Below are positions 1 through 64,000 of a stretch of 64,000 bases of DNA, piece by piece. Position numbers and translations under genes: made by a program. The number at the start of each line of letters is the position of its first letter. Position 1 is the first letter of the stretch. This DNA comes from Lunularia cruciata (taxonomy: Eukaryota; Streptophyta; Marchantiopsida; Lunulariales; Lunulariaceae). The notes below the pieces were generated by a model. That model was given only the letters and a program-made list of their open reading frames with translations, was not told the origin of the DNA and did no database searches. The DNA lies in assembly GCA_948567375.1 (NCBI GenBank), contig OX419755.1, forward strand, positions 20,786,517-20,850,516, written 5' to 3'.

Positions 1-1180
1 TGAACCAAACATCATTCAACTTATGCAGAGCTCCATCAAATATGCAAATCCTTACGGATCCGATACTCCCAATTCAACAAGGTTGATCATTCCCCATCAA
101 AACTAAACCATTTGATGGTGAAAGTGAATGGAAGAACTCCTTGATATAGTTTATATGGTACAAGTAAGCACAATCTAGAATCCACTCATCATCCTTACTA
201 GGAGATGAGGCCCAAAGGGCATACACACAATATCACAATATCAAAAATCATATTGATCATCCAATAGATCAGTATCCTCATCAGCATAAACTATGTTTGC
301 TGAAGAGCCTTCATCTACCTTTCTTTTTCCCTTAACTTTACACTCCTTCTTCACATGGCCTACTTTGCCACATCCCCAACAAGTCACTTTTTTCCTCTCC
401 TTGGACCTGCCTCTAGACTTAGACATGGACCTTGCCTTGCTTTTCCCCTTATCACCATCATTAGTCCTCCACTAAGGTCTCTCACGTTGGACAATCAAAG
501 CCTTTCCCAGAGTAGAAGATGACACCAAGGTTGCAATAAGTATTTATTGCAAGTCATCCATAAGTAGAGCTGCTGTCACCTCTTCAAAGGTAATGGTCTT
601 CTTCTCATGGTGTAACAAACCTCATGAAAGTGACTGATAGGATGGCAGCAAGGAGCCCAACAAGTGCAGTGCCTTCCACTCCTCATTCAAGTCCTCTCCA
701 TAGTTTGTCAAGTCCACCACTAGGTCACATGGTCTCTAATATTGGTCCCTGGTTTCATCTTGAATGTAATTAGTTTGAGGCTGGTGTATAGTCCGTTTGA
801 CAATTCGTTTTGATGATACTTACCCTAAAGTGCATCAAATAATGAGGTACAATCGGAATGGTCCCCCACTTGCTTGATCACATGGGGCTGAAGGTGAAGC
901 AAAGAAATATTCACAGCTTGCTCTTGCATATCATCCAATTACTTTGTCTTACATCCTCATGTTTCTCCCTCAAGAGCTTACCCAAACTGGTTTCCCTCAA
1001 TACTCCTTTCACCAACCATTCCCACAACAAGTAATCTATGCTGCCATCAAACTTCACCACATCAAACTTGGGCCCACCAAGCTTCAAAGTACCCATCTTG
1101 ACTTTCTTCTGCTCCACAAGTACTTTTAAGGTTATTTCTCCACTTAGAGACTCCTCTTGAGTCGTTGAACCTTCCACCTT
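1..1180 (-). pseudogene. Ty1/copia gag fragment (fossil)
   Basis: This is the gag part of a copia-type retrotransposon, which would form the virus-like particle and bind element RNA. The N-terminal part (911-1177) has the copia gag look, with KFDG followed by a Trp-rich stretch. A zinc knuckle CWGCGKVGHVKKEC lies at 340-381 (CX2CX4HX4C), preceded by a basic Arg/Lys/Ser tract and followed by an acidic tail. The piece runs off the left window edge towards protease and integrase. It is broken in a few places. No copia-type LTR is seen next to it; the LTR found upstream (1498-2009) belongs to another family by similarity. The assignment to copia gag is firm; its relation to that LTR is not. Confidence 0.75.
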
Positions 1181-1497
1181 AAAACTCCAATACTCAAGGG
1201 ATTAAGTCATAAGACAAACATTGTTTTACATCAAATTTTTCAAGTACTCAAAACTCAAGATCTAGTTGCATCAACCTGCAGCCTTGGAGATAAGCTTTCC
1301 AACACTCTAAACATATTATTTATCCAAGTCCCAAGTCAAAATTTATAAACTGAATTCCCAAGAGGGTCAAAACCTTGGATTCTATACTACCTTCATAAGT
1401 CTAAGACTTCTCCTCCAATGACTCTCTTTGGGATCTACTTCTTGCTCATCTTCATTAGTGCGACAAGTCCGTTATGTAATATTGAAAACAACCACTC

Positions 1498-2009
1498 CCT
1501 GCAATCAGAAGTTGGTGCAAGATGACTATCATATAACAACTTGGTTGACTCTTGGAAAAAACTGCAAGAAGGATTACGTGACAATCAAGGAAGCAAACAT
1601 AGTTCTTAACTGCAATTACATATTGTAGTGAACTGGAAGAAATCCCTATTTATAGTCAAGCTACACACACTCTAGCTAAGAGAGTCTAGGTGATGCTTGT
1701 CGGCCTCTATCCACCATAGCCAAGAACTCAAAGGCTCAAGATTAGAGAAGTAAGCTCTCTGGAGCTGCACTTCAAAGCTATACCCCGCTACTCGACCTAG
1801 GTCTTCAGCCCTAATGGCACTATTGATAGCACATCTGATGGTGCAAATGCTACATGTGATAGTGAGTCCCACCATGTGATCAATAGCCCTAACATGAAAT
1901 TGGACCGCCAACCAGTACTCCATGAGTAATTACCAAAATACCTATGACTACCAACACTACCACTCTTATGTCCAAGCAAACCAGCTTCTGTGTTACAAAT
2001 GTTGTGACA
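1498..2009 (-). repeat. LTR of the methyltransferase-element (A/B) family
   Basis: Read on the minus strand, this block starts TGTCACAACATTTGTA and aligns over most of its length with the 5' LTR of element A (35197-35638) and the split 3' LTR of element B. The shared stretch around 1680-1790 is the clearest match. The downstream end is set by similarity to the A LTR end (CTGATTGCA here, CTGATTACA in A) and could be off by tens of bases. It could be a solo LTR, or the 5' LTR of an element whose body was replaced by the copia gag next to it. Confidence 0.65.
1646..1655 (-). promoter_or_regulatory. TATA box in LTR
   Basis: The minus strand reads CTATAAATAG just after the conserved U3 block. The same place in the LTR of A reads ACTATAAT (near 35535). 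This is the expected spot for the retrotransposon core promoter. Confidence 0.5.
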
Positions 2010-2083
2010 AAGATGTTGGTTGTGCTAAACCCAAGAAATGCTACTTTTGAGTCAATCTCAAAGTTGATATGGGCAATTGAAAT

Positions 2084-2229
2084 TTGAGTATTTCAAATCA
2101 AAATGTTGGGGTAGAGGTTATGATCACTTTTGGGATTTTGATCACACATCAAGTTCTTGAGTATTTCAAATCAAAATGTTAGGGTAGAGATTATGATCAA
2201 TTTTGAGATTTTGATCACATATCAAGTGT
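2084..2229. repeat. Tandem duplication, two 73-bp units
   Basis: Two adjacent imperfect copies each start TTGAGTATTTCAAATCAAAA and end in a GATCACATATCAAG-like sequence. They lie just outside the start of the LTR at 1498-2009. Confidence 0.8.
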
Positions 2230-4112
2230 TAGTTCAAATTGGCATGTTAAAACTTCTAGTATCATTGGTGAACCCTTCTAGTATAATTATGTGAAAATTG
2301 GTGGGAATTACTTAATAGAGAGAATGTGAGGTCTTAAATGAAGTCTAGTTAGGTCTATAGAGCTTAAAAGTGAGCCTTGCTTGAAAATTGATGTATATGT
2401 AGGGATTGGTTTAGAATTCAAATGCAAAACTTCACAAAGAATTAGAGAGAGGTATGAATAACTACCTTGAAAATTTTGGTTAGATTTGGGTTTATAAATA
2501 GTCAGATCTGATATATCAAACTTTGATCCAAGAAATTTCCTATCATAAGCTTTGATGAATTGTTTTATTTCCAACTACCATTTATTTTTTGTTTTCCCAT
2601 TTGAGATCATGGTTGAAGAGTGGTAGTGTGCTAGAGTGTTCTTTGGCACTTGCATGAACCTCTTAGCCAAGACTTTGGAATTTTTTTTCCAAGAACCAAT
2701 ACTAGCACATTGATTAGTGTTTTGAATTAGAGTTTGAATGATAGAATTCAAGCAAATACAAGACATCCTCAAGAGATCTATAGGAGTCAAATTGAGACAT
2801 GTCATATATTATTGGAAAAATGATCTTGCAAGCTATCTAACGAGTCTTAAAATGTTGGATTTGAATCTATAGTACAAAAGTAGTCTTAGACTAAACCTTG
2901 AGGTCATTTCCCTAACTAAACACCATCAAAAGGCATAGAAATATCCTATTTAGAGTATAGGATGAAAGCAACTATTGGAGTATATGCTTGAAGTAGCTCT
3001 TGTATAGAGAAAGGGAATCATGTTTGGATCATCTCTATGCTTTACATACTTGAATGTATGTCAAATTGGTTCGGTTTGGTGTACGTGCATTACACTTAGA
3101 TCTCATTTTGTTTAGGCATGTTATATATTTCTTCTTGGTAATGTTGAAAGTGATGACTAGTAAGCTAGGAATGCATTATGATGGTAGGTTAGGTTGGTCT
3201 TTTTCTCTACTCAATATAAGGAAGATTAAGAATTGAGTAAAAATTTTTAGGGGTTGGGAATACAAGTGTGAACAACCACCCATAATAAGCTAGATATAGC
3301 CTCCTATCCATACACTCCAAAGATAGGTACCTAGTGTGCTCCCAAAGTGAACAAGGTAAAACATGATAGTGGAACTTTTTATAGCATAAAGACACCTTTA
3401 TTACATATCCACCATACTACCACATGGTATCTATCATAGATTTCACACCATGATATCTGCCAAAGAAATCCCTTAAAAAGACCTATATTTACCATAACTT
3501 ACTTCACTATTCACAAAAGGTTGTAGCCACTTTCCCATCATGCATCTTCCACTCACTTCCAAATGATAACTACATATTAAGCTGTTTGGAAGTTGTAGTT
3601 AAAGCTATTTGGAAGTTGTAATTTTCTACTTTTATAGTCTACCTATAGAATTTGGGTTTACAAGTCCAGATTTAATGTAAGCTTTGGAGTCCTTGAGCTA
3701 TCTTCATCTACGTGGACTACACACCAAGGATTCTAATTCATAGGCTCTTTTCTAGAAGAGAATGAGTTTTGTAGTAGTGCATCCATCTCAAACCTTTTGG
3801 CCTAGGCCATAGCTCACTCTCATTTTACTACCTCCTTTGGAGAATTAATGGCCTACTCTATTTTGAAAGATACTACATCCTTAGAATCTCCTATTTAGCC
3901 CATACCTATCCATCCATAGATGTACTCCAATCATATTTACACACATTTGATAATATCATATACCAAACTTTCTCTACTTTGTTAAGGTTATTTACACTCC
4001 TATATTTATAAAATGAATGGTGTGGGCTAAAGGTATCTCTTCTCCTGGCTACAGGAGGAGGTGGTCTCACATTACAAGAGACTATTATACCAATAATATT
4101 ATTAGGGGTATA
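2230..4112. other. Unassigned AT-rich intergenic stretch
   Basis: No convincing gene, RNA or element end is seen. Short open frames on both strands (up to 88 codons) show no known motif and overlap one another. CpG is scarce, as in the surrounding old repeats, so this is probably decayed repeat sequence. Confidence 0.5.
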
Positions 4113-4569
4113 TGTTATGTTTGGCTTGTTATTAGTGAAGACTGATCAAGAGTAAGAGTAAATGTGACTGATGAAACACCTTGCTATTTCATGCGGTGCG
4201 GGACAGTCACTTGTCTAGATATGTTCAGTCACTTCTTTGGCAAAGTATTAAATTGACTATATATCTTGAGTGGTCAATACTTAGGAAGTCTCAAAAGTCA
4301 GTATCCAAGAGCAAGTATGTATTCAGGAGTTCAGCCAGATGACAGTGAAGAGGGCTATTCTTGTATGTATGTATGTCTATATATATATACATATATTCTT
4401 TTGCAAAGAGTAAAAAAGGTTTGAAGGCTGGTGTGAGCCTGTTTCAGCCGTGGAGGTAGCTTTTGGGACAGGAAGTGAACCACGTTATTTCATATTGTCC
4501 TCTGATTTATGTTTAATGTGGTTTATAATGTACTATAGTGAGAGGTTGTAGGGATTGTGTTTTCTAGAA
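4113..4569 (+). repeat. 5' LTR of copia copy 1
   Basis: Starts TGTTATGTTTGGCTTGTTAT and is repeated at 8639, 14071 and 16799. It carries a variable simple-sequence tract (4362-4397). It ends just before a primer-binding site. Confidence 0.88.
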
Positions 4570-4570
4570 G

Positions 4571-4583
4571 TTGATATCAGAGC
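4571..4583 (+). other. Primer-binding site, initiator-Met type
   Basis: TTGATATCAGAGC next to the LTR end resembles the common plant copia primer site TGGTATCAGAGC. The sister copy has TTGGTATCGATC at the same spot (14498). Confidence 0.7.
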
Positions 4584-4684
4584 TTAGTTGGTCCTAAAGA
4601 AGGTCTTGAGAACTGAGGGTGCAAGGAAGTGGGTCTAGAAGCAAGTCTATAGCAAAGCAATGGTAGGGGTGACATCTGTATCAA

Positions 4685-5523
4685 ATGCTAAATTTGCAGT
4701 GGAGAAGTTTGATGGGGAAAAACAATTTTGGACTTTGGCAATTGAAGATGAAGGACCTTCTTTTCCAGCAAGGACTGCATAGAGCACTAAGAAAAAGACA
4801 CAAGGACAAATGTGATGAGGATGAGGAAGATGAAGATGAAGAAGATGAAGATGAAGATGCATATCTTAGAGCTATTAGCACTATTTGGTTGAACATTGCT
4901 GATGAAGTGCTATATTATGTTATGAATGAAGAATCTGCACCACAACTATGGGCCAAACTGGAGAATCTTCATATCACCAAGTCATTGATAAATAGACTAT
5001 TTATTAAACAAAAGTTGTAGATGTTGCGGATAAGGAAGGCCAAAGTATTATGGAGCACCTCAATGCTTTCAACAGAATCATTTGTGAGTTGATGAGCATA
5101 GAGGTTAAGTTAGAAGAGGAGGATAAAGCATTTCTGTTATTGACTTCACTTTCACCTTCATATAAGTATCTAGTCATTTTTCTTCTATATGGGAAGGATG
5201 ATATAAACTGTGAGGTAGTCACTGTAACATTATTGTCAATGAGATGTGAAAAAGACCCAACCAAGAAAAGACAAACCCAGAGGCTCTATTTATCAAAGGA
5301 AAGACAAGAGAGAGAGAGAGAACACATCAAGAGTCAATCAAGATCCAAGTATAGAATTGGAGGTTTCAAAGGCAAGTGCTGGATTTGTGGGAAGGTTGGA
5401 CATTTCAAGAAGGATTGTAACAACAAGAGGCTTGAGTCCAACAAGGATAAAGGTCAACTTTCAGACCAAGCAAGTATTGTTGAATCATTTGGTGTTGTGT
5501 ATGATGTTCTATGTGTTACCTAA
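4685..5523 (+). pseudogene. Copia gag (fossil)
   Basis: The capsid-type region begins near 4685 with a FDG-like motif, followed by an acidic tract of Asp/Glu repeats (about 4816-4858) and a helical region. The zinc knuckle CWICGKVGHFKKDC lies near 5377-5420, preceded by a basic region. The acidic tract is much shorter in the sister copy, so it varies by slippage. The product would package element RNA in the cytoplasm. The frame is broken. Confidence 0.85.
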
Positions 5524-5549
5524 GACAAAGATCAATTTGAGGAGTCATG

Positions 5550-6055
5550 GATATTGGACTTAGGTTGTTCTTACCATATGTGTCCAAATAAAGAGTGGTT
5601 CCATGAGTACAAACCATTCAATGGAGGATCTGTAATAGTGGGGAACAACATGGCTTGTAAAGCTATTGGCACTGGTTCAATACGCATTAAGATGTTTGAT
5701 GGTATTGTGAGGACTCTTGCTGATGTGAGGCATGTTCCTGACTTAAGGAAGAATTTGATATCACTAGGCACTTTTGACTCAAATGGTTGGAAGTGGGGAG
5801 GAGAAAATGGAACACTCAAGGTATCAAAAGGAGTATTGGTTGTAATGAAGAGCAAGAAGATATGAAATCTTTATGAGCTTGTTGGAGAGACCATTATTGG
5901 AGGAGTGGCAGGTACTATTTTTGAAAATGAAGATCCCAAAGATCTTACTCAGTTATGGCACCTATGTGAGTGAAAGGGGTCTAAGTGAATTGTCCAAGCA
6001 ACAACTTCTCAAGGGCCTTAAAATTTGTAAGTTAAATTCTATGAGCATTTTGTAA
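5550..6055 (+). pseudogene. Copia protease and GAG-pre-integrase region (fossil)
   Basis: The region has the copia protease-like C-terminal half: GCSYHMCPNKEWF at the start, then V(R)HVPDLRKNLISLG, which is conserved in copia polyproteins between protease and integrase. It would release the mature proteins from the polyprotein. It follows gag directly and leads into the integrase. Broken. Confidence 0.75.
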
Positions 6056-6089
6056 TAGGAAAGCAACGGAGAGTAAGCTTTTCCACAGG

Positions 6090-6860
6090 AGTTCATTGCA
6101 CAAAGGGAATTTTAGACTATCTGCATTTTGATGTTTGGGGCCCTACACCTATAGCTTCAAAATTTGGAGCATTATATTTTGTATCTTTGGTTGATGAGTA
6201 CTCTAGGAGAGCATGGGTCTACACCATGAAGCAAAATTTAGAGGTCTTCTCTATCTTTAAACAATTGAAGGTGATGATGGTGAAACAAACTGGAAGAAAA
6301 GTGAAGTGTTTGAGATCTAATAATGGTGGAGAATACAAATCTGGAGAGTTTGATAGATATTGTAAGAGTGTAGGGATTATTCATCACTTTACCATACTGG
6401 GTACCCCTCAAAAAAATGGTGTGGCAGAGTGGATAAATCATATACTCTTGGAGAAAGCAAGAACAATGTTAAGCAATGCCGGATTGGAGAAGAGTTTTTG
6501 GGGCAAAAGTTGTAAATACAGCTTGTCATTTGGTAAAAATTTCTCCCTCTATTGCTATTGAGTGTAAGACACCTATGGAAAAATGGACAGGTTGGCATGT
6601 TGATTACTCTTCACTTAGAGTGTTTGGATGCATAGCTTATGTTCATATTCAACAAGAACAAAGGAAAAAGTTAGATCCAAAGTCTAGAAAATGTATATTC
6701 TTGGGATATGAGAAGTATACAAAGGGATATAGAATATGGGATCCAGAAAGGTGTTGTCTTGTTGTGAGTAGAGATTTATTTTTTGATGAGACTAGTACAA
6801 TGGAGACTATTACTATAGCAAAAGAAAAAAAATATAGTCAGATTTTGTTAAGATAGATAT
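6090..6860 (+). pseudogene. Copia integrase (fossil)
   Basis: The catalytic core is visible: LDYLHFDVWGP with the first Asp, then SNNGGEY at the place of the second acidic region, then TPQKNGVAEW with the last catalytic Glu region. A KCIFLGYEKYTKGYRIWDP stretch follows, typical of the copia integrase C-terminus. It would insert element DNA into the genome. Broken. Confidence 0.85.
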
Positions 6861-6929
6861 TGATCTTGGAAATGAAGACATCTCACCTCTTGTAGATCTA
6901 CCAAGTGAACCATTAGACGAGCAAAGTCC

Positions 6930-8480
6930 CAAATTGATTCATGAATGTAGGTATTCAAAAAGAGATATAAGGCTTCCAAAGAGATTTGATGATTCATTTG
7001 TAGCTTATGCTCTTTGTATAGAGAATGGTTTGCCTTCTTCATATGAAAAGACAATGCAAGATCAAGAGTGTCAAAAGTGGCATTGTGCAATGGAAGAGGA
7101 GATGAAGTCTTTGGCCAAAAACCAAACTTGGAGACTTGAAAAATTGCTTATGGGAAAGAAGGCAATTGGTTGCAGATGGATATTCCAGAGGAAGATAGTA
7201 CTTCCAAAATCAGGTGGAGATTAAGCAAGTCTTGTAGCAAAGGGTTATAGCTAAAAGAATGAATTGACCTCAATGAGATTTTTTCCCCAGTGGTAAAAAT
7301 CTCTTCTATTCATGCACTATTGGAAATTATTGCATTGCATAACTTGAAGTTGGAGCAACTAGATGTTACAATTGCTTTTTTACTTGGAGAATTGGAGGAG
7401 GAGATTGACATGCATCAACTTGAAGTTTTTATGGTACCAAGGAACCAGAACCTGGTTTGCAAGTTTCAAAAGTCTTTATCCATATGGGCTAAAGCAAAGT
7501 CCAAGACTTTGGTACATGAAATTTGATGCTTTCATGTTGAAGCACAGATATATAAAAGTGAGTCAGATTGTTGTGTGTACCTCAAGAAGCTACATGGACC
7601 TGAGTATTTGATTTAATCATCTTGGTACTATATGTGGATGATATGTTGATTGTTGCGGAGGATATGGTTGAGGTGGAGAAATTGAAAGCACAACTTGGTA
7701 AGAAGTTTGATATGAAGTACTTGGGTTCTTCAAAGAGGGTACTTGGGATTGAAATCCATTGAGATAGCAGTAAGGGAAAGTTATGGATATCTCAAAGGAG
7801 ATATTTGGAAAAATTACTTACTTATTTTTGCAAGCAGCATGCAAAACCAGTGAACACTCCAATGACAAGTCATTTTAGGATATCATTGGAGCAATGTCTA
7901 TCAAATGAAAAGGAGAGAAAAGTAATGTAAAATTTTCCTTATGCTAGTACTGTTGGGAGTTTAATATATGCTATGGTCTGCACTAGACCATACATCTTAT
8001 GTGTTGCTGAGTATGGTGAAAAGATACATGGCAAATCCAAGGAAACAACATTGGGAAATTGTGAAGTGGATACTTTGTTACTTGAAAGGGACTATAAATA
8101 TTGGCATTGTCTTTGATGTGGAGAAAGACCAAGAAGGAGAAATTATAGGGTATGTAGATTCTGATTTTTATGAAGAGTTGGATAAGAGAAGGTCTACAAT
8201 CGGATTTTTTTTTACACTTGTTGGCAGTGCAATAAGTTGGACTACTCTTCAATCTACTATTTCCACTTCTACTACAAAGGAAGAATATATGGCAAAAATT
8301 GAGGTGACCAAAGAGGCAATATGGCTACAAAGATTAGCCAAGGATGTAGGACTCCCTAACATAAAGTCCACTTTTTAGTGATAGCCAAAGCGCTATTCAC
8401 TTGGCCAAAATCAAGTATATCATTCAAAGACAAAGCATATTGATGTGAGACATCATTTTATTAAGGAAGTTGTGACAAAT
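6930..8480 (+). pseudogene. Copia reverse transcriptase and RNase H (fossil)
   Basis: RT motifs are spread over several frames: W..A...E..SL..N.TW near 7075-7135, LEQLDVTIAFLLGELEEEI (7345-7405), and the catalytic LYVDDMLI block near 7625-7655. RNase H features follow (YVDSDF near 8152, then TKEEYMA and LQRLAKDVGLP). It would copy element RNA to DNA. Many breaks. Confidence 0.85.
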
Positions 8481-8638
8481 GGTGAGATCAATTTGTAAAA
8501 GATTGGCACATAGGTAAACACAGCTGATATGTTGACTAAACCTGTTCATGTTGAGAAGTTCAAGTTATGCATGAACTTGCTCAACGTTCAATATTGCTCT
8601 TTGGGATGATATGGTAGATACAAGCAAAAGATGGAGAT

Positions 8639-9035
8639 TGTTATGTTTGGCTTGTTATCAGTGATGACTGATCAAGAGCAAGAGAAAATGAGACTGATGA
8701 AATACCTTGCTGTTTCATGCGGTACGGGACAGTCAATTGTCTAGGTATGTTCAGTCACTACTATGGCAAAGTATTAAAGTGACTATATATCTTGAATGGT
8801 CAATACTCAGGAAGTCATGCAAGTAAGTATTCAAGAGCAAGTATGTATTCAAGAGTTCAGCCGGATGACAGTGATGAGGGATATGTATGTATATAAATAA
8901 ATAAATAAATAAATAAATAAATGCAACGAGTAAAAAAGGTTTGAAGGCTGGTGTGAGCCTATTTCAGCCGTGGAGGTAGTTTCCGGGACAGGAAGTGAAC
9001 CACGCTTTTCCTTAATGTGGTTTATGATGTGCTAT
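8639..9035 (+). repeat. 3' LTR of copia copy 1
   Basis: Repeats the 5' LTR, starting TGTTATGTTTGG after the purine-rich tract at 8621-8638 (AAAAGATGGAGAT). It is more diverged or cut short at its far end. Confidence 0.85.
8893..8922. repeat. (AAAT)n microsatellite
   Basis: About seven AAAT units inside the 3' LTR. The other LTRs of this family have TA- or TG-rich tracts at the same position (4362-4397, about 14300-14325). Confidence 0.9.
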
Positions 9036-9095
9036 AGTATGGGCTCTAGTGGCACTTCTACTAGTACATAGATTCTTATACCATGGTTTCATATG

Positions 9096-9235
9096 TCTTC
9101 TAGCACCAATTACAACAATAGATTTAGGTACCTATGATTTCCAATCATGTATATTTTTTCTCATTTCTTCTAACATCAGTTATAAAAATAGATGTAGGTA
9201 CTTATGATTTCTAAGTATATATATTTTTGTTCATG
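9096..9235. repeat. Tandem duplication, two 70-bp units
   Basis: Two adjacent diverged units, each starting TCTTCTA and containing TAGGTAC(C/T)TATGATTTC. Not linked to a known element. Confidence 0.65.
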
Positions 9236-9330
9236 ATCTCTTATTTAGCCTTGCTTGCATAACACTCCTTGCTTTTACAAACTTCTTATCCTTACATTCT
9301 AGGAAAATTCAAGTTGATTTTAGTAACCTT

Positions 9331-9780
9331 ATGCACATCCATACCCTTAACAACATCTTTATTGATGTGTCTTTAATTGATAGAGCTAGGATTTGCTCTT
9401 ATAGCAGGATTCTCTCTTATAAGGAGAAAGGTTCCAAAGCTTGGATTTATGCTTGTTTCTTGATAGAGGACTCTCAATTCACCTCAAAGGAGATTGTTAA
9501 CTACAACACTCCCTTTTATCATCAAGTTTACCACATCTAGCACTTTCAAGGCTATTAGATGAGTAAACTTATGGATTTGTATAAGACATGCATAATATAC
9601 ATATTTTGTGATGGGCTTTAGATGTTGAGCACACTAGAGTTCATTATGCAATCCAGGACGCAATGTATGGATCCTACCATCTATGCGGTTCCAAATATAC
9701 ATTGAGCAATTGTTGAATTTACCTAGACCACCTCTTTAGCATATGAAAGCAAATATAGTGATTTTCATTGAATGTTGACA
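9331..9780 (+). pseudogene. Possible LINE-like polyprotein C-terminal remnant
   Basis: A 69-codon frame reads SRILSYKEKGSKAWIYACFL, which resembles the Gly-Ser-Ala-Trp block downstream of the RT in some plant and protist LINE-like polyproteins. A further short match-like stretch lies near 9640-9680. This is recalled pattern similarity only. It could also be chance. Confidence 0.25.
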
Positions 9781-12700
9781 AACTCTATTTGATGTGGTGG
9801 CCAGAAACCCCTACAAGCAAAGTTCTTCGCATAAGCAAGCATTCAAGTAGGAGCAATAGCGATCCTCGCCACCAAAGGGAAATAGTACATTCCCTTTGTA
9901 CCATTATGTATCCCAGTTATCCATTGATGCCTTTGTACCCTTGGCTATATAGAATTGTGTGTATTTGTATCACCATTTTGATGGTCTCCCTAGAGAAGCA
10001 ATATGAGGTTTATTGCACAGGAAAGTACCTTTGGTTATCACTCAAGTATTGGATTTTCATAGACTAGTAGAGGCAGTGGGAGCTCACATCTAGGACACTC
10101 CTTTCCATCTACCAAACATAGCATTAACCATACCACATCGTCCAGAAGTAGTTTATTTAAATCTTTCCCCTTTACTTTGCTATGGTGCAATAGTTCTGGA
10201 TGAGATATTTGCACCTCTTACTTATGCCTCTTGCTTGCTTTTCTTTTTGCTTGCCTTGTATTCCTTTTTCTTCTCGTTTCAGGTATCCTACTTGGCTCGG
10301 TTTTCCTCTAATTGAACCCTATCCGTGTTTGTCTACGTTTATATATGTTGGAGCAGATGGAAGAGTTATGGTTGCGAGGACTCCTGAAATATGTAGGTGA
10401 CAGGATTATCTTCTTGTGGTCCAAACTAATTAGATATTGGAGGGTTCAGACAGAAAATACAAGTGGGGCTGCACAAGCGGTATTGGTTTAGATCACTGAA
10501 TTGTATAGGTATGACACTAGCCATTTCAGATTCTTAGGTGTTTGCTCTGGATCAGATTGGTACCTCCTACGTTGGGTACCTTAGTAGCCCGAGCTAAATT
10601 TGTGCGACGACTGAGAATGTCTGCATGCATATTACCGCTTTAAAATATATTTCCAAACTTTTGCGTTCTGCAGGTACAGCACTTGCATTAGCAACATCTG
10701 TACAAATTCCAAACCAATTCCCATGTGTCTTCTCCATGTTGGCGCATGTGAATCCTCTAAACCCTCGAATGTTTTCCAATTCATTGGAGGAGATGCTCAT
10801 AATAGATGCAGGAGCTACGTCTAGATTTGTGCCTAGTTCCAGAACTTTGTGCATGCTACTATCATACGAGTGCGATACAGGGGTACCCAACGATGGTGGA
10901 CATGTTATCTCCTTTTTGGCTTTCTATGATACCTGCCGGAAGCCATACCAGGATGTGAAATATAATGCAACGTTCAGTTTCACGAATTTTGACTGTATAG
11001 CTCAATCAACATATTTCATATCTAACAAACACGTCTCTGGTCAGGTTATATGTGCTGTAGTTAATAGAGCTCACGAGGGCCGCCGGAGAATATGTTCACT
11101 ATGTAGAGGTTTGAGATATTCATCGGAAGAAGTAAGCGATGCACTTACATTCTTCTATATCGCACCTGCTAAAAGAAAAATGAATGGCATTCAGTAGAAC
11201 AAAGTGTTACCTTCACCGATGATGAAAACGATAAGCTTATACCTTAAACATTCGTCGTAAAGTTTGGCATCGGAATTTGAGTTGTTGGAGCAAGGTTCCT
11301 CGGCAGGCATATGCAGAAGCAAATGCAATCCATGCTTACGAAGATTTTTCCACGTTCACAGTGGTTTTAGGATCATTTCCATGCCTTCGGAGCGTCGACC
11401 TGCGAGTACCCAATGGATATGTTAATCGGATGTTCAACATCTGTATAGATAGCTGTACTATACTGACGGAAGCCCTTCGGAAACACGCCGTTTCTAGAGC
11501 ACATGGTCGCACTCCATTGAGACATCACCCAACGATCCCCACGTATTTTGAATACTAGCGCATGTGTCGAACCTGTGAGTTGTACTAGTACTGTAGTGAG
11601 CAACCCCCACCTCCAAAGTTATGCGCTCTGGGCCAATTTTAGACGCCCTAATGTCTGACTACATCGCCTGAAAATTCTCTTGGAACAGTGCTAGAGTGCC
11701 TTTCTCATTCATCTGCAGATATCGTTCTTGAAGATTGCTATTCTTACCTCCTCCAATGCAGGAGGCAAATACATTGGATGTTAAGCACTAAAATGTGGCA
11801 TGCCGCTCACTTTTGACTGTTGCCATTGACTCTCGGGATAGTTCACTAGCGTTTCGAATACTTTCTTGTTCTGTATCTTTCCTCTTACGTATCAAAACGT
11901 TTCAAGCAATAAGTCCACATGGATGGATGTTCGTTTTTGGCTGACTACGAGGGTGCAGTGGCAAAATACGTGGGAAGCCAAGCCGAGCCAATGGAGGATG
12001 GATAAGCTGGCACTGACCTCGGTACTAAGCAATGTAGAGTCCACAACGTCAGGGACTCAAGCGGGACCTGAGGAAGGATGTGTAGCATTCAAGAAATGAG
12101 ATGTGGAGGATGGAGTTGGCGTCTATAGGCACAAGCTCCTACGTGCGGCATGTTCACGAACAGGAGTTTCCTCGTGTGTAAGGGATAATTGCGATGACCT
12201 GCGTACAACCAGCCGACAGCACATGTTACCATATCTAAATGTAATCCATAAGTAGTTCCACATTGGAAGACGTTGGTATTGCAGTTGTAAACGCTACATG
12301 TGTAGCGACACCAGAGCTCGCATGGAAAGAAGTCCGCAAGCGTCTCCATTTAGGACGGTGCTCACAACCATGCAGGATCTACATCTGTGCGTAGTTCCAG
12401 ACCTGTTGGTGTGCCCTGTTCCTAGCATAAGAGTAGAGGAGCGATTTGGAACTGGACGAATTATGGTGGGCAGGGCTCGCCTCAAATCTTCTATGGATAC
12501 TTGCCTGGAAACCTTACCGTGCACTTACGAATCTAAAGTTCAATGTGTAATGTTACTCAAGATGAAATTGGGAGATGGACTCATATATTTTAGGTGCTGT
12601 AGGGCAGATTCCTCTCACCGCTGCCTTTGGAGCTTACCTTCATTTTACCCCGTCTTTTCCTTGTACAGCTTAGCTTGATGGGTCTTCCATTCCTTCTTGT

Positions 12701-13452
12701 TAGTCGCCTTCTTCCGAGATTGACTTATAACATACACAGCACAAACATTTGCCTCTTGATCCTCTTAATGCCGTAATGCATACATCTTTATATGCTTTGA
12801 GAACCTTTGGACCGCACGAGAGCCAATGGCTATTACCATGTACTCTATTTGCATTGCATCATCTGTTGCGTATCCCGAGGGTAGATATGCGATTAAAAAG
12901 GTAAGTTAGAAACAAGACGTTATCGTTTTCTTACTCATAGTCTGTCAAAGCTTTCACATAATACCTCTCAATTTCTGACCAAATCTAAAATACGAATAAA
13001 TACTCGATGAGTTCTTCATTTATCATTGTGAATGAAATCGAACTATGTGTATTATCATTTACCTGCAACATCACTAAAATTTATAGGACGTTGTGCATAC
13101 CTCCTTATTAGCATAGGCAAACGTTGGAACCATGAGTATACGATTAGGTAGTTTCATCTGTAAGGGGGATTTTTTTCGTGATGTGGATAGGGGAGATTAC
13201 TTCATTTTGGATAAGCAATATAAAGAAGGAAATAATCTATCGTGATGTTGTTTGACTTGAATGAGGTTTGAGTTATTTTATTTTTTAAGAGTACTTGAAT
13301 TATCATTTAAATTAGACATTAGATATCTACATTAGAGTACTCTATTATCATTTAAATTCTTATATTTATTGTCGATCTATTTTTTTAGTATGTATATATC
13401 AACATTATGAATGGACGTACATTTAAATTAGAGAGAACTCTCTACAAACAAA
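9781..13452. other. CpG-normal island, no recognised gene
   Basis: This stretch differs from all flanking repeats: CpG is common (29 in 11041-11640, close to chance for its base composition), while the copia copy at 5041-5640 has essentially none. Several open frames exist (longest 10625-11197, 190 codons; also 11277-11558, 11866-12099, 12298-12678), but none has a motif I recognise and some overlap frames on the other strand. AT-rich tails occur at 13200-13450. It may be low-copy host DNA, part of a gene with introns, or a recent arrival. Confidence 0.45.
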
Positions 13453-14065
13453 TTGCGTTTTAAAGTTTTAAGGAGGTGTGTTCACATCGCAACACAAGCA
13501 ATAAGTCTTTGGATAAAAATGAGGAGAACCTATGCAAAAGCTTTATTTCCTCCTATCTCACTTGGGGGCTTAGGTTCTCCTGATAGAGCCACTTCTACTC
13601 TTTTGTCACATCCTCCGCCATCCCCCGACAAGGAACCTACTTTAGTTGATTCTCTTATGGAAGATCCCCATCCACTATTCCTAGTGTTCCTCCCCATTCC
13701 TCCTCTGACCTCTCTTCCTAGCTTCCAAGATCCACCACCACCACATGCTCCAACCCTCCCACACTCCCCACTACCACCAACAAACATCCCTCCTTCAGTA
13801 CCCTTAGCACCCCTTACATCCTGCCTCACCAATGCCCTATGCAGTCTTGTCCTAATTACTCATATGTGGGGGTTGGTATGACATAACATCAAGGGTGAGC
13901 TAGATGCTTACGGATGAGAGTAAAGGCCACTTCTTTGCCTACCCCCTAGACACTCTTCATACTCTAGCCATCTCACTATAGGCACCACCAGACTCTTACT
14001 CCTGGCTCCACTCTTTGGATCCCTTTCAAGCCTTCCTACTTGCTTACCTTGTTCTTGCATGTACA
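13453..14065. other. Pyrimidine-rich stretch with Pro-rich frame
   Basis: The plus strand is C/T-rich, which gives an open frame of 142 codons rich in Pro and, opposite, a Gly-rich frame (13530-13832). Both look like products of base bias. No domain is seen. It is the left flank of copia copy 2. Confidence 0.35.
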
Positions 14066-14070
14066 CTAGG

Positions 14071-14496
14071 TGTTATGTTTGGCTTGTTATCAATGACTTG
14101 ACTGATCAAGAGCAAGATAAAAAGTGATTCATGAAACATACAGTGAGGACAAGGACAGTCACTTGTCTAGAAATGTTCAGTCATCACTAAGGCTAAGTAT
14201 GAAAGTGACTAGATATCTTGAGTGGTCAATACTCATGAAGTCATGCAAGTCAATATTCAGGAGTTCAGTCGGATGATAGTGATGAGGGACTATCTTTGTT
14301 TGTGTGTGTGTATATATATATATATTGGTGCAATGAGACATAAAGGTTTGAAGGCTGATGTGAGCATGTTTCAGTCGTGGAGGTAGCTTCCAGGATATGG
14401 AGTGAACCACGTTATTTCTTGTTGTCCTCTAATTTATGTTTAATGGGCTTTGTGATGTGCTATTATGAGAGGTCTTGTGGACTGTGTTTTCTAAAA
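14071..14496 (+). repeat. 5' LTR of copia copy 2
   Basis: Matches the LTRs of copy 1. It is followed by the primer-site-like TTGGTATCGATCTTAG at 14498. Confidence 0.88.
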
Positions 14497-14584
14497 ATTG
14501 GTATCGATCTTAGTTGGTCCTAAAGAGGGTCTTGAGATCTGAGGGTATAGTGAAGTGGGTCTAGAAGCAAGTCCATAGCAAAGC

Positions 14585-15015
14585 AATGGCAGGGGTGATA
14601 TCCATATCAAATGCTAAATTTGCAGTGGAGAAGTTTGATGGGAACAAATATTTTGGACTTTGGCAGCTGAAGATGAAGGACATTCTTGTCCAGCAAGGAC
14701 TGCATAGAGCACTAAAGAAAAAAAGAGGAGAAAAAAGATGAGAGTGAGGAAGATGAAGATGCAAATCTCAGAGCTATTAGCACTATTTGGTTGAACCTTG
14801 CCGATGAAGTGCTATACAATGTTATGAATGAGGAATCTGCATTAAAACTATGGGAAAAACTGGAGAATTTATATATGACTAAGTCATTGACAAATATAAT
14901 ATTCCTTGAACAAAAGTTGTATATGTTGGGGATGAAGGAAGGCCAAAGTGTTGTGGAGCACCTCAATGAATTGTCCAAGCAACAACTTCTGAAGGCCTTA
15001 AAAGTTGTAAGTTAA
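14585..15015 (+). pseudogene. Copia gag remnant, copy 2
   Basis: The N-terminal gag region parallels 4660-5090 of copy 1, including the FDG motif, the Glu/Asp-rich stretch and the IWLNLADEVLYNVMNEES-like helix. The zinc knuckle is not seen here. Broken. Confidence 0.75.
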
Positions 15016-15249
15016 AATTTTGTGAGCTTTGAGTAATAGGAAAGCAATGGAGGGTAAGCTTTTCAACAGGAGTTCATTGCACAAAGGGAATTTTAGACTA
15101 TCTGCATTTTGAATGTTTGGTGCCTTCACTTATAGGTTCAAAATATGGAGCATTATATTTTGTATCTTTGGTTGATGATTACTTTAGAAGAGTATGAGTG
15201 TACACCATGAAGCAAAAATCAAAGGTCTTCTCTATCTTTAAATAAAGGA

Positions 15250-16640
15250 AGAGGAGATGAGGTCTTTGGCCAAAAACCAATCTTGGAGACTTGAAAAATT
15301 GCCTATGGGAAAGAAGGTAATTGGTCGCAGATGGATATTCCAGAGGAAGAAATGACTTTCAAAATCAGGTAGAGATCAACACAAAGCAAGGCTTGTAGCA
15401 AAGAGTTATAGCCAAAAAGAAGGTATTGACTTCAATGAGATTTTTTCACCAATGGTAAAGATCTCTTCAATTTGTGCACTCTTGGCAATAGTTGCATTGC
15501 ATAACTTGGAGTTGGAGCAACTAGATGTTACAATTGCTTTTTTACATGGAGAATTAGAGGAGGAGATTTTCATGCATCAACCTAAAGGTTTTGTGGTACC
15601 AAGGAACAAGAACTTGGTTTGTAGGTTACAAAAGTCTTTATATTGACTAAAGCAAAGTCCAAGACTTTGGTACATGAAATTTGATGCTTTCATGTTGAAG
15701 CATAGATATATTAGAAGTGAATCGGATTTTTGTGTGTACCTCAAGAAGCTACCTGGACCTAGAGTATTTGATTTAATCATTAGTATTATATGTGGATGAC
15801 ATGCTGATTGTTGCGGAGGATATGGTTGAGGTGGAGAAATTGAAAGCAAAACTTGGTAAGGAGTTTGATATGAAGGACTTGGGTTCTTCAAGAGGGTGCT
15901 TGGGATTGAAATACACCGAGATAGGAGCAAGGGAAAGTTATGGATATCTCAAAGGAGATATTTGGAAAAATTACTTGCTTGGTTTGGCATGGAGAGTGCA
16001 AAACTAGTGAACACTCTAATGGCAAGTAATTTCAGGATATCATTGGAGCAATGTCTATCAAATGAAAAGGAGGGAAAATTAATGTCAAATTTTCCTTATG
16101 CTAGTGTTTTTGGGAGTTTAATGTATGCTATGGTCTACACTAGACCAGAAATCTCATATGCTATGAGTATGGTGAGTAGATACATGGCAAATCCAAGGAA
16201 ACAACATTGGGAAGTTGTGTAGTGGATACTTTGTTACTTGAAAGGGACTATAAATATTGGCATTGTCTTTGATGTGGAGAAGGACCAAAAAGGAGGAATA
16301 ATAAGTATGTAGAATATGATTTTTCCAAAGACTTGGATAAGAGAAGGTCTACAATAGGATTTGTTTTTACACTTGTTGGCGGTGTAGTAAGTTGGAAATC
16401 TACTCTCCAATCTATTGTTGCTCTTTCTACTATAGAGGCGGAACATATGGCAACAACTGAGGCTGCCAAAGAGGCAATATGGCTACAAAGATTAGCCAAG
16501 GATGTAGGACTCCCTAACATGAAGTCCACACTTTTTTGTGATAGCCAAAGCGCTATCTACTTGGCCAATAATCAAGGATATCAATTAAGGACAAGCATAT
16601 TGATGTGAGACATCATTTTATCAGGGAAGCTATGACCAAT
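15250..16640 (+). pseudogene. Copia RT and RNase H remnant, copy 2
   Basis: RT blocks LEQLDVTIAFLHGELEEEI (about 15508-15565) and LYVDDMLI (near 15788) are followed by LGIEIHRDRSKGKLWISQ. RNase H follows (STIEAEHMATTEAAKEAIW near 16425-16485, then LFCDSQSAIYLANN near 16530). The encoded enzyme is broken but less diverged here than in copy 1. Confidence 0.85.
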
Positions 16641-16798
16641 GGTGAGATCAGTTTGCAAAAGATTGGCACAAAGGTAAACACAGCTGATAGGTTGACTAAA
16701 CCTGTTCTTGTTGAGAAGTTCAAGTTATGTATGAACTTGCTCAACGTTCAATGTTGCTCTTTGGGATGATATTGTGGATACAAGCAAAAGGTAGAGAT

Positions 16799-17236
16799 TG
16801 TTATGTTTGGGTTGTAATCAATGACTTGACTGATCAAAAGCAAGAGAAAATGTGATTGATGAAACATGCGGTGAGGATAGGGACAGTCCTTGTGTAGATA
16901 TGTTCAATCATTACTAAGGTTAAGTATTAAATTGACTAGATATGTTGAGTGGCCAATCTCAAGAAGTCCCACAAGTCAATATTCAAAAGTTCAGTTGGAT
17001 GACAATGCTGAGGGACTATCTTTGTTTGTGTGTGAAAAAAAATTAAAAAAAATTAAAAATTATATATATGCAATGAGAAATAAAAGTTGGAAGGCTAGTG
17101 TGAGCCTATTTCAGCCGTGGAGGTAGCTTTCATGACGGGGAGTGAACCACATTCTTTCCTGTTGTCCTCTGATTTATGTTTAATGGGCTTTATGATGTGC
17201 TATTGCAAGAAGTCCTAGGAAATATGTTTTCTAACA
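16799..17236 (+). repeat. 3' LTR of copia copy 2
   Basis: Pairs with 14071-14496. It follows the purine tract AAAAGGTAGAGAT and ends TTTTCTAACA before the CTAGG duplication. Confidence 0.9.
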
Positions 17237-17858
17237 CTAGGATCCTTATAGCAAGCTCCACACTTTCTACACTCCTGTGTGCCATCTTGGCAAATGATCA
17301 AGAGAGAGATGTCTCTACCTAGACCCTACTAGTTGTATTTGATTAGTGGACTTTGCTTCTTCTTGCTCGTGGGAGTGCATCCTAACACCACAAGACCATC
17401 TCTTAGACTCATTGATTTTTAGAAAAGGATTGGCTTACATTATAAAATGAATACACCATCCAAGCCCAAGTGGTAGTTAAACATATCCTAGAGTCTCCAC
17501 AAGCTCACACTCCACCTCCAAAGCAATTTCATTTATGTTGTTCCTTGATGTTAAGCCAAGTAGAGGAGTATCAGCAGGTGGTCCATGCACTATCATCTTC
17601 TATACCAACACCTTTCTCCATCAATACTTTATCAATATTATAGTATTTCCATTCATTAGCCACATATGACCTTCCTTCTTTCATCCATGACTACCACCCA
17701 AATGAGGAGCTACAACTTGAGAAGTCTTTCTTTGCCCATGTTTTACTCTACTCTCCATATTTCTTGGTAAGTGGTCCACTAGTTTTTGAGCATTGATAGG
17801 AGTTTCTTCCTTCTCTTTGCTTTCAACTTGTAGCATATGGCCTTGGTTTTGGTGCCAT
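17237..17858 (-). other. Possible gag-like remnant
   Basis: Read on the minus strand, 17680-17830 gives a run with INAQKLVDHLPRNMESRVK, which looks like a linker in a retroelement protein but has no diagnostic motif. The rest holds nothing I recognise. It is the flank between copia copy 2 and the pyrimidine-rich element. Confidence 0.25.
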
Positions 17859-18670
17859 TGTCATGGGGAACTGTTGGTCTTGAGAGTGTGCCGGGCACCC
17901 AGCTGCTCGTGCTTAGATTGCTTTGTTGTCCATGGTTCTAACTTCTTGAACTAGGCCCCTATTGTTTCTTTTGCTCTTGCTCGGACGGCAGTCTCCTTTC
18001 TACAGGAGCAGCCTAGGTATGAATTTCCCTAAGTGTAGGTTCCTATTAATGTTTTTCTTGTGTTGGATTTGTTTGGAAATTTTTGATCTTCAAGATTCCC
18101 TAGTAATGCAGAAGTTTGTTATTATTGGGTTTGAATTTAATGGGACAGTAATGGGTTTTGCCTAGCAAGTCACAAGCCCTATGCCCAATTTCAGATCACC
18201 ATGACCAGACCAGTGGCAAGACCTGCCCTATGTAGCATGACTGGGAGCTCTGAGAATAGAGTCCTCTCCTTGACACTTTCATAGACCAAAATATTCACAT
18301 TTAATAATGAGAAACAACATATGCATCACAACACCAATCCTTGCAGTTTACAATATTGGGAGAACTTATCAGCTCCAGACCAAATAGAAATCACACCAAA
18401 GGTTTAAGTGTCCAAGCACATAAGAAATGAAATGAATTCAACCATGTTCTAAACACTATTTCTTACAGCCATTGTCTTCCTATTCTGCTGCAACTATTTC
18501 GTGAGTCTCTCCAAGTCCTCTCTCCCTGTCCAACAGAGCCACTTCAAGACTTCACCCCTGTGTCCTGTCATAGCTCCCAAGCCACTTCAAAAATTTCTCT
18601 CTTCCTGATGTTACTGCACAAGCAACACCTCCTTCTTGTGAAAATTTCCCTCATGCAGCTCATTGCAACC

Positions 18671-19433
18671 TGTAATACCAAGAGCTAGCCAGATGATCTA
18701 GATGTGAAATTTGGTTTGGTAACATCTAGAATGATGTTATACATGATGGTTAAAATAGATCAGATAGAAGTATCACCAAAAGAGTACTTCTACTAATAGG
18801 GCAGAAACCAAAATAGACTTGAGAACCTTAGAACCAATAGCTAGACATATGATTTAAAGGTGAGAATTGGTTTGGTAACATCTGGAAGGATGTTACACAT
18901 GATGGTCTAAACAGATCAGAAGGAGGTATCACCAAAAGGGGACTTCTACTAATAGAGTAGGAACCGAAATATGCCTGAAATCTTTGAAGGCAATTTCGGA
19001 GGCCTAAACGGATGAATTAGGCCTAAAAAATGTGCAGATTCCCCCCCCAACGGAGGAAAGACTGGCCTTCCCTCCCTCCTGCTTTGTCTCGTCGAGAGAT
19101 TTCCAACGATACCTTACTCACGTGATTATGAGATTCCTATAGGAAGATTCCCTAAAAGATTCCCTAAAAGATTCCCTAAAAGATTCCCTCCGATCATGTA
19201 TTGTTTGACCAACCAGATAGGACCTAGACCAGACATGTCACCCATCCAAGTAGGTAATCCAAGGGTGGAGCTTGCTGACATGTCACCTATCTGTGTCCCT
19301 AATCCTATGGTGGAGTTTCCTTGGCGAAGATCCTCTTTGTCTATATAATAAAGAGAAGGTGCTCCCTTGGGGCATCGATTGTTTGAGTGTGCAATCTGTG
19401 TTTTCTCTCTTCTCTTGTCCTTGGAGTATTACA
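18671..19433 (+). repeat. Solo LTR 1, D family
   Basis: TGTAATACC to GTATTACA (8-bp inverted ends), with perfect 5-bp target duplication CAACC at 18666-18670 and 19434-19438. Same LTR family as chromovirus D. It contains four AGATTCCCTAAA units near 19142-19187. No internal region, so it is a recombination product. Confidence 0.93.
19341..19350 (+). promoter_or_regulatory. TATA box of D-family LTR
   Basis: CTATATAATA about 85 bases before the LTR end, followed by AAAGAGAAGG. It is kept in the other copies (near 20631 and 63819, and on the minus strand in D), which fits a core promoter for this LTR. Confidence 0.55.
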
Positions 19434-19438
19434 CAACC

Positions 19439-19988
19439 CCTTCTCCTGTCACTGCTTCTTTTCACTTCAAAACTGCATCCTTCCTTCTTCCTGTCATAGT
19501 CCTCCAGAGTTCACCAACCTCCAAACCCTCAAAACCCCAGCATAGCTAGATTTCCTCTCAAAATTTTCATTCCTTACAACTACTTCAATATCAACACTTT
19601 TATACAGCCAGGGCTTTCTCTCAAAAATTCCCTTCCTCTCTATGGTTTTGCTCCTTCTTTGTCTCTCACTCTCCCTAGTTCTTGCTCAGGTCAGACATTC
19701 TTTTGATGCTTCTCCTTCACTTCAACTGCTCACCCTAAAATTTTGTCATGTGGAGCTTTTCCTAGATTCTTCTCCCTTGTATTTCCTATCTCAATCCAAA
19801 CCTTCCCCTCAAAGGTTCCATTGTCTAGACCTTTAACCAAAACTCTGTCTTCTCAAAGAGTCTCTCCTCTCTGAAGCCCTCATGTGCTCTCAATGTTTCT
19901 CCTTTGGCCCTGTTATAGCCCCTTCACCATTCCTTTGCATTCCTCTTCACATTTGAAATTTCACTCTCTTCTCTATGTCTTGCACATC
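19439..19988. other. Spacer of E-prime between two solo LTRs
   Basis: C/T-rich E-prime sequence. The two LTRs that bound it have different target duplications, so this is not the internal part of one element. Confidence 0.7.
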
Positions 19989-20723
19989 TGTAATACCAAG
20001 AGCTAGCCATATCATCTAGATGTGAAATTTGGTTTGGTAATATCTAGAATGATATTATACATGATGGTCAAAATAGATCAGATAGAAGTTTCACCAAAAG
20101 AGCACTTCTACAAATAGAGCAGAAACCAAAATAGACTTGAGAACCTTAGAACAAATAGCTATACATATGATTTAAAGGTGAAAATTGGTTTGGTAACATT
20201 TGGAAGGATGTTACACATGATGGACTAAGCATATCAGAAAGAGGTATGAGCAAAAGAGGACTTCTACTAATAGAGTAGGAACTGAAATATACCTGAAATC
20301 TTTGAAGGCAATTTTGGAGGCCTAAACGGATGAATTAGGCCTAAAAAATGTGCAAAATCCACCCCCCCCAATGATAGAAAGGCGGGCCTTCCCTCTCCCT
20401 AGTTTGTCTCATTGAGAACTTTCCAACGGTACCTTACGTGATTCCGAGACTCTTACAAGAAGATTCCCTAAAAGATTCCCTCTGGTCAAAGCTTATTTGA
20501 CCAACCAGATAGGACCTAGACCGACATGTCACCCATCCAAGTAAGTAATCCAAGGGTAGAGCTTGCTGACATGTCACCTATTTGTGTGCCTAATCCTATG
20601 GTGGAGCTTCTTTGGAGGAGATCCTCTTTGTCTATATAATAAAGAGAAGGTGCTCCTTTGGGGCACCGAATGTTGAGTGTGTAATTTTTGTTTTTTCTCT
20701 TCTCTTGTCCTTGGAGTATTACA
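19989..20723 (+). repeat. Solo LTR 2, D family
   Basis: Same ends as solo LTR 1, with its own perfect 5-bp duplication ACATC (19984-19988 and 20724-20728). An independent insertion in the same orientation. Confidence 0.93.
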
Positions 20724-21554
20724 ACATCCTACATAACCAACTCTTCACTTCACACTGATCTCTCTTCACTGTCAAGCCCTTCAAAGCTCCTCTCCACCTT
20801 TCTAGCCACTCGAAACCTTTTGCCCTCTCTTACTGCCCTGTCATTGCCAAAGGCTCTCTGTCAACTCAAAGCATCCTCCCAAACTCTTTACTGTCCTGTA
20901 AATTCACATAGATCTCTCTTCGAGCATTTCTCTCTTCACTCTTGCAATTGAAGCATACATCCAATTCATCTCCTCTGCCCAACTTCACAATCTTGCACAG
21001 CCCTCACACTTGATTCATCTCCTGTCAATTTTCACATTCTCATACAACCCTTATATTTGATTCATCTCCTGTCAAGCTTCACACTCTTACACAGCCCTTA
21101 TATTCCAGAAATTCCTACTCTGTCCAGACCTTCCCCTTCGTGAGAATTCTCTCCTAGCAGCACTCACAACAAACCCTCATTCAAAAATGTCATCTCATGC
21201 TGTCCTCTTGAATATTCCCCTCTCTCCTCTTTTCAGTGTCACATACTTCACAGTTCTATCATAATTCCCAGCTGCTCTTGTCCTATCATCAGCTTCAGCA
21301 AGATCTCCCGAAACATTCTCTCAGACCCTACTGCCCTATTACTACTTCAGAAAGACCTCTCTCGAACCATTCTCTCCAACCCTACTGCCATGTCAATTCT
21401 TCAAAAGGATCTCTCTCAAACCATTCTCTCCAACCCTACTGCCCTGTCAATTCTTCAGCAAGGTCTCTTCTAAGCTTTCTCTCTTACCTCCTTAACTCCT
21501 TGTCCTCAGATTCAGCAAATCTCTTCTTGTCAACACTCTCTAACAAACCCCTAC

Positions 21555-22170
21555 ATTCAAAAAGTCTCTTCCCTGTCCAGCCTTCTCATTTGTGAGAATC
21601 TCTCCCTACCAACACTCTCAGCAAACCCTACCTTTGAAAATTCACTTCCCAGTCCAGCCTTTCTCCTTCGTGAGAATCTCTTCCCCTCTCAACACTCTCT
21701 GAAGCAAAACCCTCATTCAAAAATTCACTTCCCTGTCCATCCTTTCTCCTTCATGAGAATATCTTCCTGTCAACACTCTCTCAAGCAAAAACCCTACCTT
21801 CAAAAATTCACTTCCCTGTCCAGCCTTTCTCCTTCGTGAGAATCTCTTCTCCTCTCAACACTCTCTCAAGCAAAACACTCATTCAAAAATTCACTTCCCT
21901 GTCTAACCTTTCTCCTTTGTGAGAATATCTTCCTCTCAACACTCTCTCAAGCAAAAACCCTCATTCAAAAATTCACTTCCCTGTCCAGCCTTTCTCCTTT
22001 GTGAGAATATCTTCCTCTCAACACTCTCTCAAGCAAAAACCCTCATTCAAAAATTCACTTCCCTGTCCAGCCTTTCTCCTTTGTGAGAATATCTTCCTCT
22101 CAACACTCTCTCAAGTAAAAACACTCATTCAAAAATTCACTTCCCTGTCCAGCCTTTCTCCTTTTTCTTC
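21555..22170. repeat. 82-bp minisatellite in E-prime
   Basis: About seven to eight units. ATTCACTTCCC starts at 21640, 21723, 21805, 21889, 21971, 22053 and 22135. Each unit has a CTGTCCAGCCTTTCTCC core and CAACACTCTCTCAAGC. Confidence 0.93.
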
Positions 22171-22615
22171 CTCTGTCCTATTCTCTCCTCATTTTGTTTT
22201 TTTCTCAGGCCTTGTTCTCACAGCCAACCAACTTTTTTGTCTCTTGTTTCCCAAGGCACTCCTTCAAGGCTAAAGACTCTTTTGCTCTCCCACTAAAATG
22301 AAAAATAATCTTAGGATCCCAATAAACAAATTCATGAGTCCTTGTAACATAAGTCTAAGCTCCAAAATGTGTAGCTCCAAAAACTTCCATTTCCATGCAA
22401 ACTTATAGATACTCCTGAGTTTATGTATTATTTGAGAGCTTTTAACCTCATGAAATATTACAAAAATTTTGACTTCACAATGGCAGGAAGAATATTCCCG
22501 AGACACAATAACCAAAAAATACCCCAAAGTCATTGCAACGCAAGAAAACAAAACCTTCACACCAAATGGCATCAATAGTACGCATGGATTATTTTCTCGA
22601 TGATACTATCGGGTA

Positions 22616-22977
22616 TTGGTCATTTGTTTGGTGCATCTCATCTCCTCGCTCTATCAAAGGATACATCAAGCCATAGCCATAAGGAATTTTTTTCTTGCAT
22701 TAAGCTTATGCACTATTTATCTACAACTTTGCAACTCCTTTTCATCCTTCATGGTTGCTCATCAATATGCATATTGTGTGGTTGTAAGACAATTATTGCA
22801 TGCACTAGAGCTTCCTTGGACCTCCACCTTGCAAATAGATGTCTCAAATACCTTCAATAACATTTCTCATCCAACTTTGTTTTGAGCTCTTTGTTTGGCA
22901 TGGGATCAAATTCCTCCTTGATTCCTTTTTATGCACACTTTCTATACTATTGAGACACCATTTTTATATAACCACCA
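22616..22977 (+). pseudogene. LINE-like reverse transcriptase fragment, tentative
   Basis: The plus strand reads STLQIDVSNTFNNISHPTLF (about 22815-22875), which resembles the RT palm motif D-V-x-N-A-F-N-x-(I/V)-S of LINE-type enzymes, followed by hydrophobic residues. The first catalytic Asp would be the D in IDVSN. Only a fragment is left, between the end of E-prime and the 3' end of B, and neither end of a LINE is seen. Confidence 0.4.
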
Positions 22978-23081
22978 TGTCATGCATATATAAATTGCAA
23001 CACAATATACATCATTGTTAATATTATACACTATAGAAGCAAAACTCACACATAAGTCATACATGAACTATAAAAGTGTCA
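22978..23081 (-). repeat. Terminal block X at the 3' end of B
   Basis: A block of 104 bp that aligns end to end with 52252-52356 at the right end of A. It ends GCATGACA on the minus strand. A shorter version lies at 54557-54616, just before B's LTR core. Confidence 0.7.
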
Positions 23082-23308
23082 CAATAATCAATTCATTCTT
23101 CCACTCAAATAACACTCAAATCAGATCTATACTCAGTCTTTCACTCAACAATTTGCCAACAATTAGACAATTATTATAGTCAAGCCACACCCATTCAAGC
23201 TAAGAGACTCCAAGTGACGCTCACTGGCCTCTGTCCACCATAGTCAAGAACTCAAAGGCTCAATATCAAAGAAGTGAGCTCTATAGAACTAAACTGTCTA
23301 ATTATACT
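23082..23308 (-). repeat. 3' LTR of B, distal part
   Basis: Continues the LTR that is cut at 54333 by element C. The join is supported by the LTRs at 1498-2009 and 35197-35638, which are continuous across the same point. ATACT (23304-23308) is C's target duplication. Confidence 0.8.
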
Positions 23309-23719
23309 TGTAAAAGTCCAAGACAAAAGAGAGAAAAAGGAGAGTGGAAGATCATATTGGGACACTTGAATGTGTATAAAATCCAAATACCTAGCATGAG
23401 TTTTGGTTCTTGTATTTATATGGATCCTACAAGACTCTTGAGAATCTTCCCAAGAAGCTTCCTTGAGCCATTTTCTTGGAATGCAAGCCAAGTTAATCAA
23501 AAAGCTTCTCAAGAAGCTTCCTTCTAGAAGCCGCTTACTTGGTATGCAAGCTAAGCTAGTTGGAAGCTTCTAGAAGCTATCTACTTGGGTGCAAGCTAAG
23601 TTAGCCAGGAAGCTTCCCAAGAAGCTTCCCAGATACTTTTGGAATATTATAGGTTAATTTATCTTTTTTGCTACTTTGTTAGCCCTACTAACTTTGTCGC
23701 TAAACTCCATATTGTTACA
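23309..23719 (-). repeat. 3' LTR of C
   Basis: Pairs with 53967-54332: shared blocks include GGACACTTGAATGTG, ATGAGTTTTGGTTCTTGTAT and repeated AAGCTTCC-rich sequence. It is longer than its partner because the GCTTC-rich section has varied. TATAAATA lies on the minus strand at 23413-23420. Confidence 0.88.
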
Positions 23720-23840
23720 TACTCCCCCACCGCTAGTTGGTGACATCCTCATCACCAATGAAACCTCAAACTCTTGGGTGGTCAATCACGCATTCTGAAG
23801 ATAAGAAAGAGGTTCCTATGTGGCATCATGAAGGGAATAA

Positions 23841-24578
23841 TATAATACTCCGAGGACAAGAGAAGAGAGAAAACACAAATTACGCACTCAACATTTGGTG
23901 CTCCAAATGAGCACCTTCTATTTATTATATAGACAAAGAGTATCTCCTCCAAGGAAGCTCCACCATAGAATTAGGCACACAGATAGGTGACATGTCAGCA
24001 AGCTCCACCCTTGGATTACTTACTTGGATGAGTGACATGTTAGTCTAGGTCTTATCTGGTTGGTCAAACAAGCTTTGACCAGATGGAATCTTTTAGGGAA
24101 TCTTCCTGTAGGAGTCTCAGAATCACCTAAGGTACTATTGGAAAGCTATTGATGAGACAAACTAGGGGGAGGGGATGGAAGGCCAACATTTCCTTTGTTG
24201 GGGAATGGCAATATGTACATTTTCAAGGCCTAATTCATCCGTTTAGGCCTCCAAAATTGCCTTCAAAGATTTCAGGCATATTTTGGTTCCTACTCTATTA
24301 GTAGAAGTACCCTTTTTTAATACTTCTTTCTGATCTGTTTAGTCCATAATGTGTTATATCTTTCTCGATGTTACCAAACCAATTCTCACCTTTAAATCAT
24401 ATATCTAACTATTGGTTCTAAGGTTCTCAAGTCTATTTTGGTTTCTGCTCTATTAGTAGAAGTACAATTTTGGTGATACTTCTATATGATCTATTTTGAC
24501 CATCATGTATAACATCATTCTAGATGTTACCAGACCAAATTTCACATCTAGATCATATGGCTAGCTCTTGGTATTACA
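23841..24578 (-). repeat. 3' LTR of D
   Basis: TGTAATACC-type LTR, paired with 32921-33606. On the internal side it is preceded by the purine tract AAAAGAAGGAAGG (minus strand, about 24582-24596). Confidence 0.92.
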
Positions 24579-24594
24579 GACCTTCCTTCTTTTA

Positions 24595-24800
24595 AGATGC
24601 AAGATCCTTGTTGTGCAATTGTTGCTCAAATGCTTGCACCAACACCGGTGCATGTGTCAAATTGGCAGCGGAGTCCCATGTTGCTTCATAGAGGAGGTAA
24701 CCTTTCCATTGTACTAGATAGTCCATCCACGGATGGCAAGTACCATACATGCATTTTTGGAGAATATGCTCTACTTCATATTCCTCTATGCCATCAAAGA
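24595..24800 (-). pseudogene. Chromodomain of D (fossil)
   Basis: Read on the minus strand, this shows EYEVEHIL, then YLVQWKGY, then EATWDSAANL and a final helix. That is the chromodomain signature with its aromatic residues (Y, W, and the W of EATW). In chromoviruses this domain follows integrase and can steer insertion to chromatin with methylated H3 tails. It sits exactly at that position. Confidence 0.85.
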
Positions 24801-24813
24801 GTGTCGGACAAGG

Positions 24814-25940
24814 TCAAATGTCTTGTGTGGAATGACCTTGGCCTGATTGGGGAGCATATCTGTGTAGTTGGGAAACATAGAACACTGGACGGATCTTCAT
24901 GTGTGGTGGTAGCTCAAGGTGATAGGCCACGGTGCGGACACGACGAAGAATCAAGAAAGGCCCAATAAAATGAGTTTTGAGCTTACGAGGTCCAACTAAT
25001 GTGAGGTTGGTTGTCAATAGTTACACTTGATCTCCAGCATTGAACTCCATGTGCCTACATGTGCATCAGCAAATTGCTTTTGTCCATTTTGTGCAACCTG
25101 TAATCTGTGCTTAGCGCTCTCTACACCGTGTTGGATTCTAGAAACAAATGTGTTGACTGCATCAACCTTGGTAGCCACTTGATGGATCTTCATCAAGCTA
25201 GAAAGTGTGAAAGGATGCTCACCATACATAAGGAAGAATGGAGTGACCTGGGTGGATGCATTCATTGAAATGTTGTAAGCAAATTCCACCAACAGGAGTA
25301 GGGTGTCCCACCTCTCTTGCTCTTCTAAGGTGAAGCCGCGTAACATGTCTTCAATCGTGCGATTAGCCTGCTCTATTTGGCCATCTGTTTGTGGGTGGTA
25401 AGCTATGGACATGGCCAACTTGGTTTTGAAGAAACCAAAGAGTGTTTGCCAAAAAAAATGGTGAATTGAGTGCCTCTATCGGTGATAAATACTCTAGATA
25501 AGCTATGGTGAGAGAAGATTGCATCTAAGTATAATTGAGCTAGTTGTGGAGCGGTCACATCCTTGGTGGTAGGGCATACATGAATCATTTTGTTAAGCCG
25601 GTCCACAAAGACCACAATGGAGTCAAACCCTGAGGTGGTCTTGGATAATTCACAGACGAGATCCATACTCACTTGTTCCCAACATTGGGTAGGTGTGAGA
25701 GAGGTTGAAGGAGCCCTATATGAGCTTGATTAGAGGCTTTGTTCTATTGAAGAAGTAGGCAGCTGCGCACATAGTCCATCATGTTGTTGCTCATCTTGGG
25801 CCAATAGTAATGGTGTTGGAATGCATCCAAAGTCTTGTCCACTCCGACATGACCTGCAATGGCCAAATCGTGACATTCCACTAGAATGGTGGTGCATAAT
25901 TCTAGGACATTTGGGATTCCATAATCTGCCATCACAAAAG
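24814..25940 (-). pseudogene. Integrase of D (fossil)
   Basis: In order on the minus strand: the zinc-binding HHCC part (GHVGVDKTLDAFQHHYYWPKM, in two pieces near 25760-25860), the core with VFVDRLNKMIH and FITDRGTQF, then AYHPQTDGQIEQANRTIED with the catalytic Glu (near 25370-25405), and the GPF/LRRVRTVAYHLELP C-terminal domain (near 24900-24960). This is the usual Ty3 integrase of about 400 residues. Broken. Confidence 0.9.
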
Positions 25941-25959
25941 ATTAGTCCTTGGGTGCTGG

Positions 25960-26325
25960 TGATGCATTTGGATGATTGGGCTTCTACAATCTACGGATTA
26001 GTTTTTGTAGCAGCCAGAATCTTTGGCCAAAATTCAGGGTTAATCTTAACCTCTACCACCAAGTTGTTTGCCTCTGGCATGCGGGTAAATGTATCTGCAA
26101 GTTGATTCTTACCTTCCACGTAGGTGATCAACATGTTGAAGTGTTGTTGCCATTATGCCCACCAAATCTAGCAACGAGATGGATCCTTTTGTGTCTCAAG
26201 GTAAACTAGAGGTTTGTGGTCTGTCTCTACTACAAATGCCTTCTCGCCTAGATTGTGCTTCCAATGCTTGGTTGCCAGAACAATGGTCAGCTCTTCTTGT
26301 TTTGTGATGTGGTAGTTGCACTTTG
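25960..26325 (-). pseudogene. RNase H of D, distal part (fossil)
   Basis: The minus strand shows CNYHITKQEELTIVLATKHW and ETDHKPLVYL, the RNase H blocks that follow RT in Ty3-like elements. The RT lies beyond inserted element E, at 29640-30500. Confidence 0.85.
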
Positions 26326-26329
26326 CTGG

Positions 26330-29300
26330 TGTCGGGGAATTTTTTTGGCCTCAAGAGTGCACCGGGCACCTGGCTGCTTATGCTTAGTTTGTCCTCAGCT
26401 TTCCTAAAATTGGCTAGCTCACGTGGTTTCAACTATGGTTTTGGGACCTGACGGTTCCTAGGAGAGGCTGGAATTTTATTTTTACAAACAACAACTAGTA
26501 TTCTATTCAGCTCAACCAGGCCAGACTACTAAGTCGAACCTTTCATATAGAGGGACTGAGAGCTCCTAAAATGGAGCTTCCACAATGCTAGTCACAGGCC
26601 AAACACACCATCATCTCAGCTCTACTAGACCTACGAAATTTTCTTTCCTGTCCAGTCTTCTCTCTCTTGTAAGGTCATTCATTCTCTTGCAAAGAAACCC
26701 ATTTTTTGCCCTGGACTCTCAAGGCCTTGTTTTCCTGCAAAATTTTCTCTCCTCTACCCTGCACTCCTTCAAGGCATACTCCTTGCCATTTGTTCATCTT
26801 GCCACTGTCAAAATGCTCAATAGCACTTTCAAAAGTCTCTCTCTCCTTCTGTCACAGACCAAGGCCAAGCAACCTTCAAAAATCTCTCTTCAATAGTTCA
26901 CTCTTGTCTAGACCAAGCCCTGGAGACTCTCGCTCCTTCACTCTGAACAGTCTCTCATTCACTTTGTCCAATCTCTCATTTGTTCTGTCCAGTCTCTCAT
27001 TCATGAGAATTCTTCACTATTACATTTTCAATAGCACATCCTCTACATTCAAAATTCATTCCATGTCCACCTCTTCACAACAAACATTCTTCATTCAAGA
27101 TTTGCTCTCGTATCAACATTCTCACAATAAACATCCTTCCACATTCAAAATCATTCCCTGTCCAGCCAAAGCAACCCTAACATGAATCTACCCATGTCAC
27201 TGGCTAGTGCTCAGGGAATCCAACCTTCAAAATCTCTCCTATCTTGTGCAAGGCAAAGTCAGACTCTTGAGTTTCTTCTCCTGCTCCACCCTTAGTTCAG
27301 TCCTTCCTGCAGATTTCAACTCCTTCTCTTCTCCACTGTTCCAAATCAATGACCAAGCAAAACTCAAAAATATCCTGCTCCTGCAACAACCATAGGCCTC
27401 CACTCTCAAAACATCTCCCCTCTGTCCTATCACAGCCTTGGAATCCTCACTCAAAAAAACTCTCCTCTCCTGCAACACTCTCACTCAACCTTTGAATTTC
27501 TTTCTGCTCCTATCACAGCCCTAAGGCATCTCTAAAATCCTTCAGCCCTCAAGACTCTCACTCAAATTTCAAAAATTCATCTCCTGGTCCTGGCACAGCC
27601 CTAAGGCATCTCAAAAATCCTTCAGCCCTCAAGATTCTCACTCAAATTTTGAAAATTCATCTCCTGGTCTTGGCTCAGCCCTAAGGCATCTTGAAAATCC
27701 TTCAGCCCTCAAGACTCTCCCTCAAATTTTGAAAACTCATCTCCTGGTCCTGGCACAACCCTAAGGCATCTCAAAAATCCTTCTCTGGCCTTATAAGAGT
27801 CCCTCTCAACCTTCCAAAAAGTTTTTGCTCCTGTCACAGCCCTAAGGCATTTTGAAAATCCATCTCTGGCCTTGCAAGACTCTCACTCAACTCCCAAAAA
27901 GTTTTTGCTCCTGTCACAGCCCTAAGGCATTTCGAAATTTCATCTCTGGCCCTGCAAGACTCTCACTCAACTCCCAATAAGTTTCTGCTCCTGTCACAGC
28001 CCTAAGGCATTTCAAAATTCCATCTCTGGCCCTACAAGACTCTCACTCAACTCGCAAAAAGTTTCTGCTCCTGTCACAACCCTAAGGCATTTCGAAATTT
28101 CATCTCTGGCCTTGCAAGACTCTCAATCAACTCCCGAAAAGTTTCTGCTCTTGTCACAGCCCTAAGGCATTTTGAAATTTCATCTCTGGCCCTGCAAGAC
28201 TCTCACTCAACTCCCAATAAGTTTCTGCTCCTGTCACAGCCCTAAGGCATTTCGAAATTCCATCTCTGGCCTTGCAAGACTCTCACTCAACTCGCAAAAA
28301 GTTTCTGCTCCTGTCACAGCCCTAAGGCATTTCGAAATTTCATCTCTGGCCCTGCAAGACTCTCACTCATCTCCCGAAAAGTTTCTGCTCCTGTCACAGC
28401 CCTAAGGCATTTTGAAATTCCATCTCTGGCCTTGCAATACTCTCACTCAAATCCCAAAAAGTTTCTGCTACTGTCACAGCCCTAAGGCATTTTGAAAATC
28501 CATCTCTGGCCTTGCAAGACTCTCAATCAACTCCCGAAAAGTTTCTGCTCCTGTCACAGCCCTAAGGCATTTTGAAATTTCATCTCTGGCCCTGCAAGAC
28601 TCTCACTCAACTCCCAAAAAGTTTCTGCTCCTGTCACAGCCCTAAGGCATTTTGAAATTTCATCTCTGGCCCTACAAGATTCATTCCTATAGCCCTTCAC
28701 AATCTCTCTTCACTTTCCTGAAAAAATTCTTCTCTCTTGCTGCCACTCACCAACCATACCCTTCTCTCATGCGAACATTTTCTCACTCTCCAGCCCTCAA
28801 TCTCCTGTCCTCTTGCTTCCCTGCAAAAATTCTTCTCTAAGCAGCCACTCACCAATCCAGTCCTTCTTTCCTGCAAAATTTCTCCTTCCTACTGCCACTA
28901 ACCAACCACTTCATTCTTTCTTGTGAAAATTTCCTCTCTGTTCAGCCCTCAGTCTCCTGCACTCTTGCTTCCCTACAAAAATTCCTCTCTAAACAGCCAC
29001 TCACCAATCCTTCCTTCTTTCCTATCAAGAGAAAACCTCACTTTTCTCTCCTCAATCTCAAGCCCTATGCTTTCTTGCAAAAATTCATTCCCGTTCAGCC
29101 CTCAATCTCCCAACTTTGAAATTTTCCTCCTGAGCTCTTCTTCATGTCCCCAAAACTCTCCAAAACCCTACACACACCGTCTTTTTTCTCAAGAAACCCC
29201 TTTGTCACTTCCCAAAAACCTCTCCCAACTTCAAAATTTTCCTCCTGAGTTCTTCTTCATGTCCTCGACTCTCCAAAACCTTGCACACACCCTCTTTTCC

Positions 29301-29622
29301 CTCAAGAAACCCCTTTGTCACTTCCCAAAAAACCCCTCTTCTGTCCAGCACTTTCCTTTTTCTCCCAACTCTCTTTTTCCAAAACTCTTTTTGGTCCAGC
29401 AACAAATCCTCGATACTCTTTCCCCAAAATTTTTCTTCCTCTTGGTCCTCTCCTTTCTTGAAGAAAAATCTTTCCTTCCTTAACACAAGAGAAAATCCTT
29501 GAGCCTACAGGAACATAAAACAACTACTAATTTTCCCATAGCATAAACCCTTGAGTTCTCTAACATGAAAAATTCACACCAAATGGCACCAATAATATGT
29601 GTAGTTTATTTTCCTAACGACA
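26330..29622. mobile_element. Pyrimidine-rich non-coding element E inside D
   Basis: Ends TGTCGGGGAA and AACGACA, flanked by CTGG (26326-26329) and CCGG (29623-29626), a likely 4-bp duplication with one transition. Sequence around both ends recurs in E-prime (17859-22605). The plus strand is strongly C/T-rich and holds an 80-bp minisatellite. Long open frames inside (such as 28923-29483) come from base bias and have no motif. It is 3.3 kb with no coding capacity seen: a giant solo LTR or a large non-autonomous derivative. Confidence 0.65.
27490..28690. repeat. 80-bp minisatellite in E with 240-bp higher order
   Basis: About 15 units. The block CTAAGGCAT recurs every 80 bases from 27521 to 28641. 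Units carry CTCCTGTCACAGCC and CATCTCTGGCC. From about 27961 to 28440 three unit types (CCCAATAA, CGCAAAAA, CCCGAAAA) repeat in the same order twice, a 240-bp superunit. Confidence 0.95.
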
Positions 29623-29639
29623 CCGGTAACAGCATGCAT

Positions 29640-30500
29640 TTGTAGCTAACTTGATTGGTCGTTTTGGGTCATACCACTTCAAGATTGGTGCATGTGGCAA
29701 GGCGGCTTTCAATTCTCGAAAGGCCAACTCTTGTGTGGTTCTTCATGTCCACTTCTTCCCCTTGCCAAGTAGTGTCGTTAAAGTCTGTGCAACCTTGGAG
29801 AAGTCCTTGACAAATCTACAATAGAATCCCGTCAACCCCAAGAACCTCTTGAGTTGAGTCTGATATTCTAGGGCATGCCATTTTTGAATGACCTCTATTT
29901 TATCTGTGAATACTTGAATGCTCTCTACACTTACTCTATGCCCCAAGTAGTCTACTTCAGACTTGCCAAAGTTGCAATTTGAGATTTTGGCATACAATCA
30001 ATTTTGTCTTAGAATCTGGAGGACCTCTCGTAGATGTTGTTTGTGTTCTGTCATTGTGCTATTGTATACTAAGAAATAGTCTTAGAAGACGATAACAAAC
30101 TTATCCAAGTATGGACAAAATATGTCATTCATTAGACTCATGAAAGTGGCAAGTGCATTGGTGAGGTGAAAAGGCATCACAAGATACTAGAAGTGGCCAT
30201 ACTTGGTTTGAAAGGCAATTTTATACACATCCTCCTCTGCAATTTGGATTTGATTCTAACCGCTCTGCAAGTCTAAATTGGTGAAGTATCTCGTTCCATG
30301 GAGTTGATCAAACAAGTCATTCATGCGAGGTTAGGGGTATTTGTTCTTCATTATTTGTTGATTGAGACCTCAATAGTCAATGCACATGCGCATTGTACCA
30401 TCCTTCTTCTTCACAAACAAGACAAGAGCCCCATATGATGATATGCTAGGTTAGATGAACCCCTTCTGCAACATCTCCTCAATTTGAGTCTTACACTCCT
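29640..30500 (-). pseudogene. Reverse transcriptase of D (fossil)
   Basis: On the minus strand the RT runs from the block near 30400-30500 (MLQKGFI, the start of the fingers) to the connection region LKRFLGLTGFYCRFVKDFS (29800-29870) and YLGHRVSVESIQVF (29895-29950). The catalytic palm lies between, over several frames. Next come the inserted element E and then RNase H. Broken. Confidence 0.85.
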
Positions 30501-31140
30501 CCAACTCATGAGGTGATAGGCGATATGGGGCCTTACAAGGAGGTGTCTTCCTCGGGAGTGTCTCAATTTTATGGTCTACTCTCCTTTTTGGTGATAATCC
30601 TGAGGGTAGATCATCGGGAAAGACATCTTGAAATTCATCAACCACAGCCTCCAATTTCTCAAGAACTTGTCCATCAAGTTGTGCACTTTGGACTTCTCTT
30701 ATTAGACCCATGAAACATCTATCGATCTTATAGATAGTTGCCGACCCTATGACATATAGAGGTAGATTCTGCCTGGGTGATTTTTCTTTAACCCCAATGA
30801 TTGACCATTTATGGGTTCTCACTACTTTCTTCCTCCAATCTACCATTAGGTTGTAATACTCCATCCATGACATGCCTAAGATTACATCATAACGAGCTAA
30901 TTGTATCACTTGCCACTCAATTACTTCTTGATATTCTCCTACAGAGAGTGTTACCCGTCCAGGTAATGATTCAATCCTCTCTGTTTGCCCGTTAGGCAAC
31001 TCTACTTCTTCATTCCTATCTCTTGCTAGATCCATTCCCAATCTTATTGGAACAAAGCGAGATAAGAAATTCTCTGTTGCTCCTAGATCAATCAATACTC
31101 TCACTTGATTGCCTTCTAGGACTCCATTCACAACAATCAA
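30451..31140 (-). pseudogene. Protease of D and linker to RT (fossil)
   Basis: An open stretch of 229 codons. It starts VNGVLEGNQVRVLIDLGATENF, where D-(S/L)-G-A is the aspartic protease active-site region, and continues to YDVILGMSWM, the second conserved protease block. The linker DELPSGLSP-like part (DDLPSGLSPKRRVDHKIET) leads into RT. It would cut the Gag-Pol polyprotein. Confidence 0.88.
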
Positions 31141-31199
31141 TTGTCAGGTTGCCTTTCAAGATCTTTATGCATTAGTCTTCTTCCTTCCCTCGCTTCTCT

Positions 31200-32333
31200 T
31201 CTTCCTTATTGAGCCAGTAAGGCCGCAAGGTACATTTATTGGCAATCTTTGTTTTCTGAAGTGATTTCTACCTCATCCTCTTCAATGCGCCTCTCTATGT
31301 TGTTCAAAGATTGCTTGTACAAAGGTCGAGGGCCTCTAGAAAAAAAAGTGTGACAATTGGTAGATATGTGCCCAATATGGCCAAAATTGTAACAACGGCG
31401 TTGTTCACCTTGAGTTCCTTCTCCTTGTAGGACTCCATCTCTTTGTTCTTTTACCCATCGACATTTCCCTTGAAGCGGTCGTGCTCCTTGATCTCAAAAT
31501 TGAAGGTTGTCCAATTCCATCGGTACTAGTCCACCCATGTGTGGCATTTTTGCCCAATAATGTTGAGGTGGAACTACTCCTTCACCTCCACCCAATGCTC
31601 CTGCTATTCTCTACGCACAAGCAATGACTTCAAATACCGTGCAAGGATTTTGCACCATGACTTCTTGGCGGATTTGCTCCTTTAACCCTCATTTGAAATT
31701 GTCAAGAGCCTCTGCTGGACACATGTCTGTTATTGCAAAACCTAGAAATGCCTCTTCATACTCTTGTATGCTATTCTTCTATCTCAATCCCATAGTCAAT
31801 TCAAGCCATTTGCACAGAATCCACCAATTGGAAATTCTTCAGCAATCCTTCTTGCATTGCTATCCACGTGATCCCTCTTGTCTCTGCTAACATGGATTGT
31901 TCCCAAACATCATACCATGTGAGGGCTTTTATCGGTCAAGTACCCACATGCAAGCATGCCTGTAGCATGCTCCGTGATCAGATGAGAACAATTGGAAATA
32001 TCAATTCATTCTCGAGATCCAATGTTCCACTACTCCCATCATACGCTGCTCCTTGTAAGGCTCGATGTTGTAGGTCTTCTTGATCCAGAGTAGCAATGTG
32101 GCTTCATCATTGATAGGGTTTGTAGGCATAGGTGCCTCTCCAAGTACTTTAGTCACAGGTATTGGGTTTTGAGACGGCTCTTCTCCTTGCATGGCTTGAT
32201 TGTTCTTGAGGATTTGCACTTGACTTTGTAATGTCTCCATGGTCATCTTAATCTCTTGAAATTCATTCAACATCCCTTGCATTCCTTGCACCAGCTCTTG
32301 CAATTGCGGATCCATGGTTCTTGCAACACTCAA
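31200..32333 (-). pseudogene. gag of D (fossil)
   Basis: The N-terminus at 32333 (about 110 codons open) is a predicted coiled coil (LQELVQGMQGMLNEFQEIKM). The capsid part follows, and a zinc-knuckle-like CYNFGHIGHISTNC lies near 31350-31395, after an Arg-rich stretch. It would form the particle and bind RNA. Broken. Confidence 0.8.
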
Positions 32334-32907
32334 TTGTTAATGTCTACTTTAATAGAGAGTCAATATGATCACTCTGGAAGGCGCATGAACTATCAAAACT
32401 ACCATTGGGACCTTAGAAGCTATCACTCATTGATAATACTCCTCACCAAAATTCCTAACCACAAAATCTCTAAACATCACTTTTGGTCTCACTACATAAC
32501 GGATTTCTACTTGAGTGTTGAAAGGGAGAGGATTTGGGACATTCACATCCATATTATCATAATAGAATGTAGATTGTCAAATCCTACTCTTTGTCATATA
32601 TCACCATAGGTAGAATCACCGAGTTTGGTGAGTTCATCATCCTATCCATGAATTCTGTGCCAAAGTGATAAACTAGCAATACTCTCATTTGCTCACACTA
32701 GATGTACATAACCTTGATGTGGAATGGATTTGGGAATAGAAAGCTAGGTGTGGGGAGTTATCCTCTTGGTGCATCCATCCCGTCCGCTCTCTAACGTCCT
32801 TCCTAAGTCTAGCAATTACTTTATGTTCTCCATGTCAAATTACTTAGAGTTTCAATAGTTTGTGCTCTTCCAAGAGGGGTGATCCACTTTCTTGGACTAA
32901 GACACTC

Positions 32908-32919
32908 GCTCTAATACCA
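32908..32919 (-). other. Primer-binding site of D
   Basis: The minus strand reads TGGTATTAGAGC right after the 5' LTR, one change from the initiator-Met site TGGTATCAGAGC. Confidence 0.85.
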
Positions 32920-32920
32920 T

Positions 32921-33606
32921 TGTAATACTCTGAGGACAAGAGAAGAGAGGAAACACAGATTACACACTCAACATTTGGTGCCCCAAAGGAGCACCTTCTC
33001 TTTATTATATAGACAAAGAGGATCTCCTCCAAGGAAGCTCCACCATAGTATTAGGCACACAGATAGGTGACATGTCAGCAAGCTCCACCCTTGGATTACT
33101 TACTTGGATGGGTGACATGTTGATCTAGGTCCTATCTGGTTGGTCAAACAAGCTTTGACCGGAGGGAATATTTTAGAGAATCTTCTTGTAGGAGTCTCTA
33201 AATCATGTAAGGTACCGTTGAAAAGCTCATGATGAAAAATTTGCACACTTTTGAGGCCTAATTCATCCGTTTAGGCCTCCAAAATTGCCTTCAAAGATTT
33301 CAAGCATATTTCGGTTCCTACTCTATTAGTAGAAGTCCCTTTTTGGTGATATCTCTTTCTGATCTGTTTAGTCCATCATGTGTAACATCCTTCTAGATGT
33401 TATCAAACCAATTCTCACCTTTAAATCATATGTCTAGCTATTGGTTCTAAGGTTCTCAAGTCTATTTTGGTTTGTGGTCTATTAGTAGAAGTACTCTTTT
33501 GGTGATACTTCTATCTGATCTATTTGACCATCATATATAATATCATTCTAGATGTTACCAAACCAAATTTCACATCTAGATCACATGGCTAGCTCTTGGT
33601 ATTACA
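32921..33606 (-). repeat. 5' LTR of D
   Basis: TGTAATACCAAGAGC to GAGTATTACA on the minus strand. It pairs with the LTR at 23841. Confidence 0.92.
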
Positions 33607-34930
33607 AATACCCTTTCCAAATATTATCTCTTGGGGATAATATTTGTAAAGCTAGCCATATAATCGAGATCAATGGTATATGCCACCAAGGTGGCATATA
33701 AGGTTTGCCATTGAATGTATAGAGAGTATCATCTCTATACCTTGGTAGGAACTCCATACCTTGATGGCATGTACCATTGCAAGTTGTTCCTGATCTCAAG
33801 TAGAGTAATTTCTTTTAGCCGTATTTAGTCGGTGAGACACAAAAGCAATGGGATGTAGTCCATCTAGGAATTCATATTGCAACACGGCTCCAATTGCAAA
33901 GTTAGAAGCATCAAATCAACCACACAAGGTAGCTGAGGATCATATGGTTGAAGAATGGGTCTTGAAGACACCATATATTTCAACTTCTAGAATGCTTCTT
34001 AGTGCTTGGTGGTCCATTGGAAGCTCAAGTTCTTCCCCAAGAGGTCAGTCAATGGTGCAACCACATGAGCATAATAATGGATGAACCATTGGTAAAAACT
34101 GGCCAATCCACTAAATGCCCGTACTTTTGTAGCATCCTTTGGAGTAGGCCAATGATTAATGGCCTTGATTTTCTCCTCTTGATCTCCTCCAATGAGATCT
34201 TATGACCCAAGAAGATAACTTCCTTGTACCAAAGACACACTTTGACTTCTTGCAATAAAATTTCCATTGTTGTAATCATCTTAGGACTTCTCACACGTGA
34301 TTCACGTATTCTACCTCTATCTTGCTATAGATTAAGATATCATCCAAGAACACCACCACATATTGATCCAATAGTACATCCAACACCCGATGCATGCATC
34401 TTATCCATGAAGATTGTTGGAGCATTAATGAGCCCAAAAGGTAGAACTCTACACTCAAAATGCCCATACCTTGTATAAAAGGTAATCTTTTGCGCATCTT
34501 CCCTATCAATTGGGATTTGCTAATAGCCGTTACAAAGATCCAACTTGGAAAAGTATCATGCTCCACTCAATTGATCAAGCAAGTCATCAATTTGAGGCAA
34601 GTGATATGCATTCTTCACTATTTGCTTATTGTGCTCACGTAATCAATACAGAAATGAAGTCCTTCATCCTTCTTTGGAATAAATAGTACCGGTGCTTCCC
34701 AAGGAGAGGTACTATGTTGTATGAATTCCTTCTCCAACAACTCTATAAGTGTTATTTGCAACTCCTCCAACGCCTTTGGTGAGAGCCAGTAGATTGGTCT
34801 ACTCATAAGAGTACTCCTTGGCAATAACTCAATCTTGAAGGGCATACCACGATCAAATGGTAATCCCTTTGTCAAATCATCCGGAAACATGTCTGCAAAC
34901 ACTTGAAATATTTGATCAACCATTGGTTGA
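33607..34930 (-). pseudogene. RT and RNase H of C (fossil)
   Basis: The RT starts near 34923 with FADMFPDDL and continues LLEKEFIQHSTSPWEAPVLF, the standard Ty3 entry to the fingers. The palm with VVFLDDILIYSK lies near 34310-34345 (catalytic Asp pair), and RNase H follows towards 33607 where D cuts in. Protease and gag of C lie 17 kb away at 52385-53720 because A is inserted between. Broken. Confidence 0.88.
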
Positions 34931-35196
34931 TGAGGCTCTTGGCCCTCCTCAAATTGTCCTTGAACAATCGGCTTGATTCACACTGCAAAAACAAACTTAT
35001 CTTCCTCCAGAGCTTGTTCTATGGCTGCTTCACTAACAAACTTCCCATCTAGGGACTCATCTTTCTTTAAAGCTTGCTCCATGGTTGGTTTCTTGGCACA
35101 CTTCCCATCTTGGGACTCATCTCCCTTCTAGACTTGCTCTATGGGTACCTTTTTGACAAACTTCCCATCTTGGGATTGACTATTCTTAGTTGTCTT
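34931..35196 (-). other. Linker of C with short internal repeats
   Basis: The plus strand has three near-repeats of CAAACTTCCCATCTTGGGA-like sequence (near 35036, 35097 and 35157), about 60 bases apart, in the linker between protease and RT of C. TCTT at 35193-35196 is the left flank of A. Confidence 0.6.
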
Positions 35197-35638
35197 TGTC
35201 ACGCCATTTGTAGTTCCGCATCTAGATGCTCGGACACTAGAGTTCCAGTGATAGTAGTTAGAGTTATTCTAGCAGTTTCTCAGAGACCACTTTCCGATGG
35301 TTAGATTTTGTGTTTGGGGTACTGACTTCACAGTGGGGCCCACCGTCACTTTGCACCGTCGAGTGTGCCGTCAGCGGGACCGTTAGGGTTTCAGTGCTAG
35401 CTCGAGTCAAGGGGGTATAGATTCAAAGTGAGCTCCAGAGAGCTCACTTCTCTGATGTTGAGCCTTCGAGTTCTTGGCTATGGTGGACAGAGGCCGGCGA
35501 GCGTCACCTGGATTCTCTATGCTTGAGTGGGTGTGGCTTGACTATAATCAATGCCCAGTTGTTGGCAGTTTATAGAGTGACAGATCAAGTACTAATCTGA
35601 GTTGAGTTGAGTTGAGAGTGTTAAGCAATCTGATTACA
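35197..35638 (+). repeat. 5' LTR of A
   Basis: Starts TGTCACGCCATTTGTAG and aligns with 1498-2009 and B's split LTR. The block GAGCTCACTTCTCTGATG and the following TTCTTGGCTATGGTGGA are the most conserved. The end CTGATTACA is inferred from similarity. Block X, found at the right end of A, is not present here. Confidence 0.75.
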
Positions 35639-37090
35639 TCAGAGAAGTGAAGTCAGTGGGAATTCGGGTGTAGGAACTGTGAGTGTTGGTGGTATCTCCA
35701 AGCTCGGTGGATCGTTAGTAGCTCGATTCAAGTTCTGTGTTTCCCTAGTGTGCAGAAGCTCGTTTAGTTGATGTAGATTTGGCAGTTAGGCGGATGGTGT
35801 GCGGAAGCGCTGGCCAAATTTCGAGCAAAGAAAGAGCAATTTTTGAGTAGTGGTTGTGATTTTGAGCTCGAGGTGAAAGCATGACCAATTTGCTACAAGT
35901 TAGGCTCAGAAAGTCAAATTGAAGGTGGAGTTGGGAAGCTCTTCTCATGAAATTGTGATTTGGAAAACCCGTTTTGTCAATTTGGCTTGAGTGGAAAGTT
36001 AGCGGGGGATTTGGCGGACAACCATCTTTAGGGTTTATGTCAGATTTTGGTTGGGATTTACGTCAGATTTTGGCCAGAATTGGAGGAGTTTTCGCTGTTT
36101 GGCCAGATTTGGAGGAGTTTTGCTAGTTTGGAGGACTTTTGTAGATTTGGAGAAGTTTCACCAATTTTGGAGGAGGTTTGAAGTGGCAACAAGAAAGGCC
36201 TCATTTGGCTGAATGTCGGCGTTTCAAGGCTTCGAGACATAGGGCTGTGGGCTATGAAGGCCTAGAAGGGCTAGCAAGCCAGCTTGCTGGCGTGAGGCTA
36301 GCTAGATTAGAGTAGATCTTGGTCATTGGTTGGCAAAATCTGCCTTTCCTGCTAGATTATGCACAAGGGGGTTTGACCCCTAGATCTCTTGTTCCAAGGC
36401 TGGTGCCCTAGCCAACTGGTCCACCCTCACTTGTTGTCCTAGTGACTGTGCCACTGTTATCTAGACACATGTAGCTTTGGCTAGGAGAGGCAGTTTGATC
36501 TCATTCTCGGTGATCCTGGTAGCTTATGACTTAGATACGAATTGCTCTTATATCAAATGCCAAATGGTGACAGAGTCAGTCCCGTGTTGTGTTGTGAGAT
36601 GGAGGGTTTTTGTTTAGATTTCTTGTGATTGGATCGCTTCCATTCTCTACTTCCTGTTTGTGCACCACATTTGTGTGAGGTGCCCTGACTTTTGAGCATT
36701 GGTGCTCTGGTGTGCTCTTGGTGGTGAGGCTAGAGTGATGACCAGTCAGACTACCTTTGTTTCTCTCCAGTGAGGCAGGAAGTGATGACCTGCAGACCGT
36801 GAGAGTGCGTGTTATGATGGCAGGTTACAGGTTGCCCTTTCTCCTAGTGTAGTTATCTCGGTTAGAGTTACATTAGTGGGTGGTGCTTAGTTAGTATTGG
36901 CACTTGGTGGTGTTGGCTCTTGGTAGAGTACTTGCGGTTGTAGTTGGTGGTTTAGGTTTGCTGTTGTGGTTACTTTGTCACGACGGAGTTCTTTGGAGAT
37001 TCCAGAGGAGTTAGCCATGCAGTTCGCAATGGGTTTACTCGGAGTGGTGCTTGGTATCAGCTTGTATCTCACATCCTAGTGAGGGAGGAG
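35639..37090 (+). other. Untranslated leader of A
   Basis: Non-coding. It holds a G/T-rich section with GAGTTTTGGAGGA-like short repeats (about 36060-36180). No clear primer-binding site is recognised at 35639. Nothing else is supported. Confidence 0.5.
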
Positions 37091-37091
37091 A

Positions 37092-38158
37092 TTGACTCTG
37101 AGTTGGAGTTCGACACATGAGCTGATTCAGTTGAGAGTGCACTTGGTGTGTCCGCACCGTCGTTGTGAGACATGGACGAGATTTATGAGGCCTCCAAAGG
37201 CCCTAGGCATTACTCTGGTACAATGGGTACCATTGAGTTGGATGACTTCATCCAGGAGTTTGACAGTTGGTGTGATCTGTAGCAGATACGGAACCCGACT
37301 TTGTTCACACCCTTCATGGCATGGAAGAGGTTGTTTCAGCATCTAGAAGGTCCGCCGATGGATGACTACCATGAGTTCAGGAGAGCTCATTTGGAGGAGA
37401 TTGAGTTATGGAGACAGTATTGGTCTCCACACTATATCTGCATCACTTCAGGCTCAATGGCCAGGAGTAGATTGGCTGTACCCACGAGTTCAAGCTCAAG
37501 TAGTGTTGGTGGAGCTAGTGGAGGTGCACTAGCTGGAGATAGTGCTACTACAAGTGGAGGTACCGCTGCAGGAGGTGGTGTGGTACCGGGGTTTAACCCC
37601 ATGGTGGAGTTCTTCCTATGTTTGAGGCAGAACTACCAAGGAGTGCGGACTGACAAGCTGAGGAGCTTGCAGGAGTTCCAGCGGAAGGCTGGAGAGAGCC
37701 TACGTGAGGCATACACTCACATGAGGTGGCTGATCAATTTCACTCAGGGAGTTACTGAGGCCCAGGCAGTCCAATTTTGGTATGGGATACTAGATAGGGA
37801 GTTGCGACGTAGAGTTTGTGATGCTACGTCGTTGCAGGCTAATTCGCCCACTTTGGCAGTAGTCTTTGGTTTGGCTGAGCGTATTGAGCTCAATATGGTG
37901 GAGGAGAGAGTGGTGACATCTGGATTTGGTAGGGAGACCTCATCTATGGCTGTGACTTCTTCTAGAGTGCAGCAGAGTGCACCACGCCCAGTTGATTTTC
38001 GAGGACAAGGTGGACAGCGCTGATCCTATGGAGCGAGTAGAGAGCCTAGTGGAGTTAGACCCTTACCCTCATTTTTGAGTCAGCAGCAGCCAGTGAGTGG
38101 TGGTGTTGCTTGTTGGACTTGTGGTGGAACTCACCATAGGAGAGAGTGTACTCAGGGC
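37092..38158 (+). pseudogene. gag of A, N-terminal part (fossil)
   Basis: The frame at 37301-38023 (240 codons) contains MVEFFLCLRQNYQGVRTD and RKAGESLREAYTHMRWLI, the Ty3 retrotransposon-gag capsid pattern, after a Ser/Gly-rich spacer. A Cys/His cluster CWTCGGTHHRREC follows near 38111-38149. The next bases are the insertion point of F, and the second half continues at 45963. Broken. Confidence 0.82.
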
Positions 38159-38837
38159 TGTGAGCCGGCCTGTCTCTCACTCAGGATGAACCTCTGATGG
38201 CTATTATGGTAGCGCACCATGGACTAAGAAGGCAAGGAACCCCAACTCCATCATACTCCTCCAAGGCTAACACTCCAAGACTCAAGACATTGCTCACTAG
38301 AGAACTCGATGAGAGAGAGATAGTTGCAAATGAAAGGATGATGAGTACCTCCTCACCCCTTGTTTATATACTTGTGAAATAGTTACGTACCAAAGTTACT
38401 AATTACCGTAGTAACTCAAGTTACTAGACTAAAAGTCAAGTAAAGTCAAAAAGTAGAAAGGAATATCCATTCACATGGGCATATTCCCCTTATCTTGACC
38501 CAACCACTAAAGCAAGGATTCCTTCACATGGGCTATCCTTGGACTAAAGAAGAATCCAAAACAAAAAGGCTTGCGGGCCCAAGAGTTCTCAACTCTTTCC
38601 CCAAAGCCAAACACCTAAGAATAATACCAAGTCAACACACTAAAATTCAAAATAGTGGTGCTCATCTTTTCTACTTCCTCTAAAGTAAGGTCCCATCTAT
38701 CTTAGCTATGACTAACTTTAGCTAACCATGACTAATATAGAACCATCCTTTATCTCTATATAAATAATATGTCTTAAGTACTTGTAATACCAAGCTAAAT
38801 ATCACAATACCACACACATGCACAAATGGGTGTTACA
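38159..38837 (-). repeat. 3' LTR of F
   Basis: 679 bp and nearly identical to 45280-45958. It is preceded on the internal side by the G-rich tract GTCCGGGGGTAAA (minus strand, 38838-38850), the polypurine-tract position. Confidence 0.96.
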
Positions 38838-39041
38838 TTTACCCCCGGACTAAGTTTTCACTTTGTCCTCAAAGTGAAGGTCTCTCTACCTTCTATGGTA
38901 CATCTTCAACTTATCATGGTTAATCCTATCAAAGTATCTTCCTCCCAACTCCTTGAGATCATAGGTGTAATTGCCCCACACCTTCTCCACTATGAAAGGT
39001 CCAAAGTACTTAGGCAAAAACTTCTTTTGCACTCTCTTGAA

Positions 39042-39767
39042 TCAAATGGAATCAAACAACATTACCCAATCACCTTCTTTGAAAGGCTCCACCTTCTTCT
39101 TGTCTTGCCTCTTATCATAGCTCTCCTTTTGTTTCCTTTGGGCTTGCTCCACTTGAACCATAGCAACTGCTCTTGCCTCTTCCAACTCCATGAGTTGATC
39201 CTTCCTTGACTTCTCTGCATCACCTCCTTGTGCTTTCTTCAATCTCCTATGAATGCTTTGGAAGGTAGGAAGATCAAAGTGAATAGGTAAGGTAGACTCA
39301 ATACCATACACCAATTGAAATGGAGAATATCCAGTGGAAGTTTTCATGGTTGTCCTATACTCCCACAAAACTGCATGAATCCTCTTGTCCCAATGATGTT
39401 TAGCTCCCTCCATTTCTGCATCTTTGGCCAACATCATGCACAAGGTCTGATTGGTTCTCTCTGCCAAGCCATTGGAATTTGGCTTATAGGATGTAGTTAC
39501 TCTATGTGTGATAGAGAAATGTCGTAGCATGGCTGTAGTAATGCTTCCTGTAAACTCTCCTCCTCTATCAGAAACCAACTCCAAAGGGCATCCAAACCTA
39601 GTGATAATGCGTTCATAAAGAAATCTACCCACTTCGTCTTCATTCTTGTCCCTCAATGGTCTAGCCACAACCCACTTGGTAAGGTAATCAATAACTACCA
39701 CAATGTACCGATTGTTCCTTGGGGTTCTATTAAGAGGACCTACAAAATTCAATTCCCCACTTCTCAA
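39042..39767 (-). CDS. Integrase of F, core and C-terminal part (fossil)
   Basis: An open frame of 241 codons. It shows VVVIDYLTKWVVARP (first catalytic Asp), VSDRGGEFTG (second Asp), then TSYKPNSNGLAERTNQTL with the catalytic Glu, then a charged C-terminal region rich in Glu, Lys and Gln that ends EPFKEGDWVMLF. The N-terminal zinc-binding half lies in the adjoining frame. There is no chromodomain after it. It would join element DNA to the host chromosome. As for other parts of F, treat as a fossil copy. Confidence 0.9.
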   Translation of the reverse strand: MRSGELNFVGPLNRTPRNNRYIVVVIDYLTKWVVARPLRDKNEDEVGRFLYERIITRFGCPLELVSDRGGEFTGSITTAMLRHFSITHRVTTSYKPNSNGLAERTNQTLCMMLAKDAEMEGAKHHWDKRIHAVLWEYRTTMKTSTGYSPFQLVYGIESTLPIHFDLPTFQSIHRRLKKAQGGDAEKSRKDQLMELEEARAVAMVQVEQAQRKQKESYDKRQDKKKVEPFKEGDWVMLFDSI

Positions 39768-40980
39768 AAGGTCCTAGCAATGGAATTGATCTAAGTGGTG
39801 GAGTGGATGTAGACTTTCTAGCAAAAGCTTGACAAACATGACAAGTTTTGCAATAATCAAGACAATCCTTGAAAATCCCTCTCCAATGATAACCTGCATC
39901 TAGAATCTTGAAAGCAGTCACCTTTCCTGCAAAGTGTCCTCCACATACTGTACTTTCATGAAACTCCTTTATGAGTAGGATAGCCTCTTCCTTACCCACT
40001 GCTCTTTGAAGTAGACCATCTGCTCCTTGGTGAAAAAGAATATCCTCCACCATTGTGTAAGGTCTAGATCTTGCTGCAAGGGCCTTCCTCTCCCTAGCAT
40101 ACATCCCTTCTAGATAGTTACCTCTTGTCACAAAATCCACAATCTCCTTGTACTCCATTGGAATCTCTTGAGTGAATGAGATTGTCATGAGCTCCTCATC
40201 CGGGAAGGAATCATCTACTGGCTCATCTCCATCATGATCATAGGCTCTAGATAACAAATCAGCATTTGCATGTTTCTTCCCTGGCCTATCCTCAATTGTG
40301 TAGTCATACTTAGACAAGAGTATCATCCACCTTGCTAGTCTCCCTTCAACATTAGGCTTGTTGAAGATGTACTTCAAAGCCTTGTGATCCGTGACAATTG
40401 TGGCTTTCCCTCCAATCAAGTAGTGTCTAAACTTCTTGAGACCAAAGATCACTGCCAACCCTTCTCTCTCCGTGACAGAGTAGTTCTTCTCTGCTGAAAC
40501 CATCTGCCTACTAGCATAAGCTATTGGATGATCATGCCCATCTTGGTCTAATTGACTAAGAGTGCATCCTATAGCTACATTAGAAGCATCATTGTAGAGG
40601 ATGAAAGGCTTACTCCAATTAGATTTAGCAAGAATTGGAGCTACAACAAGGGATTGCTTGAGCTCCTCAAAAGCTTTGAGAGCCTCCTTGTCTTCCAAAA
40701 TCACCATGTAATCTACACCCTTCTTCATGTAGATGGTCAATGCATAAGCCTTGTTGGAAAATGAGAAGATGAACCTCCTATAGTACCCAACCATTCCCAA
40801 GAATTGGCGTAATTTTGTCAAGCTTGAAGGGAATGGAAGGTCTGAGATTTTCCTCACCTTCTCAGGATCAACTGCTATTCCATCCTTGGAGATGATGTGC
40901 CCCAAAAGTAGATCTTCTTCACATCCAAAAATGCACTTCTCTGGGTTGAGTGATGCATTTGCCTCATCCAAGCGTTGCAA
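39730..40980 (-). CDS. RT thumb, RNase H and integrase zinc-binding part of F (fossil)
   Basis: An open frame of 416 codons. Residues 1-80 are the RT connection (NPEKCIFGCEE, LRQFLGMVGYYRRFIFSF). RNase H follows with YNDASNVAIGCTLSQ, PIAYASRQM, TEREGLAVIFGLKKFRHYL and TDHKALKYI. The region near residues 330-395 carries EFHESTVCGGHFAG and CKTCHVCQ, the HHCC zinc finger of integrase. This is the standard Ty3 order. Confidence 0.92.
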   Translation of the reverse strand: MQRLDEANASLNPEKCIFGCEEDLLLGHIISKDGIAVDPEKVRKISDLPFPSSLTKLRQFLGMVGYYRRFIFSFSNKAYALTIYMKKGVDYMVILEDKEALKAFEELKQSLVVAPILAKSNWSKPFILYNDASNVAIGCTLSQLDQDGHDHPIAYASRQMVSAEKNYSVTEREGLAVIFGLKKFRHYLIGGKATIVTDHKALKYIFNKPNVEGRLARWMILLSKYDYTIEDRPGKKHANADLLSRAYDHDGDEPVDDSFPDEELMTISFTQEIPMEYKEIVDFVTRGNYLEGMYARERKALAARSRPYTMVEDILFHQGADGLLQRAVGKEEAILLIKEFHESTVCGGHFAGKVTAFKILDAGYHWRGIFKDCLDYCKTCHVCQAFARKSTSTPPLRSIPLLGPFEKWGIEFCRSS

Positions 40981-40988
40981 GACTTTGA

Positions 40989-42455
40989 TTAGGTGCTCAA
41001 AGTGCTCCTCCTTGCTCCCATAGACACAAAAACATCAATGAAATCTCTCACAAATTTCCCAATGAAAGGTTCAAATACCTTGTTCATGAACCGTTGGAAT
41101 GTGGCTGGAGCATTGCAAAGCCCAAAAGGCATGACCTTGAAAGCATAAGTTCCCCAAGGTGTGGTGAATGTGGTGAGTTGTTGATGCTCTGGTGCAATCT
41201 TGATTTGGTTATATCCACTATAACCATCTCCAAAACTGTACCTCTCATGACCTGCAACCTCCTCCAAGATCTCATCAATGAATGGCAATGGGTAGTAGTC
41301 CTTCTTGGTAACAGCATTGAGCTTCTTGTAATCCACACATACCCGAAGCTTGCCATTCTTTTTCTTCACAATGACAATTGGAGACACCCATTCGGAATTC
41401 TCCACCTCAAAGATAAATCCAGCCTCCTTGAGCTTATCAATCTCCTCCTTCACAACCAAAGATATTGGTGGGCTAATGCGACGTTGCTTTTGGCGGATTG
41501 GTCTTGCATGTGACTCCACCTCTATCTTGTGCTCCTCCAAGGTGACTTCCTTCAAATCCTTGTAACTAAAAGCAAACACATGGATGAACTTGCGGAAAAT
41601 CTCCTCAAATCTCACCTTCTCCTCCTTGGTAACATTTGGGCCATACTTGAGGGTAGATAACCTTCTCTCTACCTCCTCAAGTGTCAATGGTGATTTATCT
41701 GGGTCCTTCAAAACCTCTGGCTTAGGTGCAAAATCCATAGCACACAAAGGATACACATCTGAATCAGATTCAGATTCATCCTCCTCCGTGGAAGTCTCCT
41801 CTTCCATGCTTGTGTCCACACCTGAAGCTCCTTCTTCAGAATCTGATTCCCAATAATCAGAAGATGGGGTATCTGAATGTGAAGTGTTGGTGGTGTTAGT
41901 CATAGGAACAATGACTCTATGGTTTGATGGCCCAATCCTCAAGTACCCTTTGTTCCATCGATCAGTTGTGCGTGCTGCTCTCAACCATGGCCTCCCAAGA
42001 AGTAAGTCATAGCTTGAATCCTTCAAGACTTGGAAAGTCATGAGATTTTGAACTCCCATAACTGAAACTACCACCTTATCCATCACCCCTACTGATTGAA
42101 CTTGTTGCTTGTTTGCCATGCTCACCACAAATGTTGAAGGTCTTGAGGGTATCATACCCAACTTCTTCATCAACCTTTCTGACATGGCATTCACTGCTGA
42201 TCCTCCATCAACCAATGCATCCTTGATGTTGTGACCATTCACTCTCACATCAATCTTGGAGGCATATTCACAAGCCTCCCATGGTGCTGGCTTGGTATCC
42301 ACCACCCCCATTGATACTGGAACTTTTGCCTTCTTCTTCTTCTTGCTCCTTGTAGAACTCAAACCACCTCTAAGCTCCTTTCTCAAGGTAGGGTTCAAAG
42401 CAATTAATTGGCCCACTGTGATGTTAGCCTTGTGACTACCAACATCCTCCAACAC
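40989..42455 (-). CDS. Protease and RT of F (fossil)
   Basis: An open frame of 488 codons. Residues 78-180 are the aspartic protease (ALVDGGSAVNAMSERLMKKL, then YDLLLGRPWL). An acidic Ser/Glu/Asp linker follows (about 210-240). The RT begins about residue 290 and shows KLRVCVDYKKLN, YPLPFIDEIL, FGDGYSGYNQIKIAPEHQ and VMPFGLCNAPATFQRFMN. The palm continues into the next frame. The DGYSGYNQ form and lack of a chromodomain place it outside the chromoviruses. Confidence 0.92.
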   Translation of the reverse strand: MLEDVGSHKANITVGQLIALNPTLRKELRGGLSSTRSKKKKKAKVPVSMGVVDTKPAPWEACEYASKIDVRVNGHNIKDALVDGGSAVNAMSERLMKKLGMIPSRPSTFVVSMANKQQVQSVGVMDKVVVSVMGVQNLMTFQVLKDSSYDLLLGRPWLRAARTTDRWNKGYLRIGPSNHRVIVPMTNTTNTSHSDTPSSDYWESDSEEGASGVDTSMEEETSTEEDESESDSDVYPLCAMDFAPKPEVLKDPDKSPLTLEEVERRLSTLKYGPNVTKEEKVRFEEIFRKFIHVFAFSYKDLKEVTLEEHKIEVESHARPIRQKQRRISPPISLVVKEEIDKLKEAGFIFEVENSEWVSPIVIVKKKNGKLRVCVDYKKLNAVTKKDYYPLPFIDEILEEVAGHERYSFGDGYSGYNQIKIAPEHQQLTTFTTPWGTYAFKVMPFGLCNAPATFQRFMNKVFEPFIGKFVRDFIDVFVSMGARRSTLST

Positions 42456-43711
42456 ATTGTAGTTCCATTGTTGCTTGAGATCAAGAAGTCCTCCATCCCC
42501 AACTTCTTCCTTGGAGTCTTTGTTGTTGATGGTGTTGAGGTGCGAGTACTCCTAGTTGACATAGGAGTATCCTTGCTTGAAGTAAATCTTTGAGAAGAAT
42601 GAACATCCTCTGCAAAACGAGCTCTCTTCTTCTCTTGTGCCAAAAGCTCCAAATTAAGACCCTTGGAGTTTGAGCACTCTCCCTTCTCATACTTGCTCTC
42701 AACCACATCTATGGATGCTATCCCCTTACCTTTTTTGGGATTAGGAGCCACTTGGGTTTCACTACCTCCCTCTTTCTCTCTATTGGCTCCCTCATAACCC
42801 CTTCCTCCATGGTAAGTAGAATTTGGGCAATTCCTTTGGATATGGCCTCTTCCTCCACAACCAAAACAATTTCTATCATTGAAATTGTTGGCTAGTTGGC
42901 CTCCTCTATATGGATAGTTTCCATAACTCCTAGGCCCTCTCCCTACATTCTGATCCACCTCTCTCTTCTCCCATAGTTGCACCACATTGATCTTGAGATC
43001 CGCAAGTTGTTCTGTGATGGTTTGGAGTGGATCTTTTGGTGGAGGTGCAAGAACTGGAGCAACTACTACTTGTGGTGCAACCCTTGTCACCAAAGTATCA
43101 GAAGTTCCGCCATACTTGTAGCCTTGAGGAGGATGCACAACCTCCTTCACCACCAAATCACTCTCATCCCCTTCCAAACTCTCCTCCATACGAATTGCGA
43201 TCTTGATAGCTTCAACCTTGGAAGAAGGTTTCTCATATCTCACCTTGCTTCTAATTTGTGGTCTCAATCCTCCCACAAAATTCTTGGTGAGCATGGCCCC
43301 TATGCCAATCATTGTAGTCTCCACATCATCCCCACCCTTCCTCAACACTATGCGAAATCTGGACTCCAACTTTTCCACTCTTTCCACATAGATCCTCACT
43401 TTCTCTCCATCTCCTTGCTTGAGAAATGTAACCTCACTCATCAATCTCTCATAACTCTCATCAGGAAGAAAGTTCTCAATGAGTGCTGAAGTCAAAGTCT
43501 CCTAAGACTCCTCTTCCCCCTCTCTCCTCTCTCTCTTTTGGTATTCTGACTCATACCATGTAAGTGCTGCATCCTCAAAGAAATCTGGTAATAATGAGGC
43601 CCACTCATTCTTCCTCCTCTCATTGTTTCCTATGCAAGCTCTCTTGAAGTCTCTCACAAAGGCCTCCACATCTTCTCCATCCTTGCCAAAGAAAACCGGA
43701 AGTTTCCCCAT
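42404..43711 (-). CDS. gag of F (fossil)
   Basis: The capsid region starts at 43711 (MGKLPVFFGKDGEDVEAFV, LTWYESEYQKRERR) and continues in a second frame of 363 codons. That frame has FLKQGDGEKVRIYVERVEKL, and the zinc knuckle CFGCGGRGHIQRNC near residues 215-228. The C-terminus is rich in Ser/Thr/Lys. It would form the particle shell. The end overlaps the protease frame, as is common in Ty3-like elements. Confidence 0.9.
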
Positions 43712-43946
43712 CTTAACCCCTCACTATCTTTCTTTTCTCTCAAATTTTTTTTTCTCTTTTCTTTTCTCTCACTCTATTACTAATAGAGTATATACATGAC
43801 TAACACCATCTGAGAATAATCCACTCTAGGGAACACAAAAGGTTCAGGTTGCTCCAAGATTTCTATAGCAACATCAAATCCTAGAGTGCAAATTAATCTA
43901 ACTCTCATGGATAGTTTATTCATAAGTTGAAAGATTATCTCCATCA

Positions 43947-44444
43947 CTAATCTTGAGAACTAGCTGATGAAGGTGGTAGTATTTCTGTAGCTGTACTAAG
44001 ACTCTCTCCAAGATCCTTCACCAAAGTTTCCAAAAGTGCTTTTACTCCACTACATTCATGTCCTTTTGGAAGTCCTTCAACTCCACAAACCTCACATAAC
44101 TCCTTGGTCTTAGATCTTCTCCCTCCCAATCTTGGTGAAGAAGGTCCAACATGCAAACCCAAGTCAAGTAAGCCTCTCCTTTCCCTCAATCTCTTGCTCT
44201 CAAAGGTCAATGGACATGAACTTGCCTTATGTCCCTTCTCTCCACATAGAAAGCACTTAGACTCACTCTTTCCTCCAAGTGGTGTAGGTTTTTGGATCCT
44301 CTCAACACTCTCTTCAAATTCTATTGTAAACTCTCTTTTCCTCAAATCCACCCCTACAATCACCTCAAACCCTTGGGGAACCTTGCATAATCTCAATTTC
44401 CACTCTTGATGACCCTCCATGTTCCCCAAGATGAATCTAAACAA
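43947..44444 (-). CDS. Extra zinc-knuckle frame between LTR and gag of F
   Basis: An open frame of 165 codons upstream of gag on the element's sense strand. It has a full CCHC knuckle CFLCGEKGHKASSC, preceded by KPTPLGG, then an Arg/Lys-rich stretch, and a second Cys/His cluster CEVCGVEGLPKGHEC that is not a standard knuckle. It is not part of the gag at 42404-43711, which has its own knuckle. It could be an added element gene or a captured host zinc-knuckle fragment. I do not recognise the protein. Confidence 0.55.
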   Translation of the reverse strand: MFRFILGNMEGHQEWKLRLCKVPQGFEVIVGVDLRKREFTIEFEESVERIQKPTPLGGKSESKCFLCGEKGHKASSCPLTFESKRLRERRGLLDLGLHVGPSSPRLGGRRSKTKELCEVCGVEGLPKGHECSGVKALLETLVKDLGESLSTATEILPPSSASSQD

Positions 44445-45260
44445 TCAAACATGCTTTTTGTTGATCTCAAACTTCTCATGCATGAGATCTCCACTCTGCA
44501 GAATTGACCCTTCCTCACAATGTCACTCAAATCTCCCAACCAATATGTCAAAGTCCTCTGAAATTTTTCACACTTGATCACAACTCCAGGACGTCCCTTC
44601 CTGCAAAATTTCAGATCTTTTCATCAAGCTATTTGGCCTAGACACCCTTCTATTCAGCACCCATATTTCAGATTTGGTCTGAAAACCACCCCCCTCACTT
44701 CAAAACTCATAACGCCTTGTGCAAAAACGATCTCTCTCTAATTTTTGTGGCAGCAGGTAGTATACAATGCACTGAAACTTCTTGGAAATTTTCAGGACAA
44801 TTAACCGAAAATTGAAGAAATGGCAGACTTTGTACAATTTTCCAGAGAGCATGCAGTTACGGGAGCACTTTACCCTATCAACTTTCAAAAATTCTAGCCC
44901 AGTGCGCATAGAAGCTCTCTCAATAATTTCAAGTGTGATAACTGAAAGATAAGCCAAGCTATCATGTGTAGAAATCTCAAGTCCAGATCTCAAACTTGAG
45001 ATTTTGCCCAAAATCACCTTAATCCCCAAAATCTGCAATCCACCTCACACAATCTCTCCAATTCCTCTCATGTGTACAAGATGTACAAAATCACCTCAAA
45101 GACATCATAATGAACTACAGGGTATACAAATAGATCTTGGTTCTCTAACATAAGTTCAGCCCTCTCCTCTCCTAATGTTCTCTCCAAGTGAGCTCTCATA
45201 GCCTCCTTCTGCCTAATATAGAATTGGACGCGGAACATTATCTTGCCTTCTAGAGAGGTC
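44445..45260 (-). other. Leader of F
   Basis: The region between primer site and extra frame. An open frame (45068-45301) of 77 codons begins inside the LTR end and has no motif. Nothing else is supported. Confidence 0.4.
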
Positions 45261-45279
45261 CTGGCAACGGAACCAAAAA
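45261..45279 (-). other. Primer-binding site of F
   Basis: The minus strand reads TGGTTCCGTTGCCAG five bases after the LTR end. It resembles the TGGCGCCGTTGCC type used by Athila/Tat-like elements more than the Met type. The tRNA is not settled. Confidence 0.55.
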
Positions 45280-45958
45280 TGTGAGCCGGCCTGTCTCTCA
45301 CTCAGGATGAACCTCTGATGGCTATTATGGTAGCGCACCATGGACTAAGAAGGCAAGGAACCCCAACTCCATCATACTCCTCCAAGGCTAACACTCCAAG
45401 ACTCAAGACATTGCTCACTAGAGAACTCGATGAGAGAGAGATAGTTGCAAATGAAAGGATGATGAGTACCTCCTCACCCCTTGTTTATATACTTGTGAAA
45501 TAGTTACATACCAAAGTTACTAATTACCGGAGTAACTCAAGTTACTAGACTAAAAGTCAAGTAAAGTCAAAAAGTAGAAAGGAATATCCATTCACATGGG
45601 CATATTCCCCTTATCTTGACACAACCACTAAAGCAAGGATTCCTTCACATGGGCTATCCTTGGACTAAAGAAGAATCCAAAACAAAAAGGCTTGCGGGCC
45701 CAAGAGTTCTCAACTCTTTCCCCAAAGCCAAACACCTAGGAATAATACCAAGTCAACACACTAAAATTCAAAATAGTGGTGCTCATCTTTTATACTTCCT
45801 CTAAAGTAAGGTCCCATCTATCTTAGCTATGACTAACTTTAGCTAACCATGACTAATATAGAACCATCCTTGATCTCTATATAAATAATATCTCTTAAGT
45901 ACTTGTAATACCAAGCTAAATATCACAATACCACACACATGCACAAATGGGTGTTACA
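45280..45958 (-). repeat. 5' LTR of F
   Basis: 679 bp. It differs from the 3' copy at about seven single bases, for example near 45508, 45530 and 45619. Confidence 0.96.
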
Positions 45959-45962
45959 AGGC

Positions 45963-46480
45963 AGCGGACCTGATACCTCTGGTGCACCATAGCCAGCACA
46001 GAGGCAGTGTGAGCATTGCCACAGATTTGGTCACACTAGTGACCGGTGTTTTGACCTACACCCGGAGTTACGGAGTGGTAGGGCTGCTATGGCAGGTAGT
46101 AGAGGAGCTCCAATTCATGAAGGACGAGGTGGTAGAGGTGGTGGTAGAGGATCTACACCTAGTAGGGGTGTAGTACCTGCCCTTACTTCTGACACAGCTA
46201 TGGCTACTCGGATTGAGCAGTTGGACCAGAGATTGGCTAGTATGGCTATTGCTCAGAGGAGATCAGATTCGGGTGATGAGGCTTCCACCTCATATGCTGG
46301 TGATAGAGATGCTTTGGACTTCATGTGCGGAGCAGCATAGGTGGATGCATCTACAGCAATGACTAGGAGTGCAGTACGTGCTCCAGAGCCTAGAGGAGCA
46401 TCAGTGGAGTTGGACCCACAGAGAGGAGAGGTTGGGAGACAAGTCAGACTTCCCCAGTCTTTCATGCTATTTGAGGCATT
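45963..46480 (+). pseudogene. gag of A, C-terminal part (fossil)
   Basis: It continues A's gag after F. A canonical zinc knuckle (Cys codons at 46008, 46017 and 46047, His at 46032; CX2CX4HX4C) is followed by a Gly/Arg-rich stretch (GSRGAPIHEGRGGRGG region, 46090-46150) and a coiled-coil-like segment. The same order is seen in B at 62640-63020. Broken. Confidence 0.75.
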
Positions 46481-46493
46481 ATAGACAACATCC

Positions 46494-47456
46494 ATGGTTC
46501 CTAGACATCCCAATGTAGGTGTGGTAGGTGGTGATGGAGTACATGATGGACTACCTGCTAGTCAGCCACCTTCTACTACAAAGACTAAGTCTAGCATGAT
46601 GTGGGGGGCGGCTCAGCTGATTATGCGGCGTCCTTTGTTTTCAGCCAGTGACATGTTTACATTGGGAGTTGACCCAGCCCTAGTGTTCCAGTTGGCTGCC
46701 ATGTTGTGTGAGAGTAGAGATGGTGCAGTTCCTACTACTAGAGCAGAGGTGGTTGGTAGTGGAGCTGACTTAGATGAGGAGCATGGGATCCATTCAGCGA
46801 CCAATGGTTTATGGCAGGCAACAGCGGCTAGACTAGAGGAGTTGCTAGCTAGACCGGCCTTTGAGAGAGCACGGTTTACACCTGGTGTTGTCCTCTTGGA
46901 TAACCAGAGGGGGATTTTTTGTTTGGTGGGACCTTCAGGGAAGGTGTATACACCACAGAGAGTCTTGTTAGACTCTGGTGCATAGCCCCTTATGTTGGGG
47001 AAGGCTGTAGTTGTCGGTCTGGAGTTATGGAAGACCGATGTGGAGAGGTGTCCATTTCAGATCCAGACATCTCTTGGTGGTGGTTTGACACAGTACATCA
47101 CACATGGAGAGCTTGTTGTCCAGGTTCAGCCTGGTCATCCGACTGATAGCTCGGTGGTGAGAGCTCAGGCTATTGTGACGATAGCTAAGTCATATGATGT
47201 GCTAGTTGGAGGAGCAGTGTTATACCCCATGGGTTTTAGCATTGACTATTGGGAGGAGACAACCTCTTATAGACCTGGTTGGCAGTCTGGTGAGGGACGT
47301 GTATGTCACCTACCAGTACGCTTTAGTAGTGGCAGTCTTGGCTCACTACAGTCCGGGACCATGGCAGCATCAATTTTAGCTTTCAGTGGTGCAGTTACTT
47401 GGCCTGGTGACTTGTTGGAGGGGAACACCCATGTAGAGAGGATACTCCAGTACTAG
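46494..47456 (+). pseudogene. Protease of A (fossil)
   Basis: The N-terminal part is a linker. LLDSGA near 46968-46985 is the aspartic protease active-site motif, and YDVLVGGAVLYPMGFSIDYW (about 47195-47255) corresponds to the second conserved protease block. It would mature the polyprotein. A conserved piece (RFSSGSLGSLQSGTMAAS) links it to the methyltransferase and is also found in B at 60900-61140. Broken. Confidence 0.8.
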
Positions 47457-47639
47457 AGGAGATCACTCGGCTTTGGAGTACGAGTGGGATTGTTCCATCC
47501 ACCTTAGATGTTCCATTGTGGAGTTCAGAGGAGGCATTGCAGCAACATGCAGATCAGTTGGTGCAGTAGGCTTGGAGAGTGGAGCCTTCGTACCATCAGG
47601 AGATGAGTGTGAGGATGAGCCTCAAGAGGTGATTGCTTT

Positions 47640-48650
47640 GACACCTTTGGATACCACACTCATTGCTTGGCAGTATCCAGTAGAGGGGATATGCCTATTG
47701 GAGTTATTTGGTGGGATCAACACCGGACTAGCTGCAATGTTACAGGCGGGTATACGAGTACAAAGGTACTTATATGTAGAGAGAGATGAGACTGCTAGGC
47801 AAGTCTCTCTACATCATGTTGCACACTTGGCCTATAGGTATCCGGAGTTATTACCAATGTCAGCAATCAGAGGTTACCAGAAGGCCCTACCAGGAGACAT
47901 TTCCTTACTGGGGGTGCATGACCTAGAGAGACATAGGCCTATTCACTTGGTGATTTCTAGATGGCCATGTCAGGGACATACACGTGCGGGCCGTGGTTTG
48001 GGTCTTCAAGATCCTTGTTTTGGTGTGTTTTGGGAGATGTTACGGATACTAGACATCTCCAGGTTCATCAGTCTGTTTCTCCAGCTAACCTTCTGGAGAA
48101 CGTTCCTTTGTTGGATGATTCTCGCACCAGAGTGGTGGCGAGTACACATCAGGTCCATTCTTGGATGGGACTTGCTGTATTGTTAAATGCAGCCAGAGTG
48201 GGATCACGGGCTCATCGCCTTTGTCTTTGGCGGACAAACCTCTTACCCAGAGAGGTTCTACAGTGTGCTTATGATGGGATTCAACGACTGGACCACATTC
48301 TTGTTGATGATATCTTGGATGTTGGGCGTCAGTCTCAAATAGTGGTAGTGGCTGATAGGTCACCTATGGCAGTGGTGAACCTAGTTGGACAGCCTAGAGC
48401 TGCATTTCCTACACTCATGAGTTTCCCAAGGTCTCATGCTTTTTGAGAGGGAGGACCTGGACTTGTTTGAGACTCATAGTTACAGCAGTTGGTGGAGCCC
48501 AACGCTGATGAGAGAGAGCAGGCAATGGGTTTTTGCACCGGTATTACCGCTATTCCAATAGTGTCAGAGGCATCCAAGCGTCAGGTGTTAGGTCAGGCTA
48601 TGGACCTGAACTGTTTGACCAAGATTGTGAGCCTTGGCTTGGCAGAGCAG
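47640..48650 (+). pseudogene. C5-cytosine DNA methyltransferase domain of A (fossil)
   Basis: The domain would transfer a methyl group from S-adenosylmethionine to cytosine in DNA. Motifs in order: I, LELFGGINTGLAA (SAM binding, from about 47695); II, YVERDE (about 47773); IV, the catalytic Cys in WPCQGHTRAGRG (PCQ at 47965); VI, ENV (48096); VIII, AHRLCLWRTNL (48210-48242); IX/X, EREQAMGF (48510) and RQVLGQ (48579). The match is closest to the DNMT3 type. Motifs run I to X, unlike plant DRM enzymes in which the order is permuted. It is about 320 residues, the size of a full catalytic domain, and lies between protease and RT. It is broken like the rest of A. Confidence 0.85.
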
Positions 48651-49170
48651 CATAGGATGCGCTTGATAGGCATCACCACTTGGACACTTGTGAGCCCTGT
48701 GCCTATCGAGACGATTCAGGCACATGCTAGGGGCGATGGACCGAGTGGACATGGTATTCTTGGGACACATCCAATAGCTACTAGAGAGAGTGGTCTACTT
48801 GGAGTCCATCCAGGTGAGCGTGGACTACTTGGATTACACCCTTGGTCCACATGGGATGCAGCTAGAGGACGTGTGGAGCTTGCAGCCAAAGTGGAGGGAG
48901 TTTTTCATATAGAGGTTGGGACCTCTAGTGGTCGGGAGCATGACACTATTGCTCCCATAGGCCCAGTGTAGCAGTCAATCAGTACGTCTTCCACTCCTAC
49001 TGCAATTACAGAGGATACTTGGGAGCCAAATCTTGGACCCAAGCTTACTGGAGGGGAAAGACGGAGGGTTTGGAGGTTCTTGAGGAGTCACACGAGTTGT
49101 TTTGCCTTCAGTATGAAGGATTTGGGTGCTCTAAAGGGACCTGGTATACGGATTGAGCTGACTAGCAACA
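48651..49170 (+). pseudogene. Linker between methyltransferase and RT of A
   Basis: Contains a small internal repeat, G(I/L)LG(T/V/L)HP in three copies (about 48750-48845), then a charged stretch up to the RT start. No domain is recognised. Confidence 0.5.
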
Positions 49171-50460
49171 CACTTGTTTTCCAATGTCCTTATTAATATA
49201 ATGAGATGGAGAGGACATTGATTCAGAGCCGGAGTAGTGACCTTTTTGAGACTGGTTTGGTGGAGATTTCACATGGAGAGTATACATCAGCGACAGTGAT
49301 GCCAGCCAAGAAGGATACGCATGGCAACTATACAGATAGGCGGATGTGTGGAGATTACCATCCTATCAACCGATAGACCAGGGCTGATCGGTGTGCCATG
49401 CCTACACCGGAGAAGATTTTTGATGCGATTGGGCATGCAAAGGTCTTCAGTATTTTGGATCTTTGAGCGGGATATCATCAGTTGCCGATTAGGGAGGAGG
49501 ATAAGTCCAAGACAACATTTTGGGCTATTGATCCTCACGACAAGGATGTGTTATATCAATGGAGGTTCTTACCATTTGGGTTAAAGAACGCTCCTGCTGA
49601 GTTCCAGAGGGTCATGGATAGGATCCTAGCTGGATTGGATTTTGCTCGGTGCTATATTGATGACATTTTGGTTTATAGCACTATTGTGGAGGAGCATGAG
49701 AGACAGTTGTTGGAGGGGTTTGAGGGGTTGAGATCTCATGGCCTCAAACTACATCCTGGGAAGTGTAGGTTCTTCCACAAGCAGGTTGAGTATTTGGGTC
49801 ACATTATCTACCCCGGAGGACTTGGTGTTCAGCAGACCAAGGTGGAGGCTATTGCACGTATTCCTCGGCCTACGGATGTGAGCAGAGTGCGAGCATTCGT
49901 TGGGTTGGCAAACTTCTATCGCCGCTATGTTAGAGGATTTAGTGCCATTGCCAAGGCCTTGACGAAGCTGACCAAGCTTACACAGGAGTGGTGTTGGGGA
50001 GATGAGCAGGAGAGAGCTTTTGTAGAGCTCAAGGAGAGGTTGACATCTGCTCCTATTTTGAGGAGACCGATCAGGGGACGACCATTTCAGGTTCACACTA
50101 ATTGGAGTATGTTGGGGCTTGGAGCGGTGCTCACCCAGCATGATGATGAGGAGAAGGAGTTTGTGGTGGCCTATGCTAGTCACTCCAACAATTCAGCGGA
50201 GGTGAAGTATAGTTCATATGAGGGAGAGTGCTTGGCGGCAATTTGGGCAGTAGCACATTTCCGATGTTATCTATTTGGTAACCCCTTCACTCTCATCACT
50301 GATCATCAGCGCTGAAGTGGTTGATGGAGTCCGAAAAGCTTTTAGGGAAGCTTGCACGATGGGCTCTGATTTTATAGGAGTATGATTTCATGGTTGTTCA
50401 CAGACCTAGAGTGGTGAACCGTGATGCAGATGGGTTGAGTAGAAACCCATGTTCTAGCCA
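49171..50460 (+). pseudogene. Reverse transcriptase and RNase H of A (fossil)
   Basis: RT entry near 49210-49370 (SATVMPAKKDTHGNYTDRR, then CGDYHPIN). The frame at 49482-50315 has FLPFGLKNAPAEFQRVMD, the catalytic YIDD (49653), KCRFFHKQVEYLGHII and RAFVGLANFYRRYVRGFS. RNase H follows with FQVHTNWSMLGLGAVLTQ, VAYASHSNN, YEGECLAAIWAVAHFRCYL and ITDHQ. It copies element RNA. Standard Ty3 order and size. Broken. Confidence 0.93.
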
Positions 50461-50639
50461 GCTGGATCAGACCGGAGCACGTTGGCATGGTGAGACAGAT
50501 GAGGAGATGGTGCCAGGTTGGCATGCATCGGCCTTTCTGTGTATATTTTCAGAGGCTTTGGTGGTATCTCTCTCAGCGCATACATGAGGAGTTATTGAGG
50601 TCACAGATCCAGAGAGTGAAAATATTGGTACAGTTCAGC

Positions 50640-51690
50640 GAGACATTCATGATGATGTCTTAGTGATAGACTATCTTTGCACTGGTGTTGTGGGTGGCAC
50701 AATTGGGGCCAAGGAGAGAGACCGTGTTCTTCAATGAGCCAGACGGTTCAGATTGGAGGGTAGACACCTTTTGCGTGTATGGGAGGATGGTAGAGTGCGA
50801 GTAGTACCACTTCCAGCATAGAGACCACAGTTGGTCCGTCATGCTCATGAGGAGATAGGACATTTTGGAGTAAAGCGTACATATAGCTTACTCCAAAGTC
50901 ATTATTGGTGGCGCGGTATGCAAACCAAGGTACAATAGTTTGTTGCCAGATGTATGGTTTTTGACCGAGTTAGAGCATCATTCAATGCTCCTACGCCACA
51001 GTTACACCCATTACCTATCATGGGATTGGGTTACCGTTGGAGTTTGGACTTTGCCAGACCTTTACTGCTGACTGTGAGACATCATCGGTATGTTTTGGTG
51101 ATGGTGGAGCACTTCTCCAAGTGGATTGAGTTGGTGGCACTTCCTGACAAGTCTAGTGAAGGGACAACTTACTCGTTCCTGGATCGAGTTCTTAGTCGTT
51201 TTGGTGCACCAGCTGAGGTTTTGACTGAGTAGGGTATAGAGTTCAAGAGGGAGTTTCAGGTCTTGTGTGACAAGGCTTTGATTGATTATCGTATTACATC
51301 TCAAGATCACCCTGAGGCAGATGGCTTAGCAAAGAGAGTGATTCAGAGATGAAGAGAGGATTGCAAAAGTATGGTTTGCAGAGAGGTCACTTGGGAGATT
51401 GGGATCTCCAATTACCTTGGTTGGCCATGGGCTATTGGTTCAGCCGGCAAGCCTCCTTAGCATCCTTCTCTCCATACTTTCTACTCTATGGACGAGATCC
51501 AGATTTACCTGCAGCCATTCGTCGAGATGCTACTATAGTTTTGGACTTGGATGACCCTGATGTATGGATGAGTGCATGTTCTCAACGGGCATAGATCTTT
51601 CGGAGAGTGATGCCGATGGCCCTTGAGAACTTGGCGATTGCTCAGCATAGAGATATTTTACGCTATGCTACCATTCGAGGAGGAGGTTAT
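50640..51690 (+). pseudogene. Integrase of A (fossil)
   Basis: The zinc-binding part is near 50830-50945 (RHAHEEIGHFGVKRTY, HYWW). The core has GYRWSLDFARP with its first Asp (51047), YVLVMVEHFSKWIEL, and FGAPAEVLTE where the second Asp region lies (about 51205-51235). The last catalytic region is near 51310-51330 (PEADGLAKR). The C-terminal part resembles the IN C-terminal beta domain. Broken. Confidence 0.88.
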
Positions 51691-52085
51691 AGACCCTCGA
51701 TCCGTCAATTTCATCCAGGTGACTATGTATATCTACACTAGACAGCACCGATGACACTTGATGTTTCTATAGGCCGCACTATCTTGAGAGTGCGCAAGGT
51801 TTTGCCATCTGGAGTCCTTGTGTTAGAAGGACGTGATGGTGTTGTTTGGAAGGATTATGTGCGCAATTGTGCGCCATGCCACCTTCCAAACATTGATGGT
51901 ACTATGGACCCAAGCTTGGCACTTGTACGTGCAAGCTTGAGGTGTATGTTATGTGGCTCTTCTGGTAGAGCTGCTACTATGTTAGTGTGTGATAGTTGTT
52001 CGAGAGGATGGCATATGGCATGTATGACTCCTCCCCTCACGGTGGTTCCTCAAGAATAGTGGTTATGTCCTAGATGTACTTGACC
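51691..52085 (+). pseudogene. Integrase tail and PHD finger of A (fossil)
   Basis: The tail (RQFHPGDYVYL, VRKVLPSGVLVLEGRDG) is followed by a Cys4-His-Cys3 finger: CMLC (about 51946), CDSCSRGWHMAC (about 51990-52025), PPL, then WLCPRC at 52062-52079. The spacing and the Trp two residues before the seventh Cys fit the PHD consensus. PHD fingers commonly read the H3 tail. It sits where chromoviruses carry a chromodomain. B has the same domain in the same place. Confidence 0.85.
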
Positions 52086-52241
52086 TATAGCTAGTTCATT
52101 CTTTGTATGGTATAGATTGCAGACAGGCGACTAATGATGGGGCTCCATAACACCCGGCCTCCTGATCTTTGCCCATTAGAGGGTATACCATATACTTAGA
52201 GTAGATGGCTATTTGGAGTTAGAGGGACCTAACCGCCAGCT

Positions 52242-52356
52242 AGGGGGCAATTGTGGCACTTTAGATTCTATGTATGACTTATGTGTGAGTTGTGCTTCTA
52301 TAGTGTACGATGTTGACAGTGATGTATGTTGTGTAGCGATGTATATACACATGACA
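52242..52356 (+). repeat. Polypurine tract and terminal block X of A
   Basis: AGGGGGCAAT (52242-52251) looks like the plus-strand primer. The 105-bp block after it starts TGTGGCACTTTAG and ends CACATGACA. The same block ends B at 22978-23081. The TCTT duplication follows. Confidence 0.7.
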
Positions 52357-52384
52357 TCTTACTCAGAGATGCCAAACAACCTAA

Positions 52385-52777
52385 TCAAAAATTCCTACCT
52401 TGGTGTTGTACTTGAATTTGTCGTCGGGTGCAATCAAATTGAACCTTATGACATTCAAGCCAAGGTAGTCCTAGAATGACATCATAGTGTAGAGGTGCCA
52501 CTACAATCCTCATACACTCCAAATACTCCTTCTCAATCTTGAAGGTAACAAGATACAAGGTACATAATGTAGAACCTTTTCTACCATCCACCATCATTAA
52601 TCTACTTCCAATTACTAACTTGATAGGAATACCTAATTCCTTTGCTATTTGCATAGACATACAATTATTTGAACTTCTAGAATCAACCAAAATCTTACAA
52701 CCTTGATTAGATATTATACCTTGCAAGTGAAGCAAACTTGCATAGGTCAAGCCTTCAATCCCATTGGAACTAATCAA
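52385..52777 (-). pseudogene. Protease of C (fossil)
   Basis: An open frame of 130 codons: ISNQGCKILVDSRSSNN (active-site region), a MSMQIAKELGIPIKLVIG strand-turn region, and YDVILGLPWLECHKVQFDC. It is a retroviral-type aspartic protease. It follows gag on the minus strand and was followed by RT before A inserted. Confidence 0.85.
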
Positions 52778-52799
52778 GCTCCTAATAGGCAGCTTGAAA

Positions 52800-53720
52800 T
52801 CTCCTATTGGAATTCCTTGTTTCCTTGATCATTTCACTCCACAAACTCTATCTAGGTGACTTGTTGAGGTCGCTCATTTCTAAGTGGACATTCAGCAATG
52901 CAATGTCCAACTTGGTGAGAGTAAAAAAACCACTATTTTATCGCAATCTTTCTCTATCTGTTTGTACCAAGTGGTCTCTATTGGATAACATCAATCTCCA
53001 TTGGTGTTGTTTCTTCCACTCGTGCGTAGTGTACAGTTAGGCTTTCTATAGGTCGAGACAAAGTTATCACAACCAAGGAATCAAAGCGCTTAGCCAATTG
53101 CATGGATTCTTCTAATTTTTATGGTTCTTGCATGGTCAACTTTAAATTTTTTTTGTGATTTCAATCCCCTCACAAATTGATCTAGAACTTCACCTTCTAG
53201 TATATCTAGAATCTCTATGATGATGTTCTAAAATTGCGTGATGTAGTTCCTTACAAAGTCAATATGCTTCAACTCCGCTAATTTATCTTGTGCGGCTCGG
53301 GTGGCATTTATAGTTTGAAATTGACCAAGTATTGCATGCTTGAATTTTGCACATGTCAAGATTGGTGCAACAATTCGTTGTTCAGCTTGTTCCACTCAAA
53401 TTGCTACCAAAGTTTTGTCACACCATCCAATGGCTAGAAGCCAAGAGAATTTGTTTCTATTCATCTTGAAAATTAGTAGCTTCAAAGTAACGTTTGCTCT
53501 CAAACACAAAATTTTCCATTGTGCTCGGAAGAATCTTGCCTTCAAACACCTTGGGTTTGGAAATTGGATTTGATCTTCTCCATCTCAAATTGGTGCTCTC
53601 TTTATGCGGTCTTGTTGTTGCTTGTCTCGTTCATCCAACAATCAAGTAAAGAGTTTGATTTGTTGTTGCATAGCAATGATAACATCTAGTATTGCTGCCA
53701 TGGCTACTACTCTATCCCAC
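52800..53720 (-). pseudogene. gag of C (fossil)
   Basis: The zinc-knuckle part lies near 52880-52915 (minus strand, C...GH..VGHC... pattern) and the capsid part upstream to about 53720. Only parts of the reading frame stay open. Placed by order before the protease and after the LTR. Broken. Confidence 0.65.
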
Positions 53721-53953
53721 TATTCCCAATTTATCTAATTTATTAATACATAGATGTAACACGTCCATCATTCTCTTTAAGTTACAATTGGAAGTATCAA
53801 GGGTTCCTCGAACAAAGTGATCATATGCAAAATGTCTTACCCAAAGTGCAAGGTGATGAAGTGTACGATGCTTAGGTAATACTTAGACAAAAAATCCCAA
53901 TGGTTTGACAAAAGTAGATTTGGTGATCCATAAATTTCATCCATCTCATTTTT

Positions 53954-53965
53954 GCTCCGATACCA
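53954..53965 (-). other. Primer-binding site of C
   Basis: TGGTATCGGAGC on the minus strand, one change from the initiator-Met site, directly next to the LTR end TTTTACA. Confidence 0.85.
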
Positions 53966-53966
53966 A

Positions 53967-54332
53967 TGTAAAATTCCAAGATCAAGGAGAGAAATAAAAG
54001 AATGGAAGATCACATTGGGACACTTGAATGTGGGTAAACTCCAAATGCCCAGCATGAGTTTTGGTTCTTGTATTTATAAGGATCCTACAAGGCTCTTGAG
54101 AAACTTCTCAAGAAGCTTCCTTCTAGAAGTTGCTTACTTGGCGTGCAAGCTAAGCTAGTTGGAAGCTTCTAGAAGCTTCCTTCTCTTAGCTACCTACTTG
54201 GGGTGCAAGCTAAGCTAACCGGGAAGCTCCCTTGAAGTTTCCTAGATATTTTTCAAATATTCTAGACTAATTTGTCTTCTTTGCTACTTTGTTAGCCCTA
54301 CTTAATTTATTGTTAAACTCCACATTGTTACA
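53967..54332 (-). repeat. 5' LTR of C
   Basis: Starts TGTAACAATGTGGAG on the minus strand and pairs with 23309-23719. TATAAATA lies at 54071-54078. Confidence 0.9.
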
Positions 54333-54554
54333 ATACCACTCTGCTTGACCTAGGTCTCTAACCCTAACATGCCATTGATGGTACATCAGATGGTGCAAAT
54401 GGTGCAAGTGATGATGAGTTCCACCATGTGATAAGTAGCCTTACATGAAATCTGACCGCCAATAAGTAGTCCATGAGTAACTATCAAAATACTATGACTT
54501 CCAACACTACTCCAACATCCAAGCAAATTAGCTTAAGCACTACAAATGTTATCA
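54333..54554 (-). repeat. 3' LTR of B, proximal part
   Basis: LTR core of the A/B family starting TGATAACATTTGTAG (minus strand). It is cut by C and continues at 23308. It holds the GACCTAGGTC-like block also present near 1797. Confidence 0.8.
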
Positions 54555-54556
54555 AT

Positions 54557-54630
54557 ATCATACACTATAGAAGCACAACTCACACATAAATCATATATAA
54601 ACTGTAAAGTGCCACAATTGCCTCCCTATT
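54557..54630 (-). repeat. Polypurine tract and partial block X of B
   Basis: GGGAGGCAAT followed by TGTGGCACTTTACAG, the same join as at 52242 in A. About 60 bases of X are kept before the LTR core. Confidence 0.65.
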
Positions 54631-54785
54631 TGCCGGTTAGATCTCTCTAACTCCAAAAAGCCATCTAATCCAAGTATGTGATATGTCTTATGTTGTGCAA
54701 AGATCAAAAGACCATGTGCTATAGAGCCCCACTATTAGTCAAGTATCTGCAATTTAGACTATATAAAGGATGAACTAGCTATAGG

Positions 54786-55130
54786 TTAAGTACATCTAAA
54801 ACGTAACCTTTGTCCTTGAGGAACCACCATGTGGAGAGAAGTCAAACATACCATATTCCATCCTCTCAAACAATTATCACACACCAATATAGTAGCAACT
54901 CCACCAAAAGAGCCATATAACATACACCACAAACTTGTAGGTACAAGAGCCAAGCTTGGGTCCATAGTGCCATCAATGTTTGGGAGATGGTATGGCACAC
55001 AATTATGCACATGATCCTTCCAAAAAACACCATCACATCCTTCCAACATGAGGATTGTTGAAGGCAAAACCTTGTGCACTCTCAAGATAGTGTGACTTGT
55101 AGTAACATCAAGTATCATTGGTGCAATCTA
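54786..55130 (-). pseudogene. PHD finger and integrase tail of B (fossil)
   Basis: Parallels 51751-52080 of A: VHKVLPSTILMLEGCDGVFW, then the HLPNIDGTMDPSLALV linker, then the finger region with CDNCLRGWN and VVPQG. The finger is decayed but clearly aligned. Its presence in a second, diverged copy shows it belongs to the element family. Confidence 0.8.
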
Positions 55131-55269
55131 TTGTACATATACATAGTCATCTAGATGAAATCAATGGATTGAGGGTTTATAACCTCGTCCTTGAATAGTA
55201 GCATAGCATAAGGTATTCCTATGTTGAGCAATTGCTAAGTTCTCAAAGGCCATTGGCATCACTCTTCAA

Positions 55270-56180
55270 AAGATCTCTACCCATTGAGAGCATGCACTCA
55301 CCCATACGTCTTAATCATCCAAGTCCAAAACTATGATAGCATCACAAAAAATTGTTGTAGGTAAATTTGGATCTCATCCATAGGGTAGAAAGTATGAAGA
55401 GAAGGATGCTACAGAGGCTTGCCAGCTGAACAAATAGCCCATGGCCAACCTAGGTAATTGTAGATCTTAATCTCCCAAGTGATCTCTTTGCAAACCAAAC
55501 TTTTGCAATCCTCTCTTCACCATCTGAACTACTTTCTTGCTAAGCCATCTGCCTCAAGGTGATCTTAGGAGGTAGTATGATGATCAATCAAGGCCTTGTC
55601 ACATAAGACCTAGAACTCTTCCTAGAACTTTGTACCCTGATCAGTCAAAAACACAATTGGTGCACCAAAATAACTAACAACTCCATCTAGGAACAAGTAA
55701 GCCATCACTTCACTGGACTTGTCAAGAAGTGCCATCATCTCAATCCACTTGGAAAGGAGTTCTACCATAACCAAAATATATTGGATGATGTCTCACAATC
55801 AATGGTAAAGATCGAACAAAGTCTAAACTCCAATGGTAACCCAATCTTATGATAGGTAATGGGTGTAATTGTAGCATAGGAGCATTAAATGATGCTCTAA
55901 CTTGCTCACAAACCAAACATATAGTAACAAATTGTTTACATTGGTCTGCATACTACACCACCAATAATGACTATGGAGTAAGCTATATGTATGGTTTACT
56001 CCAAAATGTCCTAGCTCCTCATGAGCATGACATATAAACTATGGTCTTTGAGATGGAATTGGTACTACTTGCACTCTACCATCCTCCCATACACAAAGAA
56101 GGTATCTACACCCCAATCTAAATTGCTTAGTTTTCTAAAGAACATGGTATCTCTCCTTGGCACCAGCTATACCACCAACA
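55270..56180 (-). pseudogene. Integrase of B (fossil)
   Basis: On the minus strand it aligns with 50700-51600 of A: the zinc-binding region near 56000-56050 (HAHEELGHFGV-like), then the core near 55640-55860 with the WIEMMALLDKSS-like stretch, then the region leading to the tail. Many breaks and almost no CpG. Confidence 0.75.
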
Positions 56181-56479
56181 ATACTAAGACACCATCATAA
56201 GTGTCTAAGTGATGAATTATTTTTGTGAATTAAATCTGCACCGTTGGATCTATGACCTTAAAAACTTGTTCTATGTGTGCTAAGAGAAATACCACCAAGG
56301 CCTCAAAAAATATGTATAGAGAGGTAGATGCATGCTAACCTAGCACCATCTCCTCATCTATCTCACCATGCTAATGTGCTTTGGTCTGATCTTACTAGTT
56401 GGAATATGGATTTCTACTCAACCCATCTATATCATGGCTCACCACTCTAGGTCTATGAATAACTATGAAATCATACTCT

Positions 56480-57600
56480 TGTAAAATAAGAGCTCATCAT
56501 GCAAGTTTCCTTGAAAGCTTGTTGTACTCCATCATCCACTTTAGTGGTTGATGATCAATGATTAGAATGAATGGGTTACCAAATAGGTAACATTGGAAAT
56601 ATGCTACTACCAATATTGTTGCCAAGCGCTCTCTCTTATATGAACTATAATTTGCAATTCTTGAATTGTTAGAGCAATTAGCATAAGCCACCACAAATTC
56701 CTTCTCATCATCCTATTGCATGAGTATTGCTGCAAGCCCAAATGCACTCCAATCAATATGAACCTGGAATGGTAGTCCTTTGATTGATCTCCTAAGAATA
56801 GGGGCAAATGTCAACCTCTCCTTGAGCTTTGTAAAAGCTCTCTCCCGCTCATCTCCCTGACACCACTCTTGCGTAAGCTTGGTCAACTTTGTTAAGGCCT
56901 TGGCAATGGCACTAAATCCTCTAACATATCAGTGATAGAATTTCATCAACCCAAGGAATGTTGTACTTTGCTCACATCCATAGGCCAAAGAATATGTGCA
57001 ATGGTGTACACCTCGGTCTATTGAACACCAAGTCCTCCATGGTAGATAGTGTGACCCATATACTCAACTTGCTCATAGAAGAATCTACATTTCTCAAGAT
57101 CTAATTTGAGTCCATGAGATCTCAACCTCTCAAACACCTCCAACAAATGCCTCTCATGCTCCTCCAAAAAAGTATTATAGACCAAAATGTCATCAATATA
57201 TAGTGAGTAAAATTCAATCCTACTAAGATCTTATCTATGATCCTTTGGAACTTGGCATGAGTGTCCTTTAACCCAAATGGTAAGAACCTCCATTGATATA
57301 ATGCATCCTTGCCATAAGGATCAAGAGCCCAAAGTGCTATCTTGGACTTTTCTTCCTCCTTGATTGGCAACTGATTATATCTTGCTCAAAGATCCAAAGT
57401 ATAGAAGATCTTTCTTGACCAATTGCATCAAAGATCTCCTTTGTTGTAGGCATATTGGTCCACCCTAGTTTTTAGTTAATAGGACAATAATCTCTACATA
57501 TTTGCGTATTTATGTAGTTGCCATGCATATCTTTCTTGGCTATATCACTAAATTTTAAGCATACTCTCCATATGAAATCTCCACCAAACTAGCCTCAAAA
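56480..57600 (-). pseudogene. Reverse transcriptase and RNase H of B (fossil)
   Basis: RT blocks ALYQWRFLPFGLKDTHAKFQ (57122-57370) and RNase H blocks YKRERLATILVVAYFQCYL and ILIIDHQPLKWMMEY (56497-56694) align with A. Broken and older. Confidence 0.85.
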
Positions 57601-57849
57601 AGGTCTTTACTCTAGCTCTTAATCAATACGCTCTCCATGTCATTACATATGTAAGGATATCAAAAAATAGGTTACCATTATTAAGCTCAATCAAATACCA
57701 TTTCCTTTTAGAGCACCCAAATCCTTCATATTGAAGACAAAATAACTTATGGAGCTCCTCAAGAACCTCCAAGAATACCCTAACCACTTGGTCTATCACC
57801 CCCAAACATGTAATTGAATTGTCTTGATAGGCATAAAGCTCACAAGTGT

Positions 57850-58605
57850 TCAAGTGGTGATGGCTATCAAGTGTATCATACGTTGCTCTTCCAAGCCAAG
57901 GCTCACAATCTAGGTCAAAAAGTTCAGGTCCATAGCGTGACTAAACACCTAATGCTTGGATGCCTCTAATATTATTGTAATAGAAATAATACTAGTAAAA
58001 AAAACCCATCACCCTCTCCCTCTCATTGGCATTGCACTCTACCCATGGCTGTAACTATGAGTCCCAAACTAGTCCAATATCTCCTTCTCAAAAAGCATGG
58101 GAGCTTGGGAAACTCATAAGTGTGGTAAAGAGGCTTTGGGCTATCCAACAAGGTTCACCAATGCCATAGGGGACCTATCAGCCACTACCACTATCTAAGA
58201 TTAGCGCCCACGTCCAAAATCTCATCAATAGTAAGGTAGTCTAGTAGTTGAATCCCATCATGAGCATGTTGTAGAACCTTTCTAGGTAAGAGGTTTGTCC
58301 ACCAAAGATGATGACAATGAGTTTGTCATCCCACTCTGACTACATCCAACAACACTGTAGGTCCCATCCAAGAATGGACCATTATGTGTACTTGCCACCA
58401 CTTGTGTATGAAAACCACCCATCAAAGAGATATTTTCCAAAATGTAGGCTAGAGAAATAAACTAATGAACTTGGAGATATCATAATATACGTAACATCTC
58501 CCAAAACATACCAATATGGAGATCTTCTAGACCTTAACCTTAGCCATCATAGGTATATCCTTGACATGGTCATCCAAAAATCACCAAATGAATGAAACAA
58601 TGTCT
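57850..58605 (-). pseudogene. Methyltransferase of B, C-terminal part (fossil)
   Basis: The minus strand aligns with 47950-48640 of A: the catalytic-loop region near 58560-58595, the ENV/AHR region about 58240-58340, and the last motif near 57900-57960. Interrupted from its N-terminal part by insertion H. Confidence 0.7.
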
Positions 58606-58610
58606 CTCTA

Positions 58611-60510
58611 TGGTATCTACATTTTTCATTTTGGACGAGTTTTGAAGAAGAAGTGCCTTGTTGAAACCAAATTGAAACCAAATGGAGAAGAAATGAGGGG
58701 AAACTTGTGTTTTGATCAAACCCAAGGAATTCTACTTCACGTAAGAGGAAGAAGGATTTGGACTGGATCAGACCCGAAGAAGCTTCTTTGTGTCAGAGGA
58801 AGAAAAAACTCGGATCAAACACTAAAGGAGGGCAAACCCGAAGGAGGAATGAAGGTTACAAGTCAAGAATACTGTGGGAGCTATATCTTAGTGAATACAA
58901 GTCCAAATCAAGCGTGATATATCCCATTGGAAACGTCTTATTCAGGGCTTTCCACTGCCACCAAAATCGCAGAGTTTGGAGGTATGTACAAGAAGCTACA
59001 AGTATTTGAAGTTTCTAGAGTAGATGTACTTCGGGTTGAGGTTCTTCGGATTGATGTCTTCGGGTCAATGGGACTTCGGGTTTACATGACTTCAGGTCTA
59101 AAGACTTTACCTCAAGATAAATATGATTCAACCCGAGGTAATCAGACCTCGGAGTGCAGTAAAGGTGACTTTGGGAATCTTGCTAGAGGCATTGGAGGAA
59201 GTTAGAGTAGAGAAAATAAGTTAATTAGGATACCCATGATTTCAATTTTAGTTCAGATTGAAGATGGAATAGGAATTGAAAGAAAGGTAGCAGTAGTGAA
59301 TAAACCCTAAGTGCAAAATCAGATTGTAAATATCTTTGGGTCAGTAAGATGAGTGATTAGGGGAAAGTGGGTTACAAATTGAAGATGTAAATAGTGTACT
59401 CATGCTTTCAATTACAATTCTTGATGATGACATAGTAGAATTAGTAAAGTAATTGATAGTACTCAAACCCAAAGTAGATGAAGTAGGAGTGCAGATGTCT
59501 TTGGAGTTACCATTGGAAACATTAGAGAAGAATGGGTCAGCAGATAAGGAGTTAGATAGATTACACACTAGTGAAATGTCACATCAGGAAAGAGAATTGT
59601 TAGTTTTGGTAGAAGATGTAGGAATTATAAAACCCGAGGACAGAGTAGTCGGAAGTAAAGTTACTTTGAGTTCAGGTTTGAAAGCCAAAGAAGAAGTAGA
59701 CATCGGATTGGATTGGTAACCAATTTGAGATTTGAAGAGGTAGATATGAAGAGGTGCATTGTCATTTCGGATCTGCAGGTTTGTAGAGTTATTAGGAAGA
59801 GGTGTATTAGGAAGATAATTGTCAATTGTTTCACTATTTAAGAATGGCATTCGTAGTCAGATGTTGTTCAGTGGTCATATTCTGAGAATAGATAAAGCAA
59901 AGTGCTGTGAAGCATTGCTCGTCGCTTGAGCTTGATTCCGAGTATCAACTTTGTGATTGTGTTTGTGAGTGTGTAGAGAAATCTGAAGTGCAAGTCAGAG
60001 TGCTTGTTGGATGTTGGATTCTGCAGCCTTGATCTTTACTCTGTGTGTTTGATCTTGACTGAAGTGCAATCAAAGCAATGCCTTGATAGATCTGAGAGGA
60101 ATTGTAGTGTTGGTAGTATTTTGCATTTGTGAGTGCAGTGCAAAGTTGATGTGAAGCAATTTCGATCGAGGAAGTTGTGCCTTCAGTTGAAGGGTGGAAT
60201 ACAATTCTAAGGTGAAGTCGTTTTGCAGTGAAGTGCCGTTTTTGGGAGAGCCTGAATCATCACAATCAAGATTGTTTAAAAAGAATTGATGGAGTTGTGA
60301 TTAAGGAGTGTTAATTCGTGACAAGACTAATAATCAGTGCTTGTTACTCTCTTATGGGTCTGGTTTCTACTTGAGAGATTAAAGACTCAACCAAGAAGAA
60401 CTGCAATTGTTACTTTGACTTTGTATTTGACCAATTCTGACTTGTATCTCTATGGGAACAAACTTTACTTACCTGATTACCGCAAGAGTGATATTTGTCG
60501 GGTTGTCACA
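58611..60510 (-). mobile_element. Insertion H, 1.9 kb, TG...CA ends
   Basis: It splits B's methyltransferase. On the minus strand it starts TGTGACAACCCGACA and ends GTAGATACCA. Flanks CTCTA (58606-58610) and CTCTC (60511-60515) suggest a 5-bp duplication with one change. No coding motif is seen; open frames on the plus strand (58561-59205, 59453-59719) are unassigned. It may be a long solo LTR or a non-autonomous element. Confidence 0.6.
59029..59103. repeat. 15-bp minisatellite in H
   Basis: Five units starting CTTCGG or CTTCAG at about 59029, 59044, 59059, 59074 and 59090, with further scattered TCGGG motifs in H. Confidence 0.75.
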
Positions 60511-60895
60511 CTCTCCAAATCTTGCGCTTCCAATAAGGAAATGTATCTTGGTAGGGTCTTTTGGTAACCTTTAACTATTGATATTAGTAATAACTCAAGA
60601 TACCAATAGGCCAAGTGTGCCACATGATGGAAAGAGATTCACCTAATAGTCTTATCTCTCTCCACATTCAAGTACCTTTGTACTCATATACTTGCCTATA
60701 GTGCCGCAACTAGTCTAGAGCTAATCCTATTAAACAACTCTAGTAGACATACTCTCTCTATTGGACACTACCAAGTAATGAGTGTGGTATCCAAAGATGA
60801 CAAGGTAAAAGACTTTGGAAGCTCATCCTCACATTGGTCTCTTGGTGGTACAAAGGTTCCACTCCAAGCTTGTTACACCCAATTTATCTACACAT
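60511..60895 (-). pseudogene. Methyltransferase of B, N-terminal part (fossil)
   Basis: Aligns with 47545-47930 of A, including the motif I region (near 60720-60770) and the motif II region. CACACTTGGCCTAT and nearby words are shared with A. Decayed. Confidence 0.75.
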
Positions 60896-61653
60896 TATTG
60901 CAATGCCTCCTTAGAACTCCACAATGGATCATCCAAGGTGGATGGAACAATACCACTTGTACTCCAAATCTGAGTGATCTCTTCTATTACTAGAGTATCT
61001 TCCGAATGAGTTTTCCCCTCCAATGCATCACTCGGCCAAGTAATGGAACTAGTGAAAGTTGAAATTAATGCCATGGTCCTTGATTGTAGTGAGCAAAGAT
61101 TTCCACTACTAAAGTATATTAGTAGGCAACATACTCTCACCCTTCACTTGACTGTCAACCTAGTCTATAGGAGGTTATCTCCTCCCAATAGTCAATATTG
61201 AAACCCACGGGACATAACATTGCTCCACCAACTAGCACATCATATGACTTTGCTATTGTCAAAATGGCTTGGGCTCTCACCATAGAGCTATCAATTGGAT
61301 GACCAGGCTGAATTTGGACAATGAGCTCTCTACATATGATATACTATGTAGAACCACCCTTAGAGATATTTGGATCTGAAATGGACACCTCTTTACATCG
61401 GACTTCCATAGCTCAAGATTGATAACTATAGCCTTCCCCAATATAAGGGTTGTTCACCAGAGTCTAATAAGACCCTTTATGGTGTATAGAATTTCTCAAA
61501 AGATCCCACCAAATAGAAAATCCTCCTCTAGTTATCCAATAGGACAACCCAAAGTGTGAACCAAGCTTACTCAAAGGTAGGTCTAGCAGGTAACTCCTCC
61601 AACCTAGTTCTTGCTACTTGCCATAAACCATTGGTCATTGAGCAAAACCTATG
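60896..61653 (-). pseudogene. Protease of B (fossil)
   Basis: Aligns with 46860-47460 of A: the LLDSG-type region near 61450-61475, the KSYDVLVGGAM-like block near 61210-61265, and the FSSGNLCSLQSRTMA link. Broken. Confidence 0.75.
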
Positions 61654-62150
61654 TGTACTACTTCGAGGACTCTTCTAGAGATAAAAACATAGATTTCACA
61701 CTCAATCTCAATACCCTAAAGGAGCACTTTCTCTTTATTATATAGCCAAAGAAGATCTCTTCCAAGGAAGCTCCACCATAGGATTAGGTACATGGATAGG
61801 TGACATGTCGGTCTTGGTCCTATCTGGTTGGTCAAATAGGCTTTGATCAGAGGGAATCTTTTAGGGAATATTTTAGGGAATCTTCTTGTAGAATCTCAAA
61901 ATCACGTGAGTGAGGTACTGTTAGAAAGTTCTCAATGAGACAAACCAAGTTTTTAGCACATTTTTGAGGCCTAATTCATCCGTTTAGGCCTCCAAAATTG
62001 CCTCTAAAGTTTTCAAGCTCTATTAGTATTTGTACTCTTTTGGTGATACCTTTGTCTAATCTAGTCCATCATGTATAACATGATAGACCAAACCAATGTT
62101 ACCAAACCAAATGTCATCTCTAGATCATGTATCTAGCTATTGGTATTACA
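61654..62150 (-). repeat. Solo LTR 3, D family, in B
   Basis: GGTATTACA end at 62150, with perfect 5-bp duplication CTATG (61649-61653 and 62151-62155). It is shorter than its relatives. Inserted between B's gag and protease parts. Confidence 0.9.
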
Positions 62151-63188
62151 CTATGCACCTCAACCAAGTCAACTCCACTATCAACTATCCTTGCTATATG
62201 AAGAGGAACCATATCATCCCTACTCTCACTAAGTATGACAGCCAACCAAAACACTAGAGTTGAGTCAACTCCCAATGTAAACATTTCATTGGTTGAAAAC
62301 AAAGGGAAGTGCATAATCAACTAAGTCGCTTCCAACATCATGCCAAACTCAATCTGTGTAGTAGTAGGTGACTAACTAACATCCAGTCTATCATGCATTC
62401 TATCACCACCTACCACAAATACATTAGGACATCTAGGAGCCATAGATGTTGTTTATAGAGCCTTAGAGAGTATGAAAGACTAGGGAAGTTTTACTTGTCT
62501 ACAAGCCTCTCCTCTTTGTAGGTCCAACTCCACTGATACTCCTCTAGTCTCTAAAGCACATATTGCACTCCTTGTCACTATGATAGATGTATGTAGTTAT
62601 GCTGCTCCATACGTAAAGTTCAAGATATCTCTATCACCAAATATGGAAGCCTTAGCATCCAAATCTGATCTCCTTTGAGCTATAGCTATGCTAGCCTATC
62701 TATGCTCCAATTTCTCAATCCAAGTAGCTATGGTTGTATCAAAAGCAAGGGTAGGTACTGCACTCCTACTAGATGTGGGTAATTTAACACCACCTCTACA
62801 ACCTTGTCCTCCATGACCTAGAGCTCCTCTACCACCTACCATAGCATCCCTACCACTCTGTAACTTTAGGTGAAGGTCAAAGCATCAATCACTAGTGTGA
62901 CAAAATCTATACCAATGGTCACACTATCTTTATGCTAGTTATGATGCACCAAAGGTATCATGTCCATTGCCTTGAGTGCACTCTATCTTGTGGTGAAGTG
63001 CACCACAAGTCTAACAAGCAACACCACTACTCATTGGTTTTTGTTGACCTAAAAATGAAGGTAAGGATCTTGTTACACTAAGCCTTCCACTTGCTCCATA
63101 AGATCTAGGCTACACACTCTACACTCAAAACCCAACATAGTGTGGTGTTATCTATTGCACTCTAAAAGAAGTAACAATTGTGGATGAG
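62151..63188 (-). pseudogene. gag of B, distal part (fossil)
   Basis: Aligns with A's 45963-46860 and its zinc-knuckle area. It is continuous across the point where F entered A (near 62961-62976), so it shows the empty site. Frames are broken. It continues beyond solo LTR 4. Confidence 0.75.
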
Positions 63189-63924
63189 TGTAATACCAAT
63201 AGCTAGATATATGATCTAGAGCTAAAATTTGGTTTGGTAACATCTGGAAGGATGCTATACATGATGGACTTCGTAGATAAGCTAGAGGTATTACCAAAAG
63301 AGTACTTCTACAAATAGGCTAGAAACCAAAACATGCTTGGAAACTTCAGAATCAATAGCCAAGCATATGATCTAGAGGTGAAACTTGGAGTGGTAACATC
63401 TAGAAGGATGTTACACATGATGTAGAATGTAGATCAGATAGAGGTATCACCAAAAGATCACTTTTACTAATAGGAAGAAGCCAAAATAGTCTTGAAAACT
63501 TCAGAGGAAATTTTGGAGGCCCAAAAGGATGAATTAGGCCTCAAAAAGATGAACATTTACCCCCCTCCCCCGACAAAGGAATGGCTGGCCTTCCCTCTCC
63601 CATTGGTTTGTCTCACGGAGATCTTTTCAATGGTACCTCACCCACATGATTCTGAGATTCCTATAGGAAGATTCCCTAAAAGATTCCCTTTAATCAAAGC
63701 CTATTTGACCAACCAAATAGGACCATGAAAGACATGTCACCCATCCAAGCAAGTTATCTAAGGATGTAGCTTGCTGAAATGTCATCTATCCATGTACCTA
63801 ATCCTATGGTGGAGCTTCCTTGGCTATATAATAAAGAGAAGGTGCTCCTTTGGGGCATCGGAGGATCGAGTGTGAAATTTGTATTTTCTCTCTTGAAGAG
63901 TTCTCTTTTCCTCAAAGTATTACA
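63189..63924 (+). repeat. Solo LTR 4, D family, in B
   Basis: TGTAATACC to GTATTACA, with perfect duplication ATGAG (63184-63188 and 63925-63929). Opposite orientation to solo LTR 3. Confidence 0.93.
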
Positions 63925-64000
63925 ATGAGATCTCCCCACAAAATCCAGATGTTACTGATCTCTCCTCCACCATGTTGAGCTTAATGCGCTCAACTAAACT
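63925..64000 (-). pseudogene. gag of B, continuing off the window
   Basis: Short stretch after solo LTR 4; assigned to B only because the target duplication joins it to 63188. Confidence 0.5.

What the first reader, a model, noticed from the sequence alone, without database searches (positions are those of the whole stretch)
47640..48650. DNMT3-like DNA methyltransferase inside a Ty3-like retrotransposon
Element A carries a full set of C5-cytosine methyltransferase motifs (I, II, IV with PCQ, VI with ENV, VIII, IX/X) between protease and RT. Seen directly: the motifs and their position. Known: methyltransferases captured by retrotransposons have been reported in dinoflagellates and charophyte algae. 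Inference: this family may have marked its own DNA, or hidden among methylated host DNA. If the host is a land plant, this would extend that phenomenon.
Basis: partly seen in the sequence, partly recalled or inferred. Interest (0 to 1): 0.93.

Follow-up and report, generated by a model that had tools for sequence, protein, structure and literature searches.

The report
Retrotransposon carrying a DNA methyltransferase
A decayed jumping gene in what looks like a liverwort genome carries a DNA-methylating enzyme of the DNMT3 kind; many closely similar, recently inserted copies with long open frames lie elsewhere in the same genome, so the family was recently active in a land plant, a group that had been said to lack such elements.

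Summary

New anatomy: gag-PR-methyltransferase ends in UAG-CAR-YYA, the type I leaky stop (all 46 junctions found among 48 sequences given), and RT-RNaseH-INT-PHD follows in frame. So the enzyme is probably made at Gag level and Pol by readthrough. Other relatives (mostly unnamed metagenomic, one chlorophyte) carry the enzyme after RT instead. Self-methylation of cDNA is inferred, not shown.

The parts
35190..35636 (+). 5' LTR of element A (about 440 bp, 92-94% to LTRs of two other copies)
   Evidence: blastn of whole copies L015 and L023 against the window
35637..38158 (+). 5' untranslated region and gag part of element A, up to the nested insertion
   Evidence: blastn of L015 (query 74-3074 to window 35190-38158, 92.6%)
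38159..45958 (.). unrelated LTR element nested in element A; not part of the system. LTRs 38159-38837 and 45280-45958, TG..CA, 99.0% identical
46008..46049 (+). gag zinc knuckle CEHCHRFGHTSDRC
46965..47260 (+). retroviral-type protease region, LLDSGA at 46965-46982; an in-frame stop follows at 46983
   Evidence: relative P0146 carries Pfam aspartyl protease at the corresponding place in front of its methyltransferase
47695..48617 (+). C5-cytosine methyltransferase, motifs I-X; one frame to about 48051, then another; three in-frame stops within the domain; one Arg of motif VIII changed to Cys
48969..48977 (+). end of the gag-PR-methyltransferase frame: TAG CAG TCA, matches UAG-CARYYA
   Evidence: motif as in PMC5382211
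48972..50315 (+). reverse transcriptase and RNase H in the frame that follows the UAG; broken by decay stops
50850..51350 (+). integrase zinc-binding and core region (WWRGM 50906-50920, WSLDFA 51038-51055), frame shifted by decay; ends approximate
51943..52080 (+). PHD finger, C-terminal to the integrase; one decay stop at 52057
   Evidence: PF00628 E 4.1e-8; intact copy L014 E 2.2e-10
52081..52359 (+). 3' untranslated region of element A; homology to other copies ends here and no 3' LTR of A was found
54552..63188 (-). copy B of the same family, about 78-81% identical to A in DNA, heavily decayed; interrupted at 58611-60510 and 61637-62152; lacks the UAG junction stretch; a further piece lies at 63925-63999
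57769..58610 (-). copy B, C-terminal part of the methyltransferase
60511..61636 (-). copy B, protease region and N-terminal part of the methyltransferase

Best explanation
Element A is a dead copy of a Ty3/gypsy LTR retrotransposon family that carries a DNMT3-like C5-cytosine methyltransferase as a regular, selected part. SHOWN by sequence: order LTR - gag with zinc knuckle - protease - methyltransferase - UAG CAR YYA - RT - RNase H - integrase - PHD finger - LTR; many long-frame copies in the same genome; constraint on the methyltransferase in the transposing lineages; the same module in liverworts and mosses. INFERRED, likely (about 0.75): most ribosomes stop at the UAG and make Gag-PR-methyltransferase; a minority read through into RT-RNaseH-INT-PHD, so the methyltransferase is made at Gag rather than Pol dose and is carried in the particle. 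INFERRED, less sure (about 0.45): it methylates the element's own newly made cDNA before or at integration, so that new copies enter the genome already looking like host repeat DNA, or are protected from damage or recognition as foreign; the PHD finger at the end of the integrase helps choose the chromatin that receives the copy.
For: Identity: (host copy L014 to DNMT3A, 1.2e-10). Family in the host: 111 scored places, all at E 1.4e-174 or better over nearly the whole of P0001 (the best-scoring of 13363 first-look candidates); by my recount of that table 66 of 111 have no stop inside; open frames up to 1448 aa. RT frame begins in the same frame behind the stop in 26 of 26 copies L009-L034 (in L013 the aligned part ends one residue earlier). 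UAG-CARYYA: 27 of 28 sequences (copy B lacks the stretch) and 19 of 20; all 46 found read TAG CAG then CCA (44), CTA (1) or TCA (1). Control: of 250 non-junction stops in the same copies, 1 is followed by CARYYA. The second frame of L014 has its first Met at residue 48, behind a stretch (..GEERRRVWRFLRSHTSCFAFS) that has counterparts in front of RT in the relatives P0160 and P0163, so starting there would cut it off. Selection: in the methyltransferase, variants shared by 4 or more of 26 copies 12 N: 20 S (0.29 of neutral), private ones 99 N: 39 S (1.24 of neutral), Fisher p 4e-4. Catalytic Cys and ENV Glu in 26 of 26 copies. Of the 13 database proteins with an HPWxxW motif behind the enzyme, 10 end 38-45 residues after it (the others 24, 26 and 76), among them Marchantia P0130 and P0131 and Calypogeia P0128; P0134, P0135 and P0139 are labelled partial.
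Against: No activity, expression or readthrough was measured. The copies with the UAG are young (96.7-100% alike over the junction piece), so its constancy among them is partly common descent; the older copy B has lost the stretch, and DNA of the Marchantia and moss relatives could not be read. Six annotated proteins (Marchantia P0133, P0136, P0138, P0141, P0143; Sphagnum fallax P0155) run from methyltransferase into RT in one model. The first Met of the RT frame precedes Pfam's RVT_1 match (residue 121), so internal initiation is not excluded. In yeast the charophyte KnitGypsy-Dnmt3 domain gave no methylation (inconclusive in that paper). Decay at CG and CHG in these copies is shared by other repeats of the window, so it is no sign of self-methylation. 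Constraint on the methyltransferase (0.29) is looser than on RT (0.08) and PR (0.17). Six of the 26 copies had been chosen for long frames.
Confidence: 0.6

Rival explanations
1. The methyltransferase acts on host chromatin or tames the element itself: by methylating new insertions it lowers copy activity and harm to the host (self-restraint), rather than camouflaging the cDNA.
For: Self-restraint and host-directed effects are options raised by de Mendoza et al. 2018 (discussion read). Private C>T changes are three- to fourfold more frequent per site at CG (0.28) and CHG (0.31) than at CHH (0.086), as expected if inserted copies were methylated.
Against: CG and CHG rates exceed CHH also in 11 of 11 other repeat pairs of the window, the CHG excess being slight in some; whether those repeats carry a methyltransferase was not checked. 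Ordinary host silencing explains the bias. The family still reached high copy number with long frames.
Confidence: 0.2
2. The domain is a structural or nucleic-acid-binding relic: a former methyltransferase kept for binding cDNA or RNA and not for catalysis.
For: Lower constraint than RT; of the two Arg of motif VIII one is changed in 4 and the other in 2 of 26 copies; motif IV is WPCQG, not the DNMT3 type SPCN; the catalytic Cys is not among the columns at 90% or more in the 21-row alignment A2 (P0126 has Tyr there).
Against: Catalytic Cys (26 of 26), ENV Glu (26 of 26) and motif I are kept in the host copies; in the 15-row alignment A1 the Cys is invariant, and in A2 Glu and Asn of ENV are invariant.
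Confidence: 0.12
3. The UAG is not read through; it is the plain end of a gag-pro gene and Pol is made from a spliced or internally initiated message.
For: Marchantia and Sphagnum gene models P0133, P0136, P0138, P0141, P0143 and P0155 join methyltransferase to RT in one protein, possibly by predicted introns that drop the stop (their gene structures were not seen). The RT frame has a Met at residue 48, before Pfam's RT match.
Against: RT follows in the same frame behind the stop in 26 of 26 copies, the stop context fits the type I leaky motif and only 1 of 250 control stops does; the stretch before that Met has counterparts in relatives.
Confidence: 0.2
4. The methyltransferase was picked up separately by the bryophyte elements (before RT) and by the elements that carry it after RT, from related host DNMT3 genes.
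For: Two different places: 7 proteins with the methyltransferase before RT, 39 after, of 46 with both domains. The RT-first methyltransferases are not a supported clade (56/0), and the integrase tree does not separate the two kinds.
Against: Methyltransferases of both kinds form one group against 4 DNMT3/DRM outgroups (99/99); the PHD finger is shared, and in the RT tree the RT-first rows are one clade (97) next to the bryophyte rows. Only 4 outgroups, each under half filled, so weak.
Confidence: 0.25

Closest known systems
KnitGypsy-Dnmt3 of Klebsormidium nitens (de Mendoza et al. 2018, PMC5890265; abstract and sections 9-11 read)
   Same: Ty3/gypsy LTR element with a non-rearranged Dnmt3-related methyltransferase inside the element's coding frame, under purifying selection
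   Different: That one is in a charophyte alga and is described inside the Pol ORF; a term search of the text found no moss, liverwort, Marchantia or PHD. Here: land plant, methyltransferase at the end of the Gag-PR frame before a UAG, PHD finger after integrase, many recent copies. Sequence kinship to KnitGypsy-Dnmt3 could not be tested (no row named Klebsormidium among the listed hits)
SymbioDIRS-Dnmt3 and SymbioLINE-Dnmt of Symbiodinium (same paper)
   Same: Retroelement with captured cytosine methyltransferase; the DIRS enzymes methylate CG in yeast
   Different: DIRS and LINE elements, not LTR gypsy; separate capture according to the paper
Vertebrate DNMT3A/DNMT3B catalytic domain
   Same: Closest solved relatives by sequence and by predicted fold; unpermuted motif order
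   Different: 20-25% identity in the structural alignments; PCQ instead of PCN in motif IV; part of a retroelement polyprotein
Plant DRM
   Same: Related catalytic domain, weaker sequence match (1.2e-8 for 4onj and 1.6e-4 for DRM2 with P0001; 0.008 for DRM2 with the host copy)
   Different: DRM is permuted (motifs VI-X before I; recalled); this is not
Type I leaky stop UAG-CARYYA of tobamoviruses (PMC5382211, passages read); Sirevirus SIRE1 stop suppression (recalled)
   Same: UAG CAR YYA context and an in-frame continuation
   Different: In tobamoviruses it is in the replicase gene and in SIRE1 it gives an env-like protein (recalled); here it would separate Gag-PR-methyltransferase from RT-INT-PHD
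Chromoviruses (chromodomain at the integrase C-terminus; recalled)
   Same: A histone-reader-like domain at the end of the integrase
   Different: PHD finger instead of chromodomain

Membership tests
C5-cytosine DNA methyltransferase (PF00145) | profile score above curated cut-off | tested here: met
   P0001 42.7 bits and host copy L014 31.6 bits, cut-off 22. The window piece alone: 11.1 bits, not met
C5-cytosine DNA methyltransferase (PF00145) | catalytic PC dipeptide, ENV, RxR, SAM motif I, motif X | tested here: met
   found in the window, with RxR decayed to RxC; in 26 host copies Cys 26, Glu 26, the two Arg 24 and 22
DNMT3 subfamily | closest relatives are DNMT3 catalytic domains | tested here: met
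   PDB by sequence and by predicted fold
DNMT3 subfamily | branches inside DNMT3 in a tree with DNMT1, CMT, DNMT5 and bacterial enzymes | tested here: inconclusive
   only DNMT3A, DNMT3C, host DNMT3-like exon and host DRM-like exon were used; element enzymes lie together apart from them
DNMT3 subfamily | animal-type ADD/PWWP regulatory domains | not tested
   no ADD or PWWP hit appears in the Pfam scans of the two frames of L014, but this was not searched for specifically
DRM | permuted motif order (VI-X before I-V) | tested here: not met
   motifs run I to X
Ty3/gypsy LTR retrotransposon | LTRs and order PR-RT-RNaseH-INT | tested here: met
   LTR pairs of mostly 441-452 bp in 16 of 20 ten-kb copies (none in the six eight-kb stretches, which are too short); domain order
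KnitGypsy-Dnmt3 | sequence kinship of methyltransferase and RT | not testable with these tools
   no row named Klebsormidium among the listed hits
Type I stop-codon readthrough | UAG followed by CARYYA with an open frame behind | tested here: met
   all 46 junctions found among 48 sequences given
Type I stop-codon readthrough | readthrough product is made | not testable with these tools
   needs a reporter or proteomics

The most novel reading that the evidence does not exclude
A write-and-read retrotransposon: a DNMT3-like writer made at Gag dose by a leaky UAG is packaged in the particle and methylates the cDNA before integration, while a PHD finger on the integrase reads histone tails and places the premarked copy in matching chromatin. 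The module is old in the green lineage (a chlorophyte and many unnamed metagenomic relatives have the enzyme behind RT), is spread through bryophytes, and in this liverwort drove a recent burst that may account for part of its enlarged genome.
Probability: 0.3. Interest if true: 0.92.

Novelty: new variant of a known kind. Interest (0 to 1): 0.77.

Why it matters
[quoted passage not shown] This family contradicts that for bryophytes (vascular plants were not tested here) and includes the experimental model Marchantia polymorpha, where a methyltransferase-bearing element could be tested directly. The UAG placement makes a specific prediction (enzyme at Gag dose, Pol by readthrough) that a reporter can settle. 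It bears on the open question why retroelements would carry a silencing enzyme at all.

Tried and rejected
Viral contigs and prokaryote genome contigs with P0001 gave no relatives (in 21, 16 pattern matches, none confirmed). The first structure model, from 15 close sequences, was poor (pLDDT 41.8) and not used; the second, from 21 more varied sequences, has pLDDT 68.5 and its residues 1-35 and 267-294 are unreliable. RNA structure behind the UAG: none beyond shuffles (z 0.65 for L014, 0.21 for the window), so a structure-driven readthrough is not supported. Self-methylation signature: CG/CHG decay is found, but also in other repeats, so it was dropped as evidence. A second, amino-methyltransferase-like domain behind the PHD of some metagenomic relatives was suspected by eye; Pfam gives only D12 at E 0.16 in P0163, so it is unproven. 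In one search the protease row hit a chance DSGA in gag and is not used. Copy number by exact-pattern search and a random sample of the genome could not be run (below). PHD kinship to the ADD of DNMT3 was considered; Pfam's best name is the ordinary PHD finger.

Literature: eight searches on such elements and two on readthrough. In their listings, and in the passages that I read, no report of a DNMT-bearing LTR element in bryophytes was seen; most listed papers were not opened. PMC12344493 mentions DNMT3 in 'LTR Copia and DIRS' elements 'in streptophytes and dinoflagellates', citing de Mendoza (passages). A Marchantia review, a bryophyte chromatin paper, a Physcomitrella DNMT3 paper and a liverwort genome paper were looked at by term only.

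Full report
What is in the window. The window copy is dead: one frame carries motifs I-V to about 48051, another the rest to 48617; three stops lie in the domain and one Arg of motif VIII is now Cys. For that reason its own Pfam score is poor. Element A is longer than the stretch given: LTR and gag lie at 35190-38158, and an unrelated LTR element (38159-45958, LTRs 99% identical) sits in between. Copy B, 78-81% identical and far more decayed, lies on the other strand at 54552-63188.

The family in its own genome. The assembly is 566 Mb in 74 contigs and the window is C1:20786517-20850516. A search with P0001 scored 111 places, the best of 13363 first-look candidates, all at 72-74% identity over almost its full length; the tool calls such counts lower bounds. 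By my recount of that table 66 of 111 have no stop in the match; as the best-scoring places they are not a fair sample of all copies. I read 26 copies (L009-L034, six of them chosen for long frames). One frame of up to 1428 aa holds gag, protease and methyltransferase; the next, 1037 aa in L014, holds RT, RNase H, integrase and PHD, in the same frame behind the stop. LTR pairs, mostly 441-452 bp, were found in 16 of 20 ten-kb copies; 14 of these 16 pairs are 97.3-99.8% identical, the others 96.0 and 91.4%. So insertion was recent.

The junction. The stop is TAG CAG followed by CCA, CTA or TCA in 27 of 28 sequences (copy B lacks the stretch) and in 19 of 20. This is the type I readthrough motif UAG-CARYYA described for plant viruses (PMC5382211, passages). 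Of 250 other stops in the same copies, 1 has it. No RNA structure stands out behind it. Of 13 database proteins with the HPWxxW motif behind the enzyme, 10 end 38-45 residues after it, among them Marchantia P0130 and P0131 and Calypogeia P0128, three of the ten being labelled partial. Against this, six annotated Marchantia and Sphagnum proteins run on into RT. The inference is that Gag-PR-methyltransferase is the main product and RT-INT-PHD the readthrough product.

Selection. Pairwise dN/dS among 26 copies is 0.43 for the methyltransferase, 0.35 PR, 0.28 RT, 0.53 INT, 0.58 gag. Splitting by frequency is clearer: in the methyltransferase private variants are at neutral N/S (1.24 of neutral), shared ones constrained (0.29; RT 0.08, PR 0.17, INT 0.67 on 7 variants); Fisher p 4e-4 for the methyltransferase. 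Hence the enzyme mattered while the element moved, less strictly than RT.

Methylation traces. Private C>T changes per site, against L014: CG 0.28, CHG 0.31, CHH 0.086. In 11 of 11 other repeat pairs of the window CG and CHG also exceed CHH, the CHG excess being slight in some. The copies seem to have been methylated in the ordinary plant way; nothing here shows that the element's own enzyme did it.

Relatives. Named hits are Marchantia polymorpha, Calypogeia fissa, Sphagnum troendelagicum, S. tenellum, S. fallax and the chlorophyte Monoraphidium neglectum. Of the 210 proteins collected, 46 hold methyltransferase and RT: 7 have the methyltransferase first, 39 have it after RT, 33 of these in the full order RT-MT-INT-PHD. 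In the methyltransferase tree the 21 rows labelled methyltransferase-first form one clade (95/93), the 19 RT-first rows do not reach support (56/0), and all 40 stand apart from 4 DNMT3/DRM outgroups (99/99). Of those 21 rows only L014, P0136 and P0208 were seen with an RT; the others were labelled by ORF layout or kinship. In the RT tree (quick method, one outgroup from a gypsy element in L032) the RT-first rows form one clade (97), the three bryophyte-type rows another (100), with P0208 outside; the integrase tree does not resolve the split. A single capture with one change of place is the simplest reading, not proven.

Host. The genome has a DNMT3-like exon (L001, DNMT3C 2.4e-15) and exons that I read as DRM (L002) and CMT (L003) from recalled motifs, and the nearest named element relatives are liverworts. 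Eight large contigs of 60-85 Mb make up about 558 of 566 Mb. Lunularia cruciata (580 Mb assembly, bursts of Ty3/Gypsy; PMC9985172, passages) fits well, but the species is inferred, not shown.

Known or new. Capture of Dnmt3 by a gypsy element is known from Klebsormidium (PMC5890265). Not seen in print in eight full-text searches (listed under Tried and rejected): presence and recent amplification in land plants, the place before a leaky UAG, and the PHD finger. A 2019 paper states absence from 'land plants, such as tracheophytes' (PMC6338049).

Noticed in passing
window 51943-52080 and L014 7241-7375: PHD finger fused behind the integrase, kept in bryophyte and other relatives (44 of 210 proteins)
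   Followed up: partly
window 38159-45958: LTR element with 679-bp LTRs 99% identical nested in the gag of element A
   Followed up: partly
window 18671-20723, 23843-24579, 32920-33609, 61652-62150, 63189-63925: a repeat of about 740 bp in several copies with internal repeats of about 157 bp, inserted also in and beside copy B
   Followed up: no
window 27421-28682 and 21518-22164: tandem arrays with periods of about 80 bp
   Followed up: no
proteins P0160, P0163: extra C-terminal domain behind the PHD, in P0163 with DPWAGTGT and TSPW stretches, perhaps an amino-methyltransferase; Pfam D12 only at E 0.16 in P0163
   Followed up: partly
proteins P0119, P0190: element methyltransferases filed under bacterial MAGs (Obscuribacterales, Minisyncoccia), probably misbinned plant or algal DNA
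   Followed up: no
window 43947-44444 minus: reading frame with two zinc-knuckle-like clusters, inside the nested element and perhaps its gag
   Followed up: no
L001 (G000 C7:31988337-31991654): host exon of DNMT3 type, apart from the element family
   Followed up: partly
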